A program made the translations under genes and the position numbers. DNA of 42,529 nt from a virus. This document shows, piece by piece, positions 1 to 42,529 of this stretch. The notes beneath the pieces are model-generated. The model was not told the origin of the DNA. It saw only the letters and a program-made list of their open reading frames with translations, and searched no databases. The stretch spans positions 1 to 42,529 of IMG/VR virus record IMGVR_UViG_3300008050_000100. One strand, written 5' to 3'. Every line of letters begins with the position of its first letter. Position 1 is the first letter of the stretch.

Positions 1-1
1 A

Positions 2-367
2 AACGGTGATGAGTTCGCATCCCAGGGGGGAGCCAACCTGCTCCTGGATACGGGGCACGGGGACTTCGATAAGCTCTACGTGGACCGTCGCCACTTCAAT
101 TACTTCTTCACGGTCGAGTTCTTTATCGGACGAAGAGACATCGAAGACACTACTACTGAGAAGTATGAGTATAGAAATAGTGCGGGGTTCCTCTCCGGAG
201 CCACTATTGGGGCCGAGGGGGGATTCAATACCCCTACGCTTCAGGTCCACGCCACCAACCCCGGGGGAAACCCTATCGTAGGTGCTGGCCTCTCTGCGGC
301 CCCCATCGTCAAGTTCCGCGGGATGCGTATTGGGTATGACACTGATCGGGTCGGCGGCGGTTGGTAG
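2..367 (+). CDS. C-terminal part of unknown phage protein
   Basis: The reading frame is open from the left edge and ends at a TAG at 365-367, so the true start lies outside the window. About 121 residues are visible. They are rich in Gly, Asn, Thr and aromatic residues and look beta-structured, with a 'GAEGGF' turn-rich stretch, and end in Gly-Gly-Gly-Trp. That composition suits a virion (capsid or tail) protein, but I recognise no family and see no motif. A GTG at 80 is in frame, but the frame continues upstream with plausible coding, so I do not treat it as the start. It converges on the lipoprotein gene; the gap between the two stops is about 20 bases and contains a GC-rich hairpin. Confidence 0.5.
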   Translation, partial: NGDEFASQGGANLLLDTGHGDFDKLYVDRRHFNYFFTVEFFIGRRDIEDTTTEKYEYRNSAGFLSGATIGAEGGFNTPTLQVHATNPGGNPIVGAGLSAAPIVKFRGMRIGYDTDRVGGGW

Positions 368-378
368 CTAAGGGAAGA

Positions 379-400
379 CCCCCGCAACTACTGCAGGGGG
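379..400. terminator. Possible hairpin between convergent genes
   Basis: A run of five C at 379-383 can pair with the G run at 396-400, with an extra GCA/TGC pairing inside. It lies just after the + strand stop (365-367) and covers the last codons of the - strand lipoprotein gene. There is no clear T tract on either side, so a terminator role is only suggested by position. Confidence 0.3.
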
Positions 401-849
401 CTAGACAGGACCTCCCAGTCGTCTGCGCTACAGTCGTAGGGGATGCACAAGAGTGCATCTTCATACTGAACCAGCAGCTGGAAATGGACCTCGGTACGCT
501 CACCGACCCACATAGACCCGTCCGGAGAGACCGACCAAAACGAGTCTGTTGTCGTGGGGTAGAGTCCCGATTCGTCCACTCCAAATCCCTGAAGCCAGAT
601 AGACTGGGCGGGGCCGCAGGGGATGACGAGCATGAGGACCCCCTCCTCGATGATCATGGGGTCCTGGTTGATACAGTTTCCCGCGAAGATGGGGGCCCCT
701 TCTTCTTGGAGGACTCCGACCATCTCCTGGAGGTCGTCGACCTCTTCTCGAAGAGACTCGAGTTCGGGAGACACGTAGTCTCCCGTAGTGATCTCCACGG
801 ACCCTGGCGCACAGGCCACCAGAGCCATCACCAAAAATATAAAGCGCAT
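388..849 (-). CDS. Predicted lipoprotein with coiled coil, unknown role
   Basis: The product is 153 residues. The start at 849 is chosen over an upstream one because CAGGAGT sits 6-7 bases before this ATG and the protein then begins with a textbook lipoprotein signal: Met-Arg, a hydrophobic core and a lipobox Leu10-Val11-Ala12-Cys13. Mature protein should therefore be acylated at Cys13 and anchored to a membrane, the outer membrane or periplasmic face if the host is Gram-negative. Residues about 27-50 are heptad-like and Glu/Leu-rich, a likely short coiled coil. The rest has scattered Cys and Trp but no family I know. It is read alone, beyond the terminator of the replication unit, so it has its own promoter. 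Phage lipoproteins often act in superinfection exclusion or as spanins; which one, if either, cannot be told here. Confidence 0.7.
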   Translation of the reverse strand: MRFIFLVMALVACAPGSVEITTGDYVSPELESLREEVDDLQEMVGVLQEEGAPIFAGNCINQDPMIIEEGVLMLVIPCGPAQSIWLQGFGVDESGLYPTTTDSFWSVSPDGSMWVGERTEVHFQLLVQYEDALLCIPYDCSADDWEVLSSPLQ

Positions 850-880
850 GAGATTACTCCTGTTTTTGTGCTTCAGGACT

Positions 881-898
881 CTTATGACCGAATCATAG
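881..898. promoter_or_regulatory. CTTATGACCG motif, copy a (promoter or operator)
   Basis: CTTATGACCGAATCATAG lies 32 bases upstream of the lipoprotein start and downstream of the replication-unit terminator. It is an imperfect inverted repeat (CTTATGA / TCATAG around CCGAA). Its first ten bases are identical to copy c at 23351-23360. Only a - strand gene is positioned to use it, so on the - strand it reads TCGGTCATAAG. Confidence 0.4.
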
Positions 899-944
899 CC
901 TAAAATGGACAATTAGCGCCGGTATCGGGCTTCGTCCCTCAGCT

Positions 945-976
945 AAAAAACGCCCAGGGATCAACCCTGAGCGTTT
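945..976 (-). terminator. Intrinsic terminator of the replication unit
   Basis: Bases 948-959 pair with 965-976 with a single C/A mismatch (CGC-C-CAGGG against CCCTG-A-GCG). On the - strand the stem is followed by six T (from the A run at 945-950), the standard intrinsic terminator form. It ends the long - strand replication block, and the stop codon of the small open frame at 961-1098 lies in its loop. Confidence 0.8.
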
Positions 977-1098
977 CGTAGCAGATGCCCGAGCATGCCG
1001 GGCAGGTCTGCATGGACGTCGACGAAGAAGCCGTATTCCTTCTCTGCGAGCTCCAAGAGTTCTTCCCGAGTCAGGGATTTCAGCTTCTCGAAGGTGAC
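961..1098 (-). other. Small open frame without a normal start, SAP/LEM-like
   Basis: This - strand frame gives about 45 residues beginning Val-Thr-Phe-Glu-Lys-Leu and ending in a TGA inside the terminator loop. The core (LTREELLELAEKEYG, then a spaced GMLGHLL) has the two-helix pattern of small SAP/HeH/LEM-like domains common in phages, and its third codon positions are GC-rich like real genes here. No ATG or GTG precedes it: the frame is closed by a TGA at 1144-1146 and holds only one internal TTG after the first third. It follows a very stable GC hairpin. It may be expressed from a non-canonical start, reached by recoding from the upstream gene, or be a remnant. Confidence 0.3.
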
Positions 1099-1099
1099 A

Positions 1100-1129
1100 G
1101 GGGGAGGGCGGTTAACGCCCCCCTCCCCC
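1100..1129. other. Very stable GC-rich hairpin after a stop codon
   Basis: A G5-A-G3-C-G arm at 1100-1110 pairs with the C-rich arm at 1116-1129 around a GTTAA-type loop. It starts a few bases after the TGA (1134-1136) of the next gene on the - strand. No T run follows on either strand, so it is not a classical terminator; it could pause, protect or recode. Confidence 0.5.
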
Positions 1130-1133
1130 GAGG

Positions 1134-2051
1134 TCAGTCCGCGTCACCGCCGTAGAAGATGCCGAGCAGGTCGTCTTCTTCCAAGATGTTGTCGACCTGG
1201 AGGTCTTCCAACGCCTCGCCGTCCTCGTCGTAGCCGAAGTTCTCGTTGTACGTGATCGTGAGCACCGCGCCGAGCCGGGTGATCATAGTCTCTGCGTTGG
1301 CCACCGCTTCCGTCAGCAGCTCGTTCTGCTTGGCGAGGGTGTCCAGCTTCTCGAGCACCTCAGAGAGGTCGACCGAGGGAGCTGCCGTTCCTTCATCGTC
1401 CGCAGGGGCCTCGGCCGGCGCCTTCGTGGCGGCACCCTTGCGCCCTCCGCGAGAACGCCCGCCGGCCCGCCGACTGGCTCGCCGCTTGGGCTTCTCTTCT
1501 TCCTCTTCCGGCTCCGGCTCCGGCTCCGGCTCGGGGGCCTTCGCCGCCTTCCGGGAGGTTCGACGCCCGCCGGTCTTCTTGGTCGCCGCTGCCTTCTTGG
1601 CTGGCGCCTTCTTCTTTGTTGCGGGAGCATCGCCGCCCTCGTTGGCCCCCTTGGCCTCTTCGATCATCCCCTCGAGGTCGTCGAGGCTTGCGTCGGCGAT
1701 GTCCTCGTAGATGGGCTCGAGGATCTCAATCTGCTGCGCAGCGCTGGCGTGGAACGCCTTGGAGGGGTCGTCGTACAGGCCATGCGCGACGGCGAGTTTA
1801 CGGAGGAGGGAGCGCTTGGAACGTCGTTCTCGTGCCATGATGTTTGGTTCTCCATGGGTCTTGTTGGGGTTTGGCTTCGCCAATAGGCTCCAGGCACTAA
1901 ATGTGTCTAGAGCCCGGTATCTGGCCTCGCACACCGGGATTGAGGCCGGGTCGTAGAGGGCACAGTCCTCTTCTTGGAGGATCATCGCAGCAGTAGCGGT
2001 GCTGCAGGTCCGAAGACGGGAGCAGCCGAGGCAGTCGTGTGGGACCGTCAC
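1134..2051 (-). CDS. Cys-domain protein with charged linker, unknown function
   Basis: The full frame gives 305 residues from a GTG at 2051 that overlaps the previous gene's TGA (GTGA), a typical coupled start. Residues 1-65 hold a Cys cluster (Cys-x2-Cys-x5-Cys, then two more Cys), which resembles small metal-binding domains in other phages. A second possible start is an in-frame ATG at 1838 with GGAG upstream, giving a 234-residue protein that begins MARERRSKRS. From there on come a helical N-terminal region, a long Lys/Ala/Arg linker, a Glu-Pro repeat with five Glu, another Arg/Gly basic stretch, a leucine-rich coiled coil and an acidic tail. Such alternating basic/acidic tails suit a nucleic-acid-binding accessory factor, but no function is established. 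Both products could be made from the same frame. Confidence 0.6.
   Translation of the reverse strand: MTVPHDCLGCSRLRTCSTATAAMILQEEDCALYDPASIPVCEARYRALDTFSAWSLLAKPNPNKTHGEPNIMARERRSKRSLLRKLAVAHGLYDDPSKAFHASAAQQIEILEPIYEDIADASLDDLEGMIEEAKGANEGGDAPATKKKAPAKKAAATKKTGGRRTSRKAAKAPEPEPEPEPEEEEEKPKRRASRRAGGRSRGGRKGAATKAPAEAPADDEGTAAPSVDLSEVLEKLDTLAKQNELLTEAVANAETMITRLGAVLTITYNENFGYDEDGEALEDLQVDNILEEDDLLGIFYGGDAD
1508..1531 (-). repeat. CCGGCT hexamer repeat coding Glu-Pro
   Basis: Four tandem CCGGCT units on the + strand, read on the - strand as AGCCGG, encode the Glu-Pro run in the linker of the 1134-2051 gene. Such runs can change length by replication slippage. Confidence 0.7.
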
Positions 2052-2344
2052 AGCATGTCGTCTCGGAACTCCCACCAACAGCGAACTACTCGCAGCACCG
2101 GGCATCCGAAGGAAACGCACTTCCCGTTGCAGCCCGGTAGCTGTGTCCGTAGTCGGCTGAAGTTCTTTTCAATGTGTATTTCCATTAGTTCCCTGGACCG
2201 CTCTAGCTCGCACTTGAGCGGCGGGTCCCCGTGCTCCAGGGTTTGGATGGCGCGTTCTCGGTCGGGGCCGGCGTTGCCGAACCCCGCCGTGCGAACCATC
2301 TGTAGTAGCTCGGAGGTATTAACGCGGTCTAAGGGGTGAGCCAT
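2048..2344 (-). CDS. Small Cys-containing phage protein, unknown
   Basis: The product is 98 residues. The ATG at 2344 is chosen because CTGGAGG lies 6-7 bases upstream; an earlier in-frame ATG has no such site and would overlap the resolvase gene. The N-terminal two thirds look helical and charged; the C-terminal third carries Cys-x3-Cys-x4-Cys and a fourth Cys ten residues later, enough for one metal site. I do not recognise the family. It lies one base after the RusA-like gene stop, and its own stop overlaps the next gene's GTG start, so it is a coupled member of the replication/recombination unit. Confidence 0.65.
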   Translation of the reverse strand: MAHPLDRVNTSELLQMVRTAGFGNAGPDRERAIQTLEHGDPPLKCELERSRELMEIHIEKNFSRLRTQLPGCNGKCVSFGCPVLRVVRCWWEFRDDML

Positions 2345-2345
2345 G

Positions 2346-2861
2346 CTACGCCTCCAGAAAGAATAAGGGGACCCCAAAGTCCTGGGGCCGGCTCCTAATT
2401 ATCGTCAAAAAGAGCTTCCCGTCCTCTCCGTCGCGTGCCACTAGCTTCGTTACGCGTAGGTCGAAACTGAGGGAGTCGTCGATACCTAACGCCTCTGCGA
2501 AGGCGTCTAGGAGTAGCTTGTGACGGTTAGGGCCGTCCATTTTCTTGTAGGGAGTCTTAGCGCGAGCCTTCCCTTTCTTTAGCCATCCCTTTGTCAGTAC
2601 GTCCCACATCGGGAACACGAGCTCGAGTTCTACGGTGTAGACGTCCGTAGGGGAGTGTGTCCGCGCGAACTTGGTCAACGCGGCGAAGTAGGATGCTCTC
2701 GCGTGAGCAAGGAAGCGGGCCTTGTACTTCTTCGCCGCAGGGGAGTAGATGATCTGCGCCTTCTTTGTTTTCCTGGGCCCGCCGGCAGTGAACCACCCGA
2801 TCGCTTTGATCTTGTTTTCAGACGGAGGCAGCTCGTCGAACTCTAGTGTCAGGACGTCCAC
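2346..2861 (-). CDS. rusA: RusA-like Holliday junction resolvase
   Basis: The 171-residue product matches the RusA family in length and layout: an N-terminal strand with PPSENK, a basic middle, and the acidic C-terminal signature in which Asp109-x2-Asn112 is followed by Asp119 and Asp128-Asp129 (MDGPN, LLLDA, GIDDS). In E. coli RusA the equivalent Asp residues bind the metal ions that cut four-way junctions. In a phage it would resolve recombination or replication branches before packaging. The start is a GTG at 2861, immediately after the upstream gene's TGA, with GGAGG four bases before it. Family membership is read from motif spacing; strict junction specificity is inferred. Confidence 0.75.
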   Translation of the reverse strand: MDVLTLEFDELPPSENKIKAIGWFTAGGPRKTKKAQIIYSPAAKKYKARFLAHARASYFAALTKFARTHSPTDVYTVELELVFPMWDVLTKGWLKKGKARAKTPYKKMDGPNRHKLLLDAFAEALGIDDSLSFDLRVTKLVARDGEDGKLFLTIIRSRPQDFGVPLFFLEA

Positions 2862-3497
2862 TCATCCTCCCCGCTTTCGGCGAGGCCGGCGTCGCTGTGC
2901 CGCGGGCGTCTTGGCAGACATCCGGGGGCTGCGCGGCTCGTTTCCGTACTGCGCGTTGTTGACTCGAGCACCGTGCTCCATCTGCTGCCCTCGCATGGTA
3001 GCGATTCGGCTTACGGCTTCACGATCCCGCTTCGCAGCCAGGTAGTTGGCCTCGACAATCGCTACGTACTCTTGGACCTCTTCGAGCCCAACCGAGACGT
3101 CCACGTATCGAGTGTCGCAGATCGAAGCGTCCTCTTTCTCGTCCTTGGACCCTACCTTGGACTTCCGTACCTTGGCCTTGGCCAGCTTCAGCTGCTTCTC
3201 GAGGTTGCCCTTTTCAGCCTTGGCCTGGAGGTGAAGCCCTTCGACGTACCCTGCCCACTCGGTGGTAACCGCCAAGAGCTTGGACAGGTCGTTGAGATCG
3301 AAGTCCGCGTAGTTGGCGGGAAGACGCCCGCAGTACTCGTCACCCTCGTAGAGGGGGATCTCCCGGTCGACCAGTAGACCCTTCCGGGAGGCGCGGGTCT
3401 TGGCCTTCTCGGATGCCTCTCGGTACTGGGCAATCCCCTCTTCGATTCCGATGTCGTAGTCGTATCCGCTACTAGCGGCTTTCTTTGGTCTTGCCAT
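2862..3497 (-). CDS. Unknown helical protein of the recombination cluster
   Basis: The product is 211 residues starting at an ATG with GAGGT just upstream. It is rich in Lys, Glu and Ala; residues about 70-115 form a long charged helix, probably a coiled coil. A second helical segment precedes a basic, Arg-rich C-terminal tail ending in Arg/Lys/Gly repeats, which would favour nucleic acid contact. There are only two Cys and no catalytic motif. It is flanked by the Cas4-like nuclease and the RusA-like resolvase in the same unit, so a recombination-accessory role is possible, but that rests on position only. Confidence 0.6.
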   Translation of the reverse strand: MARPKKAASSGYDYDIGIEEGIAQYREASEKAKTRASRKGLLVDREIPLYEGDEYCGRLPANYADFDLNDLSKLLAVTTEWAGYVEGLHLQAKAEKGNLEKQLKLAKAKVRKSKVGSKDEKEDASICDTRYVDVSVGLEEVQEYVAIVEANYLAAKRDREAVSRIATMRGQQMEHGARVNNAQYGNEPRSPRMSAKTPAAQRRRPRRKRGG

Positions 3498-3499
3498 GG

Positions 3500-4462
3500 T
3501 TACCTCGTCAGTCGGCTCTTGGTCGTACGCCCCGCACGCTGGGCACAGCCGTGTTTGTACGAACAGTCATCGCACTCGTATTTGCCTGCGGTGGCCACAG
3601 GCTCCGTCCCCGTCTCGATGGCCTCTTCGATCGGTTCGAGCTTGTTGCGATACCAGGTGTTGTAGACATCGAAGTCGTAGGTCTCGACGAACTCCTCGAT
3701 GTCGTGAGGGTAGGACTTGACGACGTAGAGGTAGCAGACGAAGGGGGCATCGCATGCCGTGGCGTACAGCCCGTGTGCTTGAATCCGGTGCGCGTCCTTG
3801 GGCTTCGTGAGCTTGATGAACTGCTTCTCGCTCATCGTCTTGATCTCCAAGACAATCCGTACACGGACCTCTTGGCTACCTACCCAGAGAGTGACCTCGA
3901 TGACGCCGTCGGTCCGGCCCCCGTCGACCATTGCCTCGATAATCTGCACTCGAACTTCGTCCTGGAACTCCAAGGATAGGGAATCCATCCACTGCGTGTG
4001 CGTCTTGAGTCGCAGCTTGTTCGCCGTCCCTCGGCGCTTTTCAATCTCTTCCTTCAGGTCCCAGTTGGCCGCGTTGTGTAGCGTGCGCTGTAGGAGGGCG
4101 TGTACCGCGTGACCTATCTCGAAGGTGATCATCAACGAGAGGGAGATCTCCTCGCGAGGGCGGTCGGCCCCCATCACGTCCTTGAAGAGCCGAAGGGTGC
4201 AGCGAGATGCGCCCGAGGGGTGGATGGTCCCCACTCCTCGAAGGCTCGGAAGGACCTCCCCCTTACCGTGACATCTCGGGCACGGCTCCGGGACCCGCTC
4301 CTCCATGAAGTCGCGGTATTCTTCGAGGGTCACGCCCACCTGTTGTCCGTCGATCTCCCCCTGGCGGCGGATCAGCGAACGGATGCTGATCGCGTTGCGT
4401 ACTTCTTCAATGAACTCGGCCGGGTAGAGGGACAGGTCGTCCCGCGTCAGAATTTCAATCAT
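3500..4462 (-). CDS. Cas4/RecB-like Fe-S nuclease
   Basis: The 320-residue protein has the PD-(D/E)XK signature in the Cas4/AddB order: His118 and His121 in GHAVH, Asp185 (GRTDGV), Glu206-Ile-Lys208 (LEIKT) and a QxxxxY helix at Gln228-Tyr233. One Cys before the nuclease core (Cys88) and three after it (Cys297, Cys300, Cys306) match the four ligands of the 4Fe-4S cluster of this family. An additional CPRC pair at 61-64 may belong to a second small metal site. Family members are DNA exonucleases that trim ends for recombination or, in CRISPR systems, for spacer capture; no CRISPR or cas1 is present here, so end-processing in phage recombination is more likely. The gene overlaps the next upstream gene by a few bases. 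Confidence 0.8.
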   Translation of the reverse strand: MIEILTRDDLSLYPAEFIEEVRNAISIRSLIRRQGEIDGQQVGVTLEEYRDFMEERVPEPCPRCHGKGEVLPSLRGVGTIHPSGASRCTLRLFKDVMGADRPREEISLSLMITFEIGHAVHALLQRTLHNAANWDLKEEIEKRRGTANKLRLKTHTQWMDSLSLEFQDEVRVQIIEAMVDGGRTDGVIEVTLWVGSQEVRVRIVLEIKTMSEKQFIKLTKPKDAHRIQAHGLYATACDAPFVCYLYVVKSYPHDIEEFVETYDFDVYNTWYRNKLEPIEEAIETGTEPVATAGKYECDDCSYKHGCAQRAGRTTKSRLTR

Positions 4463-4940
4463 CTAGCTGCTCCAACAGCTCAAGGGCATGGCCCTCAGGA
4501 AGGATGTAGAAGGACTGCCTCACGTCTCCCTGCACGAATTGCACGGCGAAGACGGGGATCTCATCATCCTCGCACTCGGTTTGTAGTTTCCGGAGGTTCG
4601 CCAGGGTGAGAGAGTAGCTAGCCTTGCGGGTGCTCTTGCACTCCATTCGAATGCCGCTGGCGACCTCCCCGTATTTGGACGTGGTCACGTCCGCCTTATC
4701 GCCCTCGAGGGCGCCCGAGGCACGCGTAGTGCGCCCCCCGAGCTTCCGTGCGTTCCAGCGCTCCTGGCTCTTGGCCCTACGCTGGCTGTCCTGAATCTGC
4801 GCCCGCTTCTTCCTTGTGGCAGATTTCCGGGGCAGCTCAAACGTCTCGTCGCAGACCGCGCACCTGAACTGCTCCGCACGGCCGTTGAGGGCGTAGGCGT
4901 CGTTACTGTCGCAGCACGGGCACGTCACCTCGTCTGACAT
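4455..4940 (-). CDS. Zinc-ribbon protein with nuclease-like E-x-K motif
   Basis: The product is 161 residues from the ATG at 4940; the longer frame upstream adds 13 residues inside the RecA-like gene without clear support. Two CxxC pairs (CPCC near residue 7 and CAVC near 29) form a probable zinc ribbon. After a basic helix comes a core with GDKAD and MECKST; an acidic residue upstream plus Glu-x-Lys is the minimal PD-(D/E)XK pattern, as in Hjc-type resolvases and small restriction-like nucleases. Its nuclease nature is therefore plausible, not proven. It is packed between the RecA-like and Cas4-like genes, overlapping each, which supports a recombination role. Confidence 0.6.
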   Translation of the reverse strand: MSDEVTCPCCDSNDAYALNGRAEQFRCAVCDETFELPRKSATRKKRAQIQDSQRRAKSQERWNARKLGGRTTRASGALEGDKADVTTSKYGEVASGIRMECKSTRKASYSLTLANLRKLQTECEDDEIPVFAVQFVQGDVRQSFYILPEGHALELLEQLDD

Positions 4941-6124
4941 CTCACCCCCGCTTCTCGGAGGACTTCCTTGTACAGCCACGCGCCGAGCTCGGGGTCCTGG
5001 TTGACGTAAGCACCTGCGTTCTTGATCCCCTTCCCACGGGCTCCTGATGTGCTCAGGAGGGTCTCGTCTTCATCGTCGATGGTGTAGGTGTTCCCCGATT
5101 TGATGACGATTCCGTACTCCAGGGCCGCCTTGACGAGCGCCAGTCCGAAGTTGCACCCCGACTCCATCATGTAGTGGAAGAAGCCGACATGCCCGTCGTG
5201 GCCCCCCGCCTTTTGCTTGGTGATTTCCCAGCGGATGTCTTTCCCGAGTCGGCGCTTGGTGTTCTTCGGGTCAGAGAGCCACCCGACGCGAGTGAGGTTC
5301 ACCGTCACCCAGCGTGCATGCTTCAGCGCCCATCCCCCGCTCTCCTTCTTGGTAGGGGAGTTCGGGTTCATGCGCTTCATGTTGTCGCGGACTTGGTTGA
5401 TGCCCAGGACGCAGGTGAGGTTGGGGTTGCCATCATCATCCAGCGAAAGAGCCTCGTTCAGTCGAGTAGCGAAGCGGGAGTTCAGCATGGCAGGGCCCGC
5501 CATCCGGTCGTTGTCGTCCATGTCTTTCTCCTTGTCCTCCCCCAAGAGTAGGGAGCCGAAGGAGTCGATCAAGACGATGTGGAACTTACGACTACGGACC
5601 ATGTCGAGTGCGACGTTGAATTGGCGTTCGGCGACGTCAGGGGGCACGATGACGAAGGTGCCGACCTGTGTCTGGAGCTCCGCCGCCTCTTCCTTGCTGA
5701 GTTCGAGCCCGAACTCTTCGTATCCGGCACGAAGACCTTCGATCTCCTGGGGAGAGTAGGCAATGCGCACGCCAGAGAACCGTGCCTGGCTCTTGTCGTA
5801 GGGCATCTCGGTACCTACGCATCCGACCGCCAGATCGTCTCCCCAGGTCTTCTGTGCGTAGGCGATGACGCAGTTGGCCAAGTAGTTCTTGCCTACCCCC
5901 GGCTCGGCGGTGATTACCGAGAGCCCGCCTGCGGGGAAGCCCCCGCTGAGTGCGATGTCCAGGCCTACGACCCCACTGGGGTATCGGCGCAGCATCCAAG
6001 GCGAGGTGTACTGCTGCGAAGTGAACACCTTGCCGGGGTACTTCGACTGAAGTACCGCTACGATGTCAGCAGTGGTGCTATCGCCTTTCTTTGTTGACTT
6101 TTTTGCTGCTCTCTTGGCTGCCAT
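4925..6124 (-). CDS. recA: RecA/UvsX-like recombinase
   Basis: The 399-residue protein has the RecA ATPase order: a GLDIALSGGFPAGG entry segment near residues 54-67, Walker A at 73-80, Walker B around Asp187 (HIVLIDS), a conserved Gln-containing strand (GINQVRDN) and a Lys-rich LDP region. It should coat single-stranded DNA and drive strand exchange during recombination-dependent replication or repair. The Walker A reads AEPGVGKN: the usual Thr/Ser after Lys is Asn, checked at the DNA level (AAG AAC). That residue normally contacts the Mg-phosphate, so ATP use may differ. The start ATG at 6124 has GGGAG upstream. Its end overlaps the next gene by 16 bases and its start overlaps the preceding small gene. 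Confidence 0.85.
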   Translation of the reverse strand: MAAKRAAKKSTKKGDSTTADIVAVLQSKYPGKVFTSQQYTSPWMLRRYPSGVVGLDIALSGGFPAGGLSVITAEPGVGKNYLANCVIAYAQKTWGDDLAVGCVGTEMPYDKSQARFSGVRIAYSPQEIEGLRAGYEEFGLELSKEEAAELQTQVGTFVIVPPDVAERQFNVALDMVRSRKFHIVLIDSFGSLLLGEDKEKDMDDNDRMAGPAMLNSRFATRLNEALSLDDDGNPNLTCVLGINQVRDNMKRMNPNSPTKKESGGWALKHARWVTVNLTRVGWLSDPKNTKRRLGKDIRWEITKQKAGGHDGHVGFFHYMMESGCNFGLALVKAALEYGIVIKSGNTYTIDDEDETLLSTSGARGKGIKNAGAYVNQDPELGAWLYKEVLREAGVRCQTR

Positions 6125-6275
6125 GGGGCTCCCAGGGTTCCGTGCCGCAAGTGCGGCAGAAGGGTACAGTGCCGCTCCAACTGACAGAGCCAGAGGAGCA
6201 ACGGGGGCAGGTGGAGGGCAAACCTCCCCCTACTTTGGTGTGTTCGTCGGTAGTGACGACGCCAAACTTGTCCAT
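6078..6275 (-). CDS. Small zinc-ribbon protein
   Basis: The product is 65 residues with two CxxC pairs (CPRC at 23-26, CRTC at about 40-43) around a short beta-like loop, the form of a single zinc ribbon, followed by a Trp-Glu-Pro turn and a basic tail. An ATG at 6275 with AAGGAA upstream is the start. It overlaps the start of the RecA-like gene by 47 bases, which implies coupled translation. Such peptides are common beside replication genes in phages; partner and role are unknown. Confidence 0.65.
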   Translation of the reverse strand: MDKFGVVTTDEHTKVGGGLPSTCPRCSSGSVSWSGTVPFCRTCGTEPWEPHGSQESSKKVNKERR

Positions 6276-6547
6276 GAATCCATTTCCTTACGGAAGGCCT
6301 TCGCGGGCTTGATGCTCAGTACAGCCTTCCGTACCTTGGGCATAGCCTGCCCCCTGAGTCTTGGCGCGACCACTCGAGTCTCGACGCGGATACGAAAGAG
6401 CCGCGCAAACCGAATGTCTGCGCCGTTCCGGAGTCCTGTCGCCACGACCTCCGCCATCGCGTCCACCATGTGCTGCACCATGGGGCGCGGATAGCCAGTC
6501 CTCTCGGTCAATAGGTCGACCAGCCTGCGGGTAGTCAGTGCAGCCAT
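6230..6547 (-). CDS. HU/IHF-like DNA-binding protein
   Basis: The 105-residue protein fits the bacterial HU/IHF family: an N-terminal helical pair (TTRRLVDLLTERTGY), a middle Gly-Arg turn, the strand 'FARLFRIRVETR' and a basic beta-arm region with ARxG-like spacing, then a C-terminal helix. It is about 15 residues longer than typical HU, with a Ser/Thr-rich tail. HU proteins bend DNA as dimers; next to phage polymerase and RecA it may organise replicating or packaged DNA. Its ATG overlaps the polymerase TAA (TAATG), so the two are co-translated. Confidence 0.75.
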   Translation of the reverse strand: MAALTTRRLVDLLTERTGYPRPMVQHMVDAMAEVVATGLRNGADIRFARLFRIRVETRVVAPRLRGQAMPKVRKAVLSIKPAKAFRKEMDSWTSLASSLPTNTPK

Positions 6548-9500
6548 TACTTGGCGTCCTCCCAGTTAGCGCCAGTGCCCATGGAGATTTCGATTGGCAC
6601 CTCGAGGTCGTCGAGGTACTCCATGAGCTCCTTGATCCGCTTCTTGGCGGGCTCGATGAACTTGGGGTCATCAGGAACCTCGAACACCAGCTCATCGTGG
6701 ACCTGGAGAAGCATTCGGACGCCCAGACGGCGGAGCTCGGGGTCGGACTCGCACCGAATCATGGCTTCGTTGGTCAGGTCCGCCGCCGAACCCTGAATGA
6801 TGGAGTTGACGGACTGGCGCCGCGCCATGGCCTGAAGGCCCCGCTCCGAAGAATCGATGTCTGGTAGGCGCCGGAAGCGTCCCGTATAGGTCTGCACGAA
6901 GAGGTGGTTCGCACAGTCTTCGTGGGTCTGGTCAATCCACTCTTTGACGTAGGGGTAGGCGGAGAAGTAGCTCTTGATGGTCTCCTCGGCTTTGGGGCAC
7001 TTGAAGAAGACCCGTCCTGCTCGTTTCGAGAGACTCTCGGAGACCGGGAAGCCCAGCTGTCTTCCCAGCTTGACCGCTCCGATTCCGTAGATAAGGCCGA
7101 AGCCTACCGCCTTCATGTTCGAGCGTACGCCGACCAGTTCGTAGTCTCGAGGGGTCGCCTCTCGGTCTAGGTCGCCGTCTACGGCCTTCTTGGCCTCTAC
7201 GACATCCTCGTAGTCGTACCCCGCAGCGCGTTCAGCAGTCTTGCAGTGCAGGTCTTGCCCGTTGCGGATGGCGTCGATCATGCTCGGGTCGCCACTATTC
7301 GAGACCAGAAGGCCCTGAGCGAAGTACTTGTGGCTTTCTTCTACTGTGATGTCGTATTTGGAACCGGCGCCACAGCCCATCTGCGCCTCCCCCGCTCTCC
7401 CTGCTCTCTTCTCGATAATCTTGACAGGAGTGACAGGGGAGACTGACTCATCCCAGCCGGAGGTTTCTTCTGTCCGTAGGTGTTCAGGCACCTTGTACTT
7501 CATCGAGGCGGGCATATGTGGCTCGATCAAACGAAGGAACTTCTCGGCATTCTCTCCGCAGACCCCGAATCCGTTTTTCCACTTTCTGAAGGGAAGGTCG
7601 AACAGAGAGCCGAGGAAGTCTACCTCCTCTTCCGTAATTCGTACGTTGGCGATACTGGCGCAGAAACCCTTGGTCGGGTCTTGGCAGCGTGAGTCCCTAG
7701 ATAGATTTCCGTCGTCCGCATACCAGATGGCCAGCCCTCGGGGGTCCAGCCGCATTAGGGCTGCGATCGTAGGGCACTTCTTTCCGCCCTTATACATCGC
7801 ATCCCAAAGTCTTTCGAGCTGGAAGGACGCGCGAAGATGACCCCTATGCATCTTTCCGTCGTGCCCAATACGAGTTGTCCAGGGAGCTAGGACCCCCTCC
7901 TTGAAGCGGAAATAGGCTTCTTGTTTGTTGCTGTGGTAGAAGGAGGCCCCGTGGAAAGTGCCCTCGCTGGTCTTTGACCTTCCCTTCTTAAAGTTCCCGT
8001 CCCCTAACAGAGATCCGAGAACCATCTGAAAAGCTCCTCCTTGTAGATTCGGGGAGTCAAAGAGGATACTGTCCCCGATCTTGAGATCTTTGAGTTGAGA
8101 CCTAGCTCCGTTAGGGCGGTAGATGTAGTGCTCGTCTGTGGCGATGAGCTTCATCCAGGGAGCCCCTTCGTGGCGAAGAACGGTCCAGTCTTCAGGACGC
8201 AGCCCTCCTCGATAGGGGGCGTGCCGTACGGGTGCCCCGTTCTTGAAGTGAGCTACTACTGCACAGGGGATTTTCTCTCCGGTCTCGAAGTTGTAGCTTT
8301 CAACTTCACCGCACCACTCATCCCTAACCATCTGCCCGATAGGCATCTTGCCGCCGCCCGCTAGTGTGACCGCCATGTTCCGGTGGAGGCAGAAGTGCGC
8401 CATGATGCGCATCTCGAGCTGTTTGTAGTCGGCGACAATCAGGGTCATGGGGAAGTCGTCAGGCAGGGAAGGAACTGGTACGTCCACCAGCTCGTCCATG
8501 CACCACTGAGGGTCGCAAACCCCCCACGTTCCTGCGACGAACAGCTGCCTAATCTGGCGCCCCGCCTCTCCCTTCGCGGGGATATTCTGCAGGTTGGGCT
8601 TGCTAGAACTCAGTCGCCCCGACACAGTGCCGGACTGGTTCAGGGAGGTGTGTGCTCTCCCACGAAGGTCTACCCAATCCCGGACCTTATCGACGTAGGT
8701 TCCATGAAGCTTGGCGAGCTTGCGGAACTCGACGATGTCCTTGGCCACCTGAAGGCCGCGCTCTGCGAAGCCCTCCAGCACAGCGGCTTTCGTAGACGGT
8801 TTCTTGATTCCGCTTTCCCCGCCGGAGGTCATGTGGACCGGAGGGTCTCCGAAGGGGTCTAGCCACGTGTCCGTTGCTTCGTCGTAGGTGAATAGAAGCG
8901 CTAGGAGATCCTTGGTGCTGTTGACGTTGATGTCGGCGCCCGCAGCCTTGATGATCTTCCGTTCCACTTTGCCCATTGCCTCTCGCATGGGGCGCTCGAG
9001 TTCGGCAGCGGCCTCTAGATCGATCGACATCCCCCGTCGTTCCATGTTCCACAGAACGCGAGTGAAGGGCTTGGACGTGTTCTCGTAGAAGTCGAGGAGC
9101 GTCACTTCCTCCTCTTCCTCTTCGTCGAAGCCGATAGAGACGGCACTCAGCGCCGACTGATACACCTGCTCTACCAGCGCATTGGATGACCAGGCGTCAA
9201 GCGAGGCGTAGTCCCCGACGATCAACCGAAGGTAGTCGAGGGGGTCTCTATCGATCTGGATTCTCTTCCGGAGACGGTACTGCAGAACCTCGTGGGCCTC
9301 CTTCGCGAGCTCGGGGTCGTCCCACCACTTTCGAAGGGACTCTCTTTCCGCTGCCGGCATGTGGCCAACGTCTCCCACCAAATTGAGGAAGTCGAGAATG
9401 TACCCGGCCTTGCCCGTAGTTCGGGCGGCTAGTTCCGTGTCTCGTGCCATTTTCAGCAGCTGCTTGTTCTTCAGCACGAAACCCGCGTCCACGGACTTGT

Positions 9501-10095
9501 GCAGCTTCTGCAGGATCTTGATTACCTGCTCGTCCCCGGTAGCCTTCCCCAGAGCTACAAGGACGTCACTGGCCTCGTCGGAGCGACGTCCTTCGAGAAT
9601 GTCGTGGATGCGGCACAGCATCCGCACTTCGTTGTCGGTCTTCCCCACGTTGCCGAACACTTGCTTGAACGGGCTCATGCGTAGGCCAAGATGGTCGCGG
9701 GCGCAGTCTTTCAGCCCGTGTCGTCCGATCCGATTCTCGTCGAAGAGCCAATCCGCGGGGATAGTGTCTTCGATGGGGCCGCGGATGATGATGCCGTGGT
9801 TCGCGGTCCAGTGAAGGTCGACCTTGGCGTTGGTCATCCGCTTGGCGACCTCTGGGTCTTCTAGTGTGTCTCGAAAGACCTCAAGAAGCCGGACGGGGCC
9901 CGCGATGCGGACATCGTGGTCGCTAAAGGAGAAGAAGCGAATGCGGGTCTTGATAGGGTCGAGGCCTGTCGTCTCTGTATCGTAGCCGTACACGGGAAGG
10001 CTCCCGAAGTACTCTGCCCAGTTCTCTGCCTCTTCCTTGTCCTCGATGTACATCGGGGGAGGCGTCCGGACGAACGACGAGGAACGTCGGGTCAT
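6547..10095 (-). CDS. polA: DNA polymerase I (family A) containing an intein
   Basis: The precursor is 1182 residues. An N-terminal 3'-5' exonuclease is intact: Asp39/Glu41 in YDTETT, Asn89-Asp93, and Tyr296-x3-Asp300. The polymerase domain has TVSGRLSSSKPNLQNIP near 490-506, motif A at Asp556-Tyr557-Lys-Gln-Leu-Glu561, motif B with Arg991, Lys995, Phe999 and Tyr1003, and motif C His1133-Asp1134-Glu1135. There is no 5' nuclease domain, as in many phage enzymes. An intein occupies residues 569-933, straight after motif A; without it the chain is about 817 residues and joins seamlessly as AHF/SGDP. It should be the phage replicase. The ATG at 10095 has GGAG upstream, directly below a 12-bp hairpin. 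Expression of active enzyme requires protein splicing. Confidence 0.95.
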   Translation of the reverse strand: MTRRSSSFVRTPPPMYIEDKEEAENWAEYFGSLPVYGYDTETTGLDPIKTRIRFFSFSDHDVRIAGPVRLLEVFRDTLEDPEVAKRMTNAKVDLHWTANHGIIIRGPIEDTIPADWLFDENRIGRHGLKDCARDHLGLRMSPFKQVFGNVGKTDNEVRMLCRIHDILEGRRSDEASDVLVALGKATGDEQVIKILQKLHKSVDAGFVLKNKQLLKMARDTELAARTTGKAGYILDFLNLVGDVGHMPAAERESLRKWWDDPELAKEAHEVLQYRLRKRIQIDRDPLDYLRLIVGDYASLDAWSSNALVEQVYQSALSAVSIGFDEEEEEEVTLLDFYENTSKPFTRVLWNMERRGMSIDLEAAAELERPMREAMGKVERKIIKAAGADINVNSTKDLLALLFTYDEATDTWLDPFGDPPVHMTSGGESGIKKPSTKAAVLEGFAERGLQVAKDIVEFRKLAKLHGTYVDKVRDWVDLRGRAHTSLNQSGTVSGRLSSSKPNLQNIPAKGEAGRQIRQLFVAGTWGVCDPQWCMDELVDVPVPSLPDDFPMTLIVADYKQLEMRIMAHFCLHRNMAVTLAGGGKMPIGQMVRDEWCGEVESYNFETGEKIPCAVVAHFKNGAPVRHAPYRGGLRPEDWTVLRHEGAPWMKLIATDEHYIYRPNGARSQLKDLKIGDSILFDSPNLQGGAFQMVLGSLLGDGNFKKGRSKTSEGTFHGASFYHSNKQEAYFRFKEGVLAPWTTRIGHDGKMHRGHLRASFQLERLWDAMYKGGKKCPTIAALMRLDPRGLAIWYADDGNLSRDSRCQDPTKGFCASIANVRITEEEVDFLGSLFDLPFRKWKNGFGVCGENAEKFLRLIEPHMPASMKYKVPEHLRTEETSGWDESVSPVTPVKIIEKRAGRAGEAQMGCGAGSKYDITVEESHKYFAQGLLVSNSGDPSMIDAIRNGQDLHCKTAERAAGYDYEDVVEAKKAVDGDLDREATPRDYELVGVRSNMKAVGFGLIYGIGAVKLGRQLGFPVSESLSKRAGRVFFKCPKAEETIKSYFSAYPYVKEWIDQTHEDCANHLFVQTYTGRFRRLPDIDSSERGLQAMARRQSVNSIIQGSAADLTNEAMIRCESDPELRRLGVRMLLQVHDELVFEVPDDPKFIEPAKKRIKELMEYLDDLEVPIEISMGTGANWEDAK
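7297..8391 (-). mobile_element. Intein with LAGLIDADG endonuclease in polA
   Basis: The 365-residue insert begins at Cys569 and ends at Asn933, with Ser934 as the next extein residue. Splicing motifs are present: N-terminal Cys, TDEH (Thr653-x2-His656) and a terminal Val-Ser-Asn. The usual penultimate His is Ser. Two endonuclease helices, LGSLLGDG near 693-700 and LAIWYADDG near 788-796, mark a LAGLIDADG homing enzyme. It sits between motif A and the SGDP segment that all family A polymerases share, a known type of hotspot. Boundaries were checked on the DNA (TGC at 8389-8391, AAT at 7297-7299). Confidence 0.92.
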
Positions 10096-10106
10096 AGGGG
10101 CTCCAG

Positions 10107-10134
10107 CGCAGCGGGGGCAAAGGCCCCCGCTGCG
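10107..10134 (-). promoter_or_regulatory. 12-bp perfect hairpin before polA
   Basis: CGCAGCGGGGGC at 107-118 of this line pairs perfectly with 10123-10134 around a four-base loop. It fills the gap between the zinc-ribbon/SSB stop and the polymerase ribosome site. No T run follows, so partial termination, RNA processing or protection of the polymerase message is more likely than full termination. Confidence 0.6.
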
Positions 10135-10159
10135 GGTAGGAATTTAGGGGGAAGCGGCG

Positions 10160-11485
10160 TTACGCCCGGCGACCCCGGCGCTTGGTGGACTTGCGCGCAG
10201 GCTTTCCGCGCCTCCGAGAAGACTTGGTGTCGTCGTCGGAGTCATCGGAGTCATCACTGCCTTTATCGGCCGCCCGTTTGCGGATGTCCTCGTACCTCCG
10301 GGCAGTAGCCGCTCGGAAGGGGTTGGGGCGGCCCAGCCAAGAGGCGATGTCGTCGTTGGACCGGGGCTCGAAGATCTGCTTGAAGTTGAACTGGTTCTCG
10401 ACGTATGCCTTCACGTCCTCCACGAAGATGAAGTCACCGTCGTCATCCAGTACGGGGACGTCTGCCCCCTCGTCATTCTCCGTCATCTCGATGAGGTAGG
10501 TGTCGTCCGGGAGGACGTACTCGTCGAGAGGAGTGACCTTCTTCACTTCGATGATCGTCGCGGCGCGCTCACCGGTCTTGATGAGCGAGGCAACGACTTC
10601 GAACCACCGGTAGGGGACAGGGTCCCCGCAGTCCGAGCAGAGGTAGCCCACACGGGGGAAGCCGCGTTCGGTGCACTCGGAGCAGGACTGTTCCTTGCCT
10701 TCGTACTCCCACACCTGTTCGCGCGTCATGTCGGCGTCGTCCATCTCGAGAAGCGGCTCTTCGCAGGTAGCGCAGTAGAAGTAGTCGATCTCGAGGCGAC
10801 CCCCGCACTTGCAGAGCTCGGCAGCTTTCCGGTCGGTGGCTTCGATGCACGCCAAGTGGTTCTTGCCGACCTCCAGGTAGCCCTTCTTCACTTGGCGAAC
10901 TTCTTCGTCGTCCACCAAGTCTTCGATGTTCCGCAGGATGTCCTTGCGGTCGCGGATCACCTCCACCTTCTTCCACTCCATGATGGGGTCGCCGCGCTTG
11001 ATGTCGCGGTCGGGGATGTCCCGTTCCCAGCACCGGACGTTTCCGTCCTTGTCGGTGGCCTCGACCTGGGTGTACAGGTCCAGGTGAAGTGTGTTGATCG
11101 CGAAAGAGGACGGCTTCCCCTGGTTGGCGCGGCGACGGCCATCTACCTGGGAGCTTCCCTCGGTCTTCGCCAGACATGCCACGCATGGGCTGCCATCGTG
11201 GAACTCGTGGCACGTGGTGCGCCACGGGTACTTCCTCCCTGCGGGGAGCACCTTGTGTTGGTGGAAGGCGTAGTAGGCCAGGTGAGGCTCCACTCCGTCG
11301 TTCTTTTCCACCTCTTCGGGGCGTCGGTCCGGGTACGTTCCCGGAACGAGGAGGAAGTCCTCCGCAGCCCCCCGGGGGACATCGATGCGGTCGCGCCATC
11401 CTCCGCGCCACCCCTTTCCACGGCCCTTGCTTGTGCGCTCTCGGCGCACGGATTGTCTAACGTCTACGGTCTTGTGCTTTGCCAT
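10160..11485 (-). CDS. Zinc-ribbon protein, possible phage SSB
   Basis: The product is 441 residues from the ATG at 11485 (AGAGGG upstream); a longer frame to 11539 would run deep into the primase gene. The N-terminus is basic. A His/Cys set near residue 90-105 (CHEFHDGSPCVAC) resembles the zinc site of T4 gp32-type ssDNA-binding proteins, and two further ribbons follow (CKC...CATC and CSEC...CSDC). The middle has beta-rich segments and the C-terminus holds an Asp/Ser acidic run followed by an Arg/Lys tail. Location between primase and polymerase fits a single-strand binding protein. The call rests on context and the gp32-like Cys pattern; the three metal sites are unusual for a simple SSB, so a transcription or clamp-type role remains possible. 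Confidence 0.55.
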   Translation of the reverse strand: MAKHKTVDVRQSVRRERTSKGRGKGWRGGWRDRIDVPRGAAEDFLLVPGTYPDRRPEEVEKNDGVEPHLAYYAFHQHKVLPAGRKYPWRTTCHEFHDGSPCVACLAKTEGSSQVDGRRRANQGKPSSFAINTLHLDLYTQVEATDKDGNVRCWERDIPDRDIKRGDPIMEWKKVEVIRDRKDILRNIEDLVDDEEVRQVKKGYLEVGKNHLACIEATDRKAAELCKCGGRLEIDYFYCATCEEPLLEMDDADMTREQVWEYEGKEQSCSECTERGFPRVGYLCSDCGDPVPYRWFEVVASLIKTGERAATIIEVKKVTPLDEYVLPDDTYLIEMTENDEGADVPVLDDDGDFIFVEDVKAYVENQFNFKQIFEPRSNDDIASWLGRPNPFRAATARRYEDIRKRAADKGSDDSDDSDDDTKSSRRRGKPARKSTKRRGRRA

Positions 11486-12542
11486 ACGGCCCTCTTTTCG
11501 CTCGTGGTCCGAACCTCTTTCGATACTCTCGTAGATCACCTACGAGGGCTCTTGGTTGTCGGGACTCCCATTCCGGGAAGCTGAGCGTTGTTGCGATTGA
11601 TTGATGTAGGTCTTCTTCTGAAAGGTCATCCGGCTGAAGATCTACCTCCGTGTGGTCTGGATATCTGAGAACTCGGACATCCATTCCGCGAAGACTATAG
11701 CCGATTTTGTACGTACCGCGTACACCTGCTCGACCTGCGTCAAGGCAGAGAACAACGGTACCTCCCATTCGCTCCAGAAAGGTCCTTTGAGGCCTAGTTA
11801 TGGACGATCCCATTAGCGCACCGGTCATCTCGTACCCGTGCTGGACCAACCACAGTGCCGCCTTGTACCCTTCGGCCACATAGATGGTGGGGCGCGCGCC
11901 TCCTACGAACGCAGAAGCGTAGATGTGCTCGCAGCGCCAGACCAAATCTCGGTTGTTGAACGCGCACTGCTTGTACCCCATCTCGGTGAGTTCCCCGCCG
12001 TCTCCGTCGGTGTACAGTTTGTACTTCGGCCACCGGTTACCCCGGTTGCGTCCGACGATAGCCGCCAGGTACCCATCGACGTCGCGAATGGGGAAGGTGA
12101 TTCGGTCTCGCTGGAGGTCTACTCCGATATCATGAGACCATAGGACGTCAGGGTCGAACCCCGCGTCCAGTAGTTCTTGTGGGCACTGTTCGAACAGCCC
12201 TAGTATGCGCTCTGGTAACGGATTGGCTGTTCGGAAGTTCCCGACTTCTTTCTTCTTACGCGCAGCTCGAGCGGACGACCTCTTTAGCTGAGGCTGCATC
12301 CGTTCCCAGATACGCGCTGCGGTCGGCTTAGACGCGACCTCTACAAGAAGACTGCGCATGCTGCCCCCGCCGCACCCGGCGAAGCAATGCCACTGTCCCG
12401 TATCTAGGTTTAGGCTCAAGGAAGGGGTAGATGACCCCGGGCTCTCTCCGTGTAGCGGACAGAAGGCGAGCACGTTCCCTGACGAGGCGTTGCCTCGGAT
12501 CGTCATGTACTGCTCGAATACCTCCCGTACCGTCGAACTCAA
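11457..12542 (-). CDS. dnaG: DnaG-like primase with altered Toprim site
   Basis: The 361-residue protein has a DnaG zinc finger (Cys28, His31, Cys53, Cys57; CPLHGE then HCFAGC) and a Toprim core with Glu224-Gly225 (YVAEGYKAAL). It is far shorter than cellular DnaG (about 580), as expected without a helicase-binding tail. In the Toprim DxD motif the second Asp is Gly: Asp268-Ala269-Gly270 (LDAGRAG), confirmed in the DNA. That Asp helps bind Mg in DnaG, so catalysis may be weak or use other residues. The start is a TTG at 12542 overlapping the helicase TGA; an ATG at 12506 is an alternative. It would lay RNA primers with the adjacent DnaB-like helicase. Confidence 0.82.
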   Translation of the reverse strand: MSSTVREVFEQYMTIRGNASSGNVLAFCPLHGESPGSSTPSLSLNLDTGQWHCFAGCGGGSMRSLLVEVASKPTAARIWERMQPQLKRSSARAARKKKEVGNFRTANPLPERILGLFEQCPQELLDAGFDPDVLWSHDIGVDLQRDRITFPIRDVDGYLAAIVGRNRGNRWPKYKLYTDGDGGELTEMGYKQCAFNNRDLVWRCEHIYASAFVGGARPTIYVAEGYKAALWLVQHGYEMTGALMGSSITRPQRTFLERMGGTVVLCLDAGRAGVRGTYKIGYSLRGMDVRVLRYPDHTEVDLQPDDLSEEDLHQSIATTLSFPEWESRQPRALVGDLREYRKRFGPRAKRGPYGKAQDRRR

Positions 12543-13948
12543 GCGCGGATTCGGCCTTTCTTGGCCGCCTTTCTGGGCTTCTTCGTCCGCTTCTTCTCCT
12601 CGACCTTGGGCGCTTCTTCTTTGCTCACTCCTTGGTCCTCCAGGTAAGCCCTCTTGGCGTGGTCAATGAAGTCCTTCACGTTGACCGACGTGCGCCGCAC
12701 GCTGAAGTCTCTGCCGGGGACTGCGTTGATCGTGAAGGGCGCGATTTCCGCATCCCGTACACCTGGAAAGGTGATTAGGACCTCGGGCGTTCCTTCTGGC
12801 GCCTTCCCTTTCACGCAGCGCATGACCACGTCTGCGTCCTGTGCAATGGCGTCCGCGAATGCTACTTCGGCCAAGTCGTCGCCATAGCTCTTGGCGGCTT
12901 CGCGATTGGCTTGGGTAGTACCGAGGACAGGAATGTCCATCTCTAGGGCGAGCTCCTTCAGGTCCCCGCTGACGTTGCCGACGGTGGTCCACTCCCGGTT
13001 TCTCTTCCCAGAGCGCCCGTCTCGCATCAGGTAGAACCCGTCCGCGCATAGCAGGTCCGGGTCGAACTTCTCGATCCGAGCTCGGAGGCTCTCTACGGTG
13101 GAGCCGCCTTTCACCCCCTTATCGGAGAGAAAGAGTAGGCCAGGTTCGCGTCGACCTTCTAGGGCGCTCTCTTGCTCAAGCTCCTCCAGGTCGAAGAGCA
13201 TGTCGAAGTAGTACTCTTCGTCCTCGGGGCTTAGCTGCCCGGTTCGAATCTCCCGGTCGTCCAGCTTGCAGATCATGGCGGCACAGCGTCGCCGTAGCTG
13301 CTGGATGGTCATCTCTTTGGAGTAGACAACGACCCGCCTTCCGTGGAGGAGGTACGCGGTTACCGCAGTGATGCACAGGAGGAACGTCTTCATGTTCTTG
13401 GGGCGGGCGTAGATCACGATGAACTGCCCGTTCTGCATTCCCCCGGTGGCGCGGTTCAACGGCTCCCAGGGGAAGGGGATCCCCAGCACACCTCCGGACT
13501 CTTTGGTGAGCTTGTACTCAGCCATCATGGCTTCGGCTGAGCGCCCCATCAGCACCCCGTCGGGCTCGGAGTACTCCACCGTTAGGTTGCGCAGCTCTCC
13601 CAGGTGCAGGGAAAGGAGCTCGGCGGGGTCCTCTCCTTCGCCAAGAGCGGAGTTGATCTCCTCGAGGATCTCAGTAAGGTCAGCCCGGATATGGTTCTGG
13701 CGGACCTCTCGAATCAAGATCTTGATGGGGTCTCTCGTCGTGCAGAACTCGAAGTTGGGGAACTTCCGACGAAGTCGTTGTCGACTGGGAACCTCTCGAG
13801 ACCCCCCGTACTCTTCGAACAACCACCCGAAGACCTCGAAACCTTCTGGGGTCAGGAAGTGGTCGGGGATGAGGTCTGCGTCAGTTACGGCACGCCAATC
13901 TCCTCGCTCCACGATGTTCGAGATGAGCTCGATCTCCACATGGGCCAT
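12539..13948 (-). CDS. dnaB: DnaB-like replicative helicase
   Basis: The 469-residue product has a short N-terminal helical domain and a RecA-fold C-terminal domain. A DnaB entry segment (GIPFPWEPLNRATGG) near 156-170 leads to Walker A at 181-188 (ARPKNMKT), the phage-type variant in which GxGKT becomes NMKT. A Walker B-like LLCADGFYLM and a 'GTTQANREA' sensor segment follow, then a Lys-rich tail. It should unwind DNA at the fork as a hexamer, with the primase encoded immediately downstream and overlapping it by four bases. ATG at 13948. T4 gp41-type helicases use the same kind of altered P-loop, so this is not taken as inactivation. Confidence 0.85.
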   Translation of the reverse strand: MAHVEIELISNIVERGDWRAVTDADLIPDHFLTPEGFEVFGWLFEEYGGSREVPSRQRLRRKFPNFEFCTTRDPIKILIREVRQNHIRADLTEILEEINSALGEGEDPAELLSLHLGELRNLTVEYSEPDGVLMGRSAEAMMAEYKLTKESGGVLGIPFPWEPLNRATGGMQNGQFIVIYARPKNMKTFLLCITAVTAYLLHGRRVVVYSKEMTIQQLRRRCAAMICKLDDREIRTGQLSPEDEEYYFDMLFDLEELEQESALEGRREPGLLFLSDKGVKGGSTVESLRARIEKFDPDLLCADGFYLMRDGRSGKRNREWTTVGNVSGDLKELALEMDIPVLGTTQANREAAKSYGDDLAEVAFADAIAQDADVVMRCVKGKAPEGTPEVLITFPGVRDAEIAPFTINAVPGRDFSVRRTSVNVKDFIDHAKRAYLEDQGVSKEEAPKVEEKKRTKKPRKAAKKGRIRA

Positions 13949-13950
13949 AT

Positions 13951-14235
13951 CTACAGCTCCTCATCTTCCAGCTCGTTGTCGTCTAGGGGGTACCGCTCTT
14001 CCTGAAGGCCGAGACGGGTATGGAGGAGCCGTTCGGCAGTAGAGTGGAGGACCGCCAGCGCCTCCTGAAGCTCCTTGCTGTCCTCCCCTGTCAGGTCCAC
14101 CTCGCCCCGTCCCATGGGTCCCGAGAATTGCTTGTTGTGCAGCAAGACCGCGTACTGAACGCGAATGCCGCCTGCGCCATCCGGCCCGAATACCGCTTCC
14201 ACGTGCCCGATGTTCACGGAGACGCCATCATCCAC
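13951..14235 (-). CDS. Small acidic protein, unknown
   Basis: The product is 94 residues beginning at a GTG at 14235 with GGAGG seven bases upstream. The first half is beta-like with repeated Gly and Val; the second half forms a Leu/Glu helix and ends in a strongly acidic tail (ELEDEEL). There is no Cys and no known motif. It lies two bases before the DnaB-like gene and overlaps the previous gene by eight bases, so it is a coupled member of the replication unit. Helicase loader or accessory is a positional guess only. Confidence 0.6.
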   Translation of the reverse strand: MDDGVSVNIGHVEAVFGPDGAGGIRVQYAVLLHNKQFSGPMGRGEVDLTGEDSKELQEALAVLHSTAERLLHTRLGLQEERYPLDDNELEDEEL

Positions 14236-14659
14236 GGGAACGCCTCCTTCGCTTCTTCTTGCTCGGTGCCGTCTTCGGGGACGGAGTTTCTCTCCTCGGC
14301 GCCTCCTCGGCGAAGGAACTGGGTTCGCCCGGCGGGAACATCCCCAGCGCAGTCTCTACCGCGTCAGGGAGGAACCCGGAGACAAGTCCTAGCGCCCAGT
14401 CCTGCGCCTGCGCCACGGTCTCGGCGTCTTGGTTGCACGTCAGGGCAGCAGAACAGAACACCGACACGCCATTTCCGTACGACTTATCGGACCGCTCCAA
14501 GGACACCACCACGCGGGCCAACCCGTCTCCGACTAGATCTTCGATTTCGCTATTGGACACGTTCAGTTCCTCCTTGCAGTACGCACGAACGTCGAGCACC
14601 TCGAGGAGCGCCGCAGGCTCCCCCGGGCGCCGCACCTCCGCTCGGATGGTGCCAACCAA
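14228..14659 (-). CDS. Unknown replication-unit protein with basic tail
   Basis: The product is 143 residues. The only clean start for the full domain is a TTG at 14659 that directly follows the upstream TAG, with no good ribosome site, so it may be made by re-initiation. A GTG nine codons in is an alternative. Residues 1-100 look alpha/beta and contain three Cys; the last 35 residues are Pro/Ser-rich and end in a run of Lys and Arg. The globular part resembles small phage proteins found with helicases, without a name I can give. Function unknown. Confidence 0.55.
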   Translation of the reverse strand: MVGTIRAEVRRPGEPAALLEVLDVRAYCKEELNVSNSEIEDLVGDGLARVVVSLERSDKSYGNGVSVFCSAALTCNQDAETVAQAQDWALGLVSGFLPDAVETALGMFPPGEPSSFAEEAPRRETPSPKTAPSKKKRRRRSRG

Positions 14660-15109
14660 CTAGAGCTTGAGTGCTTTGGGGATGAAGACCTGAGTAGTGC
14701 CTTCGGTCTTCTTGATGAATTCCGCGTACACGACGCGTAGCGCCTTCGGCAGCCGCTCGAGCTGGCCCGGGACAACCTTGAACTCCAGGAACCCGCAGCG
14801 AAGGAGGTCATCGATGTCCCCACGCTGCTCCGCAGTTTCGACGATGTCCTCCAGCGCAGCGCTGGTCTTGCTCACTCCCCGCGTCGTGAACGAATGGTCG
14901 CCGAACTGAATGGAGCTCTGCTTCGAGTTCCGGATAGCGGTCTTCATCAGACCTTCCAGCTTCGGAAGCCGCACCAGGGCGCGGGCGCGCAAGTCCCACT
15001 CTTCGGGGAAGGCTTCTTCCATCTCTGCGTCGATCCCGCGCACGGTTGCGATGGTCTCGACGTACTCTTCGATCAGCTCTACTGCTTCGGCCTCTTTGTT
15101 TTCCTTCAT
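14660..15109 (-). CDS. Unknown helical protein
   Basis: The product is 149 residues from an ATG at 15109 that overlaps the UDG-like gene's TGA (ATGA). The N-terminal 60 residues are helical and acidic; the middle contains 'IQFGDHSFTTRGVSKT', a Gly/Ser/Thr loop region; the C-terminal part has Lys-rich helices and an FIPKALKL end. One Cys. I recognise no enzyme motif. Its fixed place between the UDG-like and helicase genes, with overlaps on both sides, makes it a real gene of the replication unit. Confidence 0.6.
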   Translation of the reverse strand: MKENKEAEAVELIEEYVETIATVRGIDAEMEEAFPEEWDLRARALVRLPKLEGLMKTAIRNSKQSSIQFGDHSFTTRGVSKTSAALEDIVETAEQRGDIDDLLRCGFLEFKVVPGQLERLPKALRVVYAEFIKKTEGTTQVFIPKALKL

Positions 15110-15900
15110 GCGGTGTCCTCTTCTAGCAGGGGCCCTTGCCCTTGCATCGCTCCGGCCAGGTCCACTATTTCTAGGGCCTCTTGGAGACGGATGAATGTGT
15201 CGTAGGTTGCTCCGCGGCCCTCTTCCATCAGTCGGGGGGATTCCCCTCGCTGCTTCAGATAGGCCGGGCCAATCAACGTCAACACGGTATAGCGAACGGG
15301 GTCTCCCGTGACGGGAGAAGGGAAGGGAAGGTCGTAGTACCTCCCGTTGGTCTTGGTGATGTGGACAGACTTGCCCACTAGTGCCGACGCTGCTTGTTTC
15401 CCCGTGGCGATAATCAACAACGGGTCCACTGCGTAGATAGTGCGCAACAGGCGGTCGCGGCAGGCCTTGATCTCCCCCTTACTGGGGGGCCGGATTCGCT
15501 TCCTTCGGTCGCTGTCGTCTGCCTCTGCGCGGCACAAGACGATGTTGGTCCAGAAGACGAACTGGTTCAGGTAGTCTCGTAGCTCTTCCCAGTACTCAGT
15601 GTTCAGCGACGAAGGTCCGTGGTCCCACAGTTCGTCGAGAACTTCGATGGCTGCGCGATCTGGCCATGCCAGCCGAAATAGCTCCATCATCAGCCGCCCC
15701 GAGGACCCCCAGAAAGGGATACCGGTGGCGTCCTCTTCTTCCCCCGGGGCCCCGCCTACGACCAAGATCGGCCCCGATGCGGTCCCGTCCCCGAACACGG
15801 GGGCGGTGCGCGCAGCACACAGGGCGGGACACGCCTCGCACGTCTCGTACTCGTCGAGGAGGTTGCGCAGAGCATCTACTCCTCTAGTTGGTTGCTTCAT
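15106..15900 (-). CDS. Family 4 UDG-like Fe-S protein, key residues lost
   Basis: The 264-residue protein starts at the ATG overlapping the helicase stop; a longer frame upstream is only a shadow of that gene. It matches family 4 uracil-DNA glycosylases: four Cys that would hold a 4Fe-4S cluster (Cys21, Cys24, Cys123, Cys147), the APGEEEDATGIPFWG motif at 51-65 and the 'WTNIVLCR' strand. Two signature residues differ: GEAPG is GGAPG (Glu to Gly50), and the HPAYL of the second motif is GPAYL (His to Gly211), confirmed on the DNA. It could be a binding-only protein, a glycosylase with shifted chemistry, or a processivity/base-recognition factor linked to modified DNA. The fold call is strong; activity is doubtful. 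Confidence 0.75.
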   Translation of the reverse strand: MKQPTRGVDALRNLLDEYETCEACPALCAARTAPVFGDGTASGPILVVGGAPGEEEDATGIPFWGSSGRLMMELFRLAWPDRAAIEVLDELWDHGPSSLNTEYWEELRDYLNQFVFWTNIVLCRAEADDSDRRKRIRPPSKGEIKACRDRLLRTIYAVDPLLIIATGKQAASALVGKSVHITKTNGRYYDLPFPSPVTGDPVRYTVLTLIGPAYLKQRGESPRLMEEGRGATYDTFIRLQEALEIVDLAGAMQGQGPLLEEDTA

Positions 15901-17285
15901 ATCGTCAGCCTCCGTTTGGTTCTTCCGGACGTGACACCTTGGACCTCCCACCCTCGCCCACGGGAGTGATGGATGAGCCCCCACACCAGCCCATTGAGGA
16001 TGGGCACGGTACGGTCCCACCACACGCGAACCAGCGGGGTCGGCTTCCCCTCCAGAAAGCGCAACCCGCGGCCAGACCCTTGGTCGAACTGGATAGCTAC
16101 CCCGTCTCGCGCCCCGGGAGGGGTGCAATGGTGTACGCAGTCCAGGTCCTTGCGGTTGTACGACTCCGCACCGATCCCGTAGGTGGTAATGGTCAGCTGG
16201 GCCAGATTGAGCTGCCGGAGCCGCTCCTCATGCCCCATGTTCTCTAAGATGATGCCCGCGGTAGGGAAGCGGGCGTGTAGAGCCTGAGCGTGGTCCGGCG
16301 AGTGGGTCAGCGCGTAGATGACCCGTCCGGCGTCCAGGTCCGCCTGGAGAGCAGCGCAGATACGGTTGTTCCGCGCGGTCAAGCCCCCCAGCACCTTGTA
16401 CATCATCCCCAAGTGCTCGTTCCCTGTGCAGTCCAGGCACTCGGCGTACTCATCGGGCGTGAACTCGGTGTCCAGCGGCATGATGTGCACGATGGGTACC
16501 ATGTCCGGCTCGACGTCTGAGTACACTATCGGGCCCAGATGCGCGAAGAACACGCCCTGCTTCTCGTCTCGGCGCCGCGCGGTCGCAGTCAACGCCAGGC
16601 GCGTGCCCTGGCACACGTCCGCTGCTCTCGAGAAGAAAGCGGCGGACATGTGATGAGCTTCGTCGTAGATCGCCAAAGCGAAGCGACGGTAGAACTCGGG
16701 CGGCAAGCGGCCCTCTTGGGCGAACCTCGCCAGCATTTGTACAGTGCTCACGACGACGTCGCACTCCCACTCGAACTTGCCCCCCGCCATCCAACCAACG
16801 CTCCCCTGGAAGTCGAAGAACTCCTTGAGTTCCTTGAGGGCGTTGGCCAGGTGAGCCTTCTGGGGGGCGACAAAGAGCACGGGTCCGCCGATCTGAGCTG
16901 CGCGGAACCATGCCATCACTGTCTTCCCCCTCCCCGTAGCCAAGTTCAGGGTGGCGTCCCCTCCGTGGCGAACCAGCGTGTCGATGGCAGGACGCTGTTC
17001 CGTACGTAAGGAGAACCCCGAACTTGGCGTAAGGGCCACGGGAGCGTAGGTCTTTGGGCGGAGGTCTCGTACGGGGATCTCCAACTCCGCCATCTGGGCC
17101 AGCGAGAAGGCGTTCCGCGGAACTTCCAGATGGTGGGGGTGATTACGTACAAGGGTGATCTTGTCATCACCGTCGCCGAAGGTGAGCTGAGCCCGGACAG
17201 CTTCCTCTACTACTAGCTCCTTCGGAAGAAATAGGTTCGCTGTCAGCGCCCCTATTCCGGGCTCCAGCCGTAGTAGGTCGCTCAT
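15897..17285 (-). CDS. SF2 helicase, UvsW-like
   Basis: The 462-residue protein begins at the ATG 17285 that overlaps the previous TGA (ATGA). Motifs in order: a Gln at 97 (RTEQRPAI), Walker A ATGRGKT at 116-122, DEAH at 208-211, TATAR near 233-237, and C-terminal helicase motifs with ending 'QFDQGSGRG' that contains the arginine finger region. This is the type III restriction/UvsW/RadD branch of superfamily 2. In T4, UvsW remodels recombination and origin R-loop structures, and a similar job beside RecA, resolvase and polymerase genes is likely. An upstream extension of the same frame is non-coding on the strand and is left out. Confidence 0.85.
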   Translation of the reverse strand: MSDLLRLEPGIGALTANLFLPKELVVEEAVRAQLTFGDGDDKITLVRNHPHHLEVPRNAFSLAQMAELEIPVRDLRPKTYAPVALTPSSGFSLRTEQRPAIDTLVRHGGDATLNLATGRGKTVMAWFRAAQIGGPVLFVAPQKAHLANALKELKEFFDFQGSVGWMAGGKFEWECDVVVSTVQMLARFAQEGRLPPEFYRRFALAIYDEAHHMSAAFFSRAADVCQGTRLALTATARRRDEKQGVFFAHLGPIVYSDVEPDMVPIVHIMPLDTEFTPDEYAECLDCTGNEHLGMMYKVLGGLTARNNRICAALQADLDAGRVIYALTHSPDHAQALHARFPTAGIILENMGHEERLRQLNLAQLTITTYGIGAESYNRKDLDCVHHCTPPGARDGVAIQFDQGSGRGLRFLEGKPTPLVRVWWDRTVPILNGLVWGLIHHSRGRGWEVQGVTSGRTKRRLTI

Positions 17286-17629
17286 TCGTCGTCGTCCTCT
17301 CCCCAGGGGTTCGGGTACCCTATGCGAGGGATGGACGTCGCGGCGCGGAACAGCTCCTGGAAGAAGGCGGTGACCCCCTCCAGAATCCCGTTGTAGCCTA
17401 AGGTTTGGAGGAATCCTACGTCCCTGTCTACCTCTGTCCGCTCCGTCTCGCTGCGGGGTTTGTTCGTCGTGCGAACCGTTCCGCGGTTTCGTCGCGTCCG
17501 GGTGCGGAGCCCCGCGCGGCGGTCTCGTCTCCATTCTTCTCGACATGCAGTGCGAACTAGACATCGACCACACTCGGGGTGGTCGGACTCGAACTCGGTA
17601 AAGCAATCAGGAACTTCTTCTTCGTCCAC
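17282..17629 (-). CDS. Small Cys-rich protein at head of the replication unit
   Basis: The product is 115 residues from a GTG at 17629 with AGGAGG eight bases before it. Near the N-terminus are four Cys (Cys9, then Cys20-x2-Cys23 and Cys29) in the form C..C-x2-C..C, a possible zinc or Fe-S site; the pattern recalls small Fe-S regulators in outline but is not a confident match. A basic Arg/Thr segment and a C-terminal helix with an acidic end follow. As the first gene after the divergent intergenic region it could be a regulator, but nothing proves that. Confidence 0.6.
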   Translation of the reverse strand: MDEEEVPDCFTEFESDHPECGRCLVRTACREEWRRDRRAGLRTRTRRNRGTVRTTNKPRSETERTEVDRDVGFLQTLGYNGILEGVTAFFQELFRAATSIPRIGYPNPWGEDDDE

Positions 17630-17667
17630 GTATGGCGGCCTCCTAACGTCTTGGGTGGTCCCTGGTC

Positions 17668-17683
17668 CTTATGCCGGACTATG
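17668..17683. promoter_or_regulatory. CTTATG motif, copy b, in divergent region
   Basis: CTTATGCCGGACTATG lies in the 86-base gap between the divergent replication and virion units, 39 bases before the - strand GTG and 33 before the + strand ATG. It shares CTTATG-C-CGG with copies a and c. Two TATG elements lie ten bases apart, one helical turn. It may act as promoter or operator for either unit. Confidence 0.4.
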
Positions 17684-17715
17684 TTAGGGTTTGTAGCGCC
17701 CAAGGGGGTTTCACG

Positions 17716-19101
17716 ATGAGAGTGATCGATTTCCACGACGATCGCGGTACTGCGTTCCTGGCGGCCGGAGAGGCCCTCCCAGAGCTGCTGAAAACAGGGC
17801 AAGCGAAGGAGAGGACGGACCTCGGCCTTCGTGACTACGCCCTGATCCTGGTAGACAGGGACGATGGGTTCTCCGAGCACCCCAAGTTCGCGTGCTACGA
17901 CGAGGCCAGTACGTGGATGTCCTTATGGTACCTGGAAAATGGCGACCATGGCCTACCTGCTGGGGCGGAGAAAGTAGCTGCCGCTAATCTCGTAACGATT
18001 GCAGCAGAGCAGGGGCTGGACGTGCGTGGTTCGTTCCCTCGAGTTGTGTCGCTCGCCCAGAAGGAGGCGGCCACCGCGATCGAGTACGGCATCCTAGCTA
18101 CCTTCATCGCCGTGGGCCTTCTAACTGCGGGTAAGGTACTAACCTCGCAGGCTCGCACGATGGTTGCGCAGTCGGCAAAGGGTAGGGAGCCCTACCAGCT
18201 TCAGAACCTCCCGCCCAAGATGCAGGCAGCAGTCCGGAAGCACGATCCACAGGGGCCATATACCCGCCTCTCGGTGGCGAGTACTCTACTGGAGGCGTTC
18301 AAGGCGGGCACGATTACGAAGCAGGATTTCCAGCGGCACTACGACCTGGAACCCTTCGTCTCCGGAAATAAGATCTCCAAGAAGCCCTCCTTTGGAAAGA
18401 CGGCATCAGCCCCAGATTCCCGAAGGGTAGTGGTCTCTCGAAGGGACTTTGCTCCATTGCCCTCTCCGGCTCCCGCCAAGATGGCGGCGTTCGACAAGGT
18501 GGCGCAGATGGCGGAAGGCTGGGACTACCTGTCGGGATACGACCGCCGTTGCGCTGCCCTCGAGGTGGAGAAGCTCGCGGGACTTGTGGGGATCCCCGAG
18601 AAGATTCAGGAGTACATGGGGCACGGAGCCGGCCCGCACATTCGCGACGAGATGGCAGTCCGTGCACGGAGCTACGCGAAGACGGCTGAGGTGGCGGCAG
18701 ACTACGTCCGTGTAGGAGAGATGGCCAAGGCCGGCGCACTCGATCCCGAAGACGCGGTCGAGGCGATTCACATCCTCGACGAGGCCAGCGGTTTCGTGGT
18801 CCCCGACTGCTACGGCAATCGAATGCACGACCCCTACCGGTGTGTGTACGGCATCGAGAAAGAGGCGGAGTACTCGTGGATTGACGGGGGCCACTACGTA
18901 AACGGAAGGCAGCTACAGCAGTTCGCAGCATCCCCCGCGTCGACCTTCGCCATGGGCGACTTGTTCATCGGCAAGACCGTAACTGCCTTCCGTCTTGCCC
19001 CGCTCAAGACATTCGAAGCTCTCCCGCGAGAGCAGAAGATCCTCGTAGCGCGCCTGGCAACACAGTCTGGCTATAGCGACGACGGCAACATCCTGACGTA
19101 G
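17716..19101 (+). CDS. Virion-block protein with Flp-pilin-like segment
   Basis: The product is 461 residues; the ATG at 17716 has AAGGGGG upstream, and an upstream extension has no site. Residues 1-105 form a compact alpha/beta domain that resembles unnamed N-terminal domains in other large phages. At 118-140 is a hydrophobic helix preceded by AATAIEYG, which is strikingly like the start of Flp/Tad pilins (a Glu at +5 and Tyr at +6 after the cleavage site in those proteins). After it come a Lys/Pro-rich linker with KTASAP and a helical C-terminal region with several Met and Tyr. One membrane segment is predicted. It opens the virion unit and is followed 10 bases later by the next gene. Function unknown; a membrane-contacting internal protein is one option. 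Confidence 0.65.
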   Translation: MRVIDFHDDRGTAFLAAGEALPELLKTGQAKERTDLGLRDYALILVDRDDGFSEHPKFACYDEASTWMSLWYLENGDHGLPAGAEKVAAANLVTIAAEQGLDVRGSFPRVVSLAQKEAATAIEYGILATFIAVGLLTAGKVLTSQARTMVAQSAKGREPYQLQNLPPKMQAAVRKHDPQGPYTRLSVASTLLEAFKAGTITKQDFQRHYDLEPFVSGNKISKKPSFGKTASAPDSRRVVVSRRDFAPLPSPAPAKMAAFDKVAQMAEGWDYLSGYDRRCAALEVEKLAGLVGIPEKIQEYMGHGAGPHIRDEMAVRARSYAKTAEVAADYVRVGEMAKAGALDPEDAVEAIHILDEASGFVVPDCYGNRMHDPYRCVYGIEKEAEYSWIDGGHYVNGRQLQQFAASPASTFAMGDLFIGKTVTAFRLAPLKTFEALPREQKILVARLATQSGYSDDGNILT

Positions 19102-19111
19102 TGGGTCCCGC

Positions 19112-19903
19112 TTGACTTCGTTTACCAACGACCAAGCTCACCCTCTTGTGCTCCTTCGGGCCCTTACGAAGAGGTACGGAGCAGAGTGGATGGAATGGGC
19201 ACGCCCCACCCTCCGGCAAACTTTGGAGCAGGACCTTGGAGCGGCCCCCGCTAACTCGGCCCTCCGTAAGTCCATGGCCGCGGCAGCGGTGGCGACGCGG
19301 GACGAGTTCTGGACTTCGTGGGAGCACTTCCATTTCCTGACGCAAGCACTGAACGGGGACGCGCCGTCTGCGTACGACCTACACGAACTGTCGGTGGGCC
19401 AGATGATGATGGCCGTTGACGTCGCTACTGCCGTCCGAAAGGAACTCGGTACCCTGTCTCATCTTCCGAAGTTCTCGGAAGAGGTGGCGCGGTTTGTTGC
19501 GGCGCAGGCCAAACAGGCGAGCATCTGGTACTTGCCCGCTCCCCTGGAGTTCGCTGCCGACCTGGCTGCAGGTAAGCAGTACCGGTGTAGGGAGTGTGGG
19601 AACGAGGGAGACATCGTCTTCGGCGACGGGGTGTGCGACGTGTGCTCCGAGCGGTTCATGGTGGGGGGTGCGCTGCAGCTCACGTCATGGCGGCCGAACC
19701 CTGCGTATCTGAAAGATGCGCAGAACTTGGAGGTCTTCGAGGCCAACCCCACTGCAAAGGTCAAGAAGCGCGTGGACGAGCTTCGCTCTGGCCGAAACGT
19801 CACGTTACACGAGACGCGTACCGACATCTGCGCAGCGCGGGTGATCGCGGCGTTGGCTTATCTGGACCGAGCGCGTAGCGCTGCTCGAGGAAGGGCCGCA
19901 TGA
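19112..19903 (+). CDS. Zinc-ribbon protein of the virion block
   Basis: The product is 263 residues from a TTG at 19112; no ATG or GTG gives the full domain, and the Shine-Dalgarno is weak (GTGGG), so the start is uncertain. The first 150 residues are helical with a Trp/Arg-rich N-terminus. A clean zinc ribbon follows (CRECG, 14 residues later CDVC), then a basic C-terminal region. It overlaps the next gene by ATGA. Not a family I can name; location before the portal suggests a head or packaging accessory. Confidence 0.6.
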   Translation: MTSFTNDQAHPLVLLRALTKRYGAEWMEWARPTLRQTLEQDLGAAPANSALRKSMAAAAVATRDEFWTSWEHFHFLTQALNGDAPSAYDLHELSVGQMMMAVDVATAVRKELGTLSHLPKFSEEVARFVAAQAKQASIWYLPAPLEFAADLAAGKQYRCRECGNEGDIVFGDGVCDVCSERFMVGGALQLTSWRPNPAYLKDAQNLEVFEANPTAKVKKRVDELRSGRNVTLHETRTDICAARVIAALAYLDRARSAARGRAA

Positions 19904-20787
19904 TTGCTACACCCCTACTTGCGGCCACCACTCGACACGTGCAGAAGACGGCGGGAGTAGAGCAGGCTGTAGCGCGGGCGGGAGCCGCGGGAGCTCGGTT
20001 GGGGGGCCACGCAGCTCGCAAGGCCGCTCCGTTCGTTCACCGAGCACTGGGGCGGGCCACTATTCCTACCCTTCGCCATGCAATTACGGGAGCGGGGGCC
20101 GTTACCGGCGCAGCAGCGGGAGCTGCTACTGCAGGGGAAGGCGCCTCCATGAAGGACCGTGCGGTCCGGGCAGCGAAGGGCGGCGTTATCGGGGGCGGCC
20201 TGGTCGCGGGCGCGGGTGCGATTTCTAGGGCAAAGGGCGGCCCTAGCTACCTTCGCGGAGTCGACAAGTCTATCGCTGCCCGAAAAGGACAAGGGCTTGT
20301 GGGGAAGAGCCTGTCGGAGCGTGTAGTGGAAGATCTGGGCGAACGGCTAGGCGCTAGTGCGGGACGTTCTGTGCGCGGCGCAACAGCCGCAGCTACTCAA
20401 CCCGTGGCGGCGCTGGTCAAGAGCCCGAAACAACAGCTCGGCGGCGCGTGGCGGGAGATGGGCAGGGGGGAACGCGTGATGGCAGGGGGCATGGGCGCTC
20501 TGGGAGCCGCGCACGAGCTTAGGGGAACGGACGAATCAACGGGCCGAAAGCGCGGGCTTGGGGAGCGTGGGCTGGGGGCCGCCGCAGCCGTGGCCGGGGG
20601 GCTAACGTTCGGACGACACCTGCCCGGCGTAGGATGGTTGCCGCACCTGGTCGGGGCCGGCGTTGGAGAAGAAGCTCTGCGCCGTTCCGCCGGTAGGGTA
20701 GGGCGTGGGCTAGACTCTGTAGCAGCAAGGGTCCGCGGAAAGAACTCCCACGACGCACACGTTCCTCATTCGGCGCTGGGGCAGTAG
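19900..20787 (+). CDS. Gly/Ala-rich protein, possible ejection/pore protein
   Basis: The 295-residue product is built mainly of Gly, Ala, Arg and Val with repeated small-residue helices (GAVTGAAAGAATAG, GGVIGGGLVAGAGA). Such glycine-zipper stretches can insert into or span membranes and occur in phage internal or ejection proteins. It is highly basic overall. The ATG overlaps the upstream TGA. It comes just before the portal, as in podovirus-like and large-phage head modules. A paralogue-like composition is seen at 33717-34595 and 42098-42499. Function is inferred from composition and place. Confidence 0.6.
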   Translation: MIATPLLAATTRHVQKTAGVEQAVARAGAAGARLGGHAARKAAPFVHRALGRATIPTLRHAITGAGAVTGAAAGAATAGEGASMKDRAVRAAKGGVIGGGLVAGAGAISRAKGGPSYLRGVDKSIAARKGQGLVGKSLSERVVEDLGERLGASAGRSVRGATAAATQPVAALVKSPKQQLGGAWREMGRGERVMAGGMGALGAAHELRGTDESTGRKRGLGERGLGAAAAVAGGLTFGRHLPGVGWLPHLVGAGVGEEALRRSAGRVGRGLDSVAARVRGKNSHDAHVPHSALGQ

Positions 20788-20789
20788 CG

Positions 20790-22763
20790 ATGCAGTACAT
20801 CTCTAGCGAGACCAATCGCTTCAACCCGCGAGGCACCGGTACGTCTTCGGCGGCGTCGGGCCGCTCTTTTGGGATGCGATATCCGTCGCCGTTCTTCGAC
20901 GTCGCCCAGCAGTTCCTCCCCGAGACCCAGAGGCAGCTGCTTCATTGGTGTAAGTACTACGCTCTCACCAACCCGATCATCAATGCGGCAGTGTCAAAGC
21001 TGTCCGAGTATCCGGTAACGAAGCTCATCTACGAGACGGAGGATGATGCCCTACGTTCCTCGTACGTGGCGTTGGAGAAGCATCTTGCGCTTCGGCGATT
21101 CCAGGTAGAAGTTGGCCTGGATTTCTTCACCTACGGGAACACCTTCGTATCGGTGTTCTTGCCTTTCGACCGCTACCTCCGCTGTAAGAACTGCAACAAG
21201 AGACACTTGGCGAGGGAGCACCGAAGTCGGTACCGTTGGAAGCAGTTCAAGTTCCACCTCAAGTGTTCAAGGTGCGGACACGGGGCCCCCGCGGAGGTCA
21301 TCGACGTCGCGGTAAAGAACATCCACGGCATCAACCTCGTCCGCTGGAACCCCGAGCGGGTCTCCATCAAGCACAACGAGGTGACTGGCAAGTCGCGGTA
21401 CTACTACAAAGTGCCGAGGGCGATGAAGAACGACATCAAGCTCGGGGAAACGGACACCATCGAAACGTTGCCGTGGGAGTTCGTCCTGGCGGTCAAGCAG
21501 GGCAAGGCGCTTCTCTTCACCTCCGACAACTTCTACCACCTCAAGCGCCCGACACTGGCGCAGACCGACCAAGGTTGGGGAACGCCGCTCATCTACCCGC
21601 TCCTGAAGGATGCGTTCTACCTGCAGGTCATGAAGAAGAGCCAGGAAGCGCTGCTCATGGAGCACGTGGTCCCCCTTCGGGTCATCTTCCCCGGGCACAA
21701 CTCCCTCCCAGAGGGAAACTTCGGGACGATGAACCTGTCGGTCTACAAGGCCAAGATCGACTCGGAGATCGCCCTCTGGAGGCGCGACCCCAACTACATC
21801 CCAGTGCTCCCGGTGAACGTGGGGTACCAGCAGCTCGGAGGCAGTGCGAAGGCGTTGATCCTTCATCAAGAGTTCCGAATTCACGCGGAGAACATGCTTG
21901 CGGGCGCTGGCGTCCCCGTGGAGTTCATCTACGGCGGGCTGCAGTGGAGCGCGACCAACACGTCGCTTCGTGCGCTGCAGAACATGTTCCTCGGGTACAA
22001 CGGCCAGCGGGAGGAGTTGATCGTCGACTTTGTCTTGGGACGTGTAGCTGAGTTCTTGGGGTGGCCGAAGATCAAGGCGCACTTCGACCGGTTCCGGATG
22101 GCGGATGACCTGCAACGTTCCATGTTCTTCTTCCAGCTCAACCAAGCCGGGAAGATCAGCGACAGGACCTTGCTCGAAGAGACCGGTATGGACTTCCAGC
22201 AAGAGACCGAACGGAAGGACGAGGAGCTGGGGGCGCAGTTGCATGTGCAGCGGAAGTCTCAGATCGCGGGGGCAGACATCGCGGGGGAGGCGCAGCTTCA
22301 TACCGCTCGCTACGCCGCCAAGGCCAGTGCGCTTCAGATGCGTGCGCAGATGGAAGTACAGCAAGAGCTGCAGCCGGAGATGCAGCCCGGAATGGAGCAA
22401 CAGCCTGTAGGACCACAGGCGGGAAGCGGGGGCGATGCGGGGGCCGAGAGCTCCAACTCCTCTCTGCCTCCTGCAGTGGCTTCCCTGGGCTCGCAGCTCT
22501 CGACGGATTCTATGGCAGGAGGAGGTGGGGTCGACTTGGCTACGCTGGCGCGGAAGGCGGCGTCGTACCTTCGACGCACCGGAGAGGAGCGGGGGCAGCA
22601 GGTCATGCACCAGGAACTCGAGCGACTTCAGCTTGAGGACCCCAACCTGTACAAGTTGGTTGTACCGTTCCTCAACGACTCTGGCTCCAAGGCAGACCCG
22701 ACGAACGCGCTGCAGACCCCCAACCCCACCGGCCAGACAGACAGCAGCAGGGCCATTGGCTAA
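20790..22763 (+). CDS. Portal-like protein with zinc-ribbon insert
   Basis: The 657-residue protein has the layout of large-phage portals: an N-terminal region with 'ALTNPIINAAVSKLSEYP', a central beta/alpha core ('WGTPLIYPLLKDAFYLQ', then 'GLQWSATNTSLRALQNMF'), and a Gln/Met-rich, low-complexity C-terminus. Portals form the 12-subunit ring through which DNA is packed. A zinc ribbon is inserted near residues 132-162 (CKNC ... CSRC), not usual in the family. ATG at 20790, one short gap after the Gly/Ala gene. It is the first strong head-module call; the terminase lies 18 kb away, which is common in large phages. Confidence 0.7.
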   Translation: MQYISSETNRFNPRGTGTSSAASGRSFGMRYPSPFFDVAQQFLPETQRQLLHWCKYYALTNPIINAAVSKLSEYPVTKLIYETEDDALRSSYVALEKHLALRRFQVEVGLDFFTYGNTFVSVFLPFDRYLRCKNCNKRHLAREHRSRYRWKQFKFHLKCSRCGHGAPAEVIDVAVKNIHGINLVRWNPERVSIKHNEVTGKSRYYYKVPRAMKNDIKLGETDTIETLPWEFVLAVKQGKALLFTSDNFYHLKRPTLAQTDQGWGTPLIYPLLKDAFYLQVMKKSQEALLMEHVVPLRVIFPGHNSLPEGNFGTMNLSVYKAKIDSEIALWRRDPNYIPVLPVNVGYQQLGGSAKALILHQEFRIHAENMLAGAGVPVEFIYGGLQWSATNTSLRALQNMFLGYNGQREELIVDFVLGRVAEFLGWPKIKAHFDRFRMADDLQRSMFFFQLNQAGKISDRTLLEETGMDFQQETERKDEELGAQLHVQRKSQIAGADIAGEAQLHTARYAAKASALQMRAQMEVQQELQPEMQPGMEQQPVGPQAGSGGDAGAESSNSSLPPAVASLGSQLSTDSMAGGGGVDLATLARKAASYLRRTGEERGQQVMHQELERLQLEDPNLYKLVVPFLNDSGSKADPTNALQTPNPTGQTDSSRAIG

Positions 22764-22765
22764 AA

Positions 22766-22788
22766 GGTGGCGCGACTAGCGCACCACC
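22766..22788 (-). terminator. Hairpin between portal and - strand island
   Basis: GGTG-GCGC at 22766 onward pairs, with one bulge, to GCGC and CACC at 22779-22788. On the - strand the stem is followed by TTTT (A run at 22762-22765), so it can end the - strand island; it also lies just past the portal stop. Confidence 0.45.
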
Positions 22789-23090
22789 AGGGACAGTACG
22801 ATCGAGTAGTCCCCGCACTCTTCGCAGTGCCCGTCTGTCCAGTACGGTTGTCGTTCCCCGTCAACCAGGCGTGCGCACACTGAACAGAACCAGGACTGCG
22901 TGCAGTTGATGTAGTAGCGTTCGAGGGCAGTACAGTCGGCGCAGTTTACCATCCCACAGAGGCGGTCGATTAGGGGGCACCACGCCGCTTTGGTGGTCTC
23001 AGAAGTCCCCGGTACCCGTTCTGGCAGGGCTTCGGGGGGCTGCAGCGCCTCTATGGCGCTGCGAAGTTTAGCCCTGCGGTCTACTCCCAC
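22776..23090 (-). CDS. Cys-rich protein of the - strand island
   Basis: The product is 104 residues with about ten Cys: a CPLIDRLC pair, CADC, CTQSWFC..C and CEEC near the end, enough for two metal sites. The N-terminal 30 residues are a basic helix with Pro. The GTG start at 23090 overlaps the small membrane peptide gene by ten bases, implying coupling; the ribosome site is weak. It is oriented against the virion genes around it, as a moron-type insert would be. Possible roles include binding of host or phage polymerase by a zinc protein, but no evidence selects one. Confidence 0.6.
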   Translation of the reverse strand: MGVDRRAKLRSAIEALQPPEALPERVPGTSETTKAAWCPLIDRLCGMVNCADCTALERYYINCTQSWFCSVCARLVDGERQPYWTDGHCEECGDYSIVLSLVVR

Positions 23091-23173
23091 GAGTATAGAA
23101 CGTCTTTCAGCCCCATGAAGGCCCCCGAAAGGAAGGCGCTTACGAAGAGGTAGACGGTGATTCTGGCAAGCAT
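23081..23173 (-). CDS. Short single-pass membrane peptide
   Basis: The 30-residue peptide begins at an ATG with AAGGAG seven bases upstream, the best ribosome site in the region. It has a basic N-terminus (Met-Leu-Ala-Arg), a hydrophobic stretch with Phe, Leu and Ala long enough to cross a membrane, and an acidic end. It overlaps the Cys-rich gene downstream. A membrane role such as holin helper or signalling peptide is possible; length alone gives little certainty. Confidence 0.5.
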   Translation of the reverse strand: MLARITVYLFVSAFLSGAFMGLKDVLYSWE

Positions 23174-23350
23174 TCGTTGTCTCCTTGTATGAGTGCCCCG
23201 TACCCGATCGTACGGAATACTGTGAGGGCGAACAGCACCAGCGAGATTACTGGTGGTGTATCTTGAGCACATTCGATTTCACTCTCGGGTTCTTGCCCGT
23301 TGTCCAACTAACCTCCCGACGGGGTACGTTGGGTTAGACCCGTCACATCC

Positions 23351-23360
23351 CTTATGACCG
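23351..23360. promoter_or_regulatory. CTTATGACCG motif, copy c, before the RNA polymerase
   Basis: CTTATGACCG ends 14 bases before the RNA polymerase ATG and lies at the end of the 200-base gap between the - strand island and that gene. It is identical to copy a over ten bases. A TTGGGT lies 17 bases upstream of TTATGA, so a -35/-10 reading on the + strand is possible. Confidence 0.4.
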
Positions 23361-23374
23361 AAAAGAGGCGGTAG

Positions 23375-26300
23375 ATGGCGAACCTGAATCCACAAGGAGA
23401 GTTCGCGGCGCTGAAGGCGCGCGTCAAGGAGACTCTCGAGAGGCAGTTCCCCTTCGAAGGCCGGAAGCACCGGCTAGAGCTGCTGTCTGTGGAGGTCATG
23501 GACTCGGACACTCCTGGTTCCAGTCTTCACATCGACAACGTGAAGGCCCAGCAAGATGCCAAGGAGGGCGGGAGAACGTGGGCGGTGCCCGTTCGGGCGT
23601 CTTTGCGCCTGGTGGATGTCGAGACCGGTGCGGAGATTGACTCTGCACGCCTGACGCTCCTGCGCCTACCCAAGCTGACCAAGAGGTACTCGTACATCGT
23701 GGAGGGCCACGAGCGTCAGCACGACTCGGTGTTTCGCCTCCGCTCACGTCCGTACCATTTCGTAGCGGGCAGCGGGAAGGTGCTTGCTCGGTGGAACTTG
23801 GCGAAGGGGCTGGGATTCGACATCAACATCAATCGCGCCACCGGCGCCATGAAGATGCGACTCAGTTCTTCAAACATCCCGATGTACTCCATTCTCAAGG
23901 TACTGGGTGTGTCTGACACCCGTATGGAGCGTGCGTGGGGCCCTGAAGTTCTTCGCGCGAACATGAAGGGAGCTCGGCAACGTGAAGATGTTCTGAAGGC
24001 GTACAAGGCCCTCAAGAGGCCGGTCAAAGGGGAGGCTCCGCCTACGGAAGCGGATGCTACCGCCTTTGTCCGCAAGGCCTTTCTTACGGGGACGGAGGTC
24101 CGTCCGGACGCGATGCTCTCAGCCTTTGGGAAGGAGTTCACCCATGTGAATGGGGAGAACCTGCTGTTGTCCACCAAGAAGGTACTGGGAATCAGCAGCG
24201 GAAAGGAGAAGCCCGACGATCGACAGTCCTTGGCGGCCAAGGACATCTTCGGGACGGCGGACTTCATTGTGGAGGCCCTCGACAAGAAGGCGTGGGAGAT
24301 CAAGCGTAGGATTCAGGCAAACCTGGACCGGAAGACCAAGGTCTCGGACATCATCTCCCCCTATGCGTACACCAAGATCCTCTCGAGCGTCTTCCGTCCC
24401 TCCCAGCGTCCGGACCAGACCAACCCGTTGCAGTTCGTCTCTGGCTATCTACGTACTACGATTCGTGGCGGAGACTTCGGCGGGGTGGCGGGGGAGCAGG
24501 TCAACCTGGACAAGGATAAGCGGATCAGCCCTTCCCACCTGGGTTTTTTGGACGTCGTCCAGACACCCGAGTGTTGGCCCCCGTACGCAGAGGTGTTCAC
24601 TAGAGAAGGCTGGAGGCGATGGGATAGTGTCGGGGAGAATACTCGGTTCCTGTGCCGGGAAGGCGAGCACGCCTTTTTTGCAGAGGCAAAGAGACTCCAT
24701 GTCAGCGAGTACAGTGGGCTCTTGTACTGTCTGGACCAGGGGAAGATCGCCTATGAGGTGACTCCGAACCACCGAATGTGGGTAAATACTCCCTGGCGGC
24801 CGGACGAGTGGAGGTTCGTTACCGCCGATAGGGTTCACGGGAAGGATCGAAGATTCGATACGGGTCACGGGCTTGTTCGTGGCGGGGAGCTTTGTAGCTT
24901 CTCCCTTCCTGTAGTCGAGGGGAACAACTCGTCCAAAAACGTCACGGAACCCATTGATATGACGGACTGGGCCGAGTTTATGGGGTGGTTCCTTTCCGAG
25001 GGGTCTTGCTACTTCAGGGAGGCAGGGAAGGCGTCTAGGTACAACGTCAGAATTCATCAAGTCAAGAAAGCCCATCCCAATGAGTACGCCCGGATCGGCG
25101 CGCTTTTGGACAGGCTGCCGTTCGATCATCACTGGGACGGGGAGGACAAGTGCCTGTCCATCACGACGAAGCAGCTTGCCTCCTACTGCTCGAAGTTTGG
25201 TAAGGCGCACGAGAAGTTCATCCCCGACTACCTCTTTGACGCGCACGAGGACGCCAGAGAGGCGCTGTTGGAGGCGTTGCTCCTAGGAGACGGGCGCATT
25301 GGCTCTGTTCGAAAAAACGGCAGGAGCTACAAGCAACTTGTATACACGACTACCAGCGAAACGTTGGCCCGGGACGTAGAGCGTCTAGCGGTGTCTTTGG
25401 GCTACCCGACTCGGATTAGTTCCTACGAGGACAAGAGAGAAGAGAGATACCTAGCGACGTTCGAGGTAAGGTTGCTTCAGCACAGGTACCGGACCGCTCG
25501 TGCTCGTCACCCGAACTACCCCGCCAAGTACGAGACCAAGCCCTACTCCGGGAAGGTCTACTGCGCGACAGTTGAGGGCGGGCAGCTTTATTGTCGAATG
25601 CCCGGCAAGGTAGGTTTTTGGTCGGGCAACTCGGAAGATACGGGGATTGCCCTTCATCTCCCCCTCGGTGCCCGGAAGGTAGGTAACGACCTTCACACCA
25701 GTGTTTACGACCGGCGGAAAGGTGAGTGGGTCCACGATGCGACCCCCGCTATTCTGGAGCGCTCTGTTGTCGCATTCCCCGACCAAGTACGGTGGGAAAA
25801 GGGTAAGCCGGTCCCGCTTTCGGATGAGGTAACCGTCTACGACTCCGACAAGCGCACCGCCCAGAAGGCGTGGAAAGACGTCGACTACGTCTTGTCTTCT
25901 CCGAAGGCGATGTTGTCGTTCTCGGCCAACCTCATCCCGTTCTTGCAGAACAACAACGGGAACCGGGCCATGACGGCCGCGAAGCAACAGGAGCAGGCGG
26001 TCTCGTTGGTGCACCGTGAGGCGCCGCTGGTGCAGTCCAAGACGGACGGGAAGGCTACCTTCGAGCAAGTGTTGGGAGGGGTGAACGCGCACTTGGCACC
26101 GATTGCGGGAACTGTGTCGCGCATTACCAAGGAAGAGATCGTCATCACGGGTGCCCGCGGAAAGAAGGCAGCAGTCTCGCTCTACAACCACTTCTCGCTT
26201 AACGGCGGGAAGAACATGATCCACGCAGAGCCGGTAGTGAAGGTCGGCGACGTCGTGAAGAAGCACCAGTTGGTGGCAGATACGAACTTCACCAAAGACG

Positions 26301-29300
26301 GAGTCCTGGCGCTCGGGACGAACATCCGTGTGGCCTACCTGCCGTTCCACGGGCTCAACTTCGAAGACGGCATTGTGGTGTCGGAGTCCGCAGCGAAGAA
26401 GCTCACATCGTTGCATCTCCACGCTGAGTCGCTTCGCATGTTCCCCGGGTACGTCCTCGATAAGAAGCGATGGGCCGACTACTCTCTGCCCGAGAAGGCG
26501 TCAGGCGCGCGCCTTTCGAAGCTGGACGACCGGGGCATCATCCGCCCAGGGGAGACAGTGGAGCACGGGGATGTCCTCGTGGCGGCACTGGCACCTACGG
26601 AACCGGACTCTGCGGTGGCTCGCGACCTGGCCAACATCCGTCGGTCACTGGTAAAGGACTACGCAGACCGTTCCTTGGTTTGGGACCACGACCACGGCGG
26701 GAAAGTCATCCGGGTCTCAAGCTCGAAGGACAAGATCACCGTCTATGTTCGAACTGAGGAACGTCTACGTACGGGGGACAAGCTCTCCGGTCGGCACGGT
26801 AACAAGGGCATCGTGTCTCGGGTGATCTCCGACCACGACATGCCCAAGGACAAGGATGGGAAGCCAGTACACGTTCTACTGAACCCCGCCGGAGTCCCCA
26901 GCCGCATGAACGTCGGGCAGGTCCTCGAGACCGCGGCGTCCAAGCTGGGCAAGAAGAAGGGCAAGGCATTTGTCACTGAGAACTTCCGCCCCGGTGCTGA
27001 CTACGCCCAGGAAGTGAAGGACGCGCTCAAGAAGGAAGGCCTTTCGGATACCGAGGAGCTCTTTGACGCTGAGTCCGGGAGGTCCCTCGGCCAGGTGATG
27101 GTGGGCGACCAGTACATCTTGAAGCTGCACCACATGGTCGCCAAGAAGATGACCGCACGATCTTACGGCGGCGCGTACTCCGCCCACGGCGCACCCCCCT
27201 CGGGCTCGGGTATTCCGGGAGGCGGTCAGAAGTTCGACCAGCTCCTCACGTACGCGATGCTCGCACACGGAGCCAAGCACAACATCCGAGAGGCCGCCAC
27301 GTACAAGAGCGACGTCGACCAGGATGACGTGTGGGTGGCGATCATGACCGGCAGGCCTCTTCCCGACCCCCGTCCGTCCCGCGCGATGCACAACTTCGTG
27401 CAGCTCTTGAAGGCTATGGGGATTCACGCGGAGAAGAAGGGGGACAAGTATCTCCTGGCTCCGATGACCGACAAGCAGACGGAGGCGATTAGCAACGGGG
27501 CACTCAGTGCGCCTAGCAAGACTCTCTGGGGCAGGGGGGAGCGAATCCTCGAGGAGAAGGGAGGCCTGTTTGACCCCAAGCTCACCGGGGGTTTGAACGA
27601 GAAGGGGCAGTACTGGTCCCACATTGACTTGGCGATTCGAATCCCCAACCCTATTTTCGAAACGCCGATTCGCTCGCTCCTGGGAGTCACGAAGCCGGAG
27701 TTCGAGGCGTTGGTGGGGCCCAAGAGCTCGAAGGGCTTCGAGGAAATCACCGAGAGGCTGTCGGCCATTGACGTGGGGGCAGAGCTGAAGAAGTCCGAGG
27801 CGGCCTTGCCGAAGCTCAAGGGTGCGCCGCTAGACCGTATGTACCGCAAGACCCGCTATCTTCAGGCGCTGCAGAAGCTGGGGGTCTCCCCCCTTGAGGC
27901 GTACACGAACAAGAAGATCCCCGTGCTCCCGCCTGCGGTACGCCCCATCTCTCTGGGCCCTACGGGGGACCTGATTACGGACGACCTGAACACGATCTAC
28001 CGTTCGGTTGGGCAGATCAACGAGCAGCTCCATAGTACGGACCCCGCCACCCCCGCGTCGAAGGTGCAGGCCATGCGCGCTCACCTGTACGACGCCGTGA
28101 GGGCGCTGCGTATTTCAGGCCTCGATCTGGGGGAGGGGGCCAAGACGCGACACCACCGCGGGCTCCTCGAGAAGGTGAAGGGTACTTCTCCCAAGACCTC
28201 TTTCTTCCAGGGCACGGTGCTCTCTCGCCGCCAGGACCTCTCTGCTCGGTCCACTATCGTTCCCGAGCCCAACATGAGCTTGGACGAGGTGGGGGTTCCC
28301 CTGCCGGTAGCCATGGAGATGTACAAGCCTTTCGTTGTTCGCGTCCTAAAGCAAGAGTACGGCTACACGCCTTACAAGGCGCTGAGGTCGATCCGGAAGA
28401 ACGAGAGTGTAGCCGTTGATGCGCTGCACAAGGTGGTCGCACAGCGGCCTGTGATCATGAAGCGTGACCCGGCGCTGCACAAGGCCTCCGCCATGGCGTT
28501 CCGCCCTCGGATCGTCAGTGGCAAGGCCATCGCACTCCACCCCTTGGTTACTGGGGGGTTCAACGCAGACTTCGACGGCGACGCCATGGCGCTGTTCGTT
28601 CCGGTTTCGGAGAAAGCGGTGGACGAGGCGTATGGGATGCTTCCGTCCAAGAACCTATTCTCCCCGACCCACGGCGGTTTGATGACCGTTCCGGGACAGG
28701 ACTCCCTCTTGGGGCTCTACCAGGCCACGGGGTGGGAAGTGAAGAAGCCCGCGAAGAAGCTGACGAGGAAGGAGGCGGTGCTCCAGGTGCATTCTGGCGC
28801 GCTCGGGCCCAACGAAGTCGTGTCGGTTAGCGGCAAAGATACGACGGGCGGGCGGCTGATGTTGGCGGACTCTCTGCCACCTGCGATGCGTAACGATTCG
28901 GCGCTGCTCTACGATGCGACCTTCCGTCTGGATAAGCGAGGCCTCAAGAAGATGCTGTCGAGAGTGGCCCGTGCGCACCCGGAGCACTTCGCGAAGACCG
29001 TGGACAAGTGGAAAGACCACGGGAACCGGCTCTCGTATCTTCACGGGAGTTCGTTCTCCCTCGATGACTTCCACGACGGTAAAACGCTGCGTGAGGAGAT
29101 CTTGGCCCCGGTGAAAGCGGAAGAGAAGCGTATCCGGAGCCGGAGAATCTCGAAGAACCGGCGAGACGCGTTGATCGTCGATCTGTACCAAAAGGCCGGC
29201 AAGGAGATGAAGCGACGAGGCGAGGCTCGGTACGAGTCTTCGTCGAACCGTATCTACGAGTGGGCTGCTTCCGGAGCTCGCGGCGGATGGCGTCAGTTCG

Positions 29301-30601
29301 TCCAGCTGGTGATGGGTCCACTGTTGGTCAACGACCCGCAGAACAACCCAGTACCTCTGCCCATCACCAAGTCGTTCGGCGAGGGTTTGTCTTTCTCCGA
29401 GTACTGGACCTCGATGCACGGAGCGCGAAAGGGAACGCTGGACCGTGCCCAGGGGACTCGAGATCCTGGTGCGCTGACGAAGGAGATCGTCAACACGGTC
29501 ATCAATTACCAAGTGACATCAGACGACTGTGGTACGGCGAACGGCATCGCGATGTCGCCTACTGAGGCAGATTTGGTTGGGCGCTATTTGGCGAAGGACG
29601 TCAAGCCGTCGGGAACCGGAGTTCTTCGCGCCGGCACTCTGGTTACGGGGCAGATTCGAACTCAGCTCCGAAACGCCAACGTAGCCAAGGTCGTGGTTCG
29701 CTCCCCACTGCGGTGTGAACAGTCCCGGGGGATTTGCGCTACGTGCTTCGGGTTGGGGGAGCGCGGGAAGCTGCACTCGGTCGGCACCAACATCGGCGTC
29801 ATTGCGGGACAGGCGCTGGGCGAGCCCGTAACGCAGCTCACGATGAAGACGTTCCACACGGGCGGCACCGTCGGGGGTAGCTCTGACGTTGTGGATGCGT
29901 TCAGTCGCGTGAAGCAGTTGTTCGCGGTCCCCAAGACGCTCCCCGGGTCTGCAGTAGTCTCCGAAGTAGACGGAACGGTGACCAAGGTGGCGCCGGCGGG
30001 CACGGGTGGTTGGAGTGTTTTCGTGGGGCGAAAGGAGCACCACATTCCTGCAGACAGGAACAAGCTCCCGACTGTCGTACTTGGGGCGCCTATCAAGAAG
30101 GGGGCCCCGCTATCTTCAGGCCCCATCAACCCCCACGACATCCTTCGTCACTCGCGGAACATGAACGTGGTCAGGAACTTCTTGGCTACCGAGCTCGACC
30201 AGGCGTACAACAGCTCGGGGCGGTTGACCGACCGCAGAAACATCGAGACGGTGGTGCGTGCGTCCACCAACTTGGCCCGGGTGCTGGATGCTCCCGGCCA
30301 CCCCGAGTACCTACGGGGGCAGAAGGTTCCGCTGTCCGAGCTCGAGGCGGCAAACAAGGCGGCGAAGCTCGAGGGACGTCCGCAGGTCAAGTATGAGCCG
30401 TTGCTACGGCGCATGGACCGCATGCCGCTGGACGGACGGGAAGATTGGCTGCAGCGCCTGAACTTCCAGCGAGTGCAGGAGACGCTGTCTGAAGGGGCGG
30501 CGCAGAAGTGGACTTCGGATATCCACGGGTCTACGATTGCAGGAATCGCTCACGGCGCGGAGTTCGGCTTTGCCCCGCCAAAGGCTAAGCGTAGGAGATA
30601 G
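23375..30601 (+). CDS. rpoBC: Fused beta-beta' RNA polymerase with intein
   Basis: One 2408-residue chain carries both catalytic subunits. The beta part shows the GDKLSGRHGNKG block at 1134-1145 and ends with the C-terminal SRAMHNFVQLLKAMGI segment near 1335-1350; beta' starts within about 20 residues. Beta' has VLPPAVRP near 1517, LSRRQDLSAR near 1616, the NADFDGD metal motif at 1730-1736 (Asp1732, 1734, 1736), and the second zinc site (Cys2052, 2114, 2121, 2124). The first beta' zinc site is missing. An intein fills 400-752; spliced, the enzyme is 2055 residues. Start ATG 23375 has AGAGGCGG upstream. The gene lies inside the virion block, so the enzyme may be packaged and inject with the DNA; this is inference. 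No sigma gene is in the window. Confidence 0.95.
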   Translation: MANLNPQGEFAALKARVKETLERQFPFEGRKHRLELLSVEVMDSDTPGSSLHIDNVKAQQDAKEGGRTWAVPVRASLRLVDVETGAEIDSARLTLLRLPKLTKRYSYIVEGHERQHDSVFRLRSRPYHFVAGSGKVLARWNLAKGLGFDININRATGAMKMRLSSSNIPMYSILKVLGVSDTRMERAWGPEVLRANMKGARQREDVLKAYKALKRPVKGEAPPTEADATAFVRKAFLTGTEVRPDAMLSAFGKEFTHVNGENLLLSTKKVLGISSGKEKPDDRQSLAAKDIFGTADFIVEALDKKAWEIKRRIQANLDRKTKVSDIISPYAYTKILSSVFRPSQRPDQTNPLQFVSGYLRTTIRGGDFGGVAGEQVNLDKDKRISPSHLGFLDVVQTPECWPPYAEVFTREGWRRWDSVGENTRFLCREGEHAFFAEAKRLHVSEYSGLLYCLDQGKIAYEVTPNHRMWVNTPWRPDEWRFVTADRVHGKDRRFDTGHGLVRGGELCSFSLPVVEGNNSSKNVTEPIDMTDWAEFMGWFLSEGSCYFREAGKASRYNVRIHQVKKAHPNEYARIGALLDRLPFDHHWDGEDKCLSITTKQLASYCSKFGKAHEKFIPDYLFDAHEDAREALLEALLLGDGRIGSVRKNGRSYKQLVYTTTSETLARDVERLAVSLGYPTRISSYEDKREERYLATFEVRLLQHRYRTARARHPNYPAKYETKPYSGKVYCATVEGGQLYCRMPGKVGFWSGNSEDTGIALHLPLGARKVGNDLHTSVYDRRKGEWVHDATPAILERSVVAFPDQVRWEKGKPVPLSDEVTVYDSDKRTAQKAWKDVDYVLSSPKAMLSFSANLIPFLQNNNGNRAMTAAKQQEQAVSLVHREAPLVQSKTDGKATFEQVLGGVNAHLAPIAGTVSRITKEEIVITGARGKKAAVSLYNHFSLNGGKNMIHAEPVVKVGDVVKKHQLVADTNFTKDGVLALGTNIRVAYLPFHGLNFEDGIVVSESAAKKLTSLHLHAESLRMFPGYVLDKKRWADYSLPEKASGARLSKLDDRGIIRPGETVEHGDVLVAALAPTEPDSAVARDLANIRRSLVKDYADRSLVWDHDHGGKVIRVSSSKDKITVYVRTEERLRTGDKLSGRHGNKGIVSRVISDHDMPKDKDGKPVHVLLNPAGVPSRMNVGQVLETAASKLGKKKGKAFVTENFRPGADYAQEVKDALKKEGLSDTEELFDAESGRSLGQVMVGDQYILKLHHMVAKKMTARSYGGAYSAHGAPPSGSGIPGGGQKFDQLLTYAMLAHGAKHNIREAATYKSDVDQDDVWVAIMTGRPLPDPRPSRAMHNFVQLLKAMGIHAEKKGDKYLLAPMTDKQTEAISNGALSAPSKTLWGRGERILEEKGGLFDPKLTGGLNEKGQYWSHIDLAIRIPNPIFETPIRSLLGVTKPEFEALVGPKSSKGFEEITERLSAIDVGAELKKSEAALPKLKGAPLDRMYRKTRYLQALQKLGVSPLEAYTNKKIPVLPPAVRPISLGPTGDLITDDLNTIYRSVGQINEQLHSTDPATPASKVQAMRAHLYDAVRALRISGLDLGEGAKTRHHRGLLEKVKGTSPKTSFFQGTVLSRRQDLSARSTIVPEPNMSLDEVGVPLPVAMEMYKPFVVRVLKQEYGYTPYKALRSIRKNESVAVDALHKVVAQRPVIMKRDPALHKASAMAFRPRIVSGKAIALHPLVTGGFNADFDGDAMALFVPVSEKAVDEAYGMLPSKNLFSPTHGGLMTVPGQDSLLGLYQATGWEVKKPAKKLTRKEAVLQVHSGALGPNEVVSVSGKDTTGGRLMLADSLPPAMRNDSALLYDATFRLDKRGLKKMLSRVARAHPEHFAKTVDKWKDHGNRLSYLHGSSFSLDDFHDGKTLREEILAPVKAEEKRIRSRRISKNRRDALIVDLYQKAGKEMKRRGEARYESSSNRIYEWAASGARGGWRQFVQLVMGPLLVNDPQNNPVPLPITKSFGEGLSFSEYWTSMHGARKGTLDRAQGTRDPGALTKEIVNTVINYQVTSDDCGTANGIAMSPTEADLVGRYLAKDVKPSGTGVLRAGTLVTGQIRTQLRNANVAKVVVRSPLRCEQSRGICATCFGLGERGKLHSVGTNIGVIAGQALGEPVTQLTMKTFHTGGTVGGSSDVVDAFSRVKQLFAVPKTLPGSAVVSEVDGTVTKVAPAGTGGWSVFVGRKEHHIPADRNKLPTVVLGAPIKKGAPLSSGPINPHDILRHSRNMNVVRNFLATELDQAYNSSGRLTDRRNIETVVRASTNLARVLDAPGHPEYLRGQKVPLSELEAANKAAKLEGRPQVKYEPLLRRMDRMPLDGREDWLQRLNFQRVQETLSEGAAQKWTSDIHGSTIAGIAHGAEFGFAPPKAKRRR
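24572..25630 (+). mobile_element. Intein with LAGLIDADG endonuclease in rpoBC
   Basis: The 353-residue insert runs from Cys400 to Asn752, with Ser753 next. It has TPNH (Thr463-x2-His466), terminal Ser-Gly-Asn (penultimate His absent), and two endonuclease helices: MGWFLSEG near 536-543 and LLEALLLGDG near 631-640. It interrupts the segment corresponding to the conserved TPEGPNIGL site of beta; the joined extein reads QTPE/SEDTGIAL. Codons TGT at 24572-24574 and AAC at 25628-25630 confirm the ends. Confidence 0.92.
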
Positions 30602-31552
30602 ATGGCGCGCGATCTCACTGGCTTCGGACTCCGCCCCGCAGTTCTGCAATTAGCAGAGGTTGTGGAGGTGTTTCCAGATACGTGGACCATGTCTACACGT
30701 ACTTTGATTGGCGCGCGCACGTTCAAGGACATGTCGATCCCCAGCCTCTACATGCACCGGTTTGACGGGGAGGGAGCACACATCATGCCGGAGGTCGGCG
30801 CGCTCTGCCTTGTCGCTGTGATCTCGGAGAAGAACGCCCGCGCTGTAGCACTATGCTACCTCCCGCACCCCGGAGAGCAGGGAACTAATCGAGGGAACCG
30901 ACCCACAATGGCTCCGGGAGACGTGGTCCTGTCTACCCGAGACGGGAACGCAGTGCGTGTGCGGAGAGGCGGCGTAGTAGAGGTGGAGGCTACTCCTACC
31001 TGTCGCACGGTCTACCTCCCTATCCGCGGGAAGATCTTGCACATCGCGGAGACATACGAGATGCACGCTCTCGGCGGGTCTCTTGTGTGGGCAACCGGTG
31101 ACCCCGACGAGTCCCCTACCAAAGACAATACAAAGGCTACCCTCGCACTGAAGGTGAAGGACTTCGCCGAAGATAGCGTGACCGCGACTGATCTGTTGAT
31201 GGGCGGGGGAGATGGCGCCGAGTTGTCCGTCTTCCAGGGTGGCGCCGTATCCAGTGAATCTCTACGGCAGCTCGCTACCAGGGTGGCCATGACTCAGGGA
31301 GGCGATGTCGAAATCTCCGCCTCGGGAACAGTGACCATACACGGTACGGGGATTGCCGACGCAGGGATGGTGGAGAAGGTGATCCTTGGTGAGACGTTCT
31401 TGACGGACCTTATGACCATGTTGACCGCCCTCCAGGCGGGGCTTTCTTCCTTTGGTATCGTAGTTCCCGATATCGGGACGATGATCGGCAAGATCACATC
31501 GTCACTTGCTGCTGGAACTCCCTACCTCTCCAACAAGACGAAGACGCAGTAA
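30602..31552 (+). CDS. Baseplate-spike (gpV/gp5-like) candidate
   Basis: The product is 316 residues; its ATG follows the RNA polymerase TAG directly, with AGGAGAT as ribosome site. An N-terminal OB-like segment (GALCLVAVI) is followed by Gly/Val strands (GDVVLSTRDGNAVRVRRGG) and a C-terminal region with 'GGDVEISASGTVTIHG', the repeated short-strand pattern of the beta-helix stalk in gpV/gp5 spikes, then a helix and a hydrophobic tail. Such proteins sit at the tip of contractile tails. If right, the phage is a myovirus. The identification is by pattern only, not by specific residues. Confidence 0.5.
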   Translation: MARDLTGFGLRPAVLQLAEVVEVFPDTWTMSTRTLIGARTFKDMSIPSLYMHRFDGEGAHIMPEVGALCLVAVISEKNARAVALCYLPHPGEQGTNRGNRPTMAPGDVVLSTRDGNAVRVRRGGVVEVEATPTCRTVYLPIRGKILHIAETYEMHALGGSLVWATGDPDESPTKDNTKATLALKVKDFAEDSVTATDLLMGGGDGAELSVFQGGAVSSESLRQLATRVAMTQGGDVEISASGTVTIHGTGIADAGMVEKVILGETFLTDLMTMLTALQAGLSSFGIVVPDIGTMIGKITSSLAAGTPYLSNKTKTQ

Positions 31553-32160
31553 TGGCCATCAGCATCAGCGCCTTGAAGGCCCGTATCGACGCTGCAATGG
31601 AGGCGAACAACCCCGAGCTCTGGGACACCTACTTGGGGGACGACAAGCTGGATTGGATGACGGAGGCCATTGCCCGCGGAGTGGTCGAGGAGATTGAGGA
31701 CGGGGGAGTGGGCCCCGACTTGAAGCGGATGATCCTCCCGGGCAACGTCTCGAGTTCCTCGGCTACGCCAGGGGACACGGGGCTGTCCATGGAGGATTTG
31801 CAGTCTGGGACTCGCTATTGGTTCCGGGCCCATCTCTTCAAGACAGAGCAGTCCTCGGGTAACGGGATTGGCTTTGACTTCTCTGGTCTGGCGATGGACT
31901 ACTTCTACGCGGACTATCTGATTCGACGAAATAGCACAGGGGATGGCGCCATTCATGTGGGGTCGATAGGGTCAGTAGCAGAGATTACCTTCTCGTCGGA
32001 CGGTAGTACGTCTGTGCACGGAGTCACCTTGCAGGGTACCCTGAAGCCGTCTACGACCGGGGACCTGAGCCTACGGTTCAGGTCCAGCCTCAACGGGCAA
32101 GCGGTGGTTCTGCTGGAAGGGTCGTACATTGAGTGGGGCGAGCTCGCGGACGTGAGCTAG
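31552..32160 (+). CDS. Putative tail/baseplate structural protein
   Basis: The product is 202 residues, overlapping the previous stop (TAATG). The first third is helical and acidic; the remainder is beta-rich with Ser/Thr/Gly strands, for example 'VHGVTLQGTLKPST', and ends in Leu/Gly repeats. There is no Cys. The composition resembles tail and fibre-like virion proteins. I do not recognise a named family, so only a virion role is proposed, supported by its neighbours. Confidence 0.5.
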   Translation: MAISISALKARIDAAMEANNPELWDTYLGDDKLDWMTEAIARGVVEEIEDGGVGPDLKRMILPGNVSSSSATPGDTGLSMEDLQSGTRYWFRAHLFKTEQSSGNGIGFDFSGLAMDYFYADYLIRRNSTGDGAIHVGSIGSVAEITFSSDGSTSVHGVTLQGTLKPSTTGDLSLRFRSSLNGQAVVLLEGSYIEWGELADVS

Positions 32161-32202
32161 GATTGCCCCCTTGAGGATATACTTGGGTAGGACGGGAGAA
32201 AG

Positions 32203-33717
32203 ATGAGACTGTACACCGCGACACAAGAGCCCCTGTTCTTTACCACTCCGTCGCTGGCCGACCAGTTCGAGAAGGTCGGAGGGATCTCAAAGGTCCCCGA
32301 TGACGCTGAGAAGTGGCCTGCGCACGTGCGTAGTGAGATCTTGCGCACTCACCCCTACTTGGCCCGTTACGACGTCTCCATTGTCATCGACAAGAAGGAC
32401 GAAGAGTCGGGCTACGTCATGGGCTACGCGATGGTCCGAAACATGACCGGAAGGGTGATTCCGGCGCAGGAAGTAGGGGGCCAACGGAACTACGTCCGAA
32501 TCCCCATCATCGTGAAGGACCGCCAGCTCGAGAAGTTCAAGACGTTCGAGCTCGGGGGGACCATCTACCCGCTGACCAAGGCTCGCATCGAGTCGGCCAT
32601 GATTGACCCGCGAATCTTCGACAGCCCCGCGGACGCCCCGCGTCGCTCGAAGTCGCTCGTCAACGACATCATGCCGCCGTACCAACAGCGACAGGGATTC
32701 GGCCGGACCTACGACGCGGCGTCTGCCGGTCTGGGGACATTGGGCAAGGGTGCGTCTGCCAGTACGGGGGACGAGCTGATGCGTGAGGCTCTGGACCACC
32801 TGGCCATGGTCAAGGAGGCGTACGGCGTACCAGAGGGGGCGCAATGCTCCGCATCAGCTTCCTGGGAGGCTCGCTGGCTTCGGAAGTTCGAGAGCACCCC
32901 GCTCTACAAGGAGGCTGAAGCACTTCTCGTCGAGGACAAAGAAGATGCGCTGAACCGAGCTCGGCGGCGGGCGAAGTCGGCGGCCGAGGAGGTAGCCGAG
33001 GCGCATCTTCAGGTAGAGGGCGCGGAGCTGGAGGCGCGACTCGCACGACTCAAGCACGCCAGCCAAAAGGTTGCGGAAGCGCTAACGCTGGAGAAGCTGT
33101 CCAGTTGTCGCGAAGAAGGGTCGTGGGCCGACGAATTCGTCGGTACGCCTCTTCACGAAGCCGCACTGCTGTACAACGCGAAGTCTGCCGACATGCGACA
33201 CCGGCGGGAGACTCGGTGGGCCGCGAACCGTACGCAGTCCGTCAGAGAGGTCACCATGGCAGGCCTTGACGCGAAGCTGGCGGCCTGGACGTACCAGAAG
33301 ACGAGCGGCAAGCACTACCCCGGGTACAACGCCAAGGTGACGGTCGAGACGGGGACTCACGAGAAGTCCGCGATGATCCCCCTCAACTTCACCTCTGGTG
33401 ACCGCATCCCTGGGATGACGATGGCCAGTAAGGTGAAGAAATGGAACGTGGCCCCCGGCGTGGTGCCGTCGACCTACACCTTCTTGCGTATCCGAGGCAC
33501 CAACTACGTCATGGGCGTGTCGGCGGCCCTGTCGAAGAAGCTGTTGGCGGAGAAAGATCCCGCCAAGCTGCGCAAGATCCTCGCTGGCCCCATGCTCAAA
33601 GAGTACCGGTCGATGCAGGCAGGCAGGCCTTCTCCTGGGCTCGTCCTTCTCCTGACGGGAAGCGACAAGACTGGGTATTCCCAGATTGACCATGCGGCGT
33701 CGGCCGGAGGCGCCTGA
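32203..33717 (+). CDS. Large unknown virion-block protein
   Basis: The product is 504 residues from an ATG with GGGAGAA upstream, after a 42-base gap. Residues 1-150 form an alpha/beta domain with 'YVMGYAMVRNMTG' strands; the middle (about 240-330) is a long Ala/Glu/Arg coiled coil; residues 360-504 are beta-rich with Gly/Thr. It has a Gly-rich end. No family is known to me. Coiled-coil-containing large proteins of this type occur as internal or tail-measure proteins, but it is too short for a typical tape measure. The gap before it includes a possible TATACT element at 32178-32183 without a convincing -35. Confidence 0.55.
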   Translation: MRLYTATQEPLFFTTPSLADQFEKVGGISKVPDDAEKWPAHVRSEILRTHPYLARYDVSIVIDKKDEESGYVMGYAMVRNMTGRVIPAQEVGGQRNYVRIPIIVKDRQLEKFKTFELGGTIYPLTKARIESAMIDPRIFDSPADAPRRSKSLVNDIMPPYQQRQGFGRTYDAASAGLGTLGKGASASTGDELMREALDHLAMVKEAYGVPEGAQCSASASWEARWLRKFESTPLYKEAEALLVEDKEDALNRARRRAKSAAEEVAEAHLQVEGAELEARLARLKHASQKVAEALTLEKLSSCREEGSWADEFVGTPLHEAALLYNAKSADMRHRRETRWAANRTQSVREVTMAGLDAKLAAWTYQKTSGKHYPGYNAKVTVETGTHEKSAMIPLNFTSGDRIPGMTMASKVKKWNVAPGVVPSTYTFLRIRGTNYVMGVSAALSKKLLAEKDPAKLRKILAGPMLKEYRSMQAGRPSPGLVLLLTGSDKTGYSQIDHAASAGGA

Positions 33718-34595
33718 TGTCGGACCCTGTCTCTCTTCAGGTTCTTCTCTCGGGTCTCCGTTCTGCGGGGCTAGGGGCAGTAGGGGGAGCAGTCGGTGGC
33801 GGGGGCCTCGCTGCGTTCCGCGCGCGTGGAACTCCTGAGAGAAACCAAAAGGCGCTCAGAGGTGCCCGGCGCGGAGCTGTGGCTGGCGCGACACTGGGAG
33901 CCGTAGGCGGGGTGGCGGGGGAGGCTGCGTCACAAGTCGGGAAGGGCCTGGGGGGCCACGCCCAGTATCTTCGCGAAGTGGCGAAGGACATCCGACTGGA
34001 CAAGGGGTTCACTACTCTCGAGTTGCTGGAGCGCGCCAATCGACTCAGCGACGCAGGGAAGCGCTTGCAGGCGCTAGAGCCAGGACTAGGGTCGATTGCT
34101 TCAGGGGTAGGTACGGGAGCGTGGGCGGCTCGCCGGTCCCAGACGAAGAAGGCCAATCTCGCTTCTCTGTCGGGGGCCATCAAAGGTACCGCGGCTGCTC
34201 TGCGAAAGACCGGCCTTACGGGTGGCATGACTGCGCTGAAGTCCAAGGCGTCGACTGCCTCGCAAGGGCTGGGTGCCCTAAAGACGAACGTGCTCAAGGC
34301 AGGGAAGACGGGAACTCCCTGGTCTCCGAAGATGGCGGGGATACGCCCCGGTGCTGTTGTAGGGGCCGTCGGAGGTGCCCGCGGCGCGGGTAACGAGGGA
34401 TTGGCGTCTCTCACTGCGGGTGCCGCAGTTGGTGGTGCAGTTGGTGATATGGTTCTTCCAGCGGTGTATCGCGCACTACTCGGTGACCCTTCTCTTGCTG
34501 CGGTAGCACTGCCCGCAGCTCTGCTCGCTTCCGGAGTGGCCGGTGAGGTATCGGGTACGGTAGTGAGCAAGTTCTTCAAGAAGAAAGGGACGTGA
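33717..34595 (+). CDS. Gly/Ala-rich protein, possible ejection/pore protein
   Basis: The 292-residue product shares a one-base TGATG junction with the previous gene. It is packed with glycine-zipper runs (GAVGGAVGGGG, GAVVGAVGGARGAG) and Ala/Leu/Val helices, with Lys at the end. The same build appears at 19900-20787 and in the N-terminal part of 34598-36502. It could insert in a membrane during DNA ejection or line the tail. No enzyme motif. Function inferred from composition. Confidence 0.55.
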   Translation: MSDPVSLQVLLSGLRSAGLGAVGGAVGGGGLAAFRARGTPERNQKALRGARRGAVAGATLGAVGGVAGEAASQVGKGLGGHAQYLREVAKDIRLDKGFTTLELLERANRLSDAGKRLQALEPGLGSIASGVGTGAWAARRSQTKKANLASLSGAIKGTAAALRKTGLTGGMTALKSKASTASQGLGALKTNVLKAGKTGTPWSPKMAGIRPGAVVGAVGGARGAGNEGLASLTAGAAVGGAVGDMVLPAVYRALLGDPSLAAVALPAALLASGVAGEVSGTVVSKFFKKKGT

Positions 34596-34597
34596 TC

Positions 34598-36502
34598 ATG
34601 GCGGAAAGTAAGCTGGCCGGCTTGTTCGGGCGTAAGAAGGCCAAGAAAGGTCCGGCCCCCCTCAGTGCCTCCCATCGGGGGCTGGCCAAGAAGTACAACG
34701 TTCCCGAGTTCATTGTCCGGAACCATGTAGGTACGGGTATGGAGGAGCACAATACGGCGTGGGAGGCTGCCCACATTCACCGTGAAACCGACGGGTATCA
34801 AGGCCGTTCGTGGGACAAGGAACGGTGGGGGTACGCCCACCCTTCGGCAACGAAGAAAGCATCCGCGTCGAAGCAGCAGCCGGGGCCGCTTGAGGCTGGG
34901 CTTGGCACGGCGGGCGCGCTTGCGGGCCTCGGTGGCAGTTTAGCTGGGGTCCACGTTGGCGGAGCTGCAGGCAAGGCGTTGGATAGGAGGTTGAAGCGAA
35001 AGAAGACTGCTTCGTCGGTCTCCATGATGGAACGACTCGCAGGACGCATCGACAAGACTGCGTTCTCTCGGTTCGAGCAGATCTGGCAGGACCGTGACTT
35101 CTCGCCCCACCTCTACGACAACCATGTTGTTCGAGGGGTCTTGGAGTACGCCCTTGAGGGTGCAGACGTCATTCCGCCCCTCCGCAAAGAGGGCTCGGCT
35201 CCTGGCGGGTTCAACGTCATCCAAGTCGTCCCCGACGGGTACGGCTACATCATCAAGGTCTCGGCCGCTCCGAAGGGAGTAGAGAAGAAGGAGACGAAAG
35301 TCTCCAAGGACGAGGCCAAGAAGGCGGTGCCCGAGAAGGCTCTACAGGTCGCGGACGAGACGGGTGCAGCTACGATGACGGATGTCCCGGCGGAGCCGGA
35401 CCCCTTGATTGAACATCCGCAGCCCATCGAGGGCTTCGGACTCTACAAGGTGTTCACTGCGGACGGGAAGCAGATCACCGGATGGGTAGTCCCCGGCCTG
35501 TTCGACCCCATGACCGGGTCGACGACGGCGATGCACCTTTTCGCCAACGGGGGACAGTACGCGCTACAGCCGCAGCCCTTCGAGGGCGTGTTGGTGGGCG
35601 TGAGTTTCAACCTCCCGGAAGGGCAGGTGGTTCGCGGTTTGGGCGTGTTTCACATCGCTACACCACAGGCGGTGATGGTGACGGTTCCCTACACGGTGTT
35701 GGGGGAGGTGTCTGTAGAGGGCCAGACGCACTACGCTGCGCAGGACCAGATGGGCAACGACGTGCAGATCGTCTTCAGTGAGGGCATCAAGCGCCCTGTG
35801 GCTGCGGGTGCGGGGCAGATCGTCATCCCCTCGGACGCCAAGTTCCTCCCGCTCGACAACCCCATCATGCCTCACTCGGGTACGACTGACCCGATGGCGC
35901 AGGCCAAGCAAGCTGCGGCCCCCACCAGGTTGCGTATTCGCGCATGGGACGACGGGACGTGCGAGCTGTCTGGTCCCGTGGTGGAAAAGGTGGGCTCTGG
36001 TACCCATTCGTGGGTGGATGCTGCCTTTTGGATGGCGTGCACCGGTGTCCCGCAGTCTGCGACGATGGAGCTTTTGAAGGCGGCGTGCGTCAAGAAGGCT
36101 GCCCTGGACATCTACGGTCTTCAGCCCCTCACGACAGAGGAAGCCGAGCAAGAGAAGGTCGCATCGGTGAACCGCCACCTTTACGCGACGGAGTCGGTTC
36201 CTGACTCTGTCTGCCTTCTTCGGGAGGCAGTAGCGGTGACCGCTACGAAGGAGGCTGCGACGCTTGTCGGCGCACAGACGGTCGATGCCATGCTGGCGTT
36301 GAACTTCCTGACCCCTGACAACGTCGACTCCTTCATCGAGGGTCTTCCCGATCTCGAGAAGGCCGCTACCAAGTTGGCAGAGCTGTCGTTGGCTACGGAT
36401 CTCGGGCTTCAGTCCGTTCCTCCGTATGCGGTAAATCGCGCTATGGACTGCCTCGAGGACGTCATCATGGGGCTGAAGGCGCTGAAGAAGTACGAGGTGT
36501 AG
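34598..36502 (+). CDS. Large unknown virion-block protein
   Basis: The product is 634 residues. Of two starts (GTG 34592, ATG 34598) the ATG has GGGA seven bases upstream and is preferred. The N-terminus is basic, then a Gly-rich membrane-like helix near 95-130 (AGALAGLGGSLAGVHVGG), a beta-rich core (300-420, 'GLYKVFTADGKQITGWVV') and a helical C-terminus with Leu/Ala repeats. KTASS and KTAFSRF recur as in the 17716 protein. A structural or internal virion protein is likely; no precise role can be given. Confidence 0.55.
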   Translation: MAESKLAGLFGRKKAKKGPAPLSASHRGLAKKYNVPEFIVRNHVGTGMEEHNTAWEAAHIHRETDGYQGRSWDKERWGYAHPSATKKASASKQQPGPLEAGLGTAGALAGLGGSLAGVHVGGAAGKALDRRLKRKKTASSVSMMERLAGRIDKTAFSRFEQIWQDRDFSPHLYDNHVVRGVLEYALEGADVIPPLRKEGSAPGGFNVIQVVPDGYGYIIKVSAAPKGVEKKETKVSKDEAKKAVPEKALQVADETGAATMTDVPAEPDPLIEHPQPIEGFGLYKVFTADGKQITGWVVPGLFDPMTGSTTAMHLFANGGQYALQPQPFEGVLVGVSFNLPEGQVVRGLGVFHIATPQAVMVTVPYTVLGEVSVEGQTHYAAQDQMGNDVQIVFSEGIKRPVAAGAGQIVIPSDAKFLPLDNPIMPHSGTTDPMAQAKQAAAPTRLRIRAWDDGTCELSGPVVEKVGSGTHSWVDAAFWMACTGVPQSATMELLKAACVKKAALDIYGLQPLTTEEAEQEKVASVNRHLYATESVPDSVCLLREAVAVTATKEAATLVGAQTVDAMLALNFLTPDNVDSFIEGLPDLEKAATKLAELSLATDLGLQSVPPYAVNRAMDCLEDVIMGLKALKKYEV

Positions 36503-36503
36503 A

Positions 36504-37427
36504 GTGGGGGCGGTAGTCGCCAAGGAGACGGCAAGGGTTTTGAGAAGGGCTACAGCTCCATCTCAGCCGCTTGGCGTGACGGCGCACCCCGCTTGGTACT
36601 TCATCAAGTTCCTTCTGTTGGTGGTAGACGACCCAGCGCTGTCGACGATCAATTCCATGTTGCGGGCGTATGGTCTCGCGAATGTAAGTGAGGAGGGCTT
36701 CCGCGAAGCGGCAGCGGAGCTCGGGCTCCCTCCGGAGGACTTCTTCCTGGGGAGCAACACGCACAGGCCCACTGTTCGCTATCTGAAAGCCCAGAAGATC
36801 TTCAGCCTGGTGCACCCCGACAAGGCGACGGAGGAGATGCGGTCGACCATCATGGAGGATCCGGCGCTCCGGACGAAGGTCGACACAATGCTCTTGGGCC
36901 GTGTGGGGTCTCGAGAGGCTTCCTACCGTCTGCAGAAGGCGAATGTCCGGCTGTCGGCGACGGCCGTTGAGGAGTACCGTCACTATTTCTGGAACACCGA
37001 TCGGATGTCGGTCACAGATTGGTACGTGTACTTGGATGAGGACATCTCGGGGCGAACGGGCTCCGCGCCAGTTCAGAACATGTTCGGGTCAGCTCTCTTG
37101 GCGGGGCCAAAGGTGGCGCTGTACCGCTCGGGGCTGACCTCCTCCGTTAACAGTCAGGAGATCTTGTCAGAGATCCAGGCAGAGCTCTACCACACCTTCT
37201 TGGAGATCAAACCACTGCCTGCCTCGGTGCACAAGGTGGGGATGCTGAAGGACCTGACGGGGAGCATCGCTAAGATTGACGAGAGATTACAGGCGGGTGA
37301 TACTGCCCTACAAGAGATCCTCAACAAGTTCGACAAGTTCCGAGTCGTCCCTCACGAGGAAACCGTACCGTCCCTTGCGGAGTTGGCGCCTACAGGCACA
37401 GCGAGTAAGCAGCGGGGCAAGGAGTAG
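36504..37427 (+). CDS. Unknown virion-block protein, HTH-like features
   Basis: The product is 307 residues from a GTG at 36504 with GAGGT upstream. It is mainly helical, with short segments such as SREASYRLQKANVRLS and a later 'YRHYFWNT' aromatic helix, which I associate with HTH or small-terminase-like phage proteins. An N-terminal Arg/Thr tail could bind DNA. The C-terminus is a coiled coil rich in Leu and Lys. The small terminase subunit is not otherwise identified in the window, so this is a weak candidate for it. Not proven. Confidence 0.45.
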   Translation: MGAVVAKETARVLRRATAPSQPLGVTAHPAWYFIKFLLLVVDDPALSTINSMLRAYGLANVSEEGFREAAAELGLPPEDFFLGSNTHRPTVRYLKAQKIFSLVHPDKATEEMRSTIMEDPALRTKVDTMLLGRVGSREASYRLQKANVRLSATAVEEYRHYFWNTDRMSVTDWYVYLDEDISGRTGSAPVQNMFGSALLAGPKVALYRSGLTSSVNSQEILSEIQAELYHTFLEIKPLPASVHKVGMLKDLTGSIAKIDERLQAGDTALQEILNKFDKFRVVPHEETVPSLAELAPTGTASKQRGKE

Positions 37428-37429
37428 GC

Positions 37430-37816
37430 ATGGACACGGCTGAAGTGACGCGGCGACAGATGGGCACCCCCCTTACCCTTTCGGTGGACACCGAGTATTT
37501 GAAGCGGGGGGAGCGATACAAGAACTTCGACGCGTACCTGACCCCCCGGGGCAAGTACGACCAAGTGGTGCAGTTCACCGACGTGCGCGGTTCCGCGCCC
37601 CTCATGTCTGCGTTACTGACGGAGTGTGTAGAGTCGCACTTCGGTACGACCGATGGGTTCGCGCTGGACAGCGCTACCCGAGACATCTACGGTCTGCTCA
37701 TGCAGGGGATCCGCCAGCGCCCCGGCTTCTCAGTAGAGAGGCATCTTCACGGGTTCCTTCAGCTGGTTGACGACGCCCTTGCCCAGCTTCGGGAGAACGA
37801 ATGCTCCAGGTCCTGA
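37430..37816 (+). CDS. Small unknown virion-block protein
   Basis: The product is 128 residues from an ATG with AAGGAG four to six bases upstream. It mixes helices and short strands, with 'GYD'-like turns and one CysVal pair; a C-terminal helix ends in Cys/Ser/Arg. It overlaps the following gene's start by 16 bases. The spacing and size fit a head-tail connector or tail terminator, which are often about this length, but the sequence gives no signature. Confidence 0.5.
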   Translation: MDTAEVTRRQMGTPLTLSVDTEYLKRGERYKNFDAYLTPRGKYDQVVQFTDVRGSAPLMSALLTECVESHFGTTDGFALDSATRDIYGLLMQGIRQRPGFSVERHLHGFLQLVDDALAQLRENECSRS

Positions 37817-38595
37817 TCGCCCGCAACGAGGTCGAGTTACTTCGTGAGACAAGGAAGCTCGGCCTGTCCCTCGAGGACTTGCGTGGGCCCTACACGAACG
37901 CTTCGGGGCACCCGTATGTGTTCTTCGATGACGGCGCTCCGAGCACCGTTCCCGACCCTACTCCGGGGCGTGCGGGGGTTTCCGGCGGCGCTGGCTCCGG
38001 CACGGTGGAGCTCGGCTCGAGGCATACCTCGGTAACGGGGGAGGTCCTGGGGGCTGTGGCAGCATCTTTCACCGGCACTACGGCCAGCCAAGTGGTCATC
38101 CCGGGGACCGTCGTTATCGACGACAGCGGCAGTACGGGGCCGACGATCATCGACGATGGCAATGGCGTGCTACTGGAGCAGATCACGAAGGGCCGACGCG
38201 GCACCATCAACTACTACACTGGCGCAGTGGTGATCAATTACCACGCCGGCGAGAACCCGACGGGTAATGTCGAGGTGGACTACGACCATTCGTCTTTCCC
38301 CGACATGACCGACATGCCCGAGGTGGTTGACATTCAATCCTTGGTCATCGAGCGCACCGCAGGGGTCGATGCCACCACCGACTTCACAATCTTCGAGGAT
38401 GAGGCAAAGACGGTGCCCCGTGCGCAGGGGACGCTGACCTTCGGTGCGGACGCCATCGCCACCATCGGCTTCTTCCAGCTTGTGTCTCGGACCATGGAGG
38501 TCGCGGACCTGACCAAGCGCGGGAAGCGGTGGATTGAGTTCACCAGCGCGGACACGTACACCGTGTCAGCGTCTTGGGCGCGATACACGAGCTAA
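37801..38595 (+). CDS. Beta-rich virion protein candidate
   Basis: The product is 264 residues. After a short helical N-terminus it becomes Ser/Thr/Gly/Val-rich with repeated beta strands, including 'GTVVIDDSGSTGPTIIDDG' and 'GTINYYTGAVVINYHAG'; the second is a pattern common in phage structural proteins. It ends the + strand virion unit, right before the terminator it shares with the RNase HII gene. A capsid-decoration or tail role is possible; no specific family named. Confidence 0.55.
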   Translation: MLQVLIARNEVELLRETRKLGLSLEDLRGPYTNASGHPYVFFDDGAPSTVPDPTPGRAGVSGGAGSGTVELGSRHTSVTGEVLGAVAASFTGTTASQVVIPGTVVIDDSGSTGPTIIDDGNGVLLEQITKGRRGTINYYTGAVVINYHAGENPTGNVEVDYDHSSFPDMTDMPEVVDIQSLVIERTAGVDATTDFTIFEDEAKTVPRAQGTLTFGADAIATIGFFQLVSRTMEVADLTKRGKRWIEFTSADTYTVSASWARYTS

Positions 38596-38627
38596 ACGAA
38601 AAGGCCTAGAGCTTGGCCTTCGCGTTT
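38594..38627. terminator. Bidirectional terminator hairpin
   Basis: AAACG..AAGGCC pairs with GGCCTT..CGTTT with two central mismatches around TAGAGCTT. It holds both convergent stop codons (TAA 38593-38595 and TAG at 38606-38608 on the - strand), and short T runs follow on each strand, so it can stop both transcripts. Confidence 0.75.
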
Positions 38628-39334
38628 CTGATTGTAGTCGCAGTGGCCTTCGCGCGGTGATGCGGGCTCGGGCCGTGGGCGAGCAGCGCCTCGATATGGG
38701 TCTTCGTGCCGTAACCGGCGTTGGTGCGGAAGCCGTACTCTGGGTAGGTCTCTCCGAGCTCGGTCATTATGCGGTCGCGAGTCACCTTGGCGATGATGGA
38801 CGCAGCGGCTACCACGAACACGCTCTGGTCGGCCTTGGGGACGGCAACTTGTCTGGTTACCCCGGGAATCAAGTTGACGCCGTCGACGACAAGGAGCTTG
38901 TGCTCTTCCTCTAGGGCGTCTGAGACGTTTCGGGCAGCAGCAGTAAGGGCACGGTAGTACGCATCTGCATGGCCGAGTGCGTCGATCTCGGCGACACTGG
39001 CAATCCCCCAGCCCACCTCACCGCACTGGTCAATCAAGAAGGCCATCAGGGAGTCGAACACGAGGGGCAGCTTCTTTTTGCTGATCTTCTTGGAGTCCCG
39101 GACATCGGCCAGCGGCCACCACTCCTTCGAGAACTGTAGAAGGAAGGGGGTCGGGGGTCGCAGAGCTACTGCCGCGACTACGATCGGCCCGGCGATGGGA
39201 CCTACGCCTACTTCGTCTACCCCGATGATGACTTGTCTTTGAACGGGTCCTGATTCTTCTTCCTCGAGAGGTGTCGCAGGTGGATGGTGGCGACGAGAAT
39301 GTTCTTGTGCACGCTGCTTTTTCGGTACTCGCAC
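38606..39334 (-). CDS. rnhB: Ribonuclease HII
   Basis: The 242-residue protein carries the RNase HII signature: IIGVDEVGVGPIAGP (Asp/Glu pair), DSKKIS, VVDG and a VAAASIIAKVTRD block, so it should remove RNA primers or misinserted ribonucleotides. The start is uncertain. No ATG/GTG/TTG lies close to the core; a GTG at 39334 with AAAGGA upstream is chosen, and a TTG at 39394 is possible. Either start makes the N-terminus overlap the 109-aa gene by 118 bases or more in another frame, with a basic, Pro-rich N-terminal tail. A -1 frameshift from that gene would also reach the core but there is no slippery site. Confidence 0.85.
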   Translation of the reverse strand: MRVPKKQRAQEHSRRHHPPATPLEEEESGPVQRQVIIGVDEVGVGPIAGPIVVAAVALRPPTPFLLQFSKEWWPLADVRDSKKISKKKLPLVFDSLMAFLIDQCGEVGWGIASVAEIDALGHADAYYRALTAAARNVSDALEEEHKLLVVDGVNLIPGVTRQVAVPKADQSVFVVAAASIIAKVTRDRIMTELGETYPEYGFRTNAGYGTKTHIEALLAHGPSPHHRAKATATTIRNAKAKL

Positions 39335-39546
39335 TCGTTTTCCTTTGCCCACGTTTTGAGGAGCTGTCGAGTGTTCTTCTTGTAGGGCCCCCAATCATTC
39401 CCGGGCGCCAGGTCTACCCTAAGAAGGACCGTCATCGGGTCCACGGTGGTGACGACTTCCCAGCGCCATACGCACTGGATAGCCTCGTGGAGCGAGTGAA
39501 CGAAACCGTTCACCCACTCCACGGACCGAGGGCCCTCTGAGGTCAC
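39217..39546 (-). CDS. Small unknown protein upstream of RNase HII
   Basis: The product is 109 residues from a GTG that overlaps the previous gene's TGA (GTGA). It is alpha/beta with Trp residues in the N-terminal third ('VEWVNGF', 'VWRWEV'), and a Lys/Ser-rich C-terminus. A shorter start exists at an internal ATG (39435). It overlaps the RNase HII gene by 118 bases on the same strand in a different frame, both with plausible coding. Function unknown. Confidence 0.5.
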   Translation of the reverse strand: MTSEGPRSVEWVNGFVHSLHEAIQCVWRWEVVTTVDPMTVLLRVDLAPGNDWGPYKKNTRQLLKTWAKENECEYRKSSVHKNILVATIHLRHLSRKKNQDPFKDKSSSG

Positions 39547-40211
39547 GCTACCCCGGGCTGGGGCGGGGCCCAGACCCTTTCGGGGACGCCTTCGCCCGGA
39601 CCTTCGCCCGGCACTAGGACGTAGCGCCGAAGGGCGCGTGCCCCCTTCGAACGCCCCTTCCGCTCGACGAGCCGGGCGTCCACATCCGCCCCCGGTTCCA
39701 TCCAAAAAGTCAGGTATCGCTGTAGGGCATGCATCGCGTCGCACGGATCCTCGTCGGCCGGCACGGGCCACGCTCCCGCCTCCTCGCCTTCGGCACGGAC
39801 GAACTCCGTGCCGTCCGCACCGCCCACCGCCACGTGCATGAAGATGCAGGGGGCCTGCGCCCCCCGCCCTGTCCGGTAGGCGAGGTAGTACCCCACTACC
39901 GGCGCGGTGAGCACCGTTTCCGCGTGCTCCCTCGGCAGCGGAGGGAGCCCGCTCATCACGTGTCCGATAAACTCCTTCGAGTTCACCTCTGACCCCAGGG
40001 GGAAGTGGTGGAGGAGTTCCTCCACCAAAATGGCCCCTTGCTCCGCGGGGTACATGTGCCACACTGCGGCCACCCCCTCCCGGACGCGGCCCTTTTCGAC
40101 CCACAGCAGCCGAAGCCGCGGGACGAGGGCGGGGGGATAAACAGTGTCCCCCTCCTCTTTTTCGGGCACGTACCACGCTTCGACGCCCACTACCACATAC
40201 GAACGATCCAC
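39543..40211 (-). CDS. Unknown protein before the terminase
   Basis: The product is 222 residues from a GTG with AAGGAGG eight bases upstream. It has mixed alpha/beta composition, with Pro/Gly loops, two Cys, a Met/His-rich centre (CIFMHVAVGG) and a basic region near 190. The GC content of its codons is high even for this genome. No family recognised. It is the first gene of a divergent - strand unit whose promoter lies in the gap before the terminase. Confidence 0.55.
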   Translation of the reverse strand: MDRSYVVVGVEAWYVPEKEEGDTVYPPALVPRLRLLWVEKGRVREGVAAVWHMYPAEQGAILVEELLHHFPLGSEVNSKEFIGHVMSGLPPLPREHAETVLTAPVVGYYLAYRTGRGAQAPCIFMHVAVGGADGTEFVRAEGEEAGAWPVPADEDPCDAMHALQRYLTFWMEPGADVDARLVERKGRSKGARALRRYVLVPGEGPGEGVPERVWAPPQPGVA

Positions 40212-40243
40212 CAGACACCTCCTTGATAGTCCTGGTTAATCGA

Positions 40244-40260
40244 CTTATGGCAGGATTATG
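40244..40260. promoter_or_regulatory. CTTATG motif, copy d, before the terminase
   Basis: CTTATGGCAGGATTATG lies in the 46-base divergent gap and overlaps the terminase start codon. It holds a direct repeat, TTATGG, at an 11-base step. On the - strand it lies 33 bases before the 222-aa GTG. A TTGATA lies 17 bases upstream of TATGGC on the + strand. Confidence 0.35.
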
Positions 40261-42057
40261 GACGAAGATTACCCACCCATAACCGGTCTTTTGCCTGCTA
40301 TCCCGGAGGAAGACCTAACTGAGGAGTGGGAGTGGGAGTCCCCCGTTCTGGAGGCAGAGGCATGGGAGGTCCAGAAACACCTTGAGGAGATGAGCGCCGC
40401 CTACGAGCTCCGTCCATCGGACTTTATTGAGCAAGTCATCCAGTTCCCCACCGGAAAGGACCGGAAGCTCACCGCGTTCTCGTTCGAGAAACGACCGTAC
40501 CTTCGGCGCGTACACAACACCCCTTCCGACCGCATCCTCCTGATGACCGGGAGACAGGTTGAGAAAAGCACTTCACTGGCCATCAAGGCCTTCGTGTACA
40601 CGTGTCTGATTCCGCACTTTCGTGTGCTGTACGTCTCCCCCTCGAGTACCCAGACCAAACAGTTCTCCAACGACCGACTAAAAGAACTGATGGAGACGTG
40701 CCCGGCTCTGCGCACGTGGTTCCCCTCGAGGCTGACCGACAACGTTTTTGAGAAGAAGGCTATCAACCGGAGCCAAGTCACGCTTCGCTATGCCTTCCTC
40801 AACGCTGACCGGTGTCGTGGGCTTTCTGCGGATGGGATCTTCCTGGATGAGTTTCAGGACATCCTCCTGGACAACATCCCCGTCATCGAGGAGGCATCCT
40901 CTCACAGCCCCTTCCGTTACTTCGTGTACTCGGGTACTCCGAAGTCGGAAGACAATCCCATTGAGTACTACTGGGCGAAGAACTCTACTCAGAGCGAGTG
41001 GGCGGTCCCCTGCGAGCGCCACGGAACACCGAAGGACCCGGGCTCGTGGCACTGGAACATTCTGGACGAGAGCAACATCGCGCGGAAAGGGCTGTCGTGC
41101 GACCGCTGCGGGAACCTCATCCGACCCGACCACCCGTTGGCACAGTGGGTGCGGCTAGGGCCCCCGCTAGGAGAGGTCCAGTACGAGGGGCTGCGGATCC
41201 CCCAGCTCATGGTGCCTTGGGTTGCGTGGGAGGACATCCTCTACAAGCAGCAGCACTACCCTCGTGGGCGGTTCTACAACGAGGTCCTGGGACGGAGCTT
41301 TGACTCGGGTCAGCGCCCGCTAAGTCGGGCCGACGTCCAGAGGAACTGTGACGAAGAACTGTCGATGGCGGCTGAGAAGATCCGGGAGCTGATGCCCGAG
41401 CTCCGCCGCCGACCGATCTTCGCAGGAATCGACTGGGGACAGGACAGCACCAACTCCTACACCATCCTCGTGTTGGGTGCGTACCTGGGCACCGATAAGC
41501 GGATGACGGTGTTCTACGCACACCGTTTCGAGGGCCCGGAACAAGAGCCAAGAGTCCAGCTCGACAAGGTCAAGAAGTTCATCAAGCAGTTTTCTATTCG
41601 CCGAGTAGGAGTCGACTACGGTGGCGGGCACTTCCAGAACGACGAACTGATGCGGGAGTTCGGTACGGATCGCATCCATCGATACCAGTACTCCAACCCA
41701 CGAGAGTTCGTCCGGTGGGACGCCAAACTGGGACGGTACCTGGTCCACAAGCACGAGGTGCTGGGCTCCGTGTTTGCCGCCATCAAGCGAGGCGACCTGT
41801 TCCGTTTCCCACAGTGGAGCCAGTGGAAGGTGCCGTTCGCTTCTGACATGCTTTCGGTCTTCTCCGAGTACGACGAGAAGAGAAGGATGACTGCGTACAA
41901 GAAGTCCCCGAACAATACGGACGATACGCTCCACGCACTAGTCTTCCTGTTCCTCGCGTCGTACCAGCTCAACCCTCGTCCCGATGTGTTGATCCCCAGT
42001 CAGAAGATCGACCAGGACCTGGCGCGGCAACTGTCCCGGGCCCTGAGGGGGAACTAA
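40258..42057 (+). CDS. terL: Terminase large subunit
   Basis: The 599-residue protein has the terminase ATPase: Walker A GRQVEKST at 98-105 and Walker B IFLDEF with Asp197-Glu198, then the RNase H-like nuclease with Asp392 in GIDWGQD, Asp453 in VGVDYGG and the late Asp-Asp in 'NTDDTLHAL'. It packages DNA into the prohead and cuts the concatemer. The Walker A Gly before Lys is Glu, a variant I have met in other phage terminases. A small Cys cluster (Cys252 and Cys281-x2-Cys284) suggests a zinc site. The ATG at 40258 has GGCAGG upstream. It stands alone between two - strand genes. Confidence 0.93.
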   Translation: MDEDYPPITGLLPAIPEEDLTEEWEWESPVLEAEAWEVQKHLEEMSAAYELRPSDFIEQVIQFPTGKDRKLTAFSFEKRPYLRRVHNTPSDRILLMTGRQVEKSTSLAIKAFVYTCLIPHFRVLYVSPSSTQTKQFSNDRLKELMETCPALRTWFPSRLTDNVFEKKAINRSQVTLRYAFLNADRCRGLSADGIFLDEFQDILLDNIPVIEEASSHSPFRYFVYSGTPKSEDNPIEYYWAKNSTQSEWAVPCERHGTPKDPGSWHWNILDESNIARKGLSCDRCGNLIRPDHPLAQWVRLGPPLGEVQYEGLRIPQLMVPWVAWEDILYKQQHYPRGRFYNEVLGRSFDSGQRPLSRADVQRNCDEELSMAAEKIRELMPELRRRPIFAGIDWGQDSTNSYTILVLGAYLGTDKRMTVFYAHRFEGPEQEPRVQLDKVKKFIKQFSIRRVGVDYGGGHFQNDELMREFGTDRIHRYQYSNPREFVRWDAKLGRYLVHKHEVLGSVFAAIKRGDLFRFPQWSQWKVPFASDMLSVFSEYDEKRRMTAYKKSPNNTDDTLHALVFLFLASYQLNPRPDVLIPSQKIDQDLARQLSRALRGN

Positions 42058-42062
42058 AAGAA

Positions 42063-42080
42063 GGGGGCCCGAAGGCCCCC
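42063..42080 (-). terminator. Terminator with TTCG loop
   Basis: GGGGGCC at 42063-42069 pairs with GGCCCCC at 42074-42080 around CGAA, which reads TTCG on the - strand, a stabilising tetraloop. On the - strand a TTCTTTT tract follows, so it ends the - strand gene at 42098; it also follows the terminase stop. Confidence 0.6.
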
Positions 42081-42097
42081 CACCCAAGGGGCTACCG

Positions 42098-42499
42098 TCA
42101 CTTGACGGCTGCCACCTTGGGTGCCGCCGGAGTGGCGACCAGGGAGGCCACGAGGGCGTCCGCTTGCAATTCGCTCATTCCTGCGGCCAGCAGGGACTCC
42201 TTGGCCCCCTTGACGTCGCCGGTGCGTTCGAGGTACTTCGCCAATCCGTTTCGACCCCGAGCCATCGTGGCAACCTCGGGCTTGCAGCCCCCGTTGCGGA
42301 CGATGAGCCGAGTACCCTCGGCGGCGATCACGGTGGTCGCAGCTCCGACTCCCAGCCCCACGAGGGAGCCTGCGGGGCCCCACAGTTTGCCGACTCCGGC
42401 GGCGGCGGCGGCACCGGGAGCTGCCTCGAGCGCGATGCGCCCTGCGGCGGCGGCGGCCTTGTCGAAATGGTGGAACCCGTTCTTGATGTAGTTGCGCAT
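42098..42499 (-). CDS. Small Gly/Ala-rich membrane-like protein
   Basis: The product is 133 residues from an ATG with GGAGGTGT three bases upstream. The N-terminal half is Ala/Gly-rich with a hydrophobic helix at about 40-62 (PAGSLVGLGVGAATTVIAA), likely membrane-associated; the C-terminal half forms charged helices ending with Ala/Val/Lys. It continues the family of Gly/Ala-rich proteins in this genome. Unknown function; the neighbouring genes lie outside the window. Confidence 0.6.
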   Translation of the reverse strand: MRNYIKNGFHHFDKAAAAAGRIALEAAPGAAAAAGVGKLWGPAGSLVGLGVGAATTVIAAEGTRLIVRNGGCKPEVATMARGRNGLAKYLERTGDVKGAKESLLAAGMSELQADALVASLVATPAAPKVAAVK

Positions 42500-42529
42500 G
42501 ACACCTCCAGTGGTTGCGCGGTTTTGTTC

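Follow-up and report, generated by a model that had tools for sequence, protein, structure and literature searches.

A fused beta-beta' RNA polymerase gene and a sigma-70-like companion in a lineage of bacterial viruses

Results

The fused gene and its product

We analyzed a 42,529-nucleotide stretch of viral DNA (hereafter, the window), a 42.5-kb IMG/VR virus record that is itself a fragment. One open reading frame at 23375-30601 (+) runs from ATG through its stop codon with no frameshift and no internal stop, and encodes a fused beta-beta' RNA polymerase (RNAP) of 2408 aa with an intein, or 2055 aa as the extein. The RpoB-like half, which holds the 353-aa intein, comes first and the RpoC-like half follows. 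On the 2408-aa protein, the Pfam models Rpb2_6 (E=3e-69, residues 910-1267), Rpb1_2 (E=2e-29), and Rpb1_5 (E=6e-24) match, and Rpb1_1, Rpb1_3, and Rpb2_7 match more weakly. Identity to bacterial RNAP is ~30%, and the top PHROG matches are 24349 and 25354, which we take to be bacterial-type subunits from their lengths only. The initial annotation, made from the sequence alone, had described a single 7.2-kb gene with the catalytic motifs of both beta and beta' and had suggested an HMM search for RpoB and RpoC domains; the open reading frame bears the description out, and in the Pfam search the RpoB hybrid/barrel domain is followed by the RpoC domains along a single chain.

The intein (C400...GN752 followed by S; LAGLIDADG_3) occupies residues 400-752 at 24572-25630 (+), between the TPE of the beta fork/rif region and SEDTG. 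We placed it by comparison with relatives and by its Pfam LAGLIDADG endonuclease match; in the 20 relatives compared, this site is free of inserts. Large inserts, presumed to be inteins, lie inside the catalytic DFDGD motif of three other loci (L014:9986-18907, L018:123-7865, and L019:9959-17701), the first of which has a further presumed intein in the trigger loop; the insert sites of these loci differ from that of the window intein. A family A DNA polymerase gene at 6547-10095 (-) carries a LAGLIDADG insert of its own, probably an intein, in which case inteins would sit in both the DNA and the RNA polymerase of the window phage.

The final strand of beta (LLKAMGIHAEKKG) leads directly into beta' (DKYLLAPMTDKQ) at about 27422-27463 (+), where AlphaFold2 models the joint (residues about 1350-1363) as a beta-hairpin at high confidence. 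A junction of only ~10-20 residues had been proposed; it is indeed short, but that length is an overestimate, as the observed joint is shorter and has no linker.

The beta GRHGNKG motif lies at 26789-26809 (+; residues 1139-1145), with K1136 just ahead of it and K1144 within it corresponding to E. coli beta K1065 and K1073, and the beta' NADFDGD catalytic Mg site lies at 28562-28582 (+; residues 1730-1736). Comparison with E. coli places the bridge helix, C-terminal zinc site, and trigger loop at 29402-29866 (+), and all three are kept. Invariant in 23 of 23 fused sequences (E. coli numbering) are beta E813, D814, K1065, K1073, and R1106 and beta' R425, D460, D462, D464, and H936. Absent relative to E. 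coli are beta SI1 and SI2, beta' SI3, the beta' N-terminal zinc domain (66-97), and the beta' C-terminal (omega-binding) tail, and a PF01193 search of the long relatives found no recognizable alpha subunit. The residues of the beta' clamp helices that contact sigma (R275, E295) are not conserved. Since rifampicin-pocket positions H526, R540, N568, and I572 are altered, the polymerase is predicted to be rifampicin-resistant, an inference from residue identity.

The AlphaFold2 model of residues 836-2035 (pLDDT 88.6, pTM 0.79) contains both barrels, and Foldseek searches with this core retrieve bacterial beta' (E 1e-40) and beta (E 7e-39). The structure prediction that had been proposed as a check therefore yields a confident core with a formed active center and no sign of a fold lacking one. 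One could still imagine a catalytically dead structural protein derived from an RNAP, as the virion location and the high abundance of its counterpart in particles of Salmonella phage Arash (see below) would suit such a role. However, the catalytic residues are kept across a diverse clade, the predicted fold is intact and confident, and the catalytic motifs of relatives contain inteins, which, we infer, are generally retained in such places only when the spliced product is important; we consider a dead protein very improbable. The best explanation is that the chain, after splicing, is a single, alpha-less and omega-less bacterial-type core, with the caveats that an omega gene itself was not searched for and that activity is unproven.

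Relatives and phylogeny

A first scan of IMG/VR returned 20 relatives, and a profile scan returned at least 565 stretches. In 99 of the 99 IMG/VR relatives fetched (~80 distinct loci; Arash and Vibrio phage D69 excluded), beta and both parts of beta' form a single ORF, usually of 2008-2235 aa (less at contig ends) and of 2580-2973 aa where inteins lie in DFDGD or the trigger loop. In the Arash-like sister clade, to which Arash and D69 belong, beta' is divided into two or three genes, never with a cut at the beta/beta' junction. Arash and D69 have beta fused to the N-part of beta', with the cut placed after the beta' barrel, where jumbo phages and cyanobacteria also divide beta' (PMC7598289), and many Arash-like members have a second cut in beta' ~100 residues past the joint, near the beta' N-terminus. 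The joint is unbroken wherever the sequence is long enough, in the fused and Arash-like clades alike, and the simplest reading, which remains an inference, is that it is ancestral to both.

In a 50-taxon FastTree phylogeny, the fused and Arash-type sequences form one phage clade (support 1.0) that adjoins the split RNAP of Yersinia phage GN1, with the Helicobacter fusion placed separately. The comparison with phage and cellular polymerases that the initial annotation had called for thus sets a phage clade apart from all bacterial sequences included; the tree has no archaea, eukaryotes, or cyanobacteria, and we make no claim on the depth of the phage branch. These data also bear on whether the gene might be an assembly or frameshift artifact, or else a captured bacterial rpoBC operon. 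Nothing beyond the general risk attached to metagenome contigs suggests an artifact, and an error at the junction is ruled out by the open frame and the identical fusion in all of the fetched loci, which come from separate samples; a captured host operon is excluded by the tree, in which the phage clade stands apart even from the Helicobacter fusion. We give this explanation almost no credence.

Two further kinds of record came up. A bacterial MAG contig (L118:48-4898) carries a compact fusion of beta and beta' that falls among cellular RNAPs, close to Bacteroidota, and is apparently separate from the Helicobacter fusion. Three records deposited as phage (Efs 1-1-1, MD-2021a, and SA 1306 Kay; L187, L190, and L191) hold separate cellular-type rpoB and rpoC genes, and we rejected them as phage RNAP carriers because they are apparently host contamination.

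Genomic neighborhood

The portal protein gene lies at 20790-22763 (+; E=4.5e-92 to Arash gp204), upstream of the RNAP gene in 86 loci, and the terminase large subunit gene at 40258-42057 (+; PHROG 675, E=1e-53; family profile, E=8e-69 to Arash gp1), with the terminase ~6 kb downstream in many loci. The earlier placement of the polymerase inside the virion genes is thus correct: across the family, its gene is bracketed by portal and terminase. Directly downstream of the RNAP gene is a conserved virion-strand gene (30602-31552, +; homologues in 90 of 101 loci), and another follows at 32203-33717 (+; 83 loci), whose product weakly matches the Arash virion protein gp218 in a profile comparison. 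The virion-strand proteins encoded at 17671-19101 (+) and 30602-31552 (+) have Flp pilin-like and TraA-like hydrophobic stretches and are conserved beside the RNAP. The gap between portal and RNAP holds a small cysteine-rich (zinc-ribbon-like) gene on the other strand (22776-23090, -; homologues in 35 loci) with its own predicted early promoter; its product is a candidate regulator. Replication genes also lie on the strand opposite the RNAP, and each genome has one RNAP (9 long contigs searched).

A sigma-70-like companion

Of 26 long fused-RNAP contigs, 22 carry a single copy of a homologue of the Arash sigma factor gp10; Arash and D69 bring the total to 24 of 28 records, the window not counted. 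Once contig orientations are taken into account, the gene shares the strand of the RNAP in every case. It is absent from the window, a 42.5-kb fragment. The profile was seeded by Arash gp10 and two weak Pfam matches that resemble it. The Pfam region-2 and region-4 models find almost no matches in the fused-RNAP contigs, and we discarded the reading that these phages have no sigma, as this was a failure of sensitivity where the gp10 profile succeeded. Among 50,697 phage records, only four, all isolates of the Arash/D69 type, match the gp10-like sigma over most of its length. An hmmsearch against PDB aligns it with sigma-70 homology regions 2-4 (E=1e-17), Sigma70_r3 is found in 21 of 23 members, and its top Foldseek matches are all sigma factors, with low TM-scores because the domains are placed freely. 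The gp10-like protein is a divergent member of the sigma-70 family, with homology over regions 2, 3, and 4. Its pairing with the fused core is unproven, given that the clamp-helix residues R275 and E295 are not conserved.

An early-strand motif

The motif G[GT][CT]ATAAG shows a strong strand bias across the clade and is present in the window. Arash has 30 early-strand copies of GGTATAAG and a single virion-strand copy; the motif has a conserved tail (TAA.GTGTA), and a start codon usually follows ~36 nt downstream. The same bias is found in 8 of 8 Arash-like contigs (22-42 versus 0-1 per strand; 0-4 for the reversed pattern) and in a basal fused contig (15 versus 0); Vibrio phage D69 has no clear bias (6 versus 3). 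Near the window GGTATAAG is nearly absent, and the related GTCATAAG is found instead. In five sequences of the fused clade, GTCATAA has 50 early-strand and 3 virion-strand sites (p=6e-12), and 23 of the 50 lie near early-strand gene starts versus 3.7 expected; the GTCATAAG sites have an independently conserved A-tract ~17 nt upstream and T[GA] at +13/14. The 7-mer was chosen by a de novo search of the early strand of two of these sequences (G001 and G024), so the bias there is partly selected; in the two others and the window, which were not used in choosing it, the count is 18 versus 0. It is rarer in the window's nearest relative, which has 3 exact GTCATAA plus variants.

With a matrix trained on relatives, we predicted four sites in the window, at 888, 17675, 23358, and 40251, all on the early strand, three of them with a ribosome site just after. 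The putative promoter GTCATAAG at 881-888 (-) is followed by an RBS and ATG, and GCCATAAG at 40244-40251 (-) by an RBS and GTG. GGCATAAG at 17668-17675 (-) precedes the helicase and replication genes; a similar site exists in the nearest relative, though across loci a promoter ahead of the helicase is the exception (1 of 34). The second GTCATAAG, at 23351-23358 (-), lies 17 nt before the RNAP start and points toward the small antisense cysteine-rich gene, ahead of which the motif recurs in 12 of 19 distinct loci (control, 1). A de novo motif search of the RNAP strand gave no clear late promoter. The -10 element of sigma-70 promoters has A-11 and T-7; TCATAA lacks both, from which we infer that recognition by the host is unlikely.

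The Arash particle

Virion proteomics exists for no fully fused member, only for the relative Arash. In Arash particles, the RNAP subunit gp206 tops the spectral counts, and gp216 (the C-part of beta') and the sigma gp10 are also detected (PMC10585845). By our own arithmetic on the published counts, spectra per residue are 2.31 for gp206, 2.00 for gp216, 2.00 for gp10, and 1.5 for the portal. The gp206/gp216/gp10 ratios are compatible with equal copy numbers, bearing in mind that spectral counts are coarse and that the preparation held 116 proteins, among them ribonucleotide reductases; the authors note possible carry-over (PMC10585845). The helicase gp217 (L193:762-2180), encoded beside the beta' C-part gene, has spectra per residue equal to those of the RNAP and may travel with it.

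Discussion

We think it probable that these phages package a late-made, single-chain core together with a phage sigma, and that this enzyme reads the early genes from G[GT][CT]ATAAG. The fused core would be made late, alongside the virion proteins, and assembled into the particle with the sigma-70-like factor; the holoenzyme would then enter the cell with the DNA and transcribe the opposite-strand early genes, starting ~7 nt downstream of the motif. The covalent beta-beta' joint may substitute for the alpha-dimer assembly platform. Our own evidence for this proposal consists of the fusion and its conservation, the predicted fold, the catalytic residues, the sigma companion, the strand-biased motif, and the gene strand. 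Packaging in the window phage, the pairing of sigma with the core, promoter use, and the role of the joint are inferred, and no transcript start has been mapped. The initial annotation had left the choice between a packaged early transcriptase and a new type of late polymerase; the Arash proteome, the sigma companion, the early-strand promoters, and the gene strand favor the former over the latter, with packaging and activity unproven in the window phage.

The polymerase could instead be a non-virion enzyme made after infection has begun, for middle or late genes, with host RNAP reading the early ones. As there is only one RNAP per genome, the late strand also needs a reader, and the Arash proteome may include carry-over. 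On the other hand, RNAP and sigma are both on the virion strand in every long relative that has both, with the RNAP between portal and terminase, and the phage-specific motif is a feature of the other strand, that of the early genes, so whatever reads it has to be on hand from the outset. We regard this alternative as unlikely, while acknowledging that a packaged holoenzyme does not account for late-gene transcription. It is also conceivable, if slightly more doubtful, that the phage sigma and the host core read the early promoters, and that the fused RNAP acts otherwise or with another factor: many phages without an RNAP pair sigma homologues with the host core, according to a review, and the fused RNAP shows poor conservation of the residues through which the clamp helices contact sigma. 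Against this, the sigma and this RNAP family occur together almost without exception, phages without that RNAP do not have the sigma, and core and sigma have similar spectra per residue in Arash.

We lean, though only slightly, toward the wider claim that a widespread lineage packages a two-protein holoenzyme which, once injected, transcribes from an early promoter of its own with no need of alpha, omega, or the host polymerase; such an enzyme would be a minimal sigma-dependent RNAP. In cells, polymerases that depend on sigma require multiple core subunits, which alpha holds together. If the claim is true, no sigma-type transcription machine would be simpler than this pair of one-chain core and matching sigma, which could serve to probe the purpose of alpha, omega, and the beta' zinc domain. 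It would also mean a host-independent start of infection that inhibitors of host RNAP might not stop, given the several changed rifampicin-pocket residues. The inner splits of beta', together with a joint that is never broken, bear on how RNAP subunits fuse and split. Fused-RNAP phages are a large, mostly uncultivated group of bacterial viruses, and Arash is an isolate with a laboratory host, so the key points can be tested now.

Comparison with known systems

In the rpoBC fusions of Helicobacter and Wolbachia, beta and beta' are joined at the same chain ends as in the phage. The Helicobacter fusion differs in belonging to the cellular clade, in its separate origin, and in keeping the beta' N-terminal zinc domain (Wolbachia was not compared). 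Like the window protein, the RNAPs of the crAss-like phage phi14:2 (gp66), YonO, and the P23-45 vRNAP/nvRNAP are single polypeptides with two barrels, some of them virion RNAPs; they retain little similarity to cellular RNAP, whereas the window protein matches standard Pfam models strongly (PMC10770324). The multisubunit-type RNAPs of phiKZ/AR9 jumbo phages also lack alpha and omega, and their virion version is thought to transcribe early genes, but they comprise 4-5 polypeptides, with two enzymes per genome and no sigma homologue, and are highly divergent (PMC7598289). The window lineage has one chain, one enzyme, and a sigma-70-like companion.

Arash (PMC10585845) and Vibrio phages D69, D148, and D181 form the sister clade, with the same junction, the same portal-RNAP order, and a gp10-type sigma. 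Arash further shares an early-strand promoter motif, and its RNAP and sigma are found in particles; it differs in that beta' is cut after the barrel (gp206 and gp216), and the fusion was not remarked on in the Arash paper (PMC10585845). Among described groups, mReC (Weinheimer and Aylward 2020) comes nearest; it is likewise a phage RNAP that can be aligned to bacterial beta/beta', forms one clade apart from cells, is widespread in metagenomes, and lies near virion genes. The mReC NADxDGD motif is present in the window protein, for which Pfam models (not COG0085/COG0086) of both subunits match. All 8 capsid proteins detected for mReC, in 8 of 97 contigs, are of the Gp23 type (PF07068) (Weinheimer and Aylward 2020), whereas PF07068 was found in 0 of 29 records of the window lineage, with the split-RNAP controls GN1 and RHph_TM30 positive. 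We do not file the lineage as mReC because it lacks the Gp23-type capsid protein that split-RNAP phages have, though the sequence sets likely overlap. Fusion is not mentioned by Weinheimer and Aylward (2020), and we found no report of a conserved beta-beta' phage fusion of this kind in open full texts (subscription journals and preprints were outside the scope). The initial annotation had presented a phage fused form as a new polymerase; the fusion stands, and part of the novelty does not, as mReC (2020) and Arash (2023) had been overlooked. The claim must be narrowed to a new architecture within a recently recognized deep clade of phage RNAPs.
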